From Diacronema lutheri (taxonomy: Eukaryota > Haptophyta > Pavlovophyceae > Pavlovales > Pavlovaceae), in contig JAGTXO010000001.1 of NCBI GenBank assembly GCA_019448385.1, positions 1,116,001 through 1,180,000 on the forward strand: DNA of 64,000 nt, in the 5' to 3' direction. The position numbers were made by a program, and so were the translations under genes. The first letter of the stretch is position 1. Every line of letters starts with the position of its first letter. Below are positions 1 through 64,000 of the stretch, one piece after another. A model generated the notes under the pieces. It worked only from the letters and a program-made list of their open reading frames with translations. It made no database searches and had not been told where the DNA came from.

Positions 1-205
1 GACGCGAAGAAACGCCGGAAGCGTGGCGACGAGGGTGTTGCGCAGTGACCATGCGCTCGGGAGAAGGCGTCCCGTCGTCCGGAGAGTGAGAGCGGATCAC
101 AACCATGACTTTGCTGGCCTGCTGCTGTCGTCCCCCACCACCAGCAGCGGGCAGCGGGCCAGCAATCCCTTCCCCACCAACATACCATGGTTTGATCCGG
201 CCGCG

Positions 206-3200
206 ATGGCGCAGAACCAGCCGGAAAACCGGCCGCCGGTTCTCTCGCGCCGACAATCGACGGCGTCGGCGCTCGCGCTGGGCTCGTCACGCTCCAAGCA
301 CTGGCTGCCCGAGCGCTCGGCAGGTTACGTGGAGCTCAACGACGTCGCGGGTGATTCGCTCGACGCGTTCGAACGACGCCGGCAGTACCTGCCAGAGCTC
401 GCCGCGCGCCGGCGCGACGCGGCCGCGCAGCGCCACAAGCTGGAGAAGGCGATCGGGATGATCACCTCCGCGCAGCGTATCTGGTGCAGCTGGCGCGCGC
501 TGCGCGTGCGGCGCGTCAACGCGTGCCGCCCTGAGCACTTCGCGCTGCGCGACGGCCGACCTGCTGACTGGGGCACGATCTGCTTCCACCGAGACGGCGT
601 ACGCGAGCCGGCCCCCTACATCCGGCTGTCCGACACGTGCGACGTTGACAAGGTGGTTGGGCTCGTTGCGAGCGTGTGGCGCGTGCGCCGTGCGCGCGTC
701 GTCATCTCACTCACCGGTGGCGCGCAGGAGCTCAACCTCAAGCCGCACGTGCAGGACATGATCAACCGTGGCCTCGTGCGCGCCGCGCAGCAGTCGAGCG
801 CGTGGATCGTGACGGGCGGCACGGACACGGGCGTGATGAAGCTGGTGGGCGAGGCCGTGCGCGACTATCAGGCGGACGTGCCGTGCATCGGCGTCGCGAC
901 GTGGGGCGTCGTGCACGGGCGCGAGCAGCTCGCTTCAAACCGCGGTGCTGAGCGCTTCTACCGCAAGCACCAGCGCTCTGACGAGACGGGCTCTGCGCTG
1001 CAGCCCAATCACACGCACTTCCTGCTCGTCGACACGGGCAAGGAGGGCGCAGGCGCATGGGGCGGCGAGATCCGCGCGCGCATGGGCTTTGAGCGTAGCT
1101 ACTGCGCGCGCTTTGATAACGTCCCAATGGTCCTCGTTGTGATCGGTGGAGGCGCAGGCACGCTCACGACGATCCAGGAGGCCGTCAGCGCGCGCGTACC
1201 CGTTGTGCTCATCTCTGATTCGGGCGGCGCGCCCGCGACGGTCGCACACTACATGCGAACGCGCGAGCTGATCACCGACCCGCGCGGCGAACGCGGGCTC
1301 AAGCCGCCCGAGCTGAGGGGCGGCGCGGACGTCCGTGGCTGGCGCGAGCGCATGAGGATGATCGTGGCGCACATCGTGCGGGCGGACGAGGAAGCGCGCG
1401 TGCTCACGTCTTTCTCGATGCGCGCGTCCAACCTCAACGGCGACCTCGATCTTGTCCTGCTGCAGGCCATGCTGTTTGCAACGGACGGCAGCCTGCGCAC
1501 GCGCGAGGCTTCGGAGAGTCGGCGCATGTTGCAGCTCGCCATTCAGTGGGGGCGGCGCGAGATTGCGCAGCAGTGGATGGAGAAGAGCGGCACGCTGCTT
1601 GCGGCGGGCGCTGCGCCGCGCACGCCCGCCAGCCCGCGCGCCGCGCCGCCCGCGCCGCCCGACGGCGCGGCCGGCGCGCCCGCACGCCGCCGCCATTCGA
1701 TCTCCATGGATGTGCGCGCGCCATCTGTGATCGTCGAGGAGGCGCTGCGCGACGCGCTGCTTCTCGCGCTACGCGTGCGCAAGGCGGACATTGTCGACCT
1801 GCTGCTGCAGCAGGACGTCAAGCCCGAGGAGCTCGCGCTGCTCGAGCTGTGGAAGAGCCTCGTGCCGCATCTGCGCTCCTACAACCTGGACGCCGAGCCG
1901 CTCCACCGCTGCCTGCACAAGTGGGACGCGATCATCATCGGAGCGGGTGTCAAGCAGGCGTGCGCGGCGACGCATCTGGCAGCGCGCGCGGCGCGGCCTG
2001 CTCGCGACCGAGCCGCGCCCATGCCCGACGCGCGAGAGACCACGCCTCCTCCTCCTCCTCGTCCCCCTCCGACTCGCGGCGGCGAGCGGCGGCGGGCGCG
2101 CCGCTTGACCGTCGCCCGTCCACCGCCCGTCCACCGTCCGTCCACCCCCGCTGATTGCGCCTGTCCTCCCCCGCTGATTGCGCCCGTCCACCCCCGCTGA
2201 TTGCGCCCGTCCGCCCCCGCTGATTGCGCCCGTCCAGACCCGCTGATTGCGCCCGTCCACCCTGCGTGGCCCGCGCCCACCACCGCGCAGCTCGCCGACG
2301 CGTGGGACGAGCGCTCCGAATCGAACGTCTCTCTCATCTCGGACGGCAACCGGCGCTTCTCGACGGGCGGCTGGATCTCGACGATCGCCGCGCAGCTCGC
2401 GAGCAAAAGGTGGCAGCTTCGCGCATCGGACCGCCAGACTGCGCGCGGCACGGCGCCGCTCGGCGGGGCCGCGAGCACGTCTGGCTCGCACGGCGCGTCG
2501 CCGCCGCTCAGCCCGCGCAGGCCGCGCAAGCGGGCGGCCAACTTCTCATGGGCGCGCGGCCCGGCCAGCGGTAGCTCTGATCTGGACCTGGACCCGCACG
2601 ACGCCGACGACGAATCCGGCGCCCACCCGCACGCGAGCGCAGCGCCTTTCGGCGCCGCGCTGCAGACCGGGCTGCGTGCGCGGCAGCACGCTCGCGCGCA
2701 CGCGCTCTATGGCAGGTATATCATCCCGTTCCTCGCCGACGCCTTCGGCATGCGCGAGCTGCGCGACCAGTGGACGCGCGCACGGCGCGGCGCGAGCGGG
2801 CGGGCGGGCGCCGCGCCGGGCGCTCCGGCGGCTGCGCCGGGCGGAGGCGCGCCGACGTGGCGCGTGCCCGACCTGATGTACTGGGCGTTGCTCAACCCGC
2901 TTGTCGACGACGGCCTCGTGCGCACGCTCTGGCGGCACTCGGACGAGCCGATCCGCATGGCGCTGTGCGCCTCACACATCGCCTCCCGCCTCGGAGCGCT
3001 CGCGCGCTTTGCGACGGGCCAGCACGACGAGGCGGCGCGACAGTACGAGGGGTGGGCATGCGGTGTGCTCTCGCGCTGCGCCAACGAAGTCGAGGCGCGC
3101 TGGCTGCTGCAGCGCCAGTTCAGCGACTGGCCCAACGGCAGGATGGGCGGGTCGCTCATCACGCTCGCGATCCGCACCAACCGCAAGGCCTTCATCGCAC

Positions 3201-5758
3201 ATCAGCACGCCCAGTCCCTCCTCGACGCGTGGTGGACGGGCGACCTCGCGCAGCGGTGGGACGCGCACTGGCAGCTCGCGCCCTCTGGCTGGCTCGAGGC
3301 CGTTGGGCCGAGCAGGCGCGGGCGGCGCGCGTCGCCGCGCGGCGCGACCTGCCTGGGCGAGCGCAGCGCGAGCACGCTCGGCGACACGACACGCATGCTG
3401 CTCCACGCGCTCACGGGCGCTGCGCTCGGCCTCGTGCACATGGAACCGACGCATGCGGCCAAGTATCATTACTACCACGCCCTCGTCGCTTCACGCGCGC
3501 ACCCGCGCAGTAGCAGCGCGGGCAGTGCGTCCAGCGTTGCAGGCGCTGGCGCACGCACGCTGCGCGCCGCCTGTGCGTCGCCCTCATGCTCGGAGACGCG
3601 CGGCGGCGGCGGCAGCGGAAGCGCGGCATGGGTGGAGCTGGGCACCTCTGAGGTTCCGCCGTCCATCTTCGCGCCCGAGGTGTGGCGCGAGATCAGGCCG
3701 CCACGCGTCGGCTGGCGCGCGCAGGCGTCCGATTTTTATTCTGCGCCGTTTACCAAGTTCGTGCTGCGCACCACGTGCTACGTGGCCTTCCTCCTGCTCT
3801 ACGCGCTCGTGCTCATCGGCGATGAAGGCACGCCCGCGTTCTCGCGACTCGAGCTCGTGTTCTTCGTCTGGGCGCTCACGCACGCGCTCGACGAGCTGCA
3901 CCAGCTCATCGAGAACAGGGCGCGCGACGAGGCGCATTTTGACGATCAGGGCTGGTGCGCACGCGCTGCAAGGCGCTGCGCGACGCGCCAGTCGCGCGTG
4001 CGGCCGCGCCGCCAAGAGCGCGCCACTGAGCGCGCCCTCGACCGCCCGACCGCGCGCGCGCGCGCCGCCGCCATTGCGCGCAGGAACGTGCTCGATGCGC
4101 TCATGTTCTGGGTCCTCTTCCCGCTCGTGATCGCGCTGCGTGTGGCCGCTCGAATCAGCTGCTGCGCGCAGCCGGAGAGCTCGCTGCGCGACGGCGGCGC
4201 GTTCAGCGGCGGAGGGCCGGACGGCGATGCTCGCTGCGCGTGCGCGCTCAAGGTGTACTCGCGGCTGATCCTCGCCGTGAACGCCGTACTTTGCTTCATT
4301 CGCTTCCTCGCAAATTACCGCGTGCACAAGCGGCTCGGCGTGCTCATCCACGTCATCCGCACCATGTTCAACGACATCCAGATCTTTGTCTACATCCTGG
4401 CGATCGTGGTCTTTGGCTTCTCTGTCGCGTTCGGAGGCATCGCGCCCCCGCGCCACCTGCAGCTGCGCGCCGACGGCAACTCGCCCTTCATGCTGCCCTT
4501 GTGGAATCTCTTCGACTTGACGAGCGTGGAGGAGGTGAGTGCGCCGGAGATGAGCTCGGCGCCCGTCGTTGGCATGGGCTTGCTCGCAATCTACCTCTTT
4601 ATCTCGCAGATCCTGCTCGTCAACCTGCTGATCGCGATGATGAACCAGTCGTACGCGCAGGCCAACAAGAACGCGCAGGAGGAGTGGGCGGCGTCGAGGG
4701 CGTCTTCCGTGCAGGAGCTGCTCACGCTGCTGCCCGTGCCGCCGCCTTTCTCGCTCCCCTATCTGCTCGTGCATCTCGGCGCCAGGCTGCTGCGCTCCGC
4801 GCGCACGGCGTGCGGCTGTGCAGCGCCCGCGCAGGCGTCGCCCGCCGCCGCGGCGCGCGCGCCGCACGCGCGGCCGGCGGAGCGGCGCCAGGCGCACTCG
4901 GCCGAGCGCAAGTTTTTGCACGAGTATCTCGACATGGAGGCGGCAAGGGGCGCGACTTCGACCGAGCAGCGCATTGCGAAGCTCCACTCTGAGCTTGACC
5001 GGCTCTCTTCCCTCGTCGAGTCAGCAGCGTCCGACCGCGCCGACGCGAACGCCGCGCTAGAGCGCATCCAAGAGAGTGTGGCTGCGATCGCGTCGGACTC
5101 GCGAATGGCCATCGATGCCGCTGCGGCAGCGGAGAGCGCGCACCAGCCCCACGTTTACGCGCGCGCGCGTTCGCTCAGCGCAGCGCGCGCAGATGCACCG
5201 AGCCGCACGACGTCGGCGGGCGTCGACAACCGCACGGCCGCAGCGTGCGGCTCTGCGGCTGCGATCGGCGGCAGGCGTGCGCCGCAAGGCGAGCCGCGCC
5301 CGTCGCTCGACGCTGAGCTCGCGGACGCGACTCTGTCTGAGGATGACAGTGCACGCGCGCCATTATCGCCGCAAGGGCCGCGCTGGTGCCAGCAGCCCGG
5401 GCCGCCGCCACGTGCTCAGACGTCGCCAAAGGAGGCGCGCCAACCCGCCACGCGCGAGCACGCGCCGTCCTTTCAGGGCGTGTCGCCCGCAGCACTCAAC
5501 TTTGGCGCGCGCAGCTCGCAGCTCTCGCCGGTCGCGTCGGCGACGTCGGCAGAATGCGCCTCGCCGCCCAGGCTTGTGCAGCAGCGCGACGAGCTGCGCG
5601 CGGCGCTGCCAGCCGTCGCGGCGCGCGCGCTTCGCCCCACAAATCATCCGCGGAGGCCGAGCGCAAGTGGCGGCGTGCCGTCAGAAGCAGCATCTCGCCC
5701 GCGGCCCCGGGCCGGCGTATGGCACGGACAGACGGGCGCGCGCTCGCCAATCAACTAG
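206..5758 (+). CDS. TRPM-like cation channel 1 (LSDAT + ion-transport domain)
   Basis: Predicted plasma-membrane cation channel. An IQ-like motif (about 455-520) precedes a TRPM-type LSDAT/SLOG region (about 700-1240) with the motifs SLTGGA, GGTDTGVMKLVGEAV and PVVLISDSGGAP. A helical linker follows, then a six-helix channel: membrane segments near 3757, 3849, 4084, 4266 and 4377, a pore region near 4486 and S6 near 4564 ending NLLIAMMNQSYAQA, then a TRP-like helix and a coiled coil near 4960-5090. Intron 3955-4083 (129 bp, GT-AG) is supported because its removal restores GWNVLDALMF, matching the paralogue. A second intron must lie within about 1948-2290, where the reading frame changes inside a 23-bp minisatellite; its exact ends are not resolved (CGCAG at 2290 is the best acceptor). 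The ATG at 206 is chosen; the frame is open upstream to 23. Ligand and ion selectivity are unknown. Confidence 0.85.
2139..2264. repeat. 23-bp minisatellite inside a TRPM intron
   Basis: Five head-to-tail copies of a 23-bp unit (CGTCC followed by a C run and CGCTGATTGCGCC), then a partial sixth. The unit length is not a multiple of three and copies carry TGA, so the array terminates the upstream reading frame at 2200. It therefore most likely lies inside an intron of the TRPM-like gene. Similar C-rich CGTCCACC sequence extends upstream to about 2115. Confidence 0.9.
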
Positions 5759-8700
5759 GCTGACGTTCGCCGCCTAGCAGCGAATCGGCTTGCTGACGCG
5801 CGCGCTGCAGCGCGCTGTCCATCGCGATGCGCTGCCCATTCGCCGCCGCCGCGGCGATGCGCAGACGCGTCGCTTCGGCCCTGCCCGCGCGCAGCTCCGC
5901 GTGCCGCACGGGAGCAGCTAGAGGCGCGCGCGCCCCGCCGACCGAACTGCTGCCGCGTGACGCTTCGTCGCACTGTGCGCTCGCCGACCGGGCGACGCTG
6001 TCGGCGTGCTCGCGCGCAGCCGGCACGGCATCGCGGCACTCGGGCGTCGCATCGCCCCAGCCGCGCGCGAGCGTCGGCTGCGCCTGCATGGCCGCGATGC
6101 GCTCGCCGAGCGCGGCGCCAAGGGCCGCTTCGCGCTCTGCGAGAGCGTCCGCCTCGAGCATCGCGTCGAGGTGGGCGGCCTCACGCGGCGAGCGCGGCGC
6201 GAGCGGCGGCGCAACTGGTGCCGAGGATTCGTGCGCCGGTGCGGTCGGCGGGCGCGACGGCAGCACCGCGGCGACGCGAAGCGTCGGCGCGGCCTGCGCG
6301 TGCCGCGAGGCGATCGGCGCGCTCGCGCGCACCGGTGGGGCGCTCGTCTCGCGCGCCGGCGGCGGAGGCGGCGGCGCGCGCGCGTCGTGCGCGACCGGCG
6401 GCGGCAGCGCGGCGCGGTGCTCGACACTCGGCTCGAGCCGAGACGGCGCGGCGGCTATCTCGCGACCCGCCTGAGCGGCGCAGCTCGCGGGCGCGGGCCG
6501 GGGCGGCGCGGCGGGCTGCGCGCGCGCGCGCGCGGGCGGCACGGCGAGCATGTGCGAGTCCACCTCGCGCTCGTGCGGCTCGGCGGAGGCGCTGGCGCGC
6601 GGCGCGACCAGCCCCGCCTTCTCGAGCCCCGCCTGCATCTCCTTGAGCGTGCGCATCGACTCGGCCGTCAGCCGATCGAGCACGGCACGCGAGTCGGCGC
6701 GGTCGGCGGACGCTGATTCGACCATCGACGTCAGCCGGTCGACATCGTCGCGCAGGCTGGTGACGCGCGACTCGACGGAGAGCGAGTCGGTGCGCCAGCA
6801 CTCCTCGAGGTACTCGTGCAGCAGCTTGACGTTGCGCCGCTTCTTGCCCGCCGAGCCCTGCTCAGCGGCCCCTCCGTACGAGCCCGTGTGCGCCGCGGGC
6901 GGAGGCGCAAGCGCGGGCTCGGCGCCCGCGCTCGTGCCGCGTTTGGAGCGCGCGAGCATGTCGTACAGCAGGTAGGGCATAGAGAAGGGCGGCGGGACGG
7001 GCGAGAGGATGAGCAGCTCCTCGATCGACGACGCCCTCGACGCCGCCCACTCCTCCTCCGCATTCTTGTGCGCCTGCGCGTACGACTGGTTCATCATCGC
7101 GATCAGCAGGTTGACGAGCAGGATCTGCGAGAGGAAGAGGTAACTCGCGAGGAGTGCCATGCCAAGCGCGGGCGCCTCCGAGTGCTCGGTCACGTCGCCC
7201 ACGTCGGAGAGGTCAAACAGGTTCCACACGGGGATGAGGAAAGGTGACGACGCGTCCGATTGCAGCTGCAGGTGGCGCGGCGGCGAGAGGCCCGAAAAGG
7301 CGAAGGCGAAGCCCAGCACGACGAAGAGCAGGATGGCGATGAACATGCCCACGTCGTTCTGGATCTCGGTGATCACATGGATGAGCACGCCAAGCCGCGG
7401 GTGCACCTTATAGTTTGCAAGGAAGCGGAAAAAGCAGATGACGGCATTCGCCGCGAGGATCGTGCGCGCATGCACTTGCACGTCGCAGCTGCACGGCCGC
7501 CGCAGCGCCACGCCGGCCGCGTCCGTGTCGAGCGAGCGCCACGGCTGCGCGCAGCAGGTGAAGTAGGCGAGCGTGCGCATCACGAAGATCGCGGGGAAGA
7601 GCACGGCGAACATGAGCGCGTCGAGCACGTTCCAGATGTCGGCAAAGTGCGAGCGATGGAGACGGCGGTTCGTCACCCACTGGTGCAGCTCGTCAACGGC
7701 GAGCCCGCCCACCCAGAGCATGAAGGCGAGCTCGAGCCACGAGACGTCGGGCGTGCCGTCGTCGCAGATGATCACGAGCGCGTAGAGCAGGAGGAAGGCG
7801 AGGTACGACGTGGCGCGCAGCCAAAACTTGGACTTTGGCGCCGCGTAAAAGTCGCGCAGCATTCGCGCGCGGTCCGGCCGGTGATCGGTCTCGTACTGCA
7901 TCTGGTGGAAGATGGAGGCGTGCTCGCGCGAGCTCGGCTTGCGCAGGCGCGCGAGGTGCGTGTGCTGCATCTGGAACGCGTGGCGCTGCTGCTTGCTCAG
8001 CAGCACGTGCTTCGCGGCGAGCGTCTGCTCCATCCGCACGAGCCGGAGCAAGCCGAAGGTGAGCGCGTGCGCGATCACGAGGAGCGCATGCGGGTCGGAC
8101 GAGCTGAGGCAGTAGCTGCCCGCGCCGCTCTCCTCGTCGAACGCGCCGACCACGTCGCCACGCCACCACGCGTCGAGGAGCGACTGAGCGTGCGTGTGCG
8201 CGATGAAGGCCTTGCGGTTGGTGCGGATCGCGAGGGTGATGAGCGTGCCGCCCGTCCTGCCGGGAACCATCACGTTGAACGGCTTCTGCAGCAGCCAGCG
8301 CGCCTCGAGCTCGTTGTCGCACTGCGAGAGCACGCCGCATGCCCACCCCTCGTACTTGTGCGCGAGGTTGGCGAAGCGCACCGAATCGAAGCGCGCGATC
8401 GCCGCGAGCTGCGAGCTCATCTGCGACGCGACGAGCGCCATGCGGATCGGCTCGTCGACATGCCTCCACAGCACCTGCACGAGGCGCTCGTCGCTCATCA
8501 GCACGGCCCAGTAGAAGACGTCGTCCGCCGTCCACCGGTCCACCTGCCCGCTCTTCCATAGCTCATCCACCGACTCAAGCTTGCACGCCTTTGCGAGGAA
8601 GGGCACGACGAGCTGCGCATACGCCTGCTGGTTGCGCGCGTCCGCGCGCGCGGCAAAGTCGTTGCCGCCGCCGCCGCCGCCGCCGCTGCCGCGCGGCCCG

Positions 8701-10852
8701 GTAGCAGAGAAGCCGGCGCCACCCGAGCCGCCGCTCGGCGTGCCGCCCACGAAGCGCATCGACGCGCGCACGCCCGTCATGATCGCGCCAAGGTGCTCGC
8801 GCATCGAGGGGAGCGCCTGCCAACCGTCGCTCGGGCGCGCGGTGCGCGCGTGCGCCGGCGTCGCGGCCGCAGAGGAGCGGCGACCACCGAGCCGGCCGCT
8901 GGCCGCCTCGTCGTCGAGCTGCGCGATGTGCAGCCGCAACCCCTTGCGCAGCTGCTGCAGGTCCGCCTCGAAGACGGTGAGGTGGTCGAGCGTCTCGTCG
9001 TACAGCTCGAGGAGCTCGACGTCCGCGGCCTGCAGGTTCGACTTGAGGAGCAGGTCGACGATGCCCGCCTTCTGGTGCTTCAGCGCGATGTGCAGCGCCT
9101 GCTGCAGCGCCTGCTGCAGCTCGCGGCTCAGTTTCATCCGCTGCGAGAAGGCGTGCTCGTTCAGCCGGAGCACCGCCGGGTCGGCGACGCCAACCGACGC
9201 GCCACCGCCGCCGCTCGCGTGCGCCGACAAGCGCGGCGAGTTGGGCGCGCTGCTCGACGCCTCAGAGGGCGCGTGGCGCACGGGGACGGCAAACATCTCC
9301 GCGCTCTTCTCCATCCACTGCGCGACCACCTCCGCCCGCCCCCAATCGATGGCGAGGTGCAGCATCTTCTTGGACTCGTTCAGGTCGCTCTGCCGGAGGT
9401 TGCCGTCCGTATCGAAGAGCATCGCCTTGAGCAGCACGAGGTCGAGGTTGCGCGTCTCGCCCTGGCGCGTGGAGAAGGCGGTGAGCACCTTGTGCTTCTC
9501 GTGCAGCGCCTTGATCCGCGCCACCTGCGCCTCCCACTTCTTGAGGTCCGCCGAGTTGCTCGGTGGCTTGAAACCGCGCTCGCCCGTCGGGTCGAGCTCA
9601 ATTTTGCCCGTCTTCAGGTAGCGCGCGATCACCGCGGGCGCGCCGCCCGAGTCGGAGATGAGCACAACGGGCACCTGCGCGCGAGCGATCGCGGATAGGC
9701 GCTGAGCCGCCGAGTGCGCGCCGCGCCGCGCCGCGCGCGCGTGCGCGCGCGTGCCTTGTTCTCAGCGGCGCGCTCAATCGTCTGCAGCGTGCCGCCCGAG
9801 CCGCCTACGACGACGAGCACCATCGGCACCTTGCTCCGCCGGCAATACGTCTGCTCGAAGCGCGTGCGGAAGTCAATTTCGCCTGCGCGCCGCGCCACGC
9901 GGCGGTTGGCCGGCGCCGGCGCGCGCGTGCACGTCGGCGGCCGAGCGCGGCGCGCGATATCGCGAGGGCGCGCGCGACGCGTGACGCGCGCACCGCCCCA
10001 TGCCTTGCCACCCTCCTTGCCCGTGTCGACGAGCAAAAAGTGCGTGTGGTTTGGCTCGAGCGCGGCCCCCGACGTGTCGTTTGCCTTGGTCTTGATGAAG
10101 AACTCATCTCGACCATGGTTCGCGGCGAGGATCTCGCGTCCGTGCACTGCGCCCCACGTCGCGACGCCGATGCACGGCACGTCCGCCTGGTAGTCGCGCA
10201 CGGCCTCGCCCACCAGCTTCATCACGCCCGTGTCCGTGCCGCCCGTCACGATCCACGCGTTGGTTTGCTGCGCGGCGCGCACGAGGCCGCGGTTGAAGAC
10301 GTCGTGCACGTGCGGCTTGAGCTTCAGGTCGAGCGCGCCGCCGGTGAGTGAGATGACTACCTGCGCGTCCCTGACGTCCCACACGGTGCGCACCAGGCCC
10401 ACCACCCTATCCACGTCGCTCTCGTCCGACAGCCGGATGTACCGCGCGGGTTCGCGCGCGCCGTGCGCCTCGAACGCGACCTGGCCGTACTCAGCCGGCT
10501 CTCCACTTTTCAGCCTGAACGCGTCCGGCTGGAAGGACTGGATGAGCGAGAGCTGCATGCGGCGACAAGCAAGATATGTGCGCCAGACCGCCGCAATCTT
10601 GCTTGCCGCCTTTGACAGCCGCTCACGCTCGTGCGGCTCGAGCAAGGCAAACGTTGCGGCGGCAGCCGCCGCCGGGCTGGCTTGCGGCTCGTCGACAAGG
10701 TTGGAGTAAGATCGGCCGCGGACGGAAAGGGAACGGTCCGAGGCAACGCGCGCAATGAAGGCGGGGAGCGCGCTCGCACGCTCGCCGCGCCGCGGCAGAG
10801 CGGCCGAGGGTGCGCCCTCCTTGTCATCCTCCGCCAGGTCGCGCACCGCCAT
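5751..10852 (-). CDS. TRPM-like cation channel 2 (inverted paralogue)
   Basis: Paralogue of the 206-5758 gene with the same order: IQ-like motif, LSDAT/SLOG region (SLTGGALDLKLKP, GGTDTGVMKLVGEAV), linker and six-helix channel ending NLLIAMMNQSYAQAHKN, then a long proline/alanine-rich C-tail. Predicted exons on the minus strand are 10852-9994, 9882-9755 and 9674-5751. Intron 9883-9993 (111 bp, GT-AG) restores KAWGGEIDF. Intron 9675-9754 (80 bp) uses a GC donor and CGCAG acceptor, shifts frame, and restores ENK-VPVVLISDSGG; both junctions match the intron-less paralogue. The chosen ATG (10852) starts MAVRDLAEDDKEG; the frame is open upstream to 10945, but that would overlap the divergent REV7 start. 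The stop codon overlaps the stop of the convergent paralogue by 8 bp. Function in calcium or cation signalling is inferred from family only. Confidence 0.87.
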
Positions 10853-10913
10853 CGAACGTTGCCACCTTGGAAATTCCTGCCTTCCCAGACACCGCACCCT
10901 AGGCGCGGGAAGA
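10853..10913. promoter_or_regulatory. 61-bp head-to-head intergenic space (TRPM2 / REV7)
   Basis: Only 61 bp separate the two divergent start codons, so both genes must share a bidirectional promoter or have start sites inside each other. No TATA box is visible. The stretch holds CCTTGGAAATTCC-like and CCTAGG sequence, lower in GC than the flanking codons. Confidence 0.5.
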
Positions 10914-11543
10914 ATGGTGGTGGCGAACACGGACGTGGTAGACATGGTGCTCTGCCACCTGGAGGCGGCGTTCCACGCGACGCTGCACGTGCGCGGCGTC
11001 TACCCGCCCGAGCTTTTTGAGCTGCGCCGCGTGCTCAATATGCCCGTGCGCATCTCGCGCCACCCAGCGCTCAAAGCGTACGTACGCGACGCGGTGGTCA
11101 GCATCCGCGAGGCGATGCAGCTCGCCGCTGTCGACAAGGTCGAGCTCGTGCTTCTCGCCAAGGGGGTGGAACCAGGTGCGGAGCCATCACCTGTCGAGCG
11201 CCACGTCTTTGATTTTGGTGCAGCGCTCGCGCACGCGGGCGAGCAAGCTTCCGACGACGACCTGGAGGCGATCGAGCGCAACCTGCGCGCATCGTTGTCA
11301 TCAGTCGCGCAGCTTGAGCACAGGCTGCCCGCGCTCGCAAGCGAGACGACATTTGCAATCGTCGTGCACACACCGGAGTCGAACGATCTGAGCCAGAACG
11401 ACGACCTTACCGTTTCGGCGAAGTGGTTGCCGGAATCGAGCCCATCATCCGCGTCGCACTACAGGGAAACGTACGCGGTCAAGTCCTTCTCGTGCAGCAC
11501 CTTCCGGCTGAGCCACTACGTCGTATCCATTGAAAGAAAGTAA
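10914..11543 (+). CDS. MAD2L2: REV7/MAD2B-like HORMA protein
   Basis: A 209-residue protein that looks like a single HORMA domain and best fits REV7/MAD2B (the DNA polymerase zeta accessory subunit and shieldin-type adaptor) rather than spindle MAD2. Family-like segments are HATLHVRGVYPPELF, VPVRISRHPALKAYV, VEKVEL-like VDKVELVLL, ERHVFDF and the C-terminal seatbelt strands ending LSHYVVSIERK. Length matches the family (about 210). The ATG at 10914 is chosen because homology starts a few residues later; the frame is open upstream to 10755, but that part overlaps the start of the divergent TRPM gene. No intron is needed. Nuclear role in translesion synthesis and double-strand-break repair is known for the family and inferred here. 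Confidence 0.85.
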   Translation: MVVANTDVVDMVLCHLEAAFHATLHVRGVYPPELFELRRVLNMPVRISRHPALKAYVRDAVVSIREAMQLAAVDKVELVLLAKGVEPGAEPSPVERHVFDFGAALAHAGEQASDDDLEAIERNLRASLSSVAQLEHRLPALASETTFAIVVHTPESNDLSQNDDLTVSAKWLPESSPSSASHYRETYAVKSFSCSTFRLSHYVVSIERK

Positions 11544-12280
11544 ATTTTTTATTTTAAGGCCCTATATACGGCGCGGTCCGGGCTGGTCCGGCCAGTGTAA
11601 GGCTGAGAGTACGACCCGGGTCGTACAATCAAGGGTTAAAAGCCAGCCAATGAGCGCTCGAGGGGTCGGGGCGAGGCTTATGACGAGCCTAGGACCGAGA
11701 CACCCTCCTGACCGGCCGATTTGGAGTAGAATTCGGGGTCGAGCGGGCGCGGCGGACGGAGGGCCCGAGCCGGGCCGACGGAGGGTCCGACCCCGGAATG
11801 CGGGCGACCGGAAGGGCTTGGGTGATTTACGCCTAGTAGAATAGAATGGCGGATTCCGGGGGGGCTCGCAACTGGCATCGCGCAAGCTGAGGCCCCCTGA
11901 CTGACCGGACCGCGCCGAGTGCGCGTGCACCCCGTGGAGGGCGCGGCCAGTCGGACACTCTTCGCGACTGAGCTCGCCGCGGCATACCGTGCGCTGCGCC
12001 GGCGCGCTACTTGCCGTTGGCCGAGCTGCGGGTGTTGCGCACCGCCGTGTTGCGCAGCCAGCGGCTGGATGCGCCGGTGGCCGGAACCTTGGCGCGCTTT
12101 GGCTAAGCGACCTCGGCCTGCACAGACTCGAACGCGTGCGTAAACTCGAGGCGTTGCAGGTGGCGAGCACGTGAGTTCGCGTAGGAGGTCTTGTACTCGG
12201 TGGCCTGACTGTCGACCGACGAGAGCTTGGGCGAGTTCGGCGGCACGTTGGCTCACTTGGGCTCGGTGCGCGGCTCTGCC

Positions 12281-12290
<10 letters not shown>
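11544..12290. other. Intergenic stretch after REV7, no recognised gene
   Basis: No domain is recognisable in any frame. It begins with an AT-rich stretch (ATTTTTTATTTTAAG, then CTATATA) just after the REV7 stop, probably its 3' end or terminator region. It also contains a perfect 18-bp palindrome at 11609-11626 and a GCCAATGAG box at about 11646. Arg/Pro-rich reading frames cross it on both strands, as expected by chance at this GC content. Confidence 0.5.
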
Positions 12291-12299
<9 letters not shown>

Positions 12300-12313
<14 letters not shown>

Positions 12314-13146
12314 CTTCGGACTCGCTGCCCGGCTCTGCCTGTGCGGGCGCGATGCACTCGGACTCGATGCCCGGCTCTGCCTTCGTGGGCGCGGTCGCGG
12401 GCACGGGCGCGCCCTCGACCCCGTCGCGGTTGAAGACATCGAACTCGACGCACACGCCGTGGTCCTTGAAGTCGGTGGCCTCGCTGTCGTTCGCGTAAGC
12501 CTCGGGCGAACTCGCAACGAGCGACGACATCTCGGCGTGGAGCCAGCACATCTCATGCTGCACCGCGTGTTCAGGTTCTCGAGCGCTCCGTTGAAAGAGT
12601 CACTCTCACCGAGGCGCTCGCTGCACCACACCAGATAGCCATCGAGCTTGTGAGCGTGCTCGTGCGCCCGTGCGAGGTCCTTGGAGAGCGCGTCGGCGCG
12701 CGCGCACATGCCGTCGCATGACTTGGCCGGTGTCATGCTGTGCTTCCAAGGCCTGGTGCTCGGCGTTGAGCGTGTCGTGATCCTCGCGAACGAGCTGCAA
12801 CCAGCTGCAGCAGCCGCGCGACGCCGCTGTCGCCGACGATGCGCTGGAGCATGTGGCCCATGAGGTGTGCGCGGCACGTGGCGAGCGCCACATTTTTGCG
12901 CAGCAGCGCGAGGATCCGGGCGCCGCGGACGAGCCGGCCCATGCACTTGAGCGCGTAGATTCGGCCGCACATGCACGCGCCGACGACCGAGTCGGCGGGC
13001 CCGCCGTCGAGCCAAAAGTTGGCCTCGGCCGCATCGCGGCGGCGGGCGACGCGCTGAAGGATGCGCACGCGGTAGTGCCGGTCGACGAGCAGCTCGTCGC
13101 CGAAGATCTCGTCGGGCAGCAGCTCGGAGACGTTCTGGGGGTACAT
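12300..13146 (-). pseudogene. Frameshifted unknown gene with coiled-coil middle and acidic tail
   Basis: A protein-like reading runs through three frames on the minus strand. It starts at MYPQNVSELLPDEIFGDELL (13146), continues with FWLDGGPADSVVGACMCGRIYALKCMG, switches frame near 12800 into a heptad-like EDHDTLNAEHQALEAQHD, again near 12735 into CDGMCARADALSKDLARAHEHAHKLDGYLVWCSERLG, and again near 12570 into a Ser/Glu/Pro-rich acidic tail. Each piece reads naturally and joins end to end, so this was probably one gene now carrying at least three indels. Short introns are an alternative for one or two switches, but I see no matching splice pairs. I do not recognise the family. Confidence 0.5.
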
Positions 13147-13562
13147 GCTGTGCGAGCGTGCACGCGACGAGATCTCGTCGGGCGTGCCGTCCGTTCGTTC
13201 AGAGCAGAGCGCGTCGGACCGGCAGACAGACGATGCAGCGCGCGAAGGCACCTGCGGCGCGCGGCGTGGCCTCGCGTGCCGTCACGAAGCCGCCTGCGCG
13301 CACTGCGGAGGCGGCGAGCGCGACGAGGGCGGGCGCGGACGAGGTGCTGAGCGGCGTCACGTACGCGCCCTCGCTCGCCGAGCTCGACGCCGCGGCGCTG
13401 ACGATGCGCGCGGCGTACCACACCGACCGCCCCTGAGACGATGCGCGGCGCCCGCGGAGGACTGGTCCGTTGGCGCGCAAACCGTGGGCGAAAGGGCGCG
13501 AAGCCAACGGCCGTCCGCGCACGTTCAAACGCGCGCATACGGGTGGCATCCTCCCACCTTCG
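13147..13562. other. Intergenic, no recognised gene
   Basis: Between the frameshifted gene and the large palindrome. Frames here are short and Arg/Ala-rich on both strands. No RNA gene or promoter element could be identified. Confidence 0.4.
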
Positions 13563-14430
13563 GCGCCGCTTTCTAAAAGGGTGTAGGGTGTAGGGTGTAG
13601 GATGCAAAACAAGCCCTCCCCACATTTGGGCCCGACGTCATTCCTTCTTCGAAGCCGTGACGTTACTCACATACGAGTACTTTTACTTAGTGTAGGATGT
13701 ATCTATTCTCTAAGTATTTGCATAGTGTAGGGTGTAGGATAAGTACGGTTACGAAAGTCCTACAGGGAGTGAAGGAATGACGCTGTGACGAAAGAAGGAA
13801 TGACGTCGGGCCCAGATGTGGGGAGGGCTTGTTTTGCATCCTACACCCTACACCCTACACCCTTTTAGAAAGCGGCGGCGCCTCAGAGCATGGCGGCTCG
13901 ACAGCATGGCGCCTATACAGCATGGCGTCGTCCAGCGTGGCGTCCAGGATGGCGACTGCGCCCGGGCCGTGACGCCGCGACGTCGTTCGGCTGCGTCACG
14001 GAGGAGCGCCATCCGTGCGCCACGGAGGAGCGGCAGGACCACGACGCGGCGTGACGCTGGACGACGCCATGCTGTATAGGCGCCATGCTGTCGAGCCGCC
14101 ATGCTCTGAGGCGCCGCCGCTTTTCAAAAGGGTGTAGGGTGTAGGGTGTAGGATGCAAAACAAGCCCTCCCCACATCTGGGCCCGACGTCATTCCTTCTT
14201 TCGTCACAGCGTCATTCCTTCACTCCCTGTAGGACTTTCGTAACCGTACTTATCCTACACCCTACACTATGCAAATACTTAGAGAATAGATACATCCTAC
14301 ACTAAGTAAAAGTACTCGTATGTGAGTAACGTCACGGCTTCGAAGAAGGAATGACGTCGGGCCCAAATGTGGGGAGGGCTTGTTTTGCATCCTACACCCT
14401 ACACCCTACACCCTTTTAGAAAGCGGCGGC
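13563..14430. mobile_element. 870-bp palindrome made of two inverted TIR elements with telomere-like ends
   Basis: Two near-identical elements of about 290 bp (13571-13866 and 14125-14421) lie in opposite orientation around a centre near 13996, giving arms of about 383 bp and a spacer of about 100 bp. Each element is bounded by inverted copies of a block of about 50 bp holding three tandem GTGTAGG-type heptamers followed by GATGCAAAACAAGCCC. The interior is much more AT-rich than the surroundings (for example TACTTTTACTTAG and CTAAGTATTTGC). The space between the elements is itself palindromic and contains repeated CATGGCG. No transposase is encoded, so this resembles non-autonomous MITE-type elements in an inverted pair. 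Identical short ORFs seen four times on both strands are a by-product of the repeat. Confidence 0.85.
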
Positions 14431-14527
14431 GCCTCAGAGCATGGCGCCCGCCCGCTCGAGCCGGACCTCCGCGCAGCCGGACTCGCCCCGCCCCGGGCTG
14501 CTCTGGCTGGGCGACGTCGTGCGCGCC

Positions 14528-14833
14528 TCAGAACGCCGCGCTCGCCACGCGCACGTAGCCCTCGTCCGGGTCCGGCTCGGGCGCCGCGTCGCGCACCGAG
14601 CGCGACGCGGCCTCGACGCCCGGCGTTTCGGCACGCGAGGCGACGGATGCCTCGTCCGGCCGGCCCCACGGCAGCTGCAGCTCGAGCTGGCGCTGGATGA
14701 TGCGCGGCGTCGCCACGCGCCCGTGCTGCACCTCGCGACGTCGCGCGCGCACGTAGAGCACGATCGCCACCGAGCCGCTGAGGCCCATCATCGCGCCGAG
14801 CAGCACCGAGATTGTGGTCTCATTGTCTGCTTG
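14528..14833 (-). CDS. Orphan terminal exon of a single-pass membrane protein
   Basis: About 100 codons read DNETTISVLLGAMMGLSG, a hydrophobic membrane segment, an Arg-rich stop-transfer (YVRARRR), then a polar tail ending in an acidic stretch and GYVRVASAAF before the stop. A good acceptor (GCCCAAGCAG) lies just upstream at about 14833, and no clear start or signal peptide follows. I read it as the last exon of a gene whose 5' part is missing or lies beyond the helicase-like gene that starts at 15003. The family is not recognised. Confidence 0.35.
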   Translation of the reverse strand, partial: QADNETTISVLLGAMMGLSGSVAIVLYVRARRREVQHGRVATPRIIQRQLELQLPWGRPDEASVASRAETPGVEAASRSVRDAAPEPDPDEGYVRVASAAF

Positions 14834-15002
14834 GGCGCGAACGGAAAACGCGCGAAGGGTGGCGACGAAGATCGTTGGGTTGGGTTGGGCCACCGGCTCC
14901 CGAGGATTGCTTGTGGCGCTCGACTGACCGTTGGCCCAGCTTTTTTTTTTCTCGAACCTACTGTGGAGCCGCCTGCAGCGTGATCTCCCGCGCACAACGA
15001 CC

Positions 15003-17400
15003 ATGGCCGCCATCGACCTGCGCGCCTTCGACGCGGCGCTCGTCAACTGCGAGATCGTGAGCACGCGGCCGGTCAAGCCGAGCGAGCAGGCGCGCACGGT
15101 CGACAAGCTGAGCTACGGGCCGTCGCGCCGCGCGCTCGCCTTCGTCTCGCCGCCCTGCGTCGTCGACTGGCCCGAGCTCACGGGCGACGGCAACTTTGGC
15201 ACCATGTACGGGCCGACGGACGTCGACAAGGCGGCGTACACGGCCGGCGTGACCGACAAGGAGCTGCCGATTGAAGGCGCGCCGCTCGCGCAGATGGACG
15301 CCTACTTTGGCGCCCTGCGCGCCATCGACGATCAGCGCGTCGAGACGGTGCACGCGCGCCAGAAGGAGCTGCTCAACACGCGCGGCCTCTCGAAGGAGGA
15401 GGTGCGCGGCAAGCTCTCGCCCGCCGTCAAGCCCAAGTACGAGGACGACACGCTCGCGCACACGCGGCTGAACATGTCGACGCGCACGTTCACGTGGGCG
15501 GGCTCCGAGCGCGTCGTGCCGCTCGTCGACGCGCGGCGCGAACCGGTCGACGAGATCCGGCACGAGGACGTCTGCGCCATCGCCACGCAGCTCGACCGCG
15601 TCTACACGGGGCTCACGGGCTCGATGTTTGGCACCAAGTGGAACGTGTGCGGGGTCATGCTCCTGAAGCGCGCCGAGCAGCGGCCGCAGCCCGGCTCGGA
15701 CGCCTTCGCCTCGTACGGCGTGCCCGCCTGGGCCGACACGTTCGACTCCACGGGGCTGTACGTGCCCGACGAGCGCGAGCGCGCGGCGGCGCTCGCGGCG
15801 GTGGCCGGTCTGCGCACGGCGCGCGCGCCGGCCGGGCCGGGCGGGCGCGAGCTCGCGCGCGCGCAGGGCTACCATCGCGCCGAGCGGGCTGCGAGCGCGG
15901 CGGCGGCGCGCGCGGCGATGGCCGAGGGCGGCCAGCAGTGCGCGCTCCACGGCGCGGTCGTCAAATCGGCGCTGCGCGGCGTGGGCAACCGGCTGCATCT
16001 TTGCGACGCGCCGGGCGGAACGGGCAAGACGTTCGTCGAGCGCGCCATTATCGCCGCCGTGCGCGCGGATGGGCACGCGGTCGTCGTGGGCGCGTCCTCG
16101 GGCGTCGCCGCCACGCTGCTGCCCGACGGCCGCACCTTCCACTTGACCTTCAAGGTGCCCGGCGGTGCCGACTCCGACGGGCAAGCCGTTCAATGGCGTG
16201 CCGCGCTCCGAGCGCGGGCGCTCCCTGGCCGCCGCGGCGGCTGGTCGTGTGGGACGAGGCGCCGATGCAGACGCGGTGCCACCTCGACTCGCCTGATCGG
16301 TGTTTGCGCGACGTGACGGGCGTCGACGAGCGCTTCGGCGGCGAGACGCTGCTGCTCGCCGGCGACTTTCGCCAGTGCTTGCCGGTGGTGCGGCGCGGCT
16401 CGCGCGCGCAGATCGTGCGCTCCTGCCTCAAGTACTCGGCGCCGTGGCAGCACGATCGGCAGCACGCCTTGGTCGAGAACGTTCGCGCCTCGAGCGCGGC
16501 GCGCGACACGGGCGACGCGCTCGGCGCGGGCGAGTGGGCGGAGCTGCTGCGCAGCCCCGGCGACGGCGCCGTTCCCGCGGCGGTGCCGGCGGCCGGGGCC
16601 ATGCCCGGCGCATTCCCGCTCGATCCCGTGCAGCTGCCCGAGGCCGTCGGCGGCGTCCCCATCCGCGTGGGCTCGGCCTACCCGACGGAGCTCGTGACGA
16701 CTTTGTCCACGGCGCGACGTGTTGGACCGACGACGGCTCGCTGTGCGACCGCGCGGTGCTCTGCGCCAAGCAGACGGACGTGGCGCGGATCAACTGGCTG
16801 GCGATCGGCCGCTTCCCGGGCGCGGCGGCGAGGTGCGCGTCGGCGGACGAGCTGGCGCGACGACGGGGCGGGCAAGCAGATTGCGCTGGCGTCGGTCGAA
16901 TTCCTCGACTCGCTCGAGCACGCGCAGATGCCGCACCGCGTCCTCGACCTGAAGCCCGGGATGGTGGTGATGCTGCCGCGCAACCTCTCGCCCGGCGAGG
17001 GGCTGTGCGGCGGCACGCGGCTGATCGTGCGCGGCATGCGCGCCGGCGGCCGGCTGCTCGAGTGCGCACGCCCCGGCGCGGCCGCCGGGCGCGACAGCAC
17101 CGTGCTCGTCGCGCGTGTCGACCACCACTCGCCCGACGACGGCACGTTCGCGCTTGTGCGGATGCGCCGCCAGTTCCCCGGTGCGGCCGGCGTAACGAGG
17201 CGCAGGGGCAAGCGCTCGGGTGCGCGGGCGTGTGGCTCGCCGAGCCGTGCTTCACGCACGGCCAGCTCCACGTGGCCGCTTCGCGCGTCGGGCACACGTC
17301 GCGCGTCCGCTTTGCGCTCGGCCCGGACCTCGTGACGCGCAGCGTCGTCTTCAAAGAGGTGCTCCGCGCGGTCAGCGGTGGCGAGGCGGCGGCGGCGGCG
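15003..17400 (+). pseudogene. PIF1-type helicase with virus-like N-terminal domain, frameshifted
   Basis: It starts at ATG 15003 in a good initiation context. About 250 N-terminal residues resemble, in pattern only, a domain of large algal DNA viruses (DUF5871-like: FVSPPCVVDWPEL, GNFGTMYGP, a C-terminal GTKWNVCGVMLLKRA). A PIF1-like SF1 helicase follows: Walker A GGTGKT (about 16018), TFHLTFKVP, motif II WDEAP (about 16250), motif III GDFRQ (about 16361), LKPGMVVMLPRNLS (about 16950) and motif VI HGQLHVAASRV (about 17260). The motifs lie in three different frames, with switches near 16180, 16235, 16695, 16865 and 17190 and no matching splice sites, so the gene is probably inactivated. Family proteins unwind DNA, including in Helitrons and giant viruses. 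Sequencing error is less likely because neighbouring genes are intact. Confidence 0.7.
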
Positions 17401-18903
17401 CTCGCCGCGGCCGCCGTCGCCGCCGCGCGCGAATGCGCGGCGGCGGCGCGCGGTGGCGGCGGGCGCGGACGGCGCGCGCGGCGCCGGCGGCGGGCGGCGC
17501 GCTGGCGGCGGGCGCGCCGCCGGCGCGCGGTGCTGGCCAGCACCCGCCGGCGCGACGCCCGCCGCGCCGCTCGCGCCGACGCGCAGCCGTCGGGTGCTCG
17601 CCAGCACCGCGCGCCGCGCGACCGGCCCGCGTACCTGCGCGCCCTTCGCGGGCGCGCAGGGCGGCGCCAATGCGGCCGGCGCGCAGGGGCCTCACGCTGG
17701 CGCGCTGCCCGCCGCCGCGTGGGTCGCCGCTGCGCGCGTGCCGTCGGCGCTGCCGCCGCCCGGCGTCGCGCTCGCGCCGCAGCCGCAGCCGCCGCCGCCG
17801 CCGTCGCCGCCGCCTGCCGCCTGCCGGCAAGCTGGGCAAGTGCGCAGCGGCGGCGACGGCGGTGCGCGACCCGGCGAGCAGGCGGCGCGCCGCCGAGCCG
17901 GGGGCGGGCTCCGTGGGCGACGAGGCTCGCCCGCCACTCGCACTACTCGCGCGCCAAGTGCGCACAACGCGCCCCCCCCCCCCCCCCACCCCACCCCCCG
18001 ATGAATTTAATGCTCATACCATGGCGTCGCGCCACGGCAGTACGCCCGTGGCCCCGGCGGCCAGCCTCGCGCCGCTACGCCGTGTCGTCGCGGCCGGCGC
18101 ACACAGCGAACTGTGTTTCCGCGGCACATGCCCGGCTGCTCGCGCGCTGCAAGCTTGCCGAACTGCTCGCGCTGGAATGGCGCGTTGCGGGCGTGCCCGC
18201 GCACCGCGCGTGTGCCATGCGCGTTCCGGGAGCGCCGCGCCGCGCGCCAAAGCGGCGCGCGGCGGACGTGCGGCCTCGGGCCGAAGAGGGGCCGGCGCGA
18301 CCGGCCGCGAGGCGGGCGCAGACGCTCGGCGTGCCGGTCGATGCGTCGTCCAAATCCGCGTCGGGCGGATGCGCGCCTGGGCCGGCGCTGCGTGCAGTCG
18401 GCGGGGCCCGGCCACGCGCTCGGGCGTAACGTTCGCGCCTGTTCGGCCGAGGCGCACTCGCCGTCCCCTCGCGCCGGCAACGTGCGTGCGGGCCAGCACG
18501 CAGGCAGCGTACGATGCCACGGCAGCGGCGAGCGCGTCCCCGCCGGTGTGCCGCTCGGCGCCCCGTCACGCGCAACGTGCGCGCCGCCCGCTGCATGCGC
18601 ACGCATACGCGCGCTGGCAGCGTGCGCAAAATTGCCCGGGCAAGATCGTCCCGCGCTCGCGCCGCCGACGCATCATTCCATGTGTCCGTTTCGGCATCTG
18701 CCACCATCCACCAGCCCTCGAAAGCCGGCTTGCGCGTGGGCGCCCGTCCGGTGCGAGAAGCGGCTCGCGTCCTCGCGCGGGGCGCCTCCGCGCCAGGCGC
18801 CCGGCGCGCGCTCGTCTTGCCGCGCCACCACGCTGATCTGCGCCCAACCCTCGCTCGCCAATTCCCCCGTCGTCCCTGCTGCGCAGCCCGCAACAGCGCG
18901 CGC
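17401..18903. other. Low-complexity intergenic stretch with C16 tract
   Basis: Ala/Arg/Pro-coding GC-rich sequence follows the helicase remnant. At 17972-17987 there is a run of 16 C, extended by C-rich sequence to 17999. No domain is recognisable from 18000 to 18900. A short promoter for the following USP-like gene may be present but no element could be identified. Confidence 0.4.
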
Positions 18904-20327
18904 ATGGCGCGTGCACGGCGCGGCGCCTTGAGCAAGTTTTACGTCGTCGGTCGGCAGCCTGTGGAAGACGCGTTTGACGGCCCGATGTGGCCGGTGAGAG
19001 TGCCCGGCGTGCCGCGTGGTGAGCGCCTGCACGGCTTGCCGGGCTCGGCGCGCGCCCAGCCAGCCTCCCTCCATCCCGCCGCAAACCGTGCGTGCGCACC
19101 CCGCACACCCGGCGCTGCGCGGCGCGGCGCAGGCGCGAAAAACGAGGGCAGCGCGTGCTACACGACCGTCCTTATGCAATCGCTCTTCGCCCTGAACATG
19201 CTCCGTGCGATGCTTCGCTCCGCTTCGCGCCGTGCCAACAGCGTCGAGAGGGCGCGTTTTCGGGACTTTGGCACGCTGATCGAGGACACCAGGGCGCCGA
19301 CACGGCTGTGTCTTGTGTCCGTCATCGACGTCATCTCGGGCCGTGGCGCGCGAAGGACGCCGCAGGATGCCGCTGAGTTCTTCCGGTTGCTGCTCGGCCG
19401 AGTGCCCGGGCTCGCTGCGGCCTTTGAAGCCGACACACGCGTCGGGCCAGTGCTCGAGCAGATCGCCGTGCCTTCAGAGGCCGGCGAGGGCATCGCCGTA
19501 CTCGTCAGCGTCGGCGGCGATGCGGCGCGCGCGCTTGCACACGCTCTGGGGGGCGCCGCTGGGCCGCCGCGGGATCGCCACACGAACGCGGGCCACTCGG
19601 GCGTGCTCACGCCAGCCAGCATTGCTGTCGAGGCGCCGCGCACGACGCGCGGCAATGGCTCGCAGTGCAAGAACAACCGCGCGCTCGTGTGCGCGCCGCG
19701 GCTGCTGCTCGGCGGGCGCGACCACCTCCCCGTCGCCGGCGTGGTGCACGTGGGCGAGGGGCCGATGAGCGGGCACCTTGTCGCCATCGTGCTCCGCAAC
19801 GAGGCTTGGTTTCCGTGCGACGACTACAACGTGCGGCGGCGCGCACGGTCGCTCGGTGCCGCGACCGGCGGTCGAGCGCAGCCGCGACCGCCCCGTCCTC
19901 CCGCGCGGCACGCGCGCGTGGCCTGAAAGCTCGCGCGCGCGCCTGCCGCACGCACGCGCGTTGCCCGCGCAGATCTACAACGTGCCTGAGTCCGACGCGC
20001 TGGCGTGGGCAAGTGGTGCGAGCATGCTCGTTCACAGCCGGCTCGACGTGGAGCCGTTGGACCCGGCGCTGGGCTCAGCGTCACCGCCGTCGGCCGCATC
20101 GCCTGCGTGGCCGAGCTCGGAGCCCGACGCGCCGACCTTGCCGGCAGCCTGGCCGCGGGTGCGGCAGATGGCAGCGGTGCCAACAGATGCGACGATCGGC
20201 ATCGCGGAGACGGCTGCAGACATCTCTACGGCGGCGATCGGCCCAGCTGCGTGCGAGGCCCGCCAAGTTGTCTCCGTGACGCGCGCATTGCCAACAGCGG
20301 TGAGTGCGTCCTCGTCTCCGGCGGCCG

Positions 20328-20360
<33 letters not shown>

Positions 20361-20575
20361 ACACACACACAACTCTCCCTACCTTCTTCCTCCTTTCGCA
20401 CCTCGCACGCGCACGCCGTCCGCTGTCCGCTGTCCGCGGCCCAAATTGCCTTGCGGAAGCCGAGCAGGCAGAGCCCTGCTTGGATGGCTCCAGCGCGCAT
20501 CTTGTGGATGGCGACGCTGTGGGCGAGCACGGACGCTCAAATGTGACCAGTGGCGCGCACGTGCACGTGCGCTAA
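18904..20575 (+). CDS. USP-like deubiquitinase (peptidase C19), four exons
   Basis: Predicted exons are 18904-19018, 19133-19830, 19973-20299 and 20468-20575 (415 residues); all three introns are GT-AG and phase-consistent. The first removes 114 bp and joins GVPRG-AKNEGSACY, the third uses a GTGAGT donor. The Cys box is NEGSACYTTVLMQSL (Cys47), compared with the usual NxGNTCY, so Asn and Thr of the oxyanion region are changed. PQDAAEFFRLLLG matches the family's QQDAxEF box. The His box is SGHLVAIVLRNEAWFPCDDYN (His253), followed by NVPESDALAW-like C-terminal strands. At 415 residues it is a compact USP core lacking obvious Zn-finger insertions. It would cleave ubiquitin or a related modifier if active. 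It lies in the accessory island, so it could belong to a mobile element instead of the host. The start codon is the least certain part. Confidence 0.7.
20333..20371. repeat. C28 homopolymer plus CA repeat in a USP intron
   Basis: Twenty-eight consecutive C (20333-20360) are followed by a short (AC)n run. Both lie inside the predicted intron 20300-20467 of the USP-like gene, upstream of a pyrimidine-rich stretch and its CAG acceptor. Confidence 0.9.
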
Positions 20576-21357
20576 CTGGACGTCGAGCGTGTGCGCCTTG
20601 TCCGCACGTGTGCACTCACGTGCGTCTGCGGCGATCTGCCCGGCGTAGTAGTCCGCGCGCGCGGGAGCCGCGTCGGCAGTAGGAGCAGGATAACGTACTT
20701 GCGCCTGACGAGGACGGCGAGAAGTGCGGCTTTTCGCTCGGGGTCTACCATGCCGCCGAGGTTGGCGCTGGCGCGCGTGAGGCAGTCGGAGCGCGCTGGG
20801 CCCGGGTTGAAGGCCTCACCCCGGGGGACGGGAGGATTCAAGGCGCCGAGCCGCTGCGGGTGCGGCGGGAGGCCCCGGGCGGGTGTGCTAATGCGGCTCG
20901 ATGGCCGCCTGCCGGGGGGGGGGGGGGGGGGGGAGGGGGGGGGGGGGGGGGGGGGCGTTGGGCCGCCCGCGGAAACGGAGGTGAGCGTGTGGGAGCGGCG
21001 CGCGTCGGCGCGCGCGGCTGGCGTGCAGCACGGATAAGTCTTGTGTGGACTTCGCGGGGCGGATCCCGGTGCAGGGATTGCCGACGTAGGCCGCGAGCGC
21101 GAGCAGGGCGGGGATGAAGACGGATGATGGGGTTGGGGCCAAGGCCGCCGCACCCGCAGCTATCACGGTGGCAGCGACCGCCACGGTCAGTGCGAGGCTC
21201 GCGTGGCCGCTGCGCAGGCAGCTCGCCCGCCAGGTCCAGGAGGGCCGGCCTGCGGCCTCAGTGCCCAGCGTTGGGCATGTCAGCGTCTGCGTCTGCGGGC
21301 CCGCCACTGCGATGGCGCATTGAGCCTGGCGCACCAAAACGCAATCGGTCCGCCGAT

Positions 21358-21390
<33 letters not shown>

Positions 21391-23295
21391 CGAGGCGTGC
21401 GCGGGGGCTTGGGGTGGGCTCCGGGTGCCGGCGCTGTGCCAGCGGCGGGCTTGGTTGACGCCGTCTCGCCGGGGCCCTTGCGCCTTGCGGCGCGAGCGTC
21501 GCGGAGGGGCGTCGGCTGCGCTGGCTCCGCGTCGGCGGTGGCGTGGGGCAGGCTCTTGTGGAGGGCGGAGCGCTCGCGCACGAGTCGGTTGCCAAGGCGG
21601 GCTGTCTGCGTGCCGTTGGGCTGCGCTTGGGCAGGTAGGACCTGCGGCCTCGGGGGCGGGCGGGTTTTCGTGTTGGGCCAGGCGGCAACGCGCACCGGCC
21701 GTGTTCGCGGCCGGCAGGCGGACGTCCGCAGCGGGGCGGAGAATGCGGGTGAAGCGCTTGCACGGGCGCGGTTCGCACCTGGCGGCCAGGCGATCACGAA
21801 CCGTTGGGTCGCCCGGCTGTTTGGTGGAGCCGAGGGCAGCAAGGATAGCGAGCTTGGCCGCCTCATCGGTGACGAGCGGCACTGTTGCCCAGCTCTGTAC
21901 CTCGAAGCCCTGGATGTGCAGGCGTCGGGGAAGTTCCCGGCAGCGTCGCCTGCGTCCGTCGAGAGGCGGACCGAAGTCGCGCCCGTGCCCCCGTTGGCGA
22001 CACCGAGCTCTCGCTCGTTCACACCGGCCCGCCGACGCGGGCGCGTGGTGCGCGCGCGTTGGGTGCGTGTCTGCCTCGAGCAGCGTGCCCAGTCGCAGTG
22101 TGGGCGCGTGTCCGTCTGCCTCAAAACGCCACGTGGAGGGGAAGGCGCGGGGCGGGCTCGCCGAGGAGGTGCCGCCGCTCGCTGCCACCCGGCGCGGGCT
22201 CGGGGCAGCCGTCTTCGGGTGCCGCGCTCTTCGCGCCATGCACGAACGTTCCGCCGCGCTCGCAGCGCGCGAGCGCACACACAGAGCGCGCGGCGACCCC
22301 GGCGGGGGCAGTGCGTCCCGGTGGCACTCGCGGGCGCGCGCCTGGCCTGGGCGCAGCTGGGCGCGTTGCCGCCCGCGCAGCGAGCCGCCCGCGCGCCTCG
22401 CCGCGCGCGCGCTTCGTCGCACGCGTGCGCCCTGCATGCACGCGCACAGCGCGCGGCGGCTCGGCGCAGTGCAAGGCAGAGCGTGCTGCAACGGTTGCGA
22501 GGGCGCGCACGCGCGGCGCGGCGCGCCCCTGTGTGGTCGCCTGCGCGCGGCGCGTGGTCCGGACGCAGCTCGGTGGCGTGATGCCGTTCGTGCAACACAG
22601 TGCGCGTGAGAGCCGCACGTGCACACCTGCAGTGCAACGCGGCATTGCGCGCGTTGCGTGGGCGGAGCGCGGCTGGATGTGCTTGAGGTCGCGCAGCATG
22701 CCGCGCGCCGCGCGCTGTGCGGCGCAGCGAGTCGGCCATGCCCCTGGTCCTCGTCTCCGGGGGGGGGGGGGGGGGGTGGTGGTGGCAACCAGGATCCGCC
22801 AGCGCGTGGTGGGCGCCGTCCAACTCCCAGCCAGGATGCGCCCCGTTCTTCCCCGACACTCTCCGTCCAAACCCGCCGCCCAGCCTGCCGCCGCACCCGC
22901 CGCCAACGCCGCCGCGCACCCATCCGCCGAGCTCACCTCGCGCGCGCTCGCGCTCACGCTGCGCGACGAGGCTGCGCAGGCCGGCGCGCGGCCGTGCAGA
23001 GCAGCGCAGGCCGGCGCGCGGCCGCGCGCGCGCGCTCACGTTGCGGCCGCGCAGCGAGCTTTCGCCGCGTCGCAGCCCCTCCGAGCAGCCACGATGCACG
23101 CCCCCGGAGGACGTTGGCCGCGCTCGGAGGCCGCGCTCGGGCGCGCAAAGAGAGGCGGCGCGGGCAAACGAGTAGGCTCGGCGCGCTGGCGGGTCCTGGT
23201 TGTGGGAGAGCGGGGCATTCTCCAGGGCATCATGTAAATTCTCCCAAGTATCATCCGGGCCGCCATCCGGACACTGACGTGCCCACAGTCTGCAG
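20576..23295. other. 2.7-kb gene-poor stretch with G20, G21, G32 and G18 tracts
   Basis: No domain is recognisable on either strand; the long open frames here (for instance a minus-strand frame over 21258-23423) are Arg/Pro/Ala-rich and switch between equally open alternatives. It contains four long G runs on the plus strand at 20914-20933, 20935-20955, 21359-21390 and 22759-22776. Short repeats such as GCGCAGGCCGGCGCGCGGCCG occur twice near 22980-23020. It forms the upstream space of the giant gene that starts at 23296 and may hold its promoter. Confidence 0.5.
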
Positions 23296-26200
23296 ATGGA
23301 GGACTCCGTGAAGGACGCTTTGCCCGGCGGGCGGGGCGGCTCGGACAGTTTCTCGCTGGCCCTCAGCACCATTCTGTCGCCGGGAGATACCCACCCCCAC
23401 GTGGTCCCATCCACTTGCCTCATCGCCCTGCTGCGTTACGCGGATTTCGGCACGAGCAGGGTTAGGGTGGGCGACACGGGGTGCTCGCAGCATGCGCTCA
23501 AGGTGGCGCTGCGCAACCTGCGCAAAGCATGCGCGGATGCGGACCGGTTTGGGCAGGTGCTCGTGGTCGTGCTACCGCTCTGCCTCCGCGCGTCCAGCGG
23601 CCTCGTGCACTGGACGGCGGCGTACCTGCTCCTCGCGCCGCCCGCGCAGCGCGGCGCGCCGCCCGGCGCCGCGCTCGCCCTGCTCGCCGATTCGCGCACC
23701 TTGGGCAACGGCGAATCGGCGTACGCCACGGCGGCCGGCGTGCTCATCAAGAAGCTTGCGCAGCGCATCGGCAGAACAGCGCCGCCCATCGATGCCTTCA
23801 AGGCGCCCCCGCAGAGTGGGGCCGCGTGTTGCTTCGCCGCGGCAACAGTCGCGGCCGAGGTCGTGGCGAGCGCATCGACGCTCTACGGCCGCCGCGCGAG
23901 TGTCCTTGTCGACATCAAGAAGGCTTTGGACGCGCGCCTCGCGCGCCTCACGACGGCCGCGTACGAGGAGACCCGCGCGCGCACGCTCCGCGCCGCCATC
24001 GGCGCTCTGCTCGGCGACCGCGCCAGGCGCTTCGGCCCGTTCACCCGCGAGGCCGCGCGGCTCGCCGAGGCCGCGCGGCTCGCCGAGGCGTGCGATGCCA
24101 GTGTCGGCGGATCCGCGCCCGACGGGCTGCTGCAGGCCGTCGAGGCGGCGCTGCGCGCGCCCGACGACCGCATCGCACGCACGGCCGCGCTCGACGCGCT
24201 CACGGGCGCTGCAGGCCGCGCGCTGTCGACGGCGGCCAGGCCGCGCGGCGCGGCGGCGCCAAGGCCGCCGTCGCGAGCGCCACCGCCGCGTGCGCCGCAG
24301 CGGCGCGCCGCCTCGGCGTGGGGGCCCCGACCATTCAGCAGCCTCGGCGGGGGCGAGGGCGACGGGGACGATGGCGACGCCACCACCGCTGACGACGGGG
24401 AGGGCGCGGAGGACGGGGACGACGACCCCGCGGGCGCGGCGGCTGCGGCGGTGGCGACGGGCACGGCGGCGACGAGCGCGGTGGCGGCGGGCGCGGCGCC
24501 AACCTCGCCGGCGGCGGCGGACGGCGGTGGCTCGGCGCCGCTCGAACGCCGCTGCGTCTACACTGCGCCTGATGAGGGCGACGCGGACGCGCGCGTGTAC
24601 GACGCCAAGGACCCCGAGCAGCTAAAAGCGGGCAGGGCGCGGCTACGGGCGAACAGCGGGCGCGCGCCCGCCGTGGTCGACACGCTTTTCGCGCACGCGA
24701 CGGGCACGATCGTCACGCGGCAGCGCACGGAGGGCGTGACCGGCGCGGGCATGCACCACCTCGCCGCCCCGACGCAGGGCGCGGGGTACGGTACCGTCGT
24801 GCGGGCCGAGCTGGGCGAGCCCGGCTTCGCGGGGACGACATGGCACATGACGTCGGGCGTGGAGAACCAGCCGCGCGCGGTACGAGCGGCCGCGCGCGCG
24901 TACGCGCACGACGGCTGGGGCGGCGTGTACAATGCGCACGAGGACTTTGCCGCCTTCGAGGGCTTGCCGCGGCTCGCCGCGCCCGAATCGCTCGCGGCCA
25001 TCGCCGGCGGGTCGGCGGACGCGGTGTTCTGCTGGCGGTCCGGCCGGTCCGTCATCGGCGAGGTGACGACGGTTCACTTCAATGGCGACCGCGCCGCCGC
25101 CATCGACCACGCGCGGGCGCTGCGCGTCAGGCCCGATTGGCGCTCGCAGCCCAGGATCTACGAGGCGGCGTGCGGCGCGGAGGGCACGGTGCTGCTCGTG
25201 TGGGTCGTGCCCGACCGTCACAAGAACCCGCGGCTGGACTGGGCGCCGATTCTCGTCGTGATCCACCTGCCCGCCGACCCCGACTGGCTCGCGCGCGCCA
25301 CGCCGGCGATCGCGAAGGCGCGGCGCGAGGTCGAGGACGGACGCGCGCGCGCGGAGGCGCGCGGCGTGCCGCAGCACCTCGCCTACACGCTGAGCCCACG
25401 CTTCCGAGGCACCGCGCCGCGCGGAGCCGCGCGCGTGCCGCCGCGCCTCGGCGCGAGCGACGCGCGCGAGGCGCGCGCGCTCGCGGCGCTCGAGCCGGCG
25501 CTCATGTTCGCGCCGGCCTGGCGGCGCGCGGTGCGCGCGGCGAGCCGCGCCCCCGGCAGTGGCGCCGCGGCCGTCGAGCGCGCGCTCGCGCGCCTGCACA
25601 ACGCGCTCGAGCCCGATGACGAGAGCGCGCCCGAGTCGACGCGCGTCGCGCCGCTCGCCGCCGCGCTCGAGCAGTCGGCGGGCTGGCCGGCGGGCACGGC
25701 GCGCATGGCGGCAAGCGTGACCAAGGGCCCCGGCGTCGGAGATGGCGCAGGTGGCGACGAAGTGACCAAAGTGGAGGAAACGGCGAAGACGAGCGGCGAC
25801 GGCTGCACCGGCACGCCTCCTCTGCGCCCGGCCGCGCGCGCGGCCGGCGCGGCGGACGACGGAGGGGCGGCGGTCGTGGCGGGCGTCGAGGGCGAGCGCG
25901 ACGCACTCGCCAAGACGGGTGCCGGCGGCTGCGACGACGACGCTCGCGAGCCGCTGTCGGCCGGCAAGCCCGGCGCACTCGCCGCCGCGGCGACCGTCGG
26001 GGGTCTCGGCGAGCTCGTCGGCAGCCTATGCGCGTGGCTGGCGCGCGGCGCGGCTGGCGGCGCCATCGCGGCCATCTCCCCCGGGACGGCCGCGCGCGGA
26101 GCAAACGGCACGCCGCAGCGCGCCGAGCCGCCGGCCGCCGGCGATCCCGTCGCTCCGCACGCGCGCGTCGCCGCTGCGGCGCCCTTGGCGGGCAGCGCGG

Positions 26201-29200
26201 CGGCGCCGTCGTCGGCCGCGCGCGACGCGCAGCGCGGCGTCGCGGGATTCGACGCGGCCGCGCACGCGCACGCGCGCGACGGCAGGCGGGCGGCACGGCG
26301 GATGCGCGAGCAGGAGGGGGCGGTGCACAGGGCCTTCCGCATGTCCCTCTGGCGCGACGCGACGTTTGTCGAGTTCGTTGAGAAGCTGCGCCCCGACGGC
26401 GGCGCGCAGCTGCTCGCGCGCGAGCCCACGCGGCGCGCGGCGGCGGTGCTGTGCGAGCTCGCGCGCGGCCGCGACGGCGCGAGCGGCGCGGCCGGGCTGC
26501 TGCACGAGATGAGAGCCGCCGATGCGCGCGCGCGCGAGGCCGCCAAAGCGGCGGAGGCAGCGCAGCTTGCGCACGGGACGCTGCGCATCGTGGCAACCGT
26601 GGCGCTGGGCGGTGCGGTCTTCGCCGGCATGTCAGCGCTGGTCGTTGCTTGCGCGGCGCGCACGGCGACCGGTGCGCTTTTTGGGGCCCGCCGCCCGCGG
26701 GCGGCCGCGCGCGGAGCCGACGACGCGCTCGGCACGCTGCAGCGCGCCAAGCCGCCGCCCGCCGACAAGGGCAAGCGCAGGCGCGCCAGAGCCAACGACG
26801 ACCCCGTCGACGCGGCGCGCAAGGCCGTGGGCAAGGCGGAGGGCAACTGCCGCAAGGCAGCCCGCCGGCTGCACCTCGCTGCACTGGGCGAGGAGGAGGC
26901 GCAGCAGCGCGTGCTCGACGCCGAGGCGGCGGAGCAGCTGGCGCGCTCGCGCGAGCCGGCCGGCGGCTGGGTAGGCAGCGCGCGCGCGCGCGCGCGCGCG
27001 CGCCCCGCCGCGCGCGCGCCCGTCGATTGGCGTGCGCGCAGCGCAGAACGGCGCGCCAGCTCCGTCACCTGCGCGCCGCCGCGCCCGTGCCCCTCGCGCG
27101 CAGGGGCGCCCTGCGGACCTGCGGCTGCAACAGGCGCACTTTGGCATGCGCGAAGATGCCGACGCGGATGTGCGCCGCGCGCACGAGGCGCTGCGCCGGG
27201 CGAGACAGGGTGTGGCGTGCGCCAAGGCCAGCGTGCGGCAGATGGAGGCGGCGTTGCTCAACGCGACGCGCTGCGCCACCGCGGTGCTCGCGCCGCGTGG
27301 CGTGCCGGAGGGTGACGAGCAGGCCGCGGCGAGAGAGCAGGCGGCGCTGGACCGGGAGGCGCCGCCGGCCGCGCAACGCGCGGCGCCGACGGCGCGCTCG
27401 CCCTCGGAGCCGCCGTCCGAGTGGGGCCCGCCAGCGGTCGGCCGGCGCCCGACGCCGCGTGCACTGTCGCACGCCGCGGGTCGCGGGGACGACAACCCGT
27501 TTGCGCCGCTCGCAACCGTCAGCGGCGATTGGTCGCCCACGCCGAGCTCGCGCTCGCCGTCCTCGCCGCCGCGGCAGCCGCCGTCCGACCGCCGCAGCGC
27601 GCAGCGTCGCAGCGCGCGCGCGCGGCCGCCGAGGCCGACCGTTTCGCCCGAGGACGCGCTCGCAGCCGAGCGCCAGGCGCGCGCGCTGTCGGAGCAGGCG
27701 GAGCAGAGGCGCGCCAAAAAGGCCGCCGCCAAGGCCGCGCGCCGCGCCGCGCGCGCCGCCGACAAGCGGACGGCGCGCGTCGTCCACGCGTGCGTAAGCG
27801 CCGCCTTGCGGCGCGTCTGCACGAGCGTCGCCACGGGCACGCCGCTCGCCGTGCTCCGCGAGCGCGCCGAGGGGCCGCGCGCGCCGAAGCCCGCGCCCGC
27901 GCCGCCACGCCGCGCAGCGGACGGCGGCCGCGCGCTCCGCCACGCGCGCCGTGCGGCCGCCGCGGCGGCGGAGCGCGAGGCGGCGGTGGCGGCCGACGCC
28001 GACGAGCGGTTCGAGCGGCAGCCCTCCGCCGCCCGGTTCGACGGCGGCGATGGCGGCGGAGGCGGCCACGTCGAGGCGAGCGCGCGACCGCGCGCCGGCG
28101 AGGCCGGCGAGGCTGGCGCGCACGGCGCGCCTGGCGCAGCGGGGACCCCGGCGGCGTCGCTCGCGTCGCGCAGCCCGTGTGATGCGCGCCACACGGCACG
28201 CCTCCCGCACGCACGCGCCGCAGCCACCTGCGCACGCAACGGCGGCTGGGGTGGCAACGTCGGCGGCGACGTGTGCGGCGGTTGTTTCGGCGGCGGCGGC
28301 GTCCGTCGCGACGCCTGCGGCGGCGGCGACGCCACCTGCGGCTGCGGCGATGGCGGCGTCGGTGCTGGCGCTGGCGAGGCCCCTGCACACGGTGCGCCGG
28401 CGCGCGCGACGGCGTCGCGCTTGCTGCGCTTGCTCGGCGCGCCACGCGCCGTGCTCGGTGCGATGGCGCACGCCGCGGCCGTGTTGGCGCGCGGCGTGGC
28501 CGCAGCCGTCGCTGGCGTGCGCGCCGCCGCGCGCGCCGTGCGGCGCGCGCGCCGCCGAGCGCCTCGCGCGCGCCGCACGGCTGCGCGGCGGGCTCGCGGC
28601 CCGCCGATGCGCGACGTCGACGGCGCCCTGCGGCCCTCGCCGTCCTGGTTGCGCACACGCCTCGTCTGCGGCCGGCGCCTCGCGCCTCTGCGCCGCGCGG
28701 GCGCGCGCCCGCCGCCCGCACACGCCGCGCCGAGTTCCCGCGCGCGCGCTGCGCAACCCGACAGCGACGCGCCGGCGTGCGCGCCGCGGCGCTCGGCGCC
28801 TGTCGGTGCGCCGCCGCGCGCGCGTGGCCTGCGCGCGGCGCGCGCACGGCGCTTCCTCGACGTCGCCGGCCGCGCGGCGCGGAGCGCGCGCCTCGGCGCG
28901 CGCATCACGCGCCAGCGCACGCCGGGTTCGCCATCGGAGCCCTGCACGGCCGAGAGCGGCGACGGCGCGGGCGCCGGCGGCGTCGGCGCGGCGGCGCCTG
29001 GCGCGGCGACGATGCGCGCCACCGGCGCGCGCGCAGCGCGCGCTGCGGCGGCGGCGGTCGGTGGCGCCTCGCGTCTCGCGCGCCGCGCGATGGCAAGCGC
29101 CGCCGCCGCTGCCACCTCCATCGCCGGCGCTGCCGCCTCCACCGTCGCCGCCGCCGCCGTTGCCATCGGCGCGGCCGTCACGTCACCGGCGTTCGCCGCG

Positions 29201-31551
29201 GCGCGCGGCATGGCGGCCGCATGCGTCGCAGCCTGCGCCCGCCCCACCGCCGCGCAGGCGGCCGCGTCGCGCGCGCTCGGCGCGCTCTTCGTGCTCGTCG
29301 ACGCGGCCGACGCGGCGGGCGACAGCGACGCCGCGCTCGGCGCGCTCGCGGCCGCGGTCGACGCGACGGAGCTGCGCCCGCCGCCGGCCTTTTGGCGCGC
29401 GGGCCGCGCCGCGGCGTACGCACCGCGTCCGCCGCCCCTCGACTCGGCGCGGCCGCGCTACAACCGGCGCGCGCGCGCACCTAGCCCTCCCGTCGCGGCC
29501 GCGCGGCGCAATCTCGCGCGCGCGGTGCGCGAGCTCACGCGCGCCGCGCGCGCTGAGCGCGAGCGCGCGCCGGCGCCGCGCGGCGCGCGCGGCGGCGTGC
29601 TCCACGCGCTGCGCGCGTCGCTCCCCGTGCACGCGCGTGCCGCGCTCGGCACGGACGCGGAGCTGCGCGCGGACATCGCCGCGTTCGCGCGCGCGCGCCG
29701 CGAGCTGCACAGCCTCACCGACGCCGAGGTGGCGGCGCTCGCGCGCCCGGACGGGCCGCCGCTGCCCGTGCGGCTCGCGTGCACGGCGGTCGCGCGCGCG
29801 CGCGGCGTGACCGTGCTGCTCGACATCGTGCCGCGCGGCGGCGGCGCGCCCGAGCGGCTCGTGTGCCGCGCCCGTCGCCGCGGCGCCGCCACGCGCACGC
29901 CACGGCCGACAGCCGCCGTTATCGCGCGCGCGCCTTGCATAGCGGCGCGCGTTGGCCACACTGAGCCGGCGCGCGCGTGCGCGGGCGGATCGATCGGGGT
30001 CGCGCGCCTCCGTTCAGCGCGCCGCCGCTCTTGGCGTGGGGCGCGGCTCGACGTGCACACCCGCGAGCGGCTGGCCACACCGGTGCCAGGCCACGTCGTG
30101 GCCTGCGCCGCCGCCTCGGCCATCGGCGCGTGCGTCGCTCGCGCGCGGCTTGGGCTTGCACGGCTGGCGCGCGCGTGGCCCTGCGCCTCCGCTCCACTGG
30201 CCGCTGCTGCTGTCGCCTTCGCGCCTGCCGCCGACGGTGTTTTCTGCGCCCCGCTGGGCGCTCCTGCATCCGCCTTCGCGCCTGCCGCCGACGGTGTTTT
30301 CCCCGCCGCACTAGCCGCTGCTGCATCCGCCTTCGCGCCTGCCGCCGATTTTCCCGCCCCACTAGTTGCTCCTGCATTCGCCTCCGCGCCTGCCACCGAC
30401 GGCGTTTTCCCCGCCCCACTAGCCGCTGCCGCTGCCGCGTCCGCGCCCGCCGCCGCGGGCGCGTCTTCCGCCCCACCAGCCATCGCCGCCGCGCCCGCCG
30501 CCAACGCGCGCACCGCCAACGTGCCCGTTGCCAACGAGGCTACCGCCACCGAACCAGCCGCCCTTGAGCTTCCCCTCCAACCCGCCAACTCGGCGCTGCT
30601 TGCGTGGGCGGGCGACGCGGCTGCGCGCCGGCTGGCCGCCGCCGCCGCGAGCGCCGGCCTCCCGCAGGCAGAGGTGGAGCGCATCGCCAGCGGCGACATG
30701 CTCGCCTCAACCGTCGACGCGTGCTGCGAGGTCGTGCTGCGCGTGCACGGGCAGGCCGGCGGCGGGCATGTCTGCCACGTGCCGCTCGCCGCGCAACCCG
30801 CGGTGTTTCAGGACGACGCCGAGCGCGCCGCGCTGCTGCACCGCCTGCGCAGCGAGGCGACAACGCAGGCTGTCATCGGCGTGTGGAGCCCGTCGGACGA
30901 GCGCGGCGGCGCGGGCGGTGACGACGGCGCGCAGCTCGCCTCCGGCCATTTCACCGCGTTGCGCCTTGTGCGCGTCGCGCGCGCGGGCGAGCATCGCTAC
31001 GACGCGGTGCTCGTCGACACGCTCGCGTCGCCCTGCAGGCAGGCGCTCATGCGCGCCAAGGCGATAACTGCCACGCTGCACGCGGCGGGTCTCGACATTT
31101 CGCGCGTGCGCCGCGCGCTGCTGCTCAACGAGGCGGCGCAGCGTGGCGCGACGTGCGGCCTCGCGATAGTGGGCGCGCTCAACGACGCGCTCGCCGCGGC
31201 GGGCTGCTCGTCCGCGCCGCGCACGTTCAGCGTGGCGGACATGTACGCTGTCGGCGAGCGCCTCCGCGTCGCGCTGACCGGCGCGGCCAGCGATCGTGCG
31301 CCGGGCGGCGTCTGCGCGGTCACGAGCGCGGTGCGTGGCGGGGGCAGCCCCGATCGCGCCGAAACGCCGCCGCAGACGCGCGGCGCCAAGGCCGCCGCTG
31401 GCGTCACCGCCGCCGCCACCGCCGCCGCCACGCCGCCGCCGCCCGCGCTGGGCGCCGCCGCCGCCGCCACCGCCGCCGCCGCCGCTGCTGCCGCCGCCGT
31501 GGCCGCGCCGCCACCGCCGCCACCGCCGCCGCCGGCCGGCGACGCGGGCGA

Positions 31552-31624
<73 letters not shown>

Positions 31625-34600
31625 GCCGCGCGCACGTTCTTGAAGCTCGCGCCCAGGGCGCGCGCGGCCGCCTCGGCGCGTGAGGCGTTGCGCGCCGCGT
31701 GTGCGCGCGCGGACGCGGCGGCGTCGTCACACGCGTCGGCGCCGCACGCGCCCGCCGGTGCGCGCCGCCGGCGGCGCGCGGGCGCAGGCGAGCTGGCGCT
31801 CGCGGCTGCGCGCGCGCTCGCCTCGACGGAGCACGGCGATTTGACGGACGACGCGCTCGAGGCCGCCGTCGAGCAGGAGCTGGGCGACGAGCGCGGCCAA
31901 CTGCTGCTGTGCACGCGGGGCGCAGCGGCGCAAAGGCCCGCGCTTTGCCGGCTCCTGAAGCACGCGTGCGCGTCGGCGCGCGCGGCGAAGCGCGCGCAAT
32001 TCACGGTGTTCGTCGTGCGCGCGGCCACGCGCGGCGAGCGGGGGGGCGCCGCCGCGAGGCGCGTGGACTCGGTGGTCGAGCTGTCGTGCGCGCTGCACGA
32101 GAAGGCGGGCGCGCTCGGCGGCCTCCAGCGCGTCTGTGTGCGTGGCTTCGCCCTCGAGCGCCGCCGGACACTCGACGCTGGCGCCGAGGCCGGCGCGTCC
32201 GCCATCGGCCAGGACGAGCAGGTCGAGGCAGAGGCGGGCGAGGCGTGCGTCGCCGGCGTGACGATGGCCAAGCAGCTGCGTCAGTTTGCCGAGCAAGCTG
32301 CCCGCGACGACGTGCTCTTCCACGTCGCCGTGTCCGAGGCCGACGCCCACGCCCGGCTGGCGCGCGTTGCGGGTGACGATGTCGGCGCGTACAGCGTCGT
32401 GCTCGCAGTCGCCGGGCTCGTCTGGCTGGCCAAGGCCGACGAGGTTGCGCCGGCGGCCGCCCAGCCCGCCGCCGTGCCGCCCGCCGCCCCGCCTGCTGCC
32501 GCCACGTCCGCCGACGCCGAGCGCGACGCCTCGCCTTCCGACCGCCTGAGCGCGCTGACGCTCGCCGTGCGAGTCGCGCTCGCGCGCGGCGTGCTGCGCC
32601 ACCTCCTCGCCGACGCGTCGCCGGGCGCGTCCGCGACCGCTGGCGGTAGTTGCGCGACGCCCGTCGAGGCGGCCACGTCCGCCGCCGCGCCGCCCGCCAC
32701 GGGCGTCGTGACGAGTGGCGTTGCGGCGGGCGCTGTGGCGGCCGCACCGGCTGCTGCGGGCGGTGCGATGGCGGGTGCATCGCCCATCACGCGGCCGGCG
32801 AAGCGCGCGCGGCGCACGCTCACCGCCGCTCCAGCCGCCTCGGCCGTTGCGGCCGCTGGAGGCGCACGCGCGGGCGCACGCGGCGCGGCCGGCGCGCCTC
32901 GCGCGCGCGCCGCGCGCGCGCCGGCCGAGTACGTCTGGCTTGCCATCGCGCGCCGGATGCTGGCGGCGCGACACGCGGCGGCCGCGGGCGGCGACTTTGT
33001 CGCGTCGTGCGTCGCCGCGATGCAGGCCGAGTACGGCGACGGCTGTGCCGTCGTCGTCGGCGACGCGCCTGATGACGCCTTGGTCGAGGCTGCGGCGGCG
33101 GCGCTGCTCGAGGGCAAGCACGCGGCGGTGAGCCTCGGCTGCGTCGACCGGCCGGCGGTGCTCGTCGTGCAGCGCGCCGTGGACGCGCCCACGTCGCGCG
33201 TGCACGGGTGGTGCGCGCACGCGGCGGGCGCCGCCGAGTTTGACGAGGGCGCCGCGCACGGCGTGTTCAACGCGATCGTCGAGCGCGCGTGGGCGCTGCG
33301 TCCGGACCCGGCCGACGGCAGCCCGCCGCCCACGCGCACGTGGGAGGTCGAGCAAATCGCTGACGACGCGCCCGACCAGGCGGGCGTGGCCGCGCTGCGC
33401 GTGCTCTACGCGCTCGTCGCGGCGCACGGCCGCTACCGCTCGGCCGCCGCGCTCTTTGGCGCGCTCGCGCAGCTGCACGCGCCCGACGCCGCCGGCGCGC
33501 GCGCGGAGGTCGTCGCGGCGGCGTGCGCGGTGCCGCCCGGCGCGCGGCCGGGCGCCGCGCCGGCGGCCGCGCGGGACGACGCGAGGGAGCGCGCATGGGA
33601 CGGCGCTCAGATCGCCGCGCTCGCCGTCGGCGCGGACGCTGCGCGCAGGCGTGTCGCGCCCGTGCGCGCGCTCGTCGACGCGCTCGGCACGCCACCGACC
33701 TCGGCGATCACGGGCGGGCCGGCGGTCCGGCTCGCGGGCGCGGGCGACGGCGGCCACGGTGCACGGTGGGTGGGCGGGCAGGCGGCGACGCCCGCCGAGC
33801 AGCTGCCGAGGGAGCTGCTGCGCGCCTACCACGAGGCGGTGCTGTGCGTCACGCCCGGCAGCCTCCAGCTCGGCCCGGCGGCGCTCGACGCGGTCACGCG
33901 GCCGCGCGAAAACGACACGCTGGAAGGCCTCCTCGCGCGCGTCAGCTGGCAGTGCGGCGCGAGGGCGAGCACGTGCGCCATGCTCGCCACGTTTTCCGAG
34001 CAGGCGGGCACCGGCTCGCGCGTCGCGCTCAAGGCCCTCCGCACGAGCTCCGACCTGGCCGGGCTGACGGCGGCTGCGGTCGGGCAGCAGGCGCCGCAGA
34101 CGCCGCCGCCGCCGCTGCTCGTGATGCTCGGCCGCTGCCCCAGCCCGCTCGTCGGCGGCGGCCTCTTCCCGCCCGACCGCGCGACGGGCGAGCCGGCGGT
34201 GCACGCGGCGACGTCCGAGCTCGCCGTCGAGCTGCTGCGCGACGCGCGCGCGCTGGCCGGCACGGACGGGCGGCTCGTCGTGCTGTGCCTCGAGGCGTCC
34301 AACCCGCTCTGGTTCTGCCCCAAGGTGCGCGAGCTCGAGCTGCCGCGGACGCGGTCGGACGGCGTGCGCGCGTCCGGCTGCACCTGCCCTGCGACGTGCA
34401 GCGATGCGCGCGGCGCGGCGGGTGGCGCTGCCCGCGGCGCATCGACGCGGCCGGCGGCGCGCGCGATCAACAAGGCGGTGCTCGACCACTTCGTCGCGCT
34501 TTTCGGCCGCGAGGGCTTCGCGACCTTTGAGTTTGCGGGCGGCGGCGAGGCGAGCTGGCTGTGCGACAGCGCGGCCGGCACGACGACCGTCGCGGCGTGC

Positions 34601-37600
34601 GCGTCGCTGCCGCCGCGCATGGGCGATGGGCAGCTGGCCATCCGGCGGCACACGCTCGGCACGGGCGCCGACGCGCCGGCGCACGCCGTCGTCTCGCTCC
34701 GCGTCGCGCACGTGAGCCACGCCATCCGCCGCGCGGCGGACGACGGCGGCGCGCGCGCCGAGCGGATGGCGCGCGCCGCGCGCGCGTTCTGCGATGTGGC
34801 GGCCGCGCTGCGCGTCGACGCGATCCTGGCGGAGGTGCCCGAGGACCGCCCGACGGGCACGCCCTTCCTTGGCGGGCTGCTCAAATGTTGGGACAAACGC
34901 AACGGGAGCTGGACGGCGCCAGCCACGCTCGCGCTCGGAGACGTGCGCGAGGTGGCCAAGCGGACGGCCGACGCAGCGGCCGGCCGAGCGGACGAGGTCC
35001 CTGCGGCTGGCCGTCCGCAGGTCGCGGCGCGCGCGTGCGCTGGCGCGATTGGCGGCGGCGCGGGCGCGGCGGGCGCCTCGGACGCTGCGCCGCGTGCACT
35101 GGCGGGCGCGTCGGGTGCGCGCACGGACGGCGGCCCTGCCGACGCACCGCGCCAGCTGGAGAGCCGCTACGGCGAGGCGAGCAAGCTCGACCTACCCCAA
35201 GATTCCACTACGGGCCGCGTCCTCGACGCTCGCGAGGCCCAGGACCGCGCGCGCGTGCCTGCTGCGCCCGACGGCACAGCGCTGCGCCGCGTGCTCGACG
35301 CCGTCGGCGCGGGCGCGCCCGCGCAGCGCAGCCCGCGCTGGCACGACGAGCGATGGGAGGAGGTCACGGGCAGCAAGGTTGGCGACGTCGTGAACGACAA
35401 CGCCGGCGTCGCGCACGAGACGCTCACCGACGAGTACGTGCACCGGCGGCGGCGCGAGGTGCGGACCAAGGCGACGACCGCGGGCATCCTCGGCGAGGCC
35501 GTCGCGCTGCGCAAGCTGGCGGCCGCGTACGGCATCACCGTCGTGTGCAACCTGCCGATGGTGCGTGCGGACCCGCACGACAAGAGCGCGCCGTTCGCCT
35601 TCTCGCCGGACGGGCTCGCCATCCTCCCCGAAAACAACGAGCAGGTCCTCGTCGAGGTGAAGACGCTCACCAAGGCGGGCGCCACGGCGCACGAGGACGG
35701 GCCGCCGCAGCCGCACCGCGATCAGCTGCAGCTCGGCATGCACGTCCTCGGCGTGAGCAAAGCGCTCTACGTGCAGTACCTCAGGCACGAGGACCGGATC
35801 GTCGTGCACGTCGTGACGCGCGGCGCCGGCTGGCTTGCATTCGCGCAGCCGAGGGTGCAGGCCTTCTGGGCGCGCGTCGTCGAGCGGCGCGCGCGGCTCG
35901 AGCGCGCGCGCGCCGACCACCCGGCTGCGAGCCGGCGGCACCGGCGGCAGCAGACGCCGGCCGGGCCGCCGCTCGTGCTCGCGCTGGACGGGCGCATCCC
36001 CGCCGCGCGCGCCGCCGCGCTGCACGCCGTCGCGCACGGCACCGCGAGCGCGGCGGCGGTGACGGCGGCGGCGGCGACGGGCGACGCGACGGCGTTGCAA
36101 GACGCGATCGCGGCGCTGCGCGCGCCCGTCGGCAATGCGGCGATCGACAGCGCAGCGCGTGCGGAGCGCGCGGCCGTCGAGCGGGCGATCGCGTACCTCG
36201 GGCAGCCGACAGGCGACGCCGCCGCCCGCGGCACGGCCGAGGCGGCCGAGGAGGAGAGGACGGTCGACGCCGACATCTGCGCGTTGCTGCACCAGCTCGG
36301 CGCGAGCGTGGCGCACGTGCACGTCGAGGACGCGGATTGCGTCACGCGTGAGCACTGGGGCGGGGCGGTGCTCGCTGCAGCGGGCGACCCGTCGAGCGCC
36401 CCCGCCATTTCGAGCGTCATCGTCGCGCACATCGTGCGCCTCGCCGGCTTTGGCGTCGAGCTCCCGCAGTCGATTCGCGTCGCCCCCAGCACGGCCGACT
36501 GGCACGAGGGCTGGCTCGACGTGCAGTGCGTGCTGCTGCGCACGCGCCGGCGCGGGCGGCGCGACGACGACTTTGTGGCCGTCGTCAGGCGCGGTGGGCG
36601 CTGGTTTGCGTGCGAGCCCGGCCGCGCGCGGCGGCTGCAGTGGCGGTCGGTCCTGCGCCGCGCGCGCGGCGGCGTCGACGGGACCGGCGAGGAGGCGTTC
36701 GCGGTCGTCTACGTGCGGCGCGGCGACGCGGCCGGCGACGCGGCTGGCGACGCGCAGGCCGAACGGGCGCGCGGCGGGCGCGCGCGCAGGCGCACGCGCG
36801 GCGGCACGCGCAAGCGCAAGCGCGGCGCCTCCGCCGGGCTCGAGGCGGCCGCGCCCGCCGGCGCGCCGGCGGGCGCTGCTCACCGCCCGCCCGCCAGGCG
36901 TGCCACGGTCGCCGCGCGCACCACGCGCTCTGTGACCGACGCGCGGCACTCGGCGCCTGCCGCCACGGTTGCACCTGTCTTCGACTGGCGCGCCGGCCGC
37001 CCGCCCCCTGCCGCCGCCGCCGCCGCCAAGCGCGGCCAGGCGCTCGAGCCGGGGCAGTTCGCGCGGCCGCGTGGGCGCGCGCCATGGGGCAAGGTCTGGG
37101 ACAGAGTCTCGGGTGCGTGGGCGGACAAGCCGACTGGTGCTGCCGTCGCCGCCGCGCCGCCGCCGCTGCCGCCCGCCGCCGCGCCGCCGCCCGCCGCCGC
37201 GCCGCCGCCCACCGCCGCGCCGCCGCCCGCCGCCGCGCCGCCGCCCGCCGTCGCGCCGCCGCCCGCCGCCGCGCCGCCGCCGCCGCCGCCACCGGCGGCG
37301 CTCGGCCACCGGCAGCACGTCGGCGCGGGCGGCAGCGCGGCGGGCCGGCGGCTCGCGGCCATCGCACGGCGGCAGCGCGGCGTGCGCGCGCCGCCGCCCG
37401 CCGCGCGCTTCCTCGCCACGCTGCCGCCACCGCCACGCGACGGCCTCGCGCGCACGAGCAAGCAGGCGCGCGCGAGGCGCAACGCGGACGGACGGCCGGC
37501 GCACGCGCGCGCGGCCAACGCGCGCGCCTTCTACCGCGGCGTGGAGCTCGGCGTGCACGCGACGCGCGCCATCGTCGACGCGCGCCACGCCGACCTGCCG

Positions 37601-40600
37601 CAGGCCGTCTTCGTGGCGGAGGCGCGGGCGATCGTCGCGCGCTCCGCCGGCGGCGGCGCGCTGCTCGCGCCGGACGACGTGCGCGACCTGTGCGACGCGC
37701 AGACGGACGCCGATCGCGCTGCGATCTGGGCGTCGGTGGGCGCGCACGAGGCGACGCGCATCTTCGCGCTCGTCACGCGCAACGCGAGCTTGGCGGGCGC
37801 GGCGCTGCTCGTGCTGCACACGCCGGCGGGCGCGCCGGCGCGCGCGCTCGGGCTCGTGGCGACGCGCTCGCGCGCGCCGTCGACGGGCGCGCCGCGCGAC
37901 GCGCACAGGGCGCTGGTGCAGCGGTTGGACGTGCTGATGGACGCGATCGCCGCGGCGCGAGGCGCGTCGCCGCTCGAGCTCGAGCTCGCGCTCGCGCCCG
38001 AGCCGCAGAGCGCGTGCAACGCGCGTGCGGCCGCGCTGCTCTGCCTGCAGGCCGTCGCGGACGCGAGCGGCCGTCCCGCCGCTGAGGACGCGCTGGCCGC
38101 GCTCGACGACGCGCGCGGCATCGACCGGCACTGCCACGCCATCCGGCAGCAGATCGAGGCGAAGCTCGCGTGGCGGCGCGCCGACGGCGCCGTCGGCGTT
38201 GACGGCGCCGACGGCGCGCCCGCGCTCGCGCCTGCCGCCGCACCGCCGGCGTGCGCGCCGGCGCACGCTGCCGGCGAGGCGGCGGTCGACCAGGCGATCG
38301 TCACGCGGGTGCGCGACGCGCTGCGCGCGTGGGCGACGACTGGCACCGCGCCCAGCGCGGCGGTGCTCGACGACGCCTGCGCCGCGTACACGGCCCGCGC
38401 ACGCGCGCGCAAGGACGCGCGCACGGCGCTGGGCCCGACGCGCGCGGCCGAGCTGCTCGCCGCGGCCGCGCGCGGCGGAGCCGACGGGGCGGATGCCGCG
38501 CGCGCGCTGCTCGGCGGCACGCCGCGCCTGCTCGTCGTGCTCCTCTGCGTGCCCGTCGCCGCGCCGTCCGGCGAGCCGCCGCGCCCGGTCGGGCTGCTCG
38601 TCGCCGACCGGCCGACGGACGACTCGCGCCCGGCCGCGCTCGTGCGCTACGACTTTGCGCCGCTCGACGCGGACGTGGCCGTCGCGGTCGGCGCGCATGC
38701 CGTCGCGCTGGCCAGTGCGATCTGGCCGCTGCTCGCGGCCGAGGGGGAGCCGCGGCCATCGCCCGTCGTGCGCTCGCAGCCGCGCGGCGGCGACGATGGC
38801 GCGCGTGCGCTCGCAACGTTCGCGTGCCTCGACGCGCTGATGACCGCCAGCGTCGGCGCGCACGGCCTCGCGGGCGGCGCGGGCATGCTGCCCGCGCTGG
38901 TCGCGCGAGGCGCCGCGGCCGCCCAGCGCGAGCGGCAGCTGCGCGCGGACGCCGAGAGGCTGGGCGGCACGGTCGCTGGGTGGCCGGACACGGGCGCGAG
39001 CGCGGCGGGCGCGAGCGTCGACGAGGAGGCGCGCACGTACGAGGTCGAGGCGGTCGTCGACGAGCGCCGCAAGGCGGGCAAGAAGGTGACGTTCCAGTTC
39101 CGGATCAGGTGGCGGGGCTACGACGAGAGCGCCGACACGTGGGAGCCTGAGGCCAACGTGAGCAGCGACCTCGTCGCCCAGTTCCGCAAGACGCGCGACG
39201 AGCAGAAGCGGCGCGCGGGCGTATCGGGCAGCGGCAGCGGCGGCGCGGGCGCGGCGTCGGCATTGGCGTCGGCGCCGCTTCGCGCGCACGGCGAGTCGGG
39301 CGCCGCGGGCAAGCGCGCCGCGGCGGGTGCCGCCGCGAGCGCGCGCGACGCCGCGGGCGCGCGCGCGCCGAGCGTTCCCCGCGCGCGCGGCGTCGAGCGC
39401 GCGCGCGTGGACGAGCCCGCTGCGCCGAGCGCGCGCGCCGCCGGCGGCGCGACGGCGCGCACGCGCGTCAGCGTGCTCCCGGGCTTCGTGGTCAAGCGCT
39501 CGACGCTCAACGCGGGGCCGCAGGCGGTGACGGCGCAGCCCGGTGCGCGGAAGGAGCTGCGGCGCATCGCGGCGGCCGTGCACAGGCTCACGACACAGGC
39601 GTACCGCGTCATCAACAAGGTGGTGCGCGACGAGGCTGCGGTGGCGAGCGCGCAGGCCGTCGGCGCGGCGTCGGGCGGCCCGTCGACCAGCGTGCACACG
39701 TCGACCACGATGGACAAGGGAACCGTCCGTGCGATCTTCTCGGCCATCGGCTGGCACAAGGACGAGAGCACGTACGGTGCAGCGCCCCGAGGCAAGCCCG
39801 CCGAGCAAGCCGCCGCGCAGACCAAGGCGGCGACGGCGCGCGCCGTCGGCGAGATGGCCGAGGGCGTCCAGCCCGTCTGCGCGGTGGGCCTCACGGAGAT
39901 CCTCGAGGCGGAGGCGACGCAGGTGTCCACCGCGTGCCTGATGCATCCATCGCGCGTCGTGAACGGGCTGCTCCGCGACGTCGTCCGCGCGGCAGTCGAG
40001 CGCGACGAGGCGCTCGTCGCGCTGCCCGAGATGCAGCGAAACGCGCGCGTGCGCGAGCTGTGCGAGCGGCTGCTGCGCGGCGACGTGGAGGGCGCGCGCG
40101 TCGGCTGCCCCGCCGCGCTCGACCGCCACCTGCCCGACATGGTCCTCCACAAGATCGACTACAAGTGCACGCCCACGAAAAGGTGGAACTACGACCGGCA
40201 CACGACGCGCTACTTCCTCGTGCAGATCCGCACCCTGCAGCACGTGGCCGAGGGGCAGGCGCTGCTCTGCCGGCTCGCGCACATCCACACGCAGCTGACC
40301 GGACGGCCGCCGCGGTACAATGTGGCGCCGCTGCGCACGCACAATGTGCGCGCGAGGCGTGGCTGCCGCTGCCGCCGCCGAGCGCCCAAGCGCGCGCGCC
40401 GCCGCCGTGCGCGCCGCCCCGCGGCCAGGTTGGTCACGCGCCCGCGCGCTCGCGCGCCGCGCGCTGCGCGCAGGTGCCGCGCAACGTGCGCCTCGCCGCG
40501 AGCGCCATCTGGGTGACGCTTTCGGATGACGAGCGCAAGGAGCTGCGCGCGCGGCTCAAGGCGCTGGACCTGCGCGACCACGATGGCGAGCCGATCAAGT

Positions 40601-42198
40601 GGACAGGCACAAACGGCAACACCCCGCCGATGTCGGACGTGCGCGTCAGGTACGCGGTCTTTGCGACGCGCTTCGACATCTCCAACCGCGTCTTCGACTA
40701 CGCCGGGCGCGAGCGGCCGCCGGCCGATCTGCCGTGGCACGCGCGGCGCTCGTGGGTTGGCCTCGCGCCGCTGCCGCGCGTGCCGCTCCCGGGCCGGCAG
40801 CCCGTCAAGTCGGTGGTGACAGATGGCGTCGCCGTGCACGCCGTCGGGACCGTCCTCGTGCCGAAGGCGCAGGCGCCGGCCGGCGGCTCGGGCGTCCTGC
40901 ACCGCTGGCGCCGGCCGGACGGGCGCATCGCCGTCGCGCTCGGCTCCGAGCTGCGGCGGGCGATCGACGTCGAGGCGGCGGTCGTCGTCGCGGCCGACCC
41001 GAACATGGGCAACATCACCACCTACTCTGCGCACGTCGGGCGGGCGGCCGTCTGGCGGCAGTTCACGCAGCGCGCGCGCGCGCGCGCCGCGGGCTTTGCG
41101 CGCGAGACGGCCAAGACCAACGCGGCGCGGCGGCGCGTGCGCACCGACGGGCGCGGCGAGGAGTTCAGCGTGGAGGCGGACGAGGCGCGGCTTGGCGAGG
41201 CGCACAGCGCCAAGGTGCTCGACGCGGGCAAATACATCGCCTTCCACCGCGAGAGCGCGCGGGTGCGCGAGCGCGCCGCCGAGCACGTGTACGACGCGCC
41301 GGCGCGCCGGAAGGAGCGCTGGCGGCGCGACAGCGGCGGGCGGTCCAACGCGGCGCGCGTCGCCGAGGCGCTCATCGCGGCGCACTGTGTCGACGGCGTG
41401 ACGCGCGACCGGCTGCTCGTGTGCGTGGGCAAGTGGCTGCGCGACCACAAGGGCGCGCAGCCCAAGGGCGCGCCGCCCGCCTTCCAGGTGGGGCTGCTGC
41501 GCGAGCTGCGGCGGCGCGGCGTCGCGGCCGTCTTCGTGCCCGAGCCGTACACGTCGATGCACTGCTCGATGCCGCGGCTCGCCAAGGGCGGCAGGCTGCA
41601 GCGCTGCGGCGCGGAGCTCGCGCAGAACCCGCGCCTGCCCGTGGCAAAGGGCGGCACGCGCACGGTGCACGCGCTCGTCATCTGCCCGGCGTGCAACGGC
41701 GGCAAGAAGCCCGTGCACCGCGACTACAACGCCGCGCGCAACATCTTCTACGACGTGCACGACATGGCGGCGCACGCGGCCGGGCGCGACACCACGTCGA
41801 CGCCTGAGCGCTTTGCCCTCGTGCTCGCCTGGTGGGCGCGCGGCGAGGTGTGGGAGCGTGAGGAGCGCATGGTGCACGGCGAGGGCGACGACTGCGACGA
41901 CGAGTGCGACGGCGACGACGAGGGCGACGACGAGGGCGACGACGACGACGACGACGATGGCAGCGGCGACGGCGGCGGCGGCGAGGGCGACGGCGACGGC
42001 GACGGCGACGGAGGCGGCGGCGGCGACGACGACGATGACGGCGGGGGAGGCGGCGGCGGCGACGGCGGTGGCGACGACGGCGGCGGGCGCGGCGGCGGTG
42101 GCGGCGGCGGCTCTCGCGCCCGCACCCCCGCCCGCGGAGCTGCCAGCGCCAGTGCCGGCGGCGGCAGCGCGCGCGGGCCGAAGCGCGGCCGGCGTTGA
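23296..42198 (+). CDS. Giant C48 peptidase-YqaJ-chromodomain-Fanzor fusion protein
   Basis: Predicted exons 23296-26970, 27104-40345 and 40474-42198 give 6213 residues. Both introns (133 and 128 bp, GTAGGC and GTGCGC donors, CGCAG acceptors) are phase 0 and join frames that otherwise terminate. Order of parts: C48-like peptidase (residues about 35-190), Ala/Asp-rich linker, a possible membrane helix (about 1096-1125), long Arg/Ala-rich regions, second C48-like peptidase (about 2388-2600), several degenerate peptidase-like modules, YqaJ-type exonuclease (about 3960-4150), Pro/Ala repeats, chromodomain (about 5202-5257), Fanzor nuclease (about 5349-6070) and an Asp/Gly-rich acidic tail. It may be a polyprotein cut by its own peptidases, or several transcripts. 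Further in-frame introns cannot be excluded. Position between REV7 and RPN8 and this domain mix suggest a mobile-element origin. A single mature protein of this size is not proven. Confidence 0.65.
23401..23865 (+). other. C48 (Ulp1-like) peptidase domain 1 of the giant protein
   Basis: The catalytic pattern of Ulp1/adenain-type cysteine peptidases can be read in order: His105 in LVHWTAAYLLL, Asp132 in LLADSRTLG, Gln173 and Cys179 in PPQSGAACCF, with Gln-Cys spacing of six as in SENP/Ulp1. Enzymes of this clan cut SUMO-like modifiers or, in Polinton-like elements and adenoviruses, capsid precursors. Overall identity to known enzymes appears low, so this is a motif-level call. Confidence 0.6.
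30204..30450. repeat. 57-bp coding minisatellite
   Basis: Four imperfect copies of a unit of about 57 bp, coding for a block like SAFAPAADGVFPAPLAA, sit just before the second peptidase domain of the giant protein. One copy is shorter by 6 bp, keeping the frame. Likely a flexible, fast-evolving linker. Confidence 0.8.
30590..31240 (+). other. C48 (Ulp1-like) peptidase domain 2 of the giant protein
   Basis: Residues about 2388-2605. The catalytic order is His2507 in SGHFTALRL, Asp2530 in AVLVDTLA, Gln2571 and Cys2576 in AQRGATCGLAIVGALN; the TCG triplet matches the DCG of Ulp1-type enzymes. The upstream part (ERIASGDMLASTVDACCEV, HVCHVPLAAQPAVF) resembles the substrate-groove half of the fold. 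This is the better preserved of the two peptidase signatures and could process the giant protein or deconjugate a modifier. Confidence 0.65.
31553..31621. repeat. GCC trinucleotide repeat coding 23 alanines
   Basis: An uninterrupted (GCC)n array in frame codes for 23 consecutive alanines, embedded in a longer Ala/Thr/Pro-rich low-complexity region from about 31390. It separates peptidase domain 2 from the following modules. Confidence 0.9.
35300..35880 (+). other. YqaJ-type exonuclease domain (PD-(D/E)XK) of the giant protein
   Basis: Residues about 3960-4150 follow the lambda-exonuclease/YqaJ viral recombinase plan: an N-terminal RSPRWHDERWEEVTGS, GILGEAVALRK (Glu4023), AFSPDGL (Asp4061), VLVEVKTL (Glu4076, Lys4078) and a Gln helix HRDQLQLGMHVLG. 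All expected catalytic positions are present. Such 5'-3' exonucleases make single strands for annealing in phage and element recombination. Within this gene it could process element ends or repair Fanzor-made breaks; that role is inference. Confidence 0.85.
37150..37305. repeat. Pro/Ala-coding repeat
   Basis: Tandem copies of an 18-bp unit code for a block of APPPAA type between the YqaJ and chromodomain parts of the giant protein. Copies differ by single bases (one Thr and one Val variant). Probable flexible linker. Confidence 0.85.
39026..39204 (+). other. Chromodomain of the giant protein
   Basis: Residues about 5202-5257. It shows the classic pattern: TYEVEAVVDERRKAGKK, then FQFRIRWRGYDESADTWEPEANV and a C-terminal helix LVAQFRKTR. 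The aromatic cage positions are Tyr, Trp (in RWRGY) and Trp (in DTWEP). Chromodomains bind methylated histone tails; in chromoviral retrotransposons they steer integration to heterochromatin. Here it directly precedes the Fanzor nuclease. Confidence 0.9.
39473..41790 (+). other. Fanzor (eukaryotic TnpB-like) RuvC nuclease domain
   Basis: Residues about 5349-6070, spanning intron 40346-40473. The N-terminal half is helical. RuvC-I is AADPNMGN (Asp5814). The Glu lies in VPEPYTSMHC (Glu5996), the rearranged position described for Fanzors (usual form DEYRTSxxC), while the TnpB-type position (VCVGKWLRD) has no Glu. A zinc ribbon uses Cys6003, Cys6017, Cys6043 and Cys6046 (CPAC). RuvC-III is HRDYNAARNIFY (Asp6056). 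All three acidic residues are present, so it should be active. Family members are RNA-guided DNA endonucleases using an RNA encoded at the element's end. An acidic Asp/Gly tail follows. Confidence 0.88.
41880..42120. repeat. GGCGAC-type repeat coding an Asp/Gly acidic tail
   Basis: Irregular GGCGAC, GACGAC and GGCGGC hexamers code for an Asp/Gly-rich C-terminus after the Fanzor domain, followed by a short basic end (GPKRGRR). In TnpB-type loci the guide RNA often overlaps this part of the gene. Confidence 0.85.
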
Positions 42199-42614
42199 CG
42201 CACGGCCGAGCCGCGCAGCGGTCGACGCTTTGCGGGCTCTGCCCAGGTCGCGCGCGGCTGGCGACGCGTGCCGCGCGCGGCACGACCGTGCACGCCGCCA
42301 CCCGTGGCCGAGCGCGCCGCACCAGCCGGCCCGCTCCAACCGCCGTGCGGATCACGGACGCTCGCTACGGCTCGTCGGCGCGCGTCACCTGCGCCGGCGG
42401 CCACGGCGCCGTCTGCTCCGGCCTCGTCGCGAGCAGCCCGACCGCTGCTCGCCGCCCGCACGCCGCCGCAGCAACGCTGCGCGTCGTGCTCCCCCGCTCG
42501 CCAAACGCGAAGAGCTCCCTCACAAGGACGTCCTTCCGAACGGCCCGCGCTGCACTCGGGGCGCGATCGTGCCCCTGATCGGATTTGGCTTGACCATCTA
42601 ACGTTTTTCGCGTG
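42199..42614. other. Intergenic space between giant gene and RPN8; possible element right end
   Basis: The 416 bp hold the 3' ends of two convergent genes. No gene is visible. In known Fanzor loci the guide RNA scaffold starts near the 3' end of the coding region and ends at the element's right boundary, so this is where an omega-type RNA would be expected. I could not identify a terminal repeat or target-site duplication by eye. Confidence 0.3.
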
Positions 42615-44033
42615 TCACTTGTCGGCGTTCGGCTTGGGCGCGGCGTCTTTTGGCGCGCTCACAACGGTTTCGCGCTTCACCTTTGCGTCCTTGTCCTTGT
42701 CCTTCTCGCGCTCCTTCTCCTTGTCCTCGGCGCTTCGCTCGCGCTCCTTGTTGACGAGCTTGTTGTTGATCAGGTTGTGCAGCGCGACGACGGAGCGGAT
42801 AATCGAGGCGAGGTAGATGGCGAGCGACATGTCGTTGGTCTTGATCGACATGGCCTTGACGAGCTCCTCGACGGCAACGTTTGGGAGCAGGTTGAACACG
42901 TCCTGCAGCATGTACATGATCTGGTGGTTGATGGGCAGCTTGCCCGCAGTCACCTGCTTCAGATAGCCGTCAATCTCCTCGAGCCGCTCCTGCAGCCCGC
43001 GAATTGCCGCGAGCTTGCCCGAGACCTGGTTTGCGAGCGTCGAGATGGTCGTGTCCTTGACGTCGCGCAGCAGGTGCTCGACGCCGACCTCCTCCGATTC
43101 CATCGCGCCGATCTCGGAGTTGATGTGCTTGAAGGTCCACTGTGGCGGGTTGCCGTCCCCCTTCGACTCCTCCGCGGCGAAGTAGGCAGTGGTCGGGATG
43201 TTCATCGAGACCGGCTTCACGTCGATGATAACGTAGGCGGGCGTCGGCGTGTACCTGCGCACGAGCTTGTCAATCTCGATGTCCTGCCGGGGGCGGGCAG
43301 CGCGCGGCGGGGCGGAGCATCGTCATTGATGCGTCGGGCCGCGCTCCGCGACGCCTGCGCGCGCCGGCAGCCGTGGCGCCGCGCGCGCGCGCGCGCGCGC
43401 GCGCGCGCGCACCCCCGGGCGGATGCGCGGTCCCGTCGAGTACCAGCCAATGACCTTCTCGCGCGCGTTGACCTTCTTGAACATGCCGTGCATCTGCTCC
43501 AAGAAGTTGTGGTCGAGAAACCAGATGGACGGATCCTTGTCATCTTCCTCGAAGGGTACGGCGAAGGATGCGGTGATGTCGTACACCCCCTGCGCAGCGA
43601 CGGCGGCGGCGGCGGCGGCGGCGGCAGCGGCCGGAAGTGCGCAACGCGCGCGTGGTCAGCACAGCGCGTGCGGCGCGGGCCGCGTCGGCCGCGGTGGGCG
43701 TGGAGCGCGCACGGCGCGCGGCGCGGGGTGCTGCGGAGGCATCGGCGGAAAGGCGGCGCGCACTCTCGATATTTCGCCGAGCAGGATGCCGATTACCCGC
43801 CGCTTCGTGTCTCGCGCGACGCGGTTGTAGTGGTCCACAGCGTTAAGCAGCACGATCGGGTGCACGATCACGTTCTGCGGCTCGAGCTTGGCCGAGAGGG
43901 CCTGCGCTCGGCTCCGGCGCAAGGGGACCGCGCGCCACGCACGGCGGTCGGCGAGCCGGACGGCGTGCGCACGCGCGCGACGGGCGCGGCGTCGTACCGG
44001 CGTTGAGCTCTCTCCCTCCGCTGGCGTCGACAT
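42615..44033 (-). CDS. PSMD7: 26S proteasome lid subunit RPN8
   Basis: Four exons on the minus strand: 44033-43998, 43901-43764, 43589-43413 and 43283-42615 (339 residues; human about 324). Introns of 96, 174 and 129 bp are all GT-AG and in phase; the last contains a (GC)n microsatellite at 43381-43410. The MPN domain is clear ([45 protein letters not shown]), without the JAMM zinc residues, as expected for RPN8. The C-terminal half carries [17 protein letters not shown] and [22 protein letters not shown], then a KEKE-type lysine/glutamate tail. It pairs with RPN11 in the regulatory particle lid. The first exon encodes only [12 protein letters not shown]. Start codon lies 77 bp from the divergent transporter gene. 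Confidence 0.96.
43381..43410. repeat. (GC)15 microsatellite in an RPN8 intron
   Basis: An uninterrupted 30-bp GC dinucleotide run lies directly at the 5' end of the third RPN8 intron on the minus strand, immediately after its GT donor. Confidence 0.95.
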
Positions 44034-44110
44034 CGCTCCCCTGGCGCGCTGCGCAGGCTACGCCGCGCAATTTTAAAAAATCCTGGAGGTTTCAGTTCGC
44101 GTTCAAAATA
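44034..44110. promoter_or_regulatory. 77-bp head-to-head space (RPN8 / SulP-like)
   Basis: Only 77 bp separate the divergent start codons. It contains the only AT-rich patch nearby, CAATTTTAAAAAATCC at about 44068-44083, and CAAAATA just before the transporter ATG. A shared bidirectional promoter is the simplest reading. Confidence 0.5.
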
Positions 44111-45685
44111 ATGCCGAGTCCGTGCAGGTCGCCTGCGTGGAGGTCAGCTCCCGCGCGGCGCGGGCGCTTCGTCGAGTCGGGTGACGTGCTCAGCGGTGTG
44201 TGCACAGGGTGCAACGTCTTTGTCGACTCGGTTGGCATTGCCGCGCTGCTCTTCGCCTCGCCCGCGCTCGACATGCACCTCGACACCGCCGTGAAGCAGC
44301 ATCTCGTGGGCTTTGCGGTGGCGCAGGGCGTGCTCGCGCACCTCGCGCGGCCTGGTCGGACCACGCGGCCAGTGATCGCGCCGCCTGGCTACGAGATGGT
44401 ACCCGGCTTGCTGTGCCTAGTCAGTCACGTGGCCGCCACCATCACAGCTGGCGCGCACACGCACGCCGAGCTCCTGTCAACCGTGCTCATCGCAGTCGCG
44501 CTCGTCAGCGCGACCAGCGCGCTCTTGCTGGCGTGCGCTTCGTCGCGCCCGCGCGCGCTGGCGCAAGTGCCCGAATCGGTGCGTGTGGGCATCCTTGCAC
44601 ACGTCGGCCTGCACCTCTTCGAGCTGGCCGTGCGGCAGGCAACTTCAAAAGGCGTCGCCGAGCTCGCGTCAGAAGGCACGCACCTCGACTTTGCGCTCCT
44701 CGCGCCGCCGCTCGGCGCGGCGCTCGCGCTGTGGCTCGTGCTGCGATCGTCGACCGCGCCACTCATTGCAACGCTCGCGGTGCCCGGCATCCTCTTCCTC
44801 GTCGGCGCACACGTGCACCTCGCACGGCTCGCGGCCGGGCTGTCGCTTGCAGAGGCGCAGGAGCAGCGATGGCTCCTGCCCTCAACGGAGGGCGCGCCGC
44901 TGTTCAGCCTGTGGCAGGCCATCAACCCGCGCATGGCACGCTGGTCGCTTCTTTGCACGCCAACCTGCCTGTACTACGTCGTCTCGGCCGCGCTCCTGCC
45001 CGTGCTCTCGTCCTGCTTGAACCTCGCCCTCCTCGAGCAGTTTGAGCGACCGCGCTCGGTCGACCTGCGCGCCGAGACGCGCGCGCACGGTCTCGCAAGC
45101 TTCGTCGCCGCGAGCATCGGCGGCGCGCCGTGCTTCTTCTCGCTCTCGTGCACCGCCGTGCACAACAACCTGGGCGCCGTCACGAGGGCGTCATCATGGG
45201 TCGCGGTTGCAACGGCGCTCGCGCTCGCCACACTGCGTGGCAGCGCCGAGCTGATCGGGCTGATGCCACGCGCAATCATCTCGACCACGTGCGCGTACAT
45301 CGCCTTTGACTTCGTCTGGGATGGGCTCGTGAGCAAGTGCGCCTGGCGTGCCGACTTTGCGTGGGGGTGGCTCACGCTCGCGTTGTGCGCACGGCTCGGC
45401 GCGCTCGGCGGCGGCGTGTGCGCGATCGGCGCGCACGCGCTGCTCGTCGCCGTGCGCGATGAGGTCGCGCTCGCCGCGGTTAGCACGCTCCGCACGCCGG
45501 AGGTCACGCCCACGCGCCCACCCAGGCGCTCTGCAAGCCCCAAGCAAGCGCGCACGCCCGGCCGTACCGCGTCGGGCTCGCGCCCCGGTTCGCTGAGCCC
45601 GGCGCAGCGGCGGCAGCTGCAGCGCACAGAGCCGTCCGCCGGGCGCGTCCGCGAACGGCTGTTGCGGAGCGGCAGCGTGCGCTGA
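44111..45685 (+). CDS. SulP/SLC26-like anion transporter lacking STAS domain
   Basis: A 524-residue polytopic membrane protein with about ten hydrophobic segments and no intron needed. It most resembles SulP-type transporters of the fungal vacuolar YGR125W class: TGCNVFVDSVGIAALLF near the N-terminus, and the conserved block LRAETRAHGLASFVAASIGG with Asp/Glu-rich start, followed by ALSRT-like membrane helices. There is no STAS domain; the C-tail is short, basic and Ser/Pro-rich. The ATG at 44111 is chosen over an upstream in-frame ATG (44003) that would overlap the RPN8 start. Substrate is unknown; sulfate or another anion is an inference from the superfamily. The protein may act at an internal membrane. 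Confidence 0.65.
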   Translation: MPSPCRSPAWRSAPARRGRFVESGDVLSGVCTGCNVFVDSVGIAALLFASPALDMHLDTAVKQHLVGFAVAQGVLAHLARPGRTTRPVIAPPGYEMVPGLLCLVSHVAATITAGAHTHAELLSTVLIAVALVSATSALLLACASSRPRALAQVPESVRVGILAHVGLHLFELAVRQATSKGVAELASEGTHLDFALLAPPLGAALALWLVLRSSTAPLIATLAVPGILFLVGAHVHLARLAAGLSLAEAQEQRWLLPSTEGAPLFSLWQAINPRMARWSLLCTPTCLYYVVSAALLPVLSSCLNLALLEQFERPRSVDLRAETRAHGLASFVAASIGGAPCFFSLSCTAVHNNLGAVTRASSWVAVATALALATLRGSAELIGLMPRAIISTTCAYIAFDFVWDGLVSKCAWRADFAWGWLTLALCARLGALGGGVCAIGAHALLVAVRDEVALAAVSTLRTPEVTPTRPPRRSASPKQARTPGRTASGSRPGSLSPAQRRQLQRTEPSAGRVRERLLRSGSVR

Positions 45686-46063
45686 CGCGGCTTGTCCCGG
45701 TCGCGCACGCGGAGCCACACCGCTCGGCGCGCACTTGCTACGTGCGACGCAACAATGGATGCGCACGGGCTGCGACACGTGTACGCGGGCCTTCGCGATG
45801 GCCGGTGTCCTACGCCCGGAATGGAGCGCACGGGCGCGGACACGACACGGGCGCGGACACGACTGCAGAAAGCTACCGCGCGCCCTCATTCATCTGCGCG
45901 TGCGCAGCACAGCTGCAAAAGGGCTGAAAATCAATCGTTGTTTTTCTTGCGAACGCCAGGCGAGGGCACGTGCGAGAGCATGTGTGGCCACGCATTTGGG
46001 GACGAGAGCAGGCAAGGTGGTGACGCGGACGGTGTAGTACACAGGTCGCGAATCGCCGGAGGG
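45686..46063. other. Convergent intergenic space (SulP-like / SELENOO)
   Basis: No gene is visible. A direct repeat of about 17 bp (GGGCGCGGACACGAC core) occurs twice at 45833-45865. The stretch should hold the end of the transporter mRNA and, on the other strand, the distal 3' UTR of the selenoprotein gene beyond its SECIS element. Confidence 0.4.
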
Positions 46064-46135
46064 CCGCCACTGGTCTCCACTCGGTGCATCCGCAGAAAAG
46101 CGGGTGTCGCACCGAGCATCACGTCTCAGCGGCGG
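46064..46135 (-). promoter_or_regulatory. SECIS element of selenoprotein O
   Basis: Reading the minus strand, an 8-bp lower helix (CCGCCGCU with AGUGGCGG) leads to an internal loop and a k-turn-like quartet (UGAU at 46121-46118 opposite GGAG at 46078-46075). A 9-bp helix follows (GCUCGGUGC with GCACCGAGU), then an apical region GACACC with a small hairpin closing around UUUUCU. Unpaired CC in place of the usual AA is known for SelM and SelO SECIS elements. It lies about 108 nt beyond the stop of the SELENOO frame, the right place to recode its UGA. Confidence 0.8.
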
Positions 46136-46242
46136 GGGTCCACCTCCGCGCGGTGCGCGGGGAGCGGCCGCGCCGCAACTGGCGGGGCGCGCGCGTGCGC
46201 TGTGAGCAAGCGACGCGCGCGCCGCGCGAGAAGCGGACGGGC

Positions 46243-48355
46243 CTACGACGATCAGCTGAAGTAGCTCACGCCGCCGGCTTGCCGCATCTCGTCGGGCGTG
46301 CGCCGGTAGTACTTGGCCTCGAGCTCGGGATGCTCATCGTACGGCGTGCGGAAGAGCTCGGCCTGACACGCACGGGCGGAGGGGAGGCGCGCACGGTGGG
46401 CGGGCGCTGTGCCTCTCAGGGCGCTGGCGGTGGCGCCAGTAGCTTCCGCGCCAGCGACTCGGGCGGGTCCGCTGCGCGCGACGCGTGCGAGGCGGGGCGC
46501 GCGTGCACGCACGAGTTCGTCAAGCTGCGAGTAGTCACCATCCTGAGCCGCACTGTACGCACTCACGAGCATCCACTCGCGCGGCACATACTTTGGCGAG
46601 GCGAGGCGCATCTCCGCGCGCCGCTCACCATCCGGCCGCCCGTCCGCGTGCGTGCGCAACGCATAGAGACGCAGCCACTTGCGCCTGCGCGCGCTCGGCG
46701 GCCGCGCGTGCGGCGTCAGGCGGCGCGTGCGGCGGGCGGCGCGCGCAGCGCGCGGCGTACCAGCCGTCGAGATGCGGCTTGAGCTCCGCGGCCGAGTAGA
46801 AGGCGGGCTGCAGGAGCTCGAGCAGCCCCTCGGCGCCGACGTCGCCCTGCACGACGGCATCCGCCGCCGCGGCGGAGCTCACCTGCGCGAGCTGCCGCCA
46901 AAAGATGGTGTAGTCGACTGCGGAGCGCTGCAGCAGTTGCTGCAGCTGCGGCCAAAGCGTCTCGCTCGCCTCCTTGTCCCACGCGCCGAGGCCAAGCTTC
47001 TGCCGCCGCATCTCGCCCATCTGCGCGTCGAGGAGCGCAAGGTAATCGTCCTGCACGATGCGTTGCAGGTCGTCGAGACCACCGCCCTCGCGGTCGAAGA
47101 GCGGTACGAGCGCGCGCGCGAGGGTCATCAGGTTGACCTGCGCGGCGAGCGGCTGCCTTTCAAACCCAAACTTGCGCTCCATGTCCGACGTGAAGGGCGA
47201 CCAGAGCTCGTCGTACCGCTCGACGAAGCCAAAGGGGCCGTAGTCCATTGTCCGACCGTTGAGCAGGCAATTGTCCGAATTCATGTTGCCTTGCACGTAG
47301 CCGACGCGCAGCCACGAGACAGCGAGGTCGACCTGCCGCGTGCCAAAGATGCGCACCATCTCCAGCAGCTGCTCGCGCAGCGGCAGCGCTGCGTCGATTT
47401 GCGAGAAGTCGCGCTTGATCGCGTACCGCACGAGCGTTTCGAGCTCGGCAAGCGCGCCAGGCTCCGCGCGCGCCGCGCGGCGCGCGTGCAGCTCGAGGTG
47501 GCCGACGCGGAGAAAGGAGGGCGCAGCGCGGCACGTGATCGCGCACCGCTCATTGACGACCGTGTTGGGCGGGTGCTCGCGCCCGCGGTCGCCCGGCGCG
47601 TACCAGAGCCGGCGGATGAACTCCGAGCCTGACGCGACGAGGCTGAGCGCGCGCGTCGTGGGCACGCGCAGGTGGTGCATCGCCTCGGAGACGAGGAACT
47701 CGCGGACGGAGGAGCGGAGCACCGCGCGCCCGTCGCCGTGCCGCGAGAAGGGCGTCGTGCCCGCACCCTTGAGCTGCAGCTCCCACCGCTCGCCCGTCGG
47801 CGTCACGACGACGCCGAGCGAGAGAGCGCGCCCGTCGCCGTACGCGCGGCCGCGGCCGAACGGATCGGGCGCCATGATCGGGTGGCCGAAGACGGAGACG
47901 GCGTATGGCGTCGCCCACGGGCGCACCTCCACGTCGGTGAGCGCCGCCACGTCGCCCGAGAAGACGCGCGCGAACGTGGCCGACCCGCACTCCGACTCGT
48001 CGATGCTGAGCGCGCTCGCCATCTCGCGGCTGAAGGCGACGAGCGTGGGGCTCGGCAGCGGGTTGGGCTCAACCTCGACCCAATGGCCCGAGCACTCGCG
48101 CGTCTCCCGGTTCGGGTACAGCTCCTCGTTCTTCGCGTCCGCGCGCAGCTCGCGCTTGATCGTGTTGTCGCACGCCGCGAACGCGGCCTTGAGCGTCTGC
48201 GCCGAGGGCATGGTGGCCGTCGAGAGCCGCACGGCTGTCGCGGAGCCACCCCGCTGCCGGACGAGCGTCGACCGAGCTGCGCGCACCAGCAGGCTGCCGG
48301 CAAGCGGGCTGATGACGAGAAGCTTCACCAGCTGTTCAGCTCGCCGAGGCGCCAT
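46243..48355 (-). CDS. SELENOO: Selenoprotein O (SelO/YdiU pseudokinase AMPylase) with C-terminal Sec
   Basis: Three exons on the minus strand, 48355-46761, 46684-46513 and 46362-46243 (628 residues), with introns of 76 and 150 bp restoring DGW-RKWLRLY and LDEL-AELFRTP. Family motifs: LQLKGAGTTPFSRHGDGRAVLRSSVREFLVSEAM and NMNSDNCLL with MDYGPFGF (metal-binding DYG). The usual His of the catalytic-loop HGVMNTDN reads Gln. The TGA at 46254-46252 is read as selenocysteine: it gives a C-terminus S-Sec-S-S before TAG, the same antepenultimate Sec position as animal SelO (where Cys precedes Sec; here Ser does). A SECIS lies downstream. The first 50 residues are Arg/Ser/Leu-rich, fitting a mitochondrial presequence. 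SelO transfers AMP to Ser/Thr/Tyr of redox proteins. Start lies 71 bp from the divergent channel gene. Confidence 0.93.
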
Positions 48356-48426
48356 GCGCGCGCATCAGCCCGTGGCTGTGCAAACACTCGTTTCATCCGG
48401 CGTGATCGAGCGAAAGGCGGCGCACG
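48356..48426. promoter_or_regulatory. 71-bp head-to-head space (SELENOO / WD40-TRP)
   Basis: Divergent start codons are 71 bp apart. The sequence holds no TATA box; CAAACACTCGTTTCATC near its middle is the least GC-rich part. Likely a shared bidirectional promoter. Confidence 0.45.
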
Positions 48427-51400
48427 ATGGCCGAGTACGGCGCGGCAGCGTTGCTCCCGCCCGGGGCGCCGCGCTCGACGGAGGAGGGGAAGGAGGCGCT
48501 GCGCCGATCGGTGCAAAAGGTGCGCTGGACCGCGGCTAAGGCCAAGGAGCATGATGATGCGGCGCGCGCGCAGCATGCCACCATCCTGCCGCGCGGCACC
48601 ATCCCGCTTTACGACGAGCGCGTGTTCGACGACGCGATGAAGCACGGCGCGGGCGATGAGCACGCAGAGCGCGTGGCCATGCCGCGCTTTTCAGACGCGC
48701 ATAAGAGCGGCATGAATCTCGACCCCGACCGCGCCGAGGCGTTTGCGCGGCAGAAGCGGCTCCTGATGCGCTACCGCGCGCTGCTGCGCGGCGCCAAGCC
48801 GCACGGCGGCGCGTCGGTCACGGCGCTCGCGATCGCGCGCACGGTGGAGTCGCAGGGCGGGCCGAGTTTGGACGTTGACACGCAGGCCTTCGCCGATTCG
48901 CTCGTGAGCGGCGGCGTTGACAGCTCGATCGCTGTGCACGACATGTCGACAGGCGCGCTCATCGTGCAGCGTGCCAACGCGCACGGCGTCTCGTCGGTGC
49001 TGTGCGTCGCCGTCCTCTCGTGCGGGCACGCGGCGGGCCAACAGGTGATCAGCGGCGGGCACGACGGCACGCTGCGCTGCTGGCGGCTGAACGACCTCCA
49101 CCCGCTCGGCGAGCCGCAGGAGACGGTGCACGACGGCTGGCCGATCATGTGCGTCGCCGCGTGCCCGCATGACGACGCGCGCGGCGTGGGCTCGCGCGGC
49201 GATGCGCGCGACGCCCCGGCCGCGCAGCAGCGCTTCATCACGTCGGGGCAGGACATGGGCTTGATTCTGTGGCTCGCCGCCGAGGCGCCCTCCGGCCTCA
49301 CGCTCACGCCGCAGCTGCAGTGCCGAATCGGCAACACCGTCGGCGAGCCACCATTCCATCTCACCGCGCTCGCATGGCTGCCGGGCGGCGAGTCGGTGTC
49401 GGGGGGCGTGGGCGTGCGCTGGACGGACGGGCGCTGCTTTGCGGGCGACGCGTACGGCCGGATTGTCGCGTGGTCCCTCGACGACATGCGCCGCGCAGCG
49501 CACGCCGCCGAGCAACTGGAAGCGGGCGCGGCGGCGACACCGCCGAGCGCGGACGGCGCCGCGGACGGCGGCGCGGCCGCCGCCGCGGCCGCCGCCTCCG
49601 CCGACCTGCGCGTGCGCACGGTGCGCGCGACGAGCGCGGACGGCACGGCTCCGGTGCGCATCGGCGCGACGGTGCGCGGCCTCGCCTCCTCGCCCGACGG
49701 CGAGCTGGTGAGCTGCGACGAGTATGGCTTCATCATCTCATGGGGCGTGGTTGCGAGGCCCGAACGGCTGCGACCGGACGGCGCAGCCGAGCCGCCGCAC
49801 GCGCCGGACGACTTACAGCTCGACGACGAGCGCGTCAATGTGCTCTTTGAGCTGCGCAAGCACGCCGAGGTGCGCCACGCGCACGGCATGATCGAGCACA
49901 ACGAAGGCGCGCGCCGTGCGAGGCCGCACGCCGTGTACGCCGTCGCGTGCGCGCCCGACGGCGCGCTGCTTGTGAGCGGAGGTGACGACGGCGTGATCCG
50001 CCGCTGGTGCTACGGCCCAGGCGCGCGCGAGGTGGTCACGATGCTCAATGTGAGGCGCACACGGCTCGCGACCCTGTCCGTCTACGCGTCCACCCACCCC
50101 CTCCCCTCGCGGCGCTCGCTCAGCGTACGCCGCGCTCGCGCGCCTCGCCCGCCCAGGCCGCCCGCGGGTATGCGGGCGTGGAGGAGACGCGCGCGCTTGG
50201 TGGCGCGTCGCCGTGGCCGCTGCTGCTGCGCTCGTCCTCGTCGCCGCCGAGCTCGCCGCGCACAACGCCGCGCGGTCGCCTGTCCCGCGTTCGGCCACTC
50301 GGTGCTTCGGACCGCATGCCCGGCTGGATCAGCTGGGGCCAGGACTCTTCGCTGCTCTCGGAGGAGGGCGCCGTGAATGTGGTCGTCTGCTGGTACAACG
50401 CGCAGCAGCCGCACACGCGCTACCGCGGCTCCCTCTTCACCGCCGGCACCGACGGCCGTCTGCGCCAGTGGCATTTCGACGACTCGGCGCGCAGGCCCAT
50501 CCTCACTCACGTGGCCACTCTCGCCGTGCCCATGTACGACAATGACGGCTCGCGGCCAGGGTTGCCGCCCGGCCTGCCGCCGAGCACGCGCCGCGCCGAG
50601 AGCGCGCGCGCGCGCGCCGTCGAGCACGGCGCCGCCGCGCCGCGCGCGCACAAGCGCGTCGTGGCGGTCGTGTGCGCCGCGTTCAGCCCGGACGGGTCGA
50701 CGCTCTTCTGCGGCAACCTCGACGGCTCGCTCTACGCGTACGACGTGCGGCCCACCGCCGACCGGCTCGCGCTCGACGCGCTGCCCACGGTGCTGCACAT
50801 GAACGCGCACGGCGAGTCGGCGGAGAGCGGAAGACCGCTGCCCATCGTTGCGATGGTCGTGCTGCCGCCTGGCTGGGGCGGCCACCCGACGCCATTGCTC
50901 GTCACATCCGCGGAAGGGCGCTCGTCGCGGCGCGGCGCGGGCGGCAGCCTGTGCGCGTGGGACGTGGCGCGACGCGAGCGGCTGCGCGTGCACGCCCTGC
51001 CCTACCCTGGCGCCCTCTTCGCCCTCGCCTACGTGGGGCGGCCGCCTCCGCCTGCGTGGGGCGACGGCGGCAGGAGCGCGGCCGCGCTCGTCGCGGCCGG
51101 TCCGAGCCCCTCGTCAATCTCGCTCTGGCGCGCGACGCTTGAGCCGTTGAAGCGCGGGCACGACTTTGGCGCGGCCGATACCGGCCGCGTGTCGGGGGGC
51201 GGGCAGCTGCAGCTGCAGCTCAAGCTACACTGCCTGCGCAGGAACGCGCACGCGGGTTCCAAAGTGAAGTGCGTCACAGCCTCTGCCGACGGGCGCCTCG
51301 TGCTGAGCGGTGGCGCGGACGGGCACGCGCACGTCTGGGCCGTCGACCTGGCGAACCTCGAGCTTGAGCTGATTGGCCTCGCGGTGCATTCGGCGCACTC

Positions 51401-54400
51401 AAAGCTTGCCGTGCACGCGCTCGTGCTCGCGCCGCCGCCCAGCGAGCACGTCCTCTCCGCAGGCGCCGACGGTGCGCTGCGCGTGTGGCCTCGGAGTTGG
51501 TGTACACGCGCCGACGCGAGCATTCAACGCTTTGAGCCCGCGCTCGTCTACGCGCGTTCAGAGCGCGCGGAAGGTGCGGATGGCGCGAGGTCCTTATCGG
51601 GCGACGATGAGGGCGACGTTGGTAGCGACGACGAGGACAGCGGCGCGTCGGCCGCCGAGCCGGGCGCGCCGCGCATGCAGGCCGAGATGCTCTTTCTCGG
51701 CGCTGCCGAAGTGCCGACGGGCGGTGCGGGGCTGCGCGCCACGCGTTTGCCTCGCGTCTCGCCCGCCGCGCTCGCGCTCGTCGAGTTGACGGGCGGCGGC
51801 GGCGGCGTCGGCGGCGGCGCGGGCGCGACTTCGCGCGAGCTGACGGACGACGCGACGAGCGGCCGCGCGAGCGGTGGCGCGCACGGCCTCGGTGCGGCAG
51901 GCGATGAGGACGGCTTGACGGAGAGCGCCCCGCTTTCCGTGTTGCCCACGCCGCACGCGGTGTCGCGCGGTGGCGCGGCGCGTTGGGCCGCGTCCGAGGG
52001 CGCGGGCGGCGTGTGGGCTTCGCTTGCGCTCCTGTGGCCTGCGCGCCTCGCGGCCAACACCAACACGCTCGTGCTGCACGCCGTGCGCAGCCGCAACCAC
52101 GCGGTGCTCCACCGCCTGCTCTGCCTGAGCGCCGCGTGCGACTGGGGCGATCCCTACGCGCTCTTCGAGTCGGCGCAGCGGCCGCACTTCACCGCGCTGC
52201 GCCTCGCCGTCCGGCAGGCCGACCGGCGCTCGATCCGGCTGCTGCTCGCGTACGCCGTGCAGCTCAAGCGCAAGGCGCACCGCTTGTCAGCGGTGCTGCA
52301 CGTCGAGGACGCGCTGCTCCTCCTCGAGCGCTACCCGTACATCCTCGCCGGATTCCTCGCCGACCTCGGCCTCGAGCGCGTGCACCGCGACGTGAGCGTG
52401 CCGCAGGCGTACGAGGGCTCCCTCCGCTGGGTCCACCGCTCGGCGCGCTCGGTGTGGGGCGCCCTCGACGCGCTGCTCGACGCGCTCGGCTGGCCGCTGT
52501 GCGTGCCGCGCGGTGGCTTCCTCACCGCCGTCGCGAGCACGTCCGACCCGCCCGGCCTGTGGGACCGCGTGCGCGTCGAAAGCGCCGCCGATCAGATGCA
52601 GACGACGCCCGTGCGCGCCTTGCGCGTCGGCGTGCGCGACGCGCTCGCGTGCCGCGAGTTGCTGCCTCTCCTCTTCGCGTCGCGCGCGCGCGACCAGCTG
52701 CTGCGCACACCCGTTGTGATCGCGCTCATCGACGCTAAGTGGCACGCGTACGGCTGCGCGTCGTGGGTGGGCGAGTACGCGCTGGTGTGCGTGTACTGCT
52801 GCGCGTACCTCTCCTTCTTGCTCCTCTCCGTCTTCAGGGACGAGGAGGTGGTCGCGTTCGGCGGGCGGACGCTGCAGCTGCGCCACGTGCAGGACACCGC
52901 CACGTTCTGCGCGAAGCTCGTGACGGGCGTGAACTGCATCTTCTTGATGCGCGAGCTGTGCCTCTGGCGAATGGCCACGCGCACGACGGGCTCGCCGTTG
53001 CCCTACTGGCACGAGCCGTCGTCCTTCTTCAACTGGGCGCTCGTCCTCTCCACCTCAGCCGCGACGACGCTCTACCTGCAGTGCAACGGCGAGAGCAGCC
53101 GCGCGGCGCACGCCGCCACCGCCGACTTTTGCGTCGGCGGGCACCACCCGAAGACGTCGTCTGCCGCCGCGCTCGGGATGGTCATGCTCGGCTTCCGCGC
53201 GCTCGCCGTGCTGCGCGTGCTGCCGCAGATGGCGGAGGTGGTGAACATGGTGATCCGCGTGGTGTACGAGCTGTACCACTTCGTGCTCGTCATGCTGCTC
53301 GTCATCTTCTCCTTCGGCCTCGCGCTCTTCGTGCGCCTCTCCGACCGCTCGCGCCAGTGGTGGGAGGCGCCGGGCGCAATGCGGCCGTGCGAGTGGCAGG
53401 CAACGTCGGACGGCTCGGCGCCGGCCGAGTGCGCGGTCTCGGATGACTTCTCGTCGTTTGTGCGCGTCTTCCTCTCGGCGTGGGGCATGCTGCTCGGCGA
53501 GGTGCAGGTGGACAATTTCGACTCGGACGCGGTGGACATGATCTTGTTCTTCCTCTTCACCTTTCTGCTCTCGGTGCTGCTCCTCAACCTGATCATCGCC
53601 GTCATCGCCGAGTATCACAGGCGCGTGATGGAGCGCGGTGAGTACGCGTGGCGCGAGGCGCTCGCGTCCACCGTCGCCTCGACCGACCTGCTCCAGCTCT
53701 GGTGGTGCACCGAGCGGCGGCTCGCCGCCGGCGCCGGCGCGTCCACGCGCGCCCCGCGCTGGCGGCGGCTGCCCATCGACCAGGGCGAGGACGAGGCGGA
53801 CGATGCGGACGAGCGCGGCGCGTGGGCGCCCGTGGAGGTCGAGCCGCACATCAGCCGCGCTGGCGCCGCCCTCCTCGCCTGCTCCGCGCTGCTCGGCGGC
53901 GCGGCCGGTTCGGCCTTTGGTGCGAGCCTTGCGCGGCTCGTCGGCGCGCGCTCGACCGGCGTCGCGACCGCGATGCCCGTCGCGTTCGCCGCGGCGGCGG
54001 CGGTGCAGGCGGCGGGCAAGGGGCTGCTCGCCGAGCCGCAGCGCGCCAAACAGCTCGCCGCGCGCGCCAGCGGCCGGCTCTCGGCCTGGTGGGCGCTGGA
54101 GGGCGCGCCGGTCGCGTGCGACGTCGCCATCGTCGTCGCGGCCGCCGGCGGGCTGCTCGGCGCCTTCGCCGGCTTCGACGCGGCGCAGTGGATGCCGCAG
54201 CTCGCGCCGCGCGCGCCGCGGCCGTGCGAGTGCTTCGCCACCGACACTGCGCTCGGCGCCACTTTCAGCGCGCTCGTCGGCGCGATCGTCGTTGGCACGC
54301 GGCTGCGCGCTCGGCGCGCGTTTAGCATCTTGACCGACGCGATGGCGCTCGCGCTCGTGCTCGCCATCGGCTCGGGGATCGGCGCGTTTAGCGGCTTCTT

Positions 54401-55106
54401 CTCCGCCGACCTGCTCCTCTCCGTCGAGGGCGAGCGCGAGTTTATGGTCGACGGCGCGATGATCGGCGCGCACCTCGCGGCCGCTGGCTACGCTGCGGCC
54501 GCGGCGGGCGGGTGGGGCGGGCTCGGCGTGGCGCTCTGCGCGTGCTGCGCGTGGTGGCTGCGCGCGCTGCCCGGCACGCGCTGGCGCACGATCGGCGTCA
54601 GCGGCGCGCACCCCGTGACGGCGCTCGCCGCGCCGGCGGGCGCGGTCGCGCTCGTCGCGCTGCTGCACGCCGCCGACGCCGCTGGCCGTTTTGTCCTCGC
54701 GCAGTACGCGGTCAACCGCCAGCTGACCGCCGCCGCGAAGCGCGCGGCCGCGTCCCGGCTCGAGCCGGCGCGCGCGCGCGCGCTCGTGTCGCACGCGGCG
54801 CTCGCGGCGGCGGGCGCGGCGTGCGGCCTTGCGGCCGCACGCGTGGGCGAGCTAAGCGGCTACCTAGCCGGGCTCAACGAGATGCTCGGCTCGCTGCTGA
54901 GCGCGTCTGCCGTCGCGCTCCTCCTCGTCCTCCTCCGGCTGTGCGACTGGCTGTGCGGCACGAGCTGTGCGCTCGGCGGCGCAGCGGACGGGCAGCGCGA
55001 CGAGGCGCAGCGCGAGCTCAAATGGGCCTTCGTGCTCGAAGATGTCTATTCGACGAAGCTCTCCTCGTCGCGCCCCGCGCCAGCTGCTCTCGCCCTGGCG
55101 AGATGA
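48427..55106 (+). CDS. WD40-repeat / TRP-like channel fusion
   Basis: Exons 48427-50049 and 50343-55106 (2128 residues); the 293-bp intron has a GTGAGG donor, is phase 0 and joins TMLN-DSSLLSEEG. The N-terminal half carries many WD40 blades (VISGGHDGTLRCW, LVSGGDDGVIRRW, LFTAGTDGRLRQW, LVLSGGADGHAHVW, VLSAGADGALRVW), enough for two propellers. A helical region with ankyrin-like spacing (about 52060-52350) follows, then six membrane helices with a pore loop (SSFVRVFLSAWGMLLGEVQ) and an S6 reading LLNLIIAVIAEYHRRVME, a TRP/polycystin-type ion-transport domain. A further set of about six to eight hydrophobic segments (53840-54960) makes a second membrane domain of unknown type. This architecture is unusual; a scaffolded cation channel is inferred. 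Confidence 0.8.
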
Positions 55107-55450
55107 GGCTCTAGGAGCAACCATCTCTCTGTACGACACGATGGGCAGGCCGAGAGCGCGTGTCACGAAAGTGTCACACTCAGGGAACTCTCGCTTTCCA
55201 AGATTGGCGGGCAGGCGCACGGGCGTGTAGAAACGCGCACAGCATGGGCTCGTTCGCGCCGTCAGGCAAGCGCCGAAGCGCCGAGCAGTCAAAGCAAAGA
55301 GGCAAAGGGGTCGGCTGCTCGCTTGCTCGCGGCACGTGTGCGATGCCAGGGGACAGGGAGGGCCCAGGCGTGTGCGGTGCGTCCCCTGCCAGCTTGGGGG
55401 CGGTGACGCTCGTCGGGCAACCTCGCAGTTGCGCGCGGCGCACGCATGGC
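55107..55450. other. Convergent intergenic space
   Basis: Between the WD40-TRP channel and the minus-strand membrane-anchored protein. Lower GC than neighbours near 55120-55330 (for example CACGAAAGTGTCACACTC). Presumably 3' UTRs; no gene or RNA is visible. Confidence 0.45.
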
Positions 55451-57391
55451 TCACACCATCGTCGCCGCGCACGGCGCGGGCTGCACCGATGGCGGTGCGC
55501 CGCCGTGCGCGGGCGGCGCGCCGTCTTGCGGCGCAACGCGGCGCGTGCACACGTCGCGCCACTCGCCGAGGCAGCGCGCGCCCGACGAGAGCGTGGCCGG
55601 GTGGAGCATGCGCTTAATGCCACACCAGCAGACGGGGTCGACGCACTTGGAATGCACCTCCGACCGCTTGTGGCCCGCCTTGGAGCGGCCGCAGCCCTGG
55701 CAAAAGTGGCGATGCGAGTGGCGCTCGAAGACAAGGTGCGTGCGCCGCTTCTCAGCGAGCGCAGACACCTCGTCAACGTGCTGCATCCACAGCTGCAGCA
55801 GCTGCTGCGACTCAGCCGCTGACAGGCGCGGCAAGTGCGGGTGCTGTATGCACTGCATCGCCTGCACCGAGCCCATCATCTGCAGATCGGTCGGCTGGAT
55901 CAGCGGCGGCGCGCGCGCGCCGTGCGCCGGCCGCGACGGCATGCCGTACACCGAGTAGGTGGGCGCGAGGTTTGGCGGCGCGCGCGCGCGGTTCGGCGCG
56001 CACTGCTCGGCAAGCAAGTGTGCGTATGCGGGCACGCCCCATGGCGCAGGCGGCAGCGGCAGCGGCAGCGGCGCGAGCTGGTGCTGCACGCGCACGAGCT
56101 GCGCGAGTTGCGCGAGTTGCGCGAGCTGCTGCACGAGCGCCGGATCGACGCCTTGGCGGAGGAGCTCCTGGAGCTGGTAGTGCGATGGAAGGTTGGGCGC
56201 GTGCGAGAGCTCCTGAAGTCGCTGCGCGAGCTCGAGCTGCGACGCGAGGCTCGCGAGCTGCGCGTGCTGCTGCTGCACGTGCGGCTGCAGAGGCAGCACC
56301 TGCGCGCTGTTTGCGTACGCGGAAGCACAGCCTGGCTGCGCCGAGCTGTGCAGCGGCGATTCGCCGGCGGGCGGCTGCGTGCCAATCGCCTCGCTCCAGT
56401 GCGGCTCAGCCGGCGCAAAGCTGCGCATGCCGCTCTGCGGCGAGTCGCCCGCCGGCGGCTGCGCCTGGTGCTGGTGCGACGAGCAGCCGGACTCGACCGC
56501 GTGCGACGGCGCCTCGTCTGAGCGCCCGTCGGCGGCGGAGGGCGGCCAAGCGGCGCGCGACGCGGTGCGCTCCTCGGCCGGGGGCATCGCCGCGTGCGAC
56601 GCGGCGGGCCGCTCGTCCCAGCACGCCGGCGCCGCGTCCCAGCAGTTTGACGCCTCGTTGACTTCCGCCTCAATCACGTCGCGCAGCATCCGGTCGTCGA
56701 CGCCCTCGATGAGGCAGCCCTCCAGCTCGACGGAGGGCGCGCCCATGCACGGGTCGAACGCGCGCGCGCGCGCGCGCGCGCTGCCATCCGCCTCGGCCGG
56801 CAACGGCCGCTTGAGGTGCACGCGCGGTGCGCCCGACACGAGGCCCGTTGGCAGTTCGTCGTGGAGCGACCGGCCAAGCGGCGGCTCGCCAGCCGACGCA
56901 CCCTCGCAAAACATGGGGATGCCGTCGAACCGATATTTGGCGAGGAAGCGCGGCTCAATCAAAGCCGCGCCGCCCGCCTCGCCGTCCGCGCAGCTCGGGC
57001 CGCTTGGCTGCTCCTCGGTCGCGGGCGGCAGCTCGTGCTGGCCACGCCACGCGTCTTTCGCATCAAAGCTCGGCATGCACGCGGAATCGTTGTCTTCGAA
57101 GAACATCGAGAGCAAGTCGTCCTCGCTGACGAGCTCATCAAGCCGATCTTCCGCCCCGCCCGCCGGCGGGCTCGGCGGCGGCGACGGCATCGGCTCGTCC
57201 GCCGGGGGCGACTCGAGGTCGAGCCCGGCTAGGCGCGGCGCGGCCATGCCGCGCGCGGGCTTGAAAGACGCGCGGCCGGCGCCGTGCCGGCGGCGGAGCA
57301 CGGCCGCCAGCGCGAGCGTCACCACCGCGGCGGCGACGAGCGCCAGCGCGGGCAGCGAGAACATCGTGGCGGGCAAGGCGCCGCTCAGCAT
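55451..57391 (-). CDS. Membrane-anchored protein with C-terminal Cys/His cluster
   Basis: A 646-residue protein not recognised as a known family. The N-terminus (start at 57391, or 57364 at MFSLPALAL) is a signal-anchor of about 22 hydrophobic residues followed by RRRHGAGR. Next is an acidic, Ser/Pro-rich region (EDDLLSMFFEDNDSA is activation-domain-like), then a Gln/Leu-rich helical stretch with repeated QLAQLAQLAQL. Near the C-terminus a dense metal-binding pattern appears: HSHRHFCQGCGRSKAGHKR, then HSKCVDPVCWCG. The layout suggests a membrane-tethered transcription regulator released by proteolysis, but that is inference. No intron is needed. It is divergent from RRP15. Confidence 0.6.
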   Translation of the reverse strand: MLSGALPATMFSLPALALVAAAVVTLALAAVLRRRHGAGRASFKPARGMAAPRLAGLDLESPPADEPMPSPPPSPPAGGAEDRLDELVSEDDLLSMFFEDNDSACMPSFDAKDAWRGQHELPPATEEQPSGPSCADGEAGGAALIEPRFLAKYRFDGIPMFCEGASAGEPPLGRSLHDELPTGLVSGAPRVHLKRPLPAEADGSARARARAFDPCMGAPSVELEGCLIEGVDDRMLRDVIEAEVNEASNCWDAAPACWDERPAASHAAMPPAEERTASRAAWPPSAADGRSDEAPSHAVESGCSSHQHQAQPPAGDSPQSGMRSFAPAEPHWSEAIGTQPPAGESPLHSSAQPGCASAYANSAQVLPLQPHVQQQHAQLASLASQLELAQRLQELSHAPNLPSHYQLQELLRQGVDPALVQQLAQLAQLAQLVRVQHQLAPLPLPLPPAPWGVPAYAHLLAEQCAPNRARAPPNLAPTYSVYGMPSRPAHGARAPPLIQPTDLQMMGSVQAMQCIQHPHLPRLSAAESQQLLQLWMQHVDEVSALAEKRRTHLVFERHSHRHFCQGCGRSKAGHKRSEVHSKCVDPVCWCGIKRMLHPATLSSGARCLGEWRDVCTRRVAPQDGAPPAHGGAPPSVQPAPCAATMV

Positions 57392-57585
57392 CTTTGATGA
57401 GAAGAACGCCCGACAGCTGTTGTGGCAAGTGGGAGAAACAAGCGGAGGGAGGGGGGAGTCGAAACGTCGCTGAAACTACGAAACCGGAAACTGGTCCGGA
57501 GGGAGAACGGCTGCCCCTCTCCGAGACAAATTTTGAAAGGCGGCTGTCCTGGACGATTCGGACCTCTCCGGACCAGCCTGGCACG
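57392..57585. promoter_or_regulatory. 194-bp head-to-head space (membrane Cys/His protein / RRP15)
   Basis: Space between divergent start codons. It contains ACAAATTTTGAAAGG at about 57529 and GAAACTACGAAACCGGAAACTGG near 57470-57495, purine-rich and less GC-rich than the genes. Probable shared promoter and both 5' UTRs. Confidence 0.45.
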
Positions 57586-58293
57586 ATGCCCGCGGCGCGC
57601 GAGAACGGCGACGAGGGCGCGCGGGTACGGCCGTCGTTGGCGGACGTGCTCGCGGGCGTGCTCGCCGAGCCGCTCGACGGGCTTGCGGCCGTACCCATCC
57701 TTGCCAAGCGCAAGCGCGTCGAGCTCCGCCTTGCGCAGCAGCGCCGGCGCGCCGCCGAGGAGTCTGCGCTCGCGCGTGTCAAGCGCGAGCGCAAACGGCG
57801 GGGGCACGTGCCGCTTGGCGCACGCGCAGCGCGCGCGGCGGACGTGGACGACGCATACGACGCGTCGCTCGACGCCCTCATGCGCCAGATTGCTACGCGG
57901 GGCGTCGTGCGCCTGTTCAACGCCGTGCAGCAGGCGCAGGGCGGCGCGCCTGCGCCCGGCATGCCCTCGCCGCGCGCGGCCGTCGGCGGCAGGGGCGAAG
58001 GCGGTGCCGAGGGCCTCTCAAAGGATGCGTTCATGGATCTGCTCAAGCGCGCGCCTGTGCGCGCCGCCCCAACCCCTGTGCGCGCTCTGGCGGGGGGGCA
58101 GCCACGCGCGCCGCCGCCCCCGGGCGCCGCCTACCTGCGCGACGATTTTGAGTTTGGCGGCGTGGCGGGCAAGCGCCGGATGCGGGATTGGGGGCGCGCG
58201 GATGGCGCGGCAGACGAGGCCGACAGCGACGAGGGCGACGGCCTCGGCGGCACTGACGCGGCCGACGCGCTCGACGCGCTCGGAGGCGACGAG

Positions 58294-58331
<38 letters not shown>

Positions 58332-58341
58332 TCTGATCTGA
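57586..58341 (+). CDS. RRP15: RRP15-like ribosomal RNA processing protein
   Basis: A 251-residue protein. The key family block is LMRQIATRGVVRLFNAVQQAQ, nearly identical to the RRP15 signature, preceded by a basic helical stretch (LAKRKRVELRLAQQRRRAAEE, RVKRERKRRG) and followed by LSKDAFMDLLKRAP, which corresponds to the family's C-terminal conserved helix. The tail is acidic and ends in a run of ten Asp. Family members act in the nucleolus on 60S and 40S pre-rRNA. The ATG at 57586 is chosen because upstream in-frame codons fall in the divergent promoter. Its last codons and 3' flank are duplicated in inverted orientation about 110 bp downstream. Confidence 0.85.
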
Positions 58342-58430
58342 TGACGTGAGCAGCCCCGCACATTCATGTTGTCATTGGCGGCGAACTTGACGGGCGACTT
58401 TCATCTGGGCGTAAGGTTGCTGACACGCGG

Positions 58431-58466
<36 letters not shown>

Positions 58467-58520
58467 CTGCTCACGTCCTCAGATCAGATCATCGTCGTCG
58501 TCGTCATCGTCGTCGTAGGC
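58309..58520. repeat. Inverted duplication of the RRP15 3' end around a G33 tract
   Basis: The RRP15 terminus (GACGAC run, GATCTGATCTGATGACGTG, AGCAGCCCC, about 58309-58357) recurs as a near-perfect reverse complement at about 58463-58520. The loop between them ends in a run of 33 G (58434-58466) directly abutting the right arm. Transcription from either side would give a long hairpin between two convergent genes. It could also be an assembly or template-switch artefact. Confidence 0.85.
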
Positions 58521-58539
58521 GCAGCGCCTCGCCGATCAC
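58342..58539. other. Convergent intergenic space (RRP15 / plastid-type protein)
   Basis: It contains the G33 tract and the right arm of the inverted RRP15 duplication, plus ordinary-looking sequence (TTGTCATTGGCGGCG and nearby) between 58358 and 58430. No gene is visible. Confidence 0.6.
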
Positions 58540-59073
58540 TCACGAGCAGCGCGCACCCTCGCTCGGCACCGCGTTCGGGATGCTGCCATAGTCGACGACG
58601 GTCAGCCCGGCGATCACAATGCCTGCGAGCGCGGCCAGGTATGCGAGGCCTTCCGCCGCACCGAGCAGGCCGAACGGGCCGGCGGGCAGCCCCTTGCCCG
58701 TCTGCACCTTCGTGGCGACCGACCAGCCGATCAGCGCGACGATCGCGAGGTAAGAGAGGCCCTCCACGGCGCCGTACAGACCTCCTGGACCCGCGGGCAG
58801 GCCGCAGCCCGTCGTCTTGAGGGTGAATTCGGAGACGAAGCACACGAGCGAAGCGAAGACGCCAAGCGCGCCAAGCGCGGCCGCGGGCGCGCCGCCATCG
58901 TCCGCGCCGTTGAGCAATACGGCCGAGCGCGCGGGGCGCGGCGGCGTGCGCACGGGGTGCGCGACGGCTGCGCTCGAGCGAACCGCCGACGCGCGCCGCA
59001 GGCTCAGCCCCGGCCTCTGGAACGCGAGCGTCGGCGTTGCGGCCAGCAGGAGGAGCGCAAGCATGCGCGACAT
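58540..59073 (-). CDS. Plastid-type membrane protein with duplicated GLPAGP module
   Basis: A 177-residue protein. The N-terminus MSRMLALLLLAATPTLA-FQRP is a signal peptide with an Ala-Phe junction, then a Ser/Arg-rich stretch, as in bipartite presequences of secondary plastids. Three hydrophobic segments follow. Two copies of a module (GLPAGPGGLYGAVEGLSYLA and GLPAGPFGLLGAAEGLAYLA) show an internal duplication, and the C-terminus ends DYGSIPNAVPSEGARCS. Proteins with this GLPAGP-GLxGAxEGLSYL pattern are, from memory, common in diatoms and haptophytes but uncharacterised. Thylakoid or envelope location is inferred. Its start lies 16 bp from that of the next gene. Confidence 0.75.
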   Translation of the reverse strand: MSRMLALLLLAATPTLAFQRPGLSLRRASAVRSSAAVAHPVRTPPRPARSAVLLNGADDGGAPAAALGALGVFASLVCFVSEFTLKTTGCGLPAGPGGLYGAVEGLSYLAIVALIGWSVATKVQTGKGLPAGPFGLLGAAEGLAYLAALAGIVIAGLTVVDYGSIPNAVPSEGARCS

Positions 59074-59089
59074 TTTCGTCCAGTTTTGA
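59074..59089. promoter_or_regulatory. 16-bp gap between two divergent start codons
   Basis: The plastid-type protein (ATG 59073, minus) and the PH-like protein (ATG 59090, plus) start only 16 bp apart. Each 5' UTR must lie within the other's coding region, unless the PH gene really starts at ATG 59207. Confidence 0.5.
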
Positions 59090-60304
59090 ATGGCGGGAGT
59101 CTACGGGCGCGGCTCTCGCCAGACGGCCAGCCAGCCGTGGCCGCACTTCGCGCCGCCGCGCGAGGTGCTGCGCGCCGTCTGGCCCAACATTCCCGAGGCT
59201 GCGCTCATGAGCAAAGCACCGCCACCAGCACCGCCATCGGAGGCCAGCGGCGACGGCGACGCGCTCGGCGAGGAGCAGCTGCGCGGCATTGGCGCGTCGG
59301 GCGACGCGCCGCTTTCACCGCCAGCGCGCTCGCCCGCGCGCAGCGGTGGCGAGCTGCAGGTGCCTGGCGCGATGCTGACTGCACCCTCCGTTGTGGTCGA
59401 CAGCCCACCGCGCGACGCCGCCGCTTCCTCGCCCGAGCCAGTTGGGCCGCACGGCGCGCGCGTACGTGAGGCCGCCACCACGCCGGGCGCGTTCGCGCGC
59501 TCGCCGCGCGCGGCCGCGGCCACAGCCGTCGCGTCATGCGGCGGCGGCTCGACCGCTCTGAGCCCGAGCGCGGCGTTGCATTCGGCGTCGGTGCAGGCGC
59601 AGCCTCGCGCCGCAGCCTCGCTCGACGTGCGCCTAATCGACGCGCGTGAGAAGCGGCGGCAGGCGGAGCGCGTCGCGCTCATGCGGGCGGGCTCTGTGGT
59701 TTTCAAGTACCAGCGCGGCGAGGGTGGATTGAGTGCGCGCCTCTTCGCGCCGCGCGGCGAGAAGCGGCGCGAGGAGCGGCTCCTCCGCCTCTCGGCCGAC
59801 GGGGGCGAGCTGCTCTGGGCGAAGCCGCGCTCTGGCGGCGGCGCGAGCAAGCTGCGGCTCACGCACATCGTCGGTGTCGAGCATGGGCACGACACCGAGC
59901 TCTTCATGCAGATGCTCATTGTGCCGGACGCCGCCGAGCTCTGCTTCTCGCTCGTGACTGCAAAGCGCACCTACTCGTTTGCGGCGCTGACGGTCACGCA
60001 GGCCGAGGCGTGGGTCGTCGGCTTGTCCGTGCTGCGCCAGCTGCCGATGCGCCGCCGCGGCAACTTTTTGTGGAACGAGCTGCGGCTACGCACGCGCGCC
60101 GAGGCGGAGGGCACGGGTCTTGGCGCGCTGCTTCCGCGCATCGCGCGCGAGCTCGACGAGAGCAGGCAGGAGCGCACGGCCGCGTCGGCCGCGCCGACAC
60201 CAAGCAACAGGAGCGAGGCAGATTCAGTGGCCGCATCGCGCCGCACCTTCACCGCGCCGCGGCCGAGCGCCGGCGGGTCGCCGGCCATCGTCGGCTCTGT
60301 GTGA
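59090..60304 (+). CDS. PH-like domain protein
   Basis: A 404-residue protein. The first 190 residues are low-complexity, Ala/Pro/Ser-rich. The region about 59680-60050 reads as a pleckstrin-homology-type fold: AGSVVFKYQRGE, RLLRLSADGGELLWAKPR, KLRLTHIVGVEHG, LCFSLVTAKRTYSFAALT and a closing helix QAEAWVVGLSVL with the diagnostic Trp. The pattern is closest to PH domains of phospholipase C and of plant RCC1/FYVE proteins. Phosphoinositide or membrane binding is inferred. The N-terminal start is uncertain; ATG 59207 is the alternative. It is followed in tandem, 81 bp on, by the cyclic-nucleotide-binding-like gene. Confidence 0.65.
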   Translation: MAGVYGRGSRQTASQPWPHFAPPREVLRAVWPNIPEAALMSKAPPPAPPSEASGDGDALGEEQLRGIGASGDAPLSPPARSPARSGGELQVPGAMLTAPSVVVDSPPRDAAASSPEPVGPHGARVREAATTPGAFARSPRAAAATAVASCGGGSTALSPSAALHSASVQAQPRAAASLDVRLIDAREKRRQAERVALMRAGSVVFKYQRGEGGLSARLFAPRGEKRREERLLRLSADGGELLWAKPRSGGGASKLRLTHIVGVEHGHDTELFMQMLIVPDAAELCFSLVTAKRTYSFAALTVTQAEAWVVGLSVLRQLPMRRRGNFLWNELRLRTRAEAEGTGLGALLPRIARELDESRQERTAASAAPTPSNRSEADSVAASRRTFTAPRPSAGGSPAIVGSV

Positions 60305-60385
60305 TCACACGTCGCGAGTCGCGTCGCGACGGTTAGTAGGCGTCTCTCTGTATGACAGTCTGCGGCCGGTGAAACGATTTTCGGG

Positions 60386-63300
60386 ATGGGCCCGCGCGGC
60401 AGACGGCGCGTGCCGCAGTTATTGGTGGTGCAGCACCCGGAGGGGCTAGGGAGCACCTTCCAGGTGGGCGTCAACGTGCTCGAACCTCTCGGCAAGGGGC
60501 TGTCCGAGCGCCACGGCCGCCGCGAGACCGCACTCCTCCTACGCGCGACGCTCGCACTACCGGCCCTCGCCGAGATGCGGCAGCGCGTCGGTGCCGATGT
60601 ATGGGAGCCGCTGCACGCCGAGCTGTGCGCGTGCGCGCGCGCGCGGCTCGTCGAGCCGGGCGAGCTGCTTGTTGCCAGCTTCCGCGACCTCACTGATTCT
60701 TTCTTCCTCATCCTGAGCGGTTCGGCGACGGTGCTGCCACTGCCGACCCTGCGCGCGCGCGGCGCGCCGGCAGTGGCCGACCCGCCGACGCTCGGCGTGC
60801 TCGGCGCGGGCGCGTGCGTGACGGACGCTACGCAGCTGTGGCTCTCGCCGCTTGCAGCGGGCGTCAAGGCGCTCACGAAGCTATCGCTCCTCGCGGTGCC
60901 CAACGCGCTGCACTCGTCGAGCACGTTCAAGCGCGAGTACCTCGCCTCGCTGCACGAGCGGTTCGCGTACGCGCACACGCTGCCGCTGCTGCGCGAGTGC
61001 GTGCTGCTCAAGCCGCTGCTCATGGGCGCGCAGCTCCGTCGCGTGCGCGCCGGCCAGACCGTCGCCTGGCAAGGCGACCCATGCCACGGCCTCGCGCTTG
61101 TGATCGCGGGCAGCGTGAGCGTGAGCATGACGCTCGAGCGACGCGACGTTGCGCCACCAGAATGGGCGCGGCCAAAGGAGGAGCGACGGGACATCTCGCT
61201 GCGCAGGGGCGACGTGGCCCCAGCCGGCGCGAACGGCCTTCCGCTCGAGTCGGTCAAGCTCGCGAACGTCGGCCCCGCGCAGCTGCTGAGCGTGATCGAC
61301 GTCTTCGTGCCTATCATCGAGCAGGCCAAGCGCGAGAGGCGGCAGCAGTCGCACGGCTTCGACGTGGGCGGCGAGGCGCGCGAAGTGGCGGCGCCGACGC
61401 ACTCGGCATCCATTGAGGCGACAGTCGCGACAATGCTCCTCTTCATGCCCACCGAAACCGTGCTGCGCCATGCGGGCAGACCGCTGCTCTCAGAATTGCT
61501 CCGTCAGGCCGAGGAGAGGCGGCTGCTGCGCGCGGCGCTGCTCAAGGCGCGCGCGCTCGGGCGCTTTGAGGCGAGCTGGGCGCAAGAGATGCGCTCGATC
61601 TACACGCACGCCCTCGGCGACGAGAAGCCCGCGCGCGCGGCCACCAAGCCCGTCAGCCCGACGCGCGTGGCCGGCAGCGCGCGCGCGCAGCAACAGCCGC
61701 AGCCGCAGTGGCCGCTACCGCAGCTGGGTGACGTCACTGCCGATGCGGGCGGTGGGTACGACGGCGCACGCGCGCTGAGCTCCGCCGCGCTCGAGCTCGA
61801 GCGCGAGCGGCGGCTGCAGCGTTCCGACGTTCTCCGACTTCCCACCATCCTGTCCGGGAGAAGAGCGCGCGCCGCGCGGCACGACGGGCTGTGGCGCTCG
61901 CTGCCGCTGCCGCCCGCGCTCGAGGCCGCCGCGCGCGACTCGCCGCCGCTCGAGCAGCCGCGCGAGGCGCTCGTGCACGCGCGCCGCGCGCCGCGCACGT
62001 CCGACGCGCTCGCACGCAACGCAGACGGTGATGCGCTCGAAGCTCGTGGCGCGGCGACCCGCTGGCTCAATCAGGCGATGCAGCTGCAGCTCGTGCATGC
62101 GAGGGCCATCGGCAGGGCGGCGATGGAGACGCAGCGCGGCGCAGCCGACGAGCGCGCGGACGCGAGCGCGCGCGCGGGCGCGGGTACGGACGCGGGCGCG
62201 GGTACGGACGCGGGCGCGGGTACGGACGCGGGCGCGGGTACGGACGCGGGCGTGGGTACGGACACTGGCCCGAATGCGCCTGCCGCCGACGCGCATATCG
62301 CCTCGGCATCCGACGAGCTGCATATCGCCTCGGCATCCGACGAGCTGCATATCGCCTCGGCATCCGACGAGCTGCATATCGCCTCGGCATCCGACGAGCT
62401 GCATATCGCCTCAGCATCCGACGAGCTGGCCAAGCTCGCGCAGCTCGCACACGGCGCGCACGCGGCGACCGCTGCACGAAGCGGCGGCGAGGACGCGCCC
62501 GCAGCCGATGTGCAGCTCAGCGCGCGCGCGCAGGTGCACGCGTTGATTCAAGCGCCGGCGGCGGACGAGACGCCAACGGCAGCTGACGCGGCTGGGCTCG
62601 TCGATTTTGACGCGCGCCGAGCAGACGCGGATGGCGCGTGTGCGCTTCAATCGCCCGGCTCGTCGCCCACGCGAGGTGAGCCGGTCGCACCCGCCACGGA
62701 GCACGCGGTATGCGCAGCCGCACAGCAACCTCAAGTCGCCGCGTCCTCGGCGCCCCCATCGCCCGGCGCGAGCTCAGAGGTGGGCGGCGCCGCCGAGCGT
62801 CAAAGCGCGCTGCCCAGATCGCCGATGCGCTCGCCCGTTGCCGCTCGGGCGCATGTGGCGTCGCCCTCGCGCGCCCACGCCACCGGCACCCCGCTCGGCG
62901 CGCTTGCCGCGCCGGCGCGCCCTGCGCTCGGCGGAAGCACTGTGAGCTCGCCCAGGCGCAAGCAGCGGGACGGGGGCGAGGGTGGCAACGCATCGCACGA
63001 CCTGTTTGGCGCAAGGCGGCGCCGGTCGTCGGTCCAACGCGAGGCCGACCAGGCGGCGGCCATCGCGGCGCCCGCCGCGCTCCGCACCGACGAGGCGCAG
63101 CGCCTGGTCGAGGAGCGATTCATTCTGCACAGCGCGCTGCGTGGATCGTCGCCGCCCGCCGTGCGTGCCGACATCTCCGCCTACTACAGTCTCATGTGCC
63201 GCTCAGAGTATGCGAACTCGACGCCCAGCGCAGGTGTGCGCCATGCGCTGCGCCAGCGCGCGCCCGCGCTGAGCCGCGCGTGCGGCCATGCGTGGCCCCG

Positions 63301-64000
63301 CGCGGCTTCGTCGCCGCCGCGTACGCCCGTCTCTTCACGCGTCGCGCGCACGCCCTCGACCCGCGTGGCCGCCGCGCGCTCAGGCCGCGCAGCCGAGGCG
63401 CGCGCGGCGGTCATCGCGGCACCGGCCTCGGCCGGCACGGCGCGCGAGGCCACGGCCGTGCGCGCGCGCGACAGCACGTCGGTGGCTCTTGGCGCCGATC
63501 GGTCGCTCGGCGCGAGCCGGACTGACTCGGCGGCGTCCGGCAGCGCACGGCGCCTCGGCCAAGCGGCGTGCGCGCGCGCGGGCGGCAGCGCAGGCTCGCG
63601 CAGCACGGGTGTTGCGGGCGAAGCGTCCAGCGGCGCGCACACCCTCCTCCCCGCCGCGCGCGGCTCGCGCTCCGGCGCGGCGTCGCCCGTCGCGCAGCCC
63701 TCGCCGCGCGCGCGAGCGGAGCAGCCGCACGCGCCGAGTTTGGCCGTACCGCCGCCCGTGCCCGCCGAGCTGAGCTCCGTGCTGTACGAGGCGATGAGAC
63801 TGAGGCTCAAGCAGCCGCCGCATGGCCCGACTGGCGCCGCCTCGGAGCCCGACGACGGCGACGACGACGTGGCACAGCTCGGCGCGAGCGCCATCGACCG
63901 AGAGCGCACGTTCGACCTTCTCGCAGCGTCGCTCGTCGCCGAGGCGAACGCGCGCGCGCGGGGGCTGGGCAGTGGCGGCACCGACGAAATGATGCGTGCC
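60386..64000 (+). CDS. Cyclic-nucleotide-binding-like protein, 3' end outside window
   Basis: An open frame of 1205 codons from ATG 60386 to the window edge without a stop. Two CNB-type beta-roll segments are visible: residues about 85-120 (LVEPGELLVASFRDLTDSFFLILSGSATV) and about 205-250 (LRRVRAGQTVAWQGDPCHGLALVIAGSVSVS). Neither is followed by a convincing phosphate-binding cassette (Gly-Glu ... Arg-Ala), so nucleotide binding may be lost. Charged helical stretches follow (RQAEERRLLRAALLKARALG). The rest is low-complexity, including two coding minisatellites. Role unknown; a scaffold or regulatory protein is likely. Further introns cannot be excluded in the low-complexity part. Confidence 0.65.
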   Translation, partial: MGPRGRRRVPQLLVVQHPEGLGSTFQVGVNVLEPLGKGLSERHGRRETALLLRATLALPALAEMRQRVGADVWEPLHAELCACARARLVEPGELLVASFRDLTDSFFLILSGSATVLPLPTLRARGAPAVADPPTLGVLGAGACVTDATQLWLSPLAAGVKALTKLSLLAVPNALHSSSTFKREYLASLHERFAYAHTLPLLRECVLLKPLLMGAQLRRVRAGQTVAWQGDPCHGLALVIAGSVSVSMTLERRDVAPPEWARPKEERRDISLRRGDVAPAGANGLPLESVKLANVGPAQLLSVIDVFVPIIEQAKRERRQQSHGFDVGGEAREVAAPTHSASIEATVATMLLFMPTETVLRHAGRPLLSELLRQAEERRLLRAALLKARALGRFEASWAQEMRSIYTHALGDEKPARAATKPVSPTRVAGSARAQQQPQPQWPLPQLGDVTADAGGGYDGARALSSAALELERERRLQRSDVLRLPTILSGRRARAARHDGLWRSLPLPPALEAAARDSPPLEQPREALVHARRAPRTSDALARNADGDALEARGAATRWLNQAMQLQLVHARAIGRAAMETQRGAADERADASARAGAGTDAGAGTDAGAGTDAGAGTDAGVGTDTGPNAPAADAHIASASDELHIASASDELHIASASDELHIASASDELHIASASDELAKLAQLAHGAHAATAARSGGEDAPAADVQLSARAQVHALIQAPAADETPTAADAAGLVDFDARRADADGACALQSPGSSPTRGEPVAPATEHAVCAAAQQPQVAASSAPPSPGASSEVGGAAERQSALPRSPMRSPVAARAHVASPSRAHATGTPLGALAAPARPALGGSTVSSPRRKQRDGGEGGNASHDLFGARRRRSSVQREADQAAAIAAPAALRTDEAQRLVEERFILHSALRGSSPPAVRADISAYYSLMCRSEYANSTPSAGVRHALRQRAPALSRACGHAWPRAASSPPRTPVSSRVARTPSTRVAAARSGRAAEARAAVIAAPASAGTAREATAVRARDSTSVALGADRSLGASRTDSAASGSARRLGQAACARAGGSAGSRSTGVAGEASSGAHTLLPAARGSRSGAASPVAQPSPRARAEQPHAPSLAVPPPVPAELSSVLYEAMRLRLKQPPHGPTGAASEPDDGDDDVAQLGASAIDRERTFDLLAASLVAEANARARGLGSGGTDEMMRA
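62166..62270. repeat. 18-bp coding minisatellite (GAGTDA unit)
   Basis: About five tandem copies of an 18-bp unit (GCGGGTACGGACGCGGGC) code for the hexapeptide AGAGTD in the CNB-like protein. The last copies diverge (Val and Thr variants). Confidence 0.92.
62291..62430. repeat. 27-bp coding minisatellite (HIASASDEL unit)
   Basis: Five nearly identical copies of a 27-bp unit (CATATCGCCTCGGCATCCGA core) code for the nonapeptide HIASASDEL. Copies differ by one base, which implies recent expansion. The array keeps the reading frame. Confidence 0.95.

Follow-up and report, generated by a model that had tools for sequence, protein, structure and literature searches.

Fanzor1 proteins are defined by a D-E-D triad with an alternative position for the glutamate, and a DPG motif is near exclusive at RuvC1 among Fanzors (PMC10711439). 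The Fanzor-bearing CRe-1, 2 and 3 elements of Chlamydomonas were termed non-autonomous by their describers (PMC3627910). For the haptophyte Diacronema lutheri, the genome paper gives 22.9% repeats, and LTRs and LINEs make up most of the annotated ones; no word starting with "transpos" or "helitron" occurs in the main text (PMC8379373). We analysed a stretch of 64,000 nucleotides from this genome, referred to here as the window, in which an earlier note had described a giant multi-domain gene and raised the idea of a large mobile element that had escaped recognition. The giant gene forms the 3' portion of a 31-kb mobile DNA element that has amplified recently and has more than 100 near-identical copies. 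The proposal of a large mobile element is strongly supported, as a 31-kb unit with identical ends is found in many unrelated flanks, and the published genome of this alga apparently leaves a very large, abundant and young element without a name.

Pieces of the element were counted across the genome, giving at least 129 copies for the YqaJ piece, 127 for the first part of the helicase, 150 for exon 1 and 113 for the Fanzor (for exon 1, all 150 scored candidates matched, from 190 in all). Most copies are 97–100% identical and lie in unrelated flanks, and as a rough estimate the element occupies 8–9% of the genome. The terminal sequences are near constant in the ends read (43 left, 30 right). Two of the left ends have a flank identical to that of another and were counted as repeat reads of one locus. 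At least one copy (L021) has a left part that ends short of the element's left terminus. The right end coincides with at least 15 contig ends; a link to telomeres was considered for these and dropped, and they are read as assembly breaks. Because the element is longer than the read N50 of 23.5 kb (PMC8379373), it may account for many of the contig breaks in the assembly.

The copies fall into subfamilies with ends that are approximately 99% identical and middles that are divergent. The internal inverted repeat is present in the window copy (type A) and in two type B copies, and it is rearranged in type C copies. The N-terminal part of the type C element that was read is unrelated to that of type A, so the conserved core was placed at approximately 30.5–42.6 kb of the window.

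Features of the type A element in the window. Positions are those of the window.
Feature	Position	Strand	Remarks
Whole mobile element (type A)	11562..42602	+	~31.04 kb; ends set where copies cease to match
Left junction, CTATATAC then GGCGCGG	11562..11569	+	target-derived or terminal
Perfect palindrome, 18 bp	11609..11626	.	47 bp inward of left end
Internal inverted repeat	13561..14431	.	two arms of 378 bp (99% complementary) around a spacer of 115 bp; GGGTGTA repeats
Helitron-type Pif1 helicase gene	15003..17335	+	two frames, frame change at ~16.15 kb
Frame with USP (ubiquitin carboxyl-terminal hydrolase) domain	18430..19926	+	Pfam UCH 4.3e-8
Exon 1 of giant gene	23296..26970	+	1225 aa to candidate donor; frame open to 27315
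First C48-like pattern	23608..23832	+	H-D-Q-C order, in exon 1
Candidate intron 1	26971..27103	+	contains (GC)n microsatellite
Main giant frame	26975..40516	+	4513 aa
Second C48-like pattern	30947..31159	+	H-D-Q-C order, in main giant frame
YqaJ/lambda-exonuclease (RecE-like) domain	35315..35890	+	PHROG 434 1.1e-15
Chromodomain	39038..39190	+	Pfam 2.9e-12; PDB CDYL chromodomain 8e-9
Candidate intron 2	40346..40473	+	GT-AG, phase 0 both sides
Exon 3	40474..42198	+	Fanzor RuvC/TNB part
Right subterminal near-palindrome GGGGCGCGATCGTGCCCC	42558..42575	.	
Right end, ...GACCATC	42584..42602	+	TATAC next in 29 other copies; TAAC in window copy

The recognised genes of the element are all on the same strand. 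The helicase gives PIF1 matches at 15936–16172 (Pfam 3.7e-14) and 16133–16579 (Pfam 1.8e-24), followed by a 2B domain (Pfam Pif1_2B) at 16898–17032. In the PDB it is closest to Helraiser, a Helitron transposase (5.7e-26 and 8.2e-7); the first of these values compares with 5.6e-7 for cellular Pif1. The USP domain reaches 33.5 bits against the Pfam UCH cut-off of 23.9, and in the PDB this frame produced weak USP12 matches only (E 0.045). The helicase and the USP peptidase, upstream in the same element, were both absent from the earlier note.

The element is best explained, with a probability that we put at roughly 0.55, as a giant Helitron-related transposon that carries a Fanzor-exonuclease-chromodomain protein and whose transposase is either unrecognised or supplied in trans. 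This reading is favoured by a helicase nearest to Helraiser rather than to cellular Pif1, by constant ends on copies in unrelated flanks and by the prior occurrence of Fanzor1 in Chlamydomonas Helitron2 (PMC3627910). The indels between subfamilies that lie inside the frames were also counted in its favour, since all eight are multiples of 3. Such an element would move replicatively by a rolling-circle, Helitron2-like route, and the nicking Rep would be either too divergent for recognition or drawn from a trans source. The Fanzor may read its guide from the right flank and cut element-free sites, favouring retention or spread, and the exonuclease could process the broken ends. Tethering to chromatin might fall to the chromodomain, and dampening of the host response to the deubiquitinase.

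TATATA precedes the element in all 43 left ends read. The left-junction box is CTATATAC in 41 of them and GTATATAG and CTATATAG in one each, and TATAC is found at both junctions in nearly all copies. No direct repeat of 3 or more bases outside the constant motif was detected in any of the 21 copies with both flanks readable. The element is inserted without a copy-specific target site duplication (TSD) at a fixed TATATA, and the constant TATA itself may be duplicated. Insertion of this kind, with no TSD and behind a fixed motif, is similar to that of Helitron-1N1_CRe (PMC3627910) and is a further argument for the Helitron-related reading. No empty site was found among the flanks compared between loci, with a single weak match of 69% between L024 and L019.

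The same junctions could be produced if the giant protein concealed a site-specific recombinase, either a Crypton-like tyrosine recombinase or a serine recombinase, and a circular DNA crossed over in the TATA core and left TATAC at both ends. A strict core with TATAC on both sides of nearly all copies and no further duplication would follow from this route; large stretches of the giant protein have no family match, and tyrosine recombinase elements without TSDs but with short direct repeats have been described (PMC3627910). However, the copies with the left variants GTATATAG and CTATATAG have an unchanged right motif, it is hard to see what a Helitron-type helicase would do there, and no recombinase family was recognised in the frames scanned, although a very divergent tyrosine recombinase is possible. 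We consider a recombinase element unlikely.

The sequence preceding the insertions was also compared with natural sites. The motif GTAAGCGYCGTTA occurs at 652 sites and precedes 3 of the 43 insertions read, plus a fourth where its final two bases are missing. In a by-eye comparison with 50 STATATAS sites listed, it stands immediately before at least nine and two bases before at least one, and also before one element end. The box after GTAAGCGYCGTTA is mostly GTATATAG at natural sites and CTATATAC at insertions. This pattern fits TATA targeting, with CTATATAC being either target or element sequence.

The terminal structures point in both directions. A Helitron2-like asymmetric inverted repeat matches at 10 of 12 bases, a value equalled by 2.9% of shuffles when four lengths were tried, and this was counted for the Helitron-related reading. 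Shorter versions of the repeat are ordinary (equalled by 54% of shuffles for the 9-mer, 23% for the 10-mer and 9% for the 11-mer) and DNA folding of the ends is unremarkable compared with shuffles (z 0.16 right, -1.72 left), which both count against it. The target of Helitron1 is A^T. The use of TATATA here, and not A^T or TTTT, is another point against the Helitron-related reading.

The frames of the element were scanned for genes of mobility and of viruses, and no Rep/HUH, DDE, tyrosine recombinase, polymerase or capsid family was recognised. Helitron_like_N was likewise absent from the frames scanned and no convincing HUH motif was seen in six frames, which weighs against the Helitron-related reading; the sole Helitron_like_N match in the genome, on C63, is a short fragment with an interrupted frame. 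The earlier note had also suggested a self-processing polyprotein, with a virus-derived element as one possible source. A giant multi-domain frame would suit a virus-derived element or a self-processing viral polyprotein, and Fanzors are known from large DNA viruses (PMC3627910). We nevertheless regard it as very improbable, since the frames scanned hold no capsid, DNA polymerase (PolB included), packaging or integrase family, and IMG/VR contained no relatives of the YqaJ, Fanzor or second C48-like pieces when queried with single proteins, a method limited to close relatives.

The peptidase assignment on which self-processing would depend is itself unproven. Two Ulp1-type C48 peptidases had been claimed, but what was found is a pair of short motif patterns; neither piece matched a C48 family profile at E<=10, in a search where HMMER filters remove most matches above approximately 0.1. 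The H-D-Q-C pattern, written post hoc, was observed twice compared with 0.09 on average across 300 block shuffles, and a looser version twice compared with 0.51. A single-sequence structure model of the second piece had a pLDDT of 39 and was set aside as unusable.

Other domains of the giant gene fared better. The YqaJ domain contains the motifs GEA, SPDG, EVK and QLQ, which we take to be the catalytic motif set of YqaJ/RecE-like exonucleases, so the complete set that had been described is present. Its PHROG 434 match reaches 1.1e-15; NCBIfam TIGR03033 (3.6e-7) and Pfam YqaJ (E 0.013 in the whole scan, 4.3e-4 on the piece alone) are below cut-off. In tblastn against phages, 22 of 50,697 records matched (best 9e-6), and no solved exonuclease structure was related to the piece at E<=1. 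A copy on C71 with a higher Pfam YqaJ score proved to be an ordinary copy with 99.6–99.7% DNA identity. The chromodomain is confirmed, with 46.7 bits against a Pfam cut-off of 25.1 and PDB chromodomains matched as well.

The Fanzor likewise retains all three RuvC acidic residues: the D-E-D triad was read as ADPN, PEPYTSMHC and HRDYNAARN, with an alternative glutamate six residues ahead of the zinc finger. RuvC1 is DPN in the window copy, not DPG, and one CxxC of the zinc finger is intact (CPAC) while the first is degenerate (CSMP). The TNB domain at 41506–41745 is just over the Pfam cut-off (27.3 compared with 26.3 bits, E 4e-6). The element's right region, a candidate for the guide RNA, folds with a z of -0.99 and has no Rfam match. 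L001–L008, which are among the genome's top TNB matches, were rejected as versions of this Fanzor because they belong to a different family (approximately 29% identity over approximately 120 residues) and lie outside the element. Residues ~2147–2237 of the giant frame showed a possible similarity to the N-terminal part of this other Fanzor, with a score of 80 (45–49 for the reversed control); this stretch is alanine-rich and was not relied on.

The exonuclease, chromodomain and Fanzor matches support the giant-protein part of the Helitron-related reading. Judged from the frames, the Fanzor appears to be physically linked to both a chromatin reader and an exonuclease for resection, a combination that was not found in the literature searched.

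With a cutter and a resection enzyme in adjacent frames of one presumed gene and a helicase in the same element, RNA-guided break-and-copy could also be envisaged: the Fanzor would cut, the RecE-like exonuclease resect, TATA microhomology anneal and the helicase drive synthesis, with no classical transposase. TATA microhomology is present at either end, a transposase was not recognised, and approximately 99% identical ends around divergent middles are as expected from recombination among subfamilies. However, a guide derived from the flank accounts for homing to old sites and not to new ones, the annealing partner would have to be assumed and the fixed ends would be sharper than is usual for repair. 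We judge this route to be rather improbable. Its strongest form, in which one giant Fanzor/exonuclease/chromodomain protein, aided by the element's helicase and by ubiquitin/SUMO-directed peptidases, would multiply 31 kb as a self-contained break-resect-copy transposon, is slightly more doubtful again.

The structure of the giant gene is a separate matter from mobility. Three overlapping stop-free frames (23278–27315, 26975–40516 and 39151–42198) cover it, with the Fanzor across a frame change from the main giant frame. Codon-position GC shifts frame at approximately 26.9 and 40.4 kb, and all three exons have coding-like values (0.79/0.64/0.90, 0.81/0.66/0.91 and 0.78/0.57/0.95). The frames and the phase-0 GT-AG pairs of the proposed three-exon model exist, but the model of 6213 residues is not unique because 14 intron combinations give exactly this length, for example 26971–27103 with 40346–40473. 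The (GC)n tract inside candidate intron 1 was readable at 13 of 20 loci, and at three of these it is 2 bp longer and read through; across the genome, 9 of 150 exon 1 copies lie within frames of more than 3000 aa. Among the copies compared, candidate intron 2 varies at positions 40360, 40371 and 40383 and at no others.

The main giant frame has at least 4000 aa in 93 of the 129 copies listed. In exon 1, Pfam detected nothing except DUF7525 (E 0.96), and in pieces of the 4513-aa frame plus a longer stretch only YqaJ and DUF noise was found at E<=10; approximately 39.2–40.4 kb was scanned only inside longer pieces, at E<=0.1. Between subfamilies dN/dS ranges from 0.36 to 1.85 depending on the part; in exon 1 and in the YqaJ piece a wrong frame has a ratio below that of the coding frame. 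Selection on the giant frame is therefore weakly shown, which counts against the Helitron-related reading.

Exon 1, the 4513-aa frame and the Fanzor could instead be independent genes, each separately started, which is compatible with any mobility reading. The frame breaks at approximately 26.97 and 40.4 kb would be gene boundaries; exon 1 stands as its own frame of 1345–1351 aa in 132 of 150 copies. The type C element read has no exon 1, and its giant frame starts in its own unrelated N-terminal part. Read-through of candidate intron 1 and the unrelated N-terminal part of another subfamily weaken the idea of one gene with two introns. We hold independent genes to be a serious possibility that falls short of probable.

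Young copies are numerous, the ends can be defined and the alga can be cultured, so the function of a Fanzor within its transposon can be put directly to the test. The helicase domain resembles that of Helraiser (PDB 7lcc) in the two stretches matched, whereas the HUH/Rep half was not found in this element. The exonuclease shares a profile match and a motif set with the RecE/lambda-exonuclease (YqaJ) family PHROG 434 but, unlike that family, sits inside a giant protein of a eukaryotic transposon. The Fanzor is similar to SpuFz1 and other Fanzor1 proteins in its D-E-D triad, alternative glutamate position and C-terminal TNB; the SpuFz1 TAM, CATA, is near to the left-junction TATA (PMC10432273, PMC10711439), and SpuFz1 D383 and N385 place an N two residues past the first D, as in DPN here. 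It is unlike Fanzor1 proteins in having DPN for DPG, a degenerate first CxxC and an apparent fusion to a protein of several thousand residues. Chlamydomonas Helitron2 CRe-1, 2 and 3 are the closest parallel, as Helitron-related algal elements with Fanzor1, in which a fixed short motif precedes the insertion and no TSDs occur where the 5' end is complete (PMC3627910); copies with intact ends formed the junction sample for this comparison. Unlike CRe-1, 2 and 3, which target TTTT (PMC3627910), the D. lutheri element targets TATATA, is 31 kb long with its own Helitron-type helicase and USP, and has a giant frame with a RecE-like exonuclease and a chromodomain beside the Fanzor.

The giant frames are part of a mobile element, as the earlier note had suggested might be the case: copies occur genome-wide, matches between them end at fixed points, and unrelated DNA lies outside. 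Pieces of the element were searched against the 43.49-Mb assembly (103 contigs; the window lies on contig C9, positions 1116001–1180000). The YqaJ piece gave at least 129 matches, all 99–100% identical (129 of 238 candidates scored); the initial part of the helicase gene gave at least 127 (94–100%; 127 of 232 scored) and the beginning of exon 1 at least 150 (93–100%; 150 of 190 scored). The genome also contains at least 113 TNB domains of the element's Fanzor family, assigned by near-identical scores. When fetched loci were aligned to the window, the left limit of the matches lay at 11562 and the right limit at approximately 42600. Beyond these limits the DNA is unrelated, which gives an element of approximately 31.04 kb; in one locus, a left part (L021), the match starts only at 11658. 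Both ends were placed from coordinates for 23 copies, with approximate lengths of 31 kb (12 copies), 26 kb (four), 21.6 kb (six), and 12.7 kb (one). We estimate that the element makes up about 8–9% of the genome (mean near 27 kb, 127–150 copies, fragments ignored).

The read N50 reported for the D. lutheri assembly is 23.5 kb (PMC8379373); copies of a near-identical 31-kb repeat assembled from such reads may thus have been merged in part or evened out by polishing. Comparing positions shows at least 10 contig starts and at least five contig ends (C3, C13, C14, C33, and C71) no more than about 50 bases from the right end of the element, and further contigs start at its left end or within it.

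Features of the element and its surroundings (window coordinates)
Feature	Position	Details
Two TRPM-like ion channel genes	2–10999	opposite strands; LSDAT and Ion_trans domains
Clean tandem repeat	2138–2262	23 bp × 5.4 (90%)
Rev7/MAD2B-like gene	10755–11540	PDB MAD2B, E = 4.5e-16; no Pfam family at E ≤ 0.001
Inverted repeat, inside element	13561–14431	378 bp, near-perfect; 115-bp spacer; GGGTGTA repeats
Pif1-type helicase	15003–17335	split over two frames
Ubiquitin carboxyl-terminal hydrolase domain	18430–19926 (frame)	4.3e-8
Giant gene, exon 1	23296–26970	
Giant gene, main frame	26975–40516	4513 aa
Giant gene, exon 3	40474–42198	Fanzor
SelO gene	46628–48364	minus strand
WD40 repeats and ion-transport domain	48406–55103	
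cNMP-binding domain	60356–63997	
Clean tandem repeat	62293–62428	27 bp × 5 (99%)

Both ends of the element are highly uniform. Among 43 left ends, including two pairs with identical flanks that were each taken as one locus on overlapping contigs, 41 have CTATATAC followed by GGCGCGG, and GTATATAG and CTATATAG occur once each. GACCATC is followed by TATAC at 29 of 30 right ends, the window copy having TAAC instead; the right end of one further locus (L094) was not found at its predicted position. No direct repeat of three or more bases was found outside the motif in any of the 21 copies with both flanks readable, and under other cuts the same copies gave numbers similar to those obtained after re-pairing the flanks. 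The constant TATA may itself represent the duplication of a fixed target. STATATAS sites number 430 in the genome and are often preceded by GTAAGCGYCGTTA, directly at several of those listed; this motif has 652 genome copies (reversed control, 0) and resembles a core-promoter or repeat-promoter element. It precedes three of the 43 insertions read and, without its last two bases, a fourth. These data fit insertion at TATA boxes, with CTATATAC as either target or element sequence. The stop codon of the Rev7/MAD2B-like gene is 18 bp before the left junction, which places the window copy directly behind that gene.

The three overlapping stop-free frames described previously are present, with coding-like position-specific GC along the gene and a frame switch at approximately 26.9 and 40.4 kb. 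The proposed 6213 residues can be reached through two phase-0 introns, for example 26971–27103 with 40346–40473, but 14 intron pairs give the same length. A frame of at least 4000 aa is retained in 93 of the 129 YqaJ-piece matches, and the exon 1 frame (1345–1351 aa) in 132 of 150 exon 1 copies. Internal indels between subfamilies were all multiples of three (8/8, with three further rows at the edges of aligned pieces left out), several of them in triplet repeats. Against the 21.6-kb copy on contig C14, dN/dS in the shared part of exon 2 was 0.77 (wrong frames, 1.07 and 1.18): 0.66 in the most divergent third, rising to 1.37 and 1.72 in the parts that follow and falling to 0.36 at the end, where there are two changes. 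Against a further subfamily, the ratio was 0.61 for the Fanzor (wrong frames, 1.05 and 1.29), 1.48 for exon 1 (1.37 and 0.73), and 1.85 for the YqaJ piece (0.53 and 2.17; 12 changes). At 1–3% divergence, what these ratios show is a recent expansion out of coding sources, not strong selection.

Of the domains assigned to the giant gene, the chromodomain (Pfam, 2.9e-12) and the Fanzor were recovered, the latter by its TNB domain (Pfam, 4e-6) with three RuvC acids in frame, an alternative glutamate, and a single intact CxxC in the zinc finger. The YqaJ exonuclease is RecE-like (PHROGs, 1.1e-15; Pfam YqaJ weak at 0.013) and contains GEA, SPDG, EVK, and QLQ, which we take to be its catalytic motifs; tblastn matched it in 22 of 50,697 phage records, the lowest E being 9e-6. 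For the proposed C48 peptidases, Pfam gave no C48 match even at E ≤ 10; H-D-Q-C patterns occur twice in the giant frames against 0.09 expected, under a search pattern composed once they had been seen. Repeated loci of the same genome (L001–L008) carry another, distant Fanzor family, and one of these loci (L002) has DPG and ExYTS motifs; matches with the same TNB score have frames of up to 1779 aa.

In the 21.6-kb type the ends are the same but a portion of the helicase gene is missing. The giant frame of the C14 copy (4190 aa) matches the window only over 30480–42600 (97.4%), and its N-terminal part is unrelated. In the 26-kb type (seen in two copies, L025 and L027), 17973–25700 is absent, with approximately 2 kb of other DNA in its place. 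The conserved core thus consists of YqaJ, chromodomain, and Fanzor together with the second C48-like piece, and exon 1 is an exchangeable module. Differences between copies are clustered, as expected from gene conversion or polishing.

The best PDB match of the helicase is the Helitron transposase Helraiser (5.7e-26; best other Pif1 entry, 5.6e-7), which was also matched by its first half (8.2e-7). No Rep/HUH, DDE, tyrosine recombinase, polymerase, or capsid domain was recognized in the element frames scanned, and the six frames of the element contain no convincing HUH motif; two H-x-H occurrences lie inside the giant frame (36314 and 38129). Helitron_like_N matches a single site in the genome (L136, G000:C63:35300-36500), where a Rep fragment corresponding to Helraiser residues 486–570 lies in a frame that is interrupted. 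Because a Rep domain was tested for and not found, the element is named Helitron-related, not Helitron. An inverted repeat matching at 10 of 12 bases is suggestive as a Helitron2 trait; it was equalled in 2.9% of shuffles, and shorter versions were ordinary. Folding of the ends was unremarkable, and the 378-bp inverted repeat could fold into a long hairpin in a transcript or in single-stranded DNA.

Replicative spread would use a Rep that is unrecognized or acts in trans. The Fanzor may make RNA-guided cuts at unoccupied sites, the exonuclease may process ends, the chromodomain could anchor the protein to chromatin, and the ubiquitin peptidase would take off ubiquitin marks. The boldest reading, cutting, resection, and helicase-driven copying in place of any transposase, is unlikely, at roughly one chance in eight.

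In searches of open-licence PMC papers, the titles and abstract starts listed yielded no paper on Fanzor together with YqaJ and no description of the two joined or of this element. The Fanzor here has DPN at RuvC1, in contrast to the DPG described as near exclusive among Fanzors (PMC10711439); SpuFz1 likewise has asparagine at the third position of that motif (D383 and N385). A Helitron-type helicase, the lack of copy-specific target duplication, a short fixed target, and a Fanzor together recall CRe-1, 2, and 3 of Chlamydomonas, Helitron2 elements termed non-autonomous by their describers (PMC3627910).
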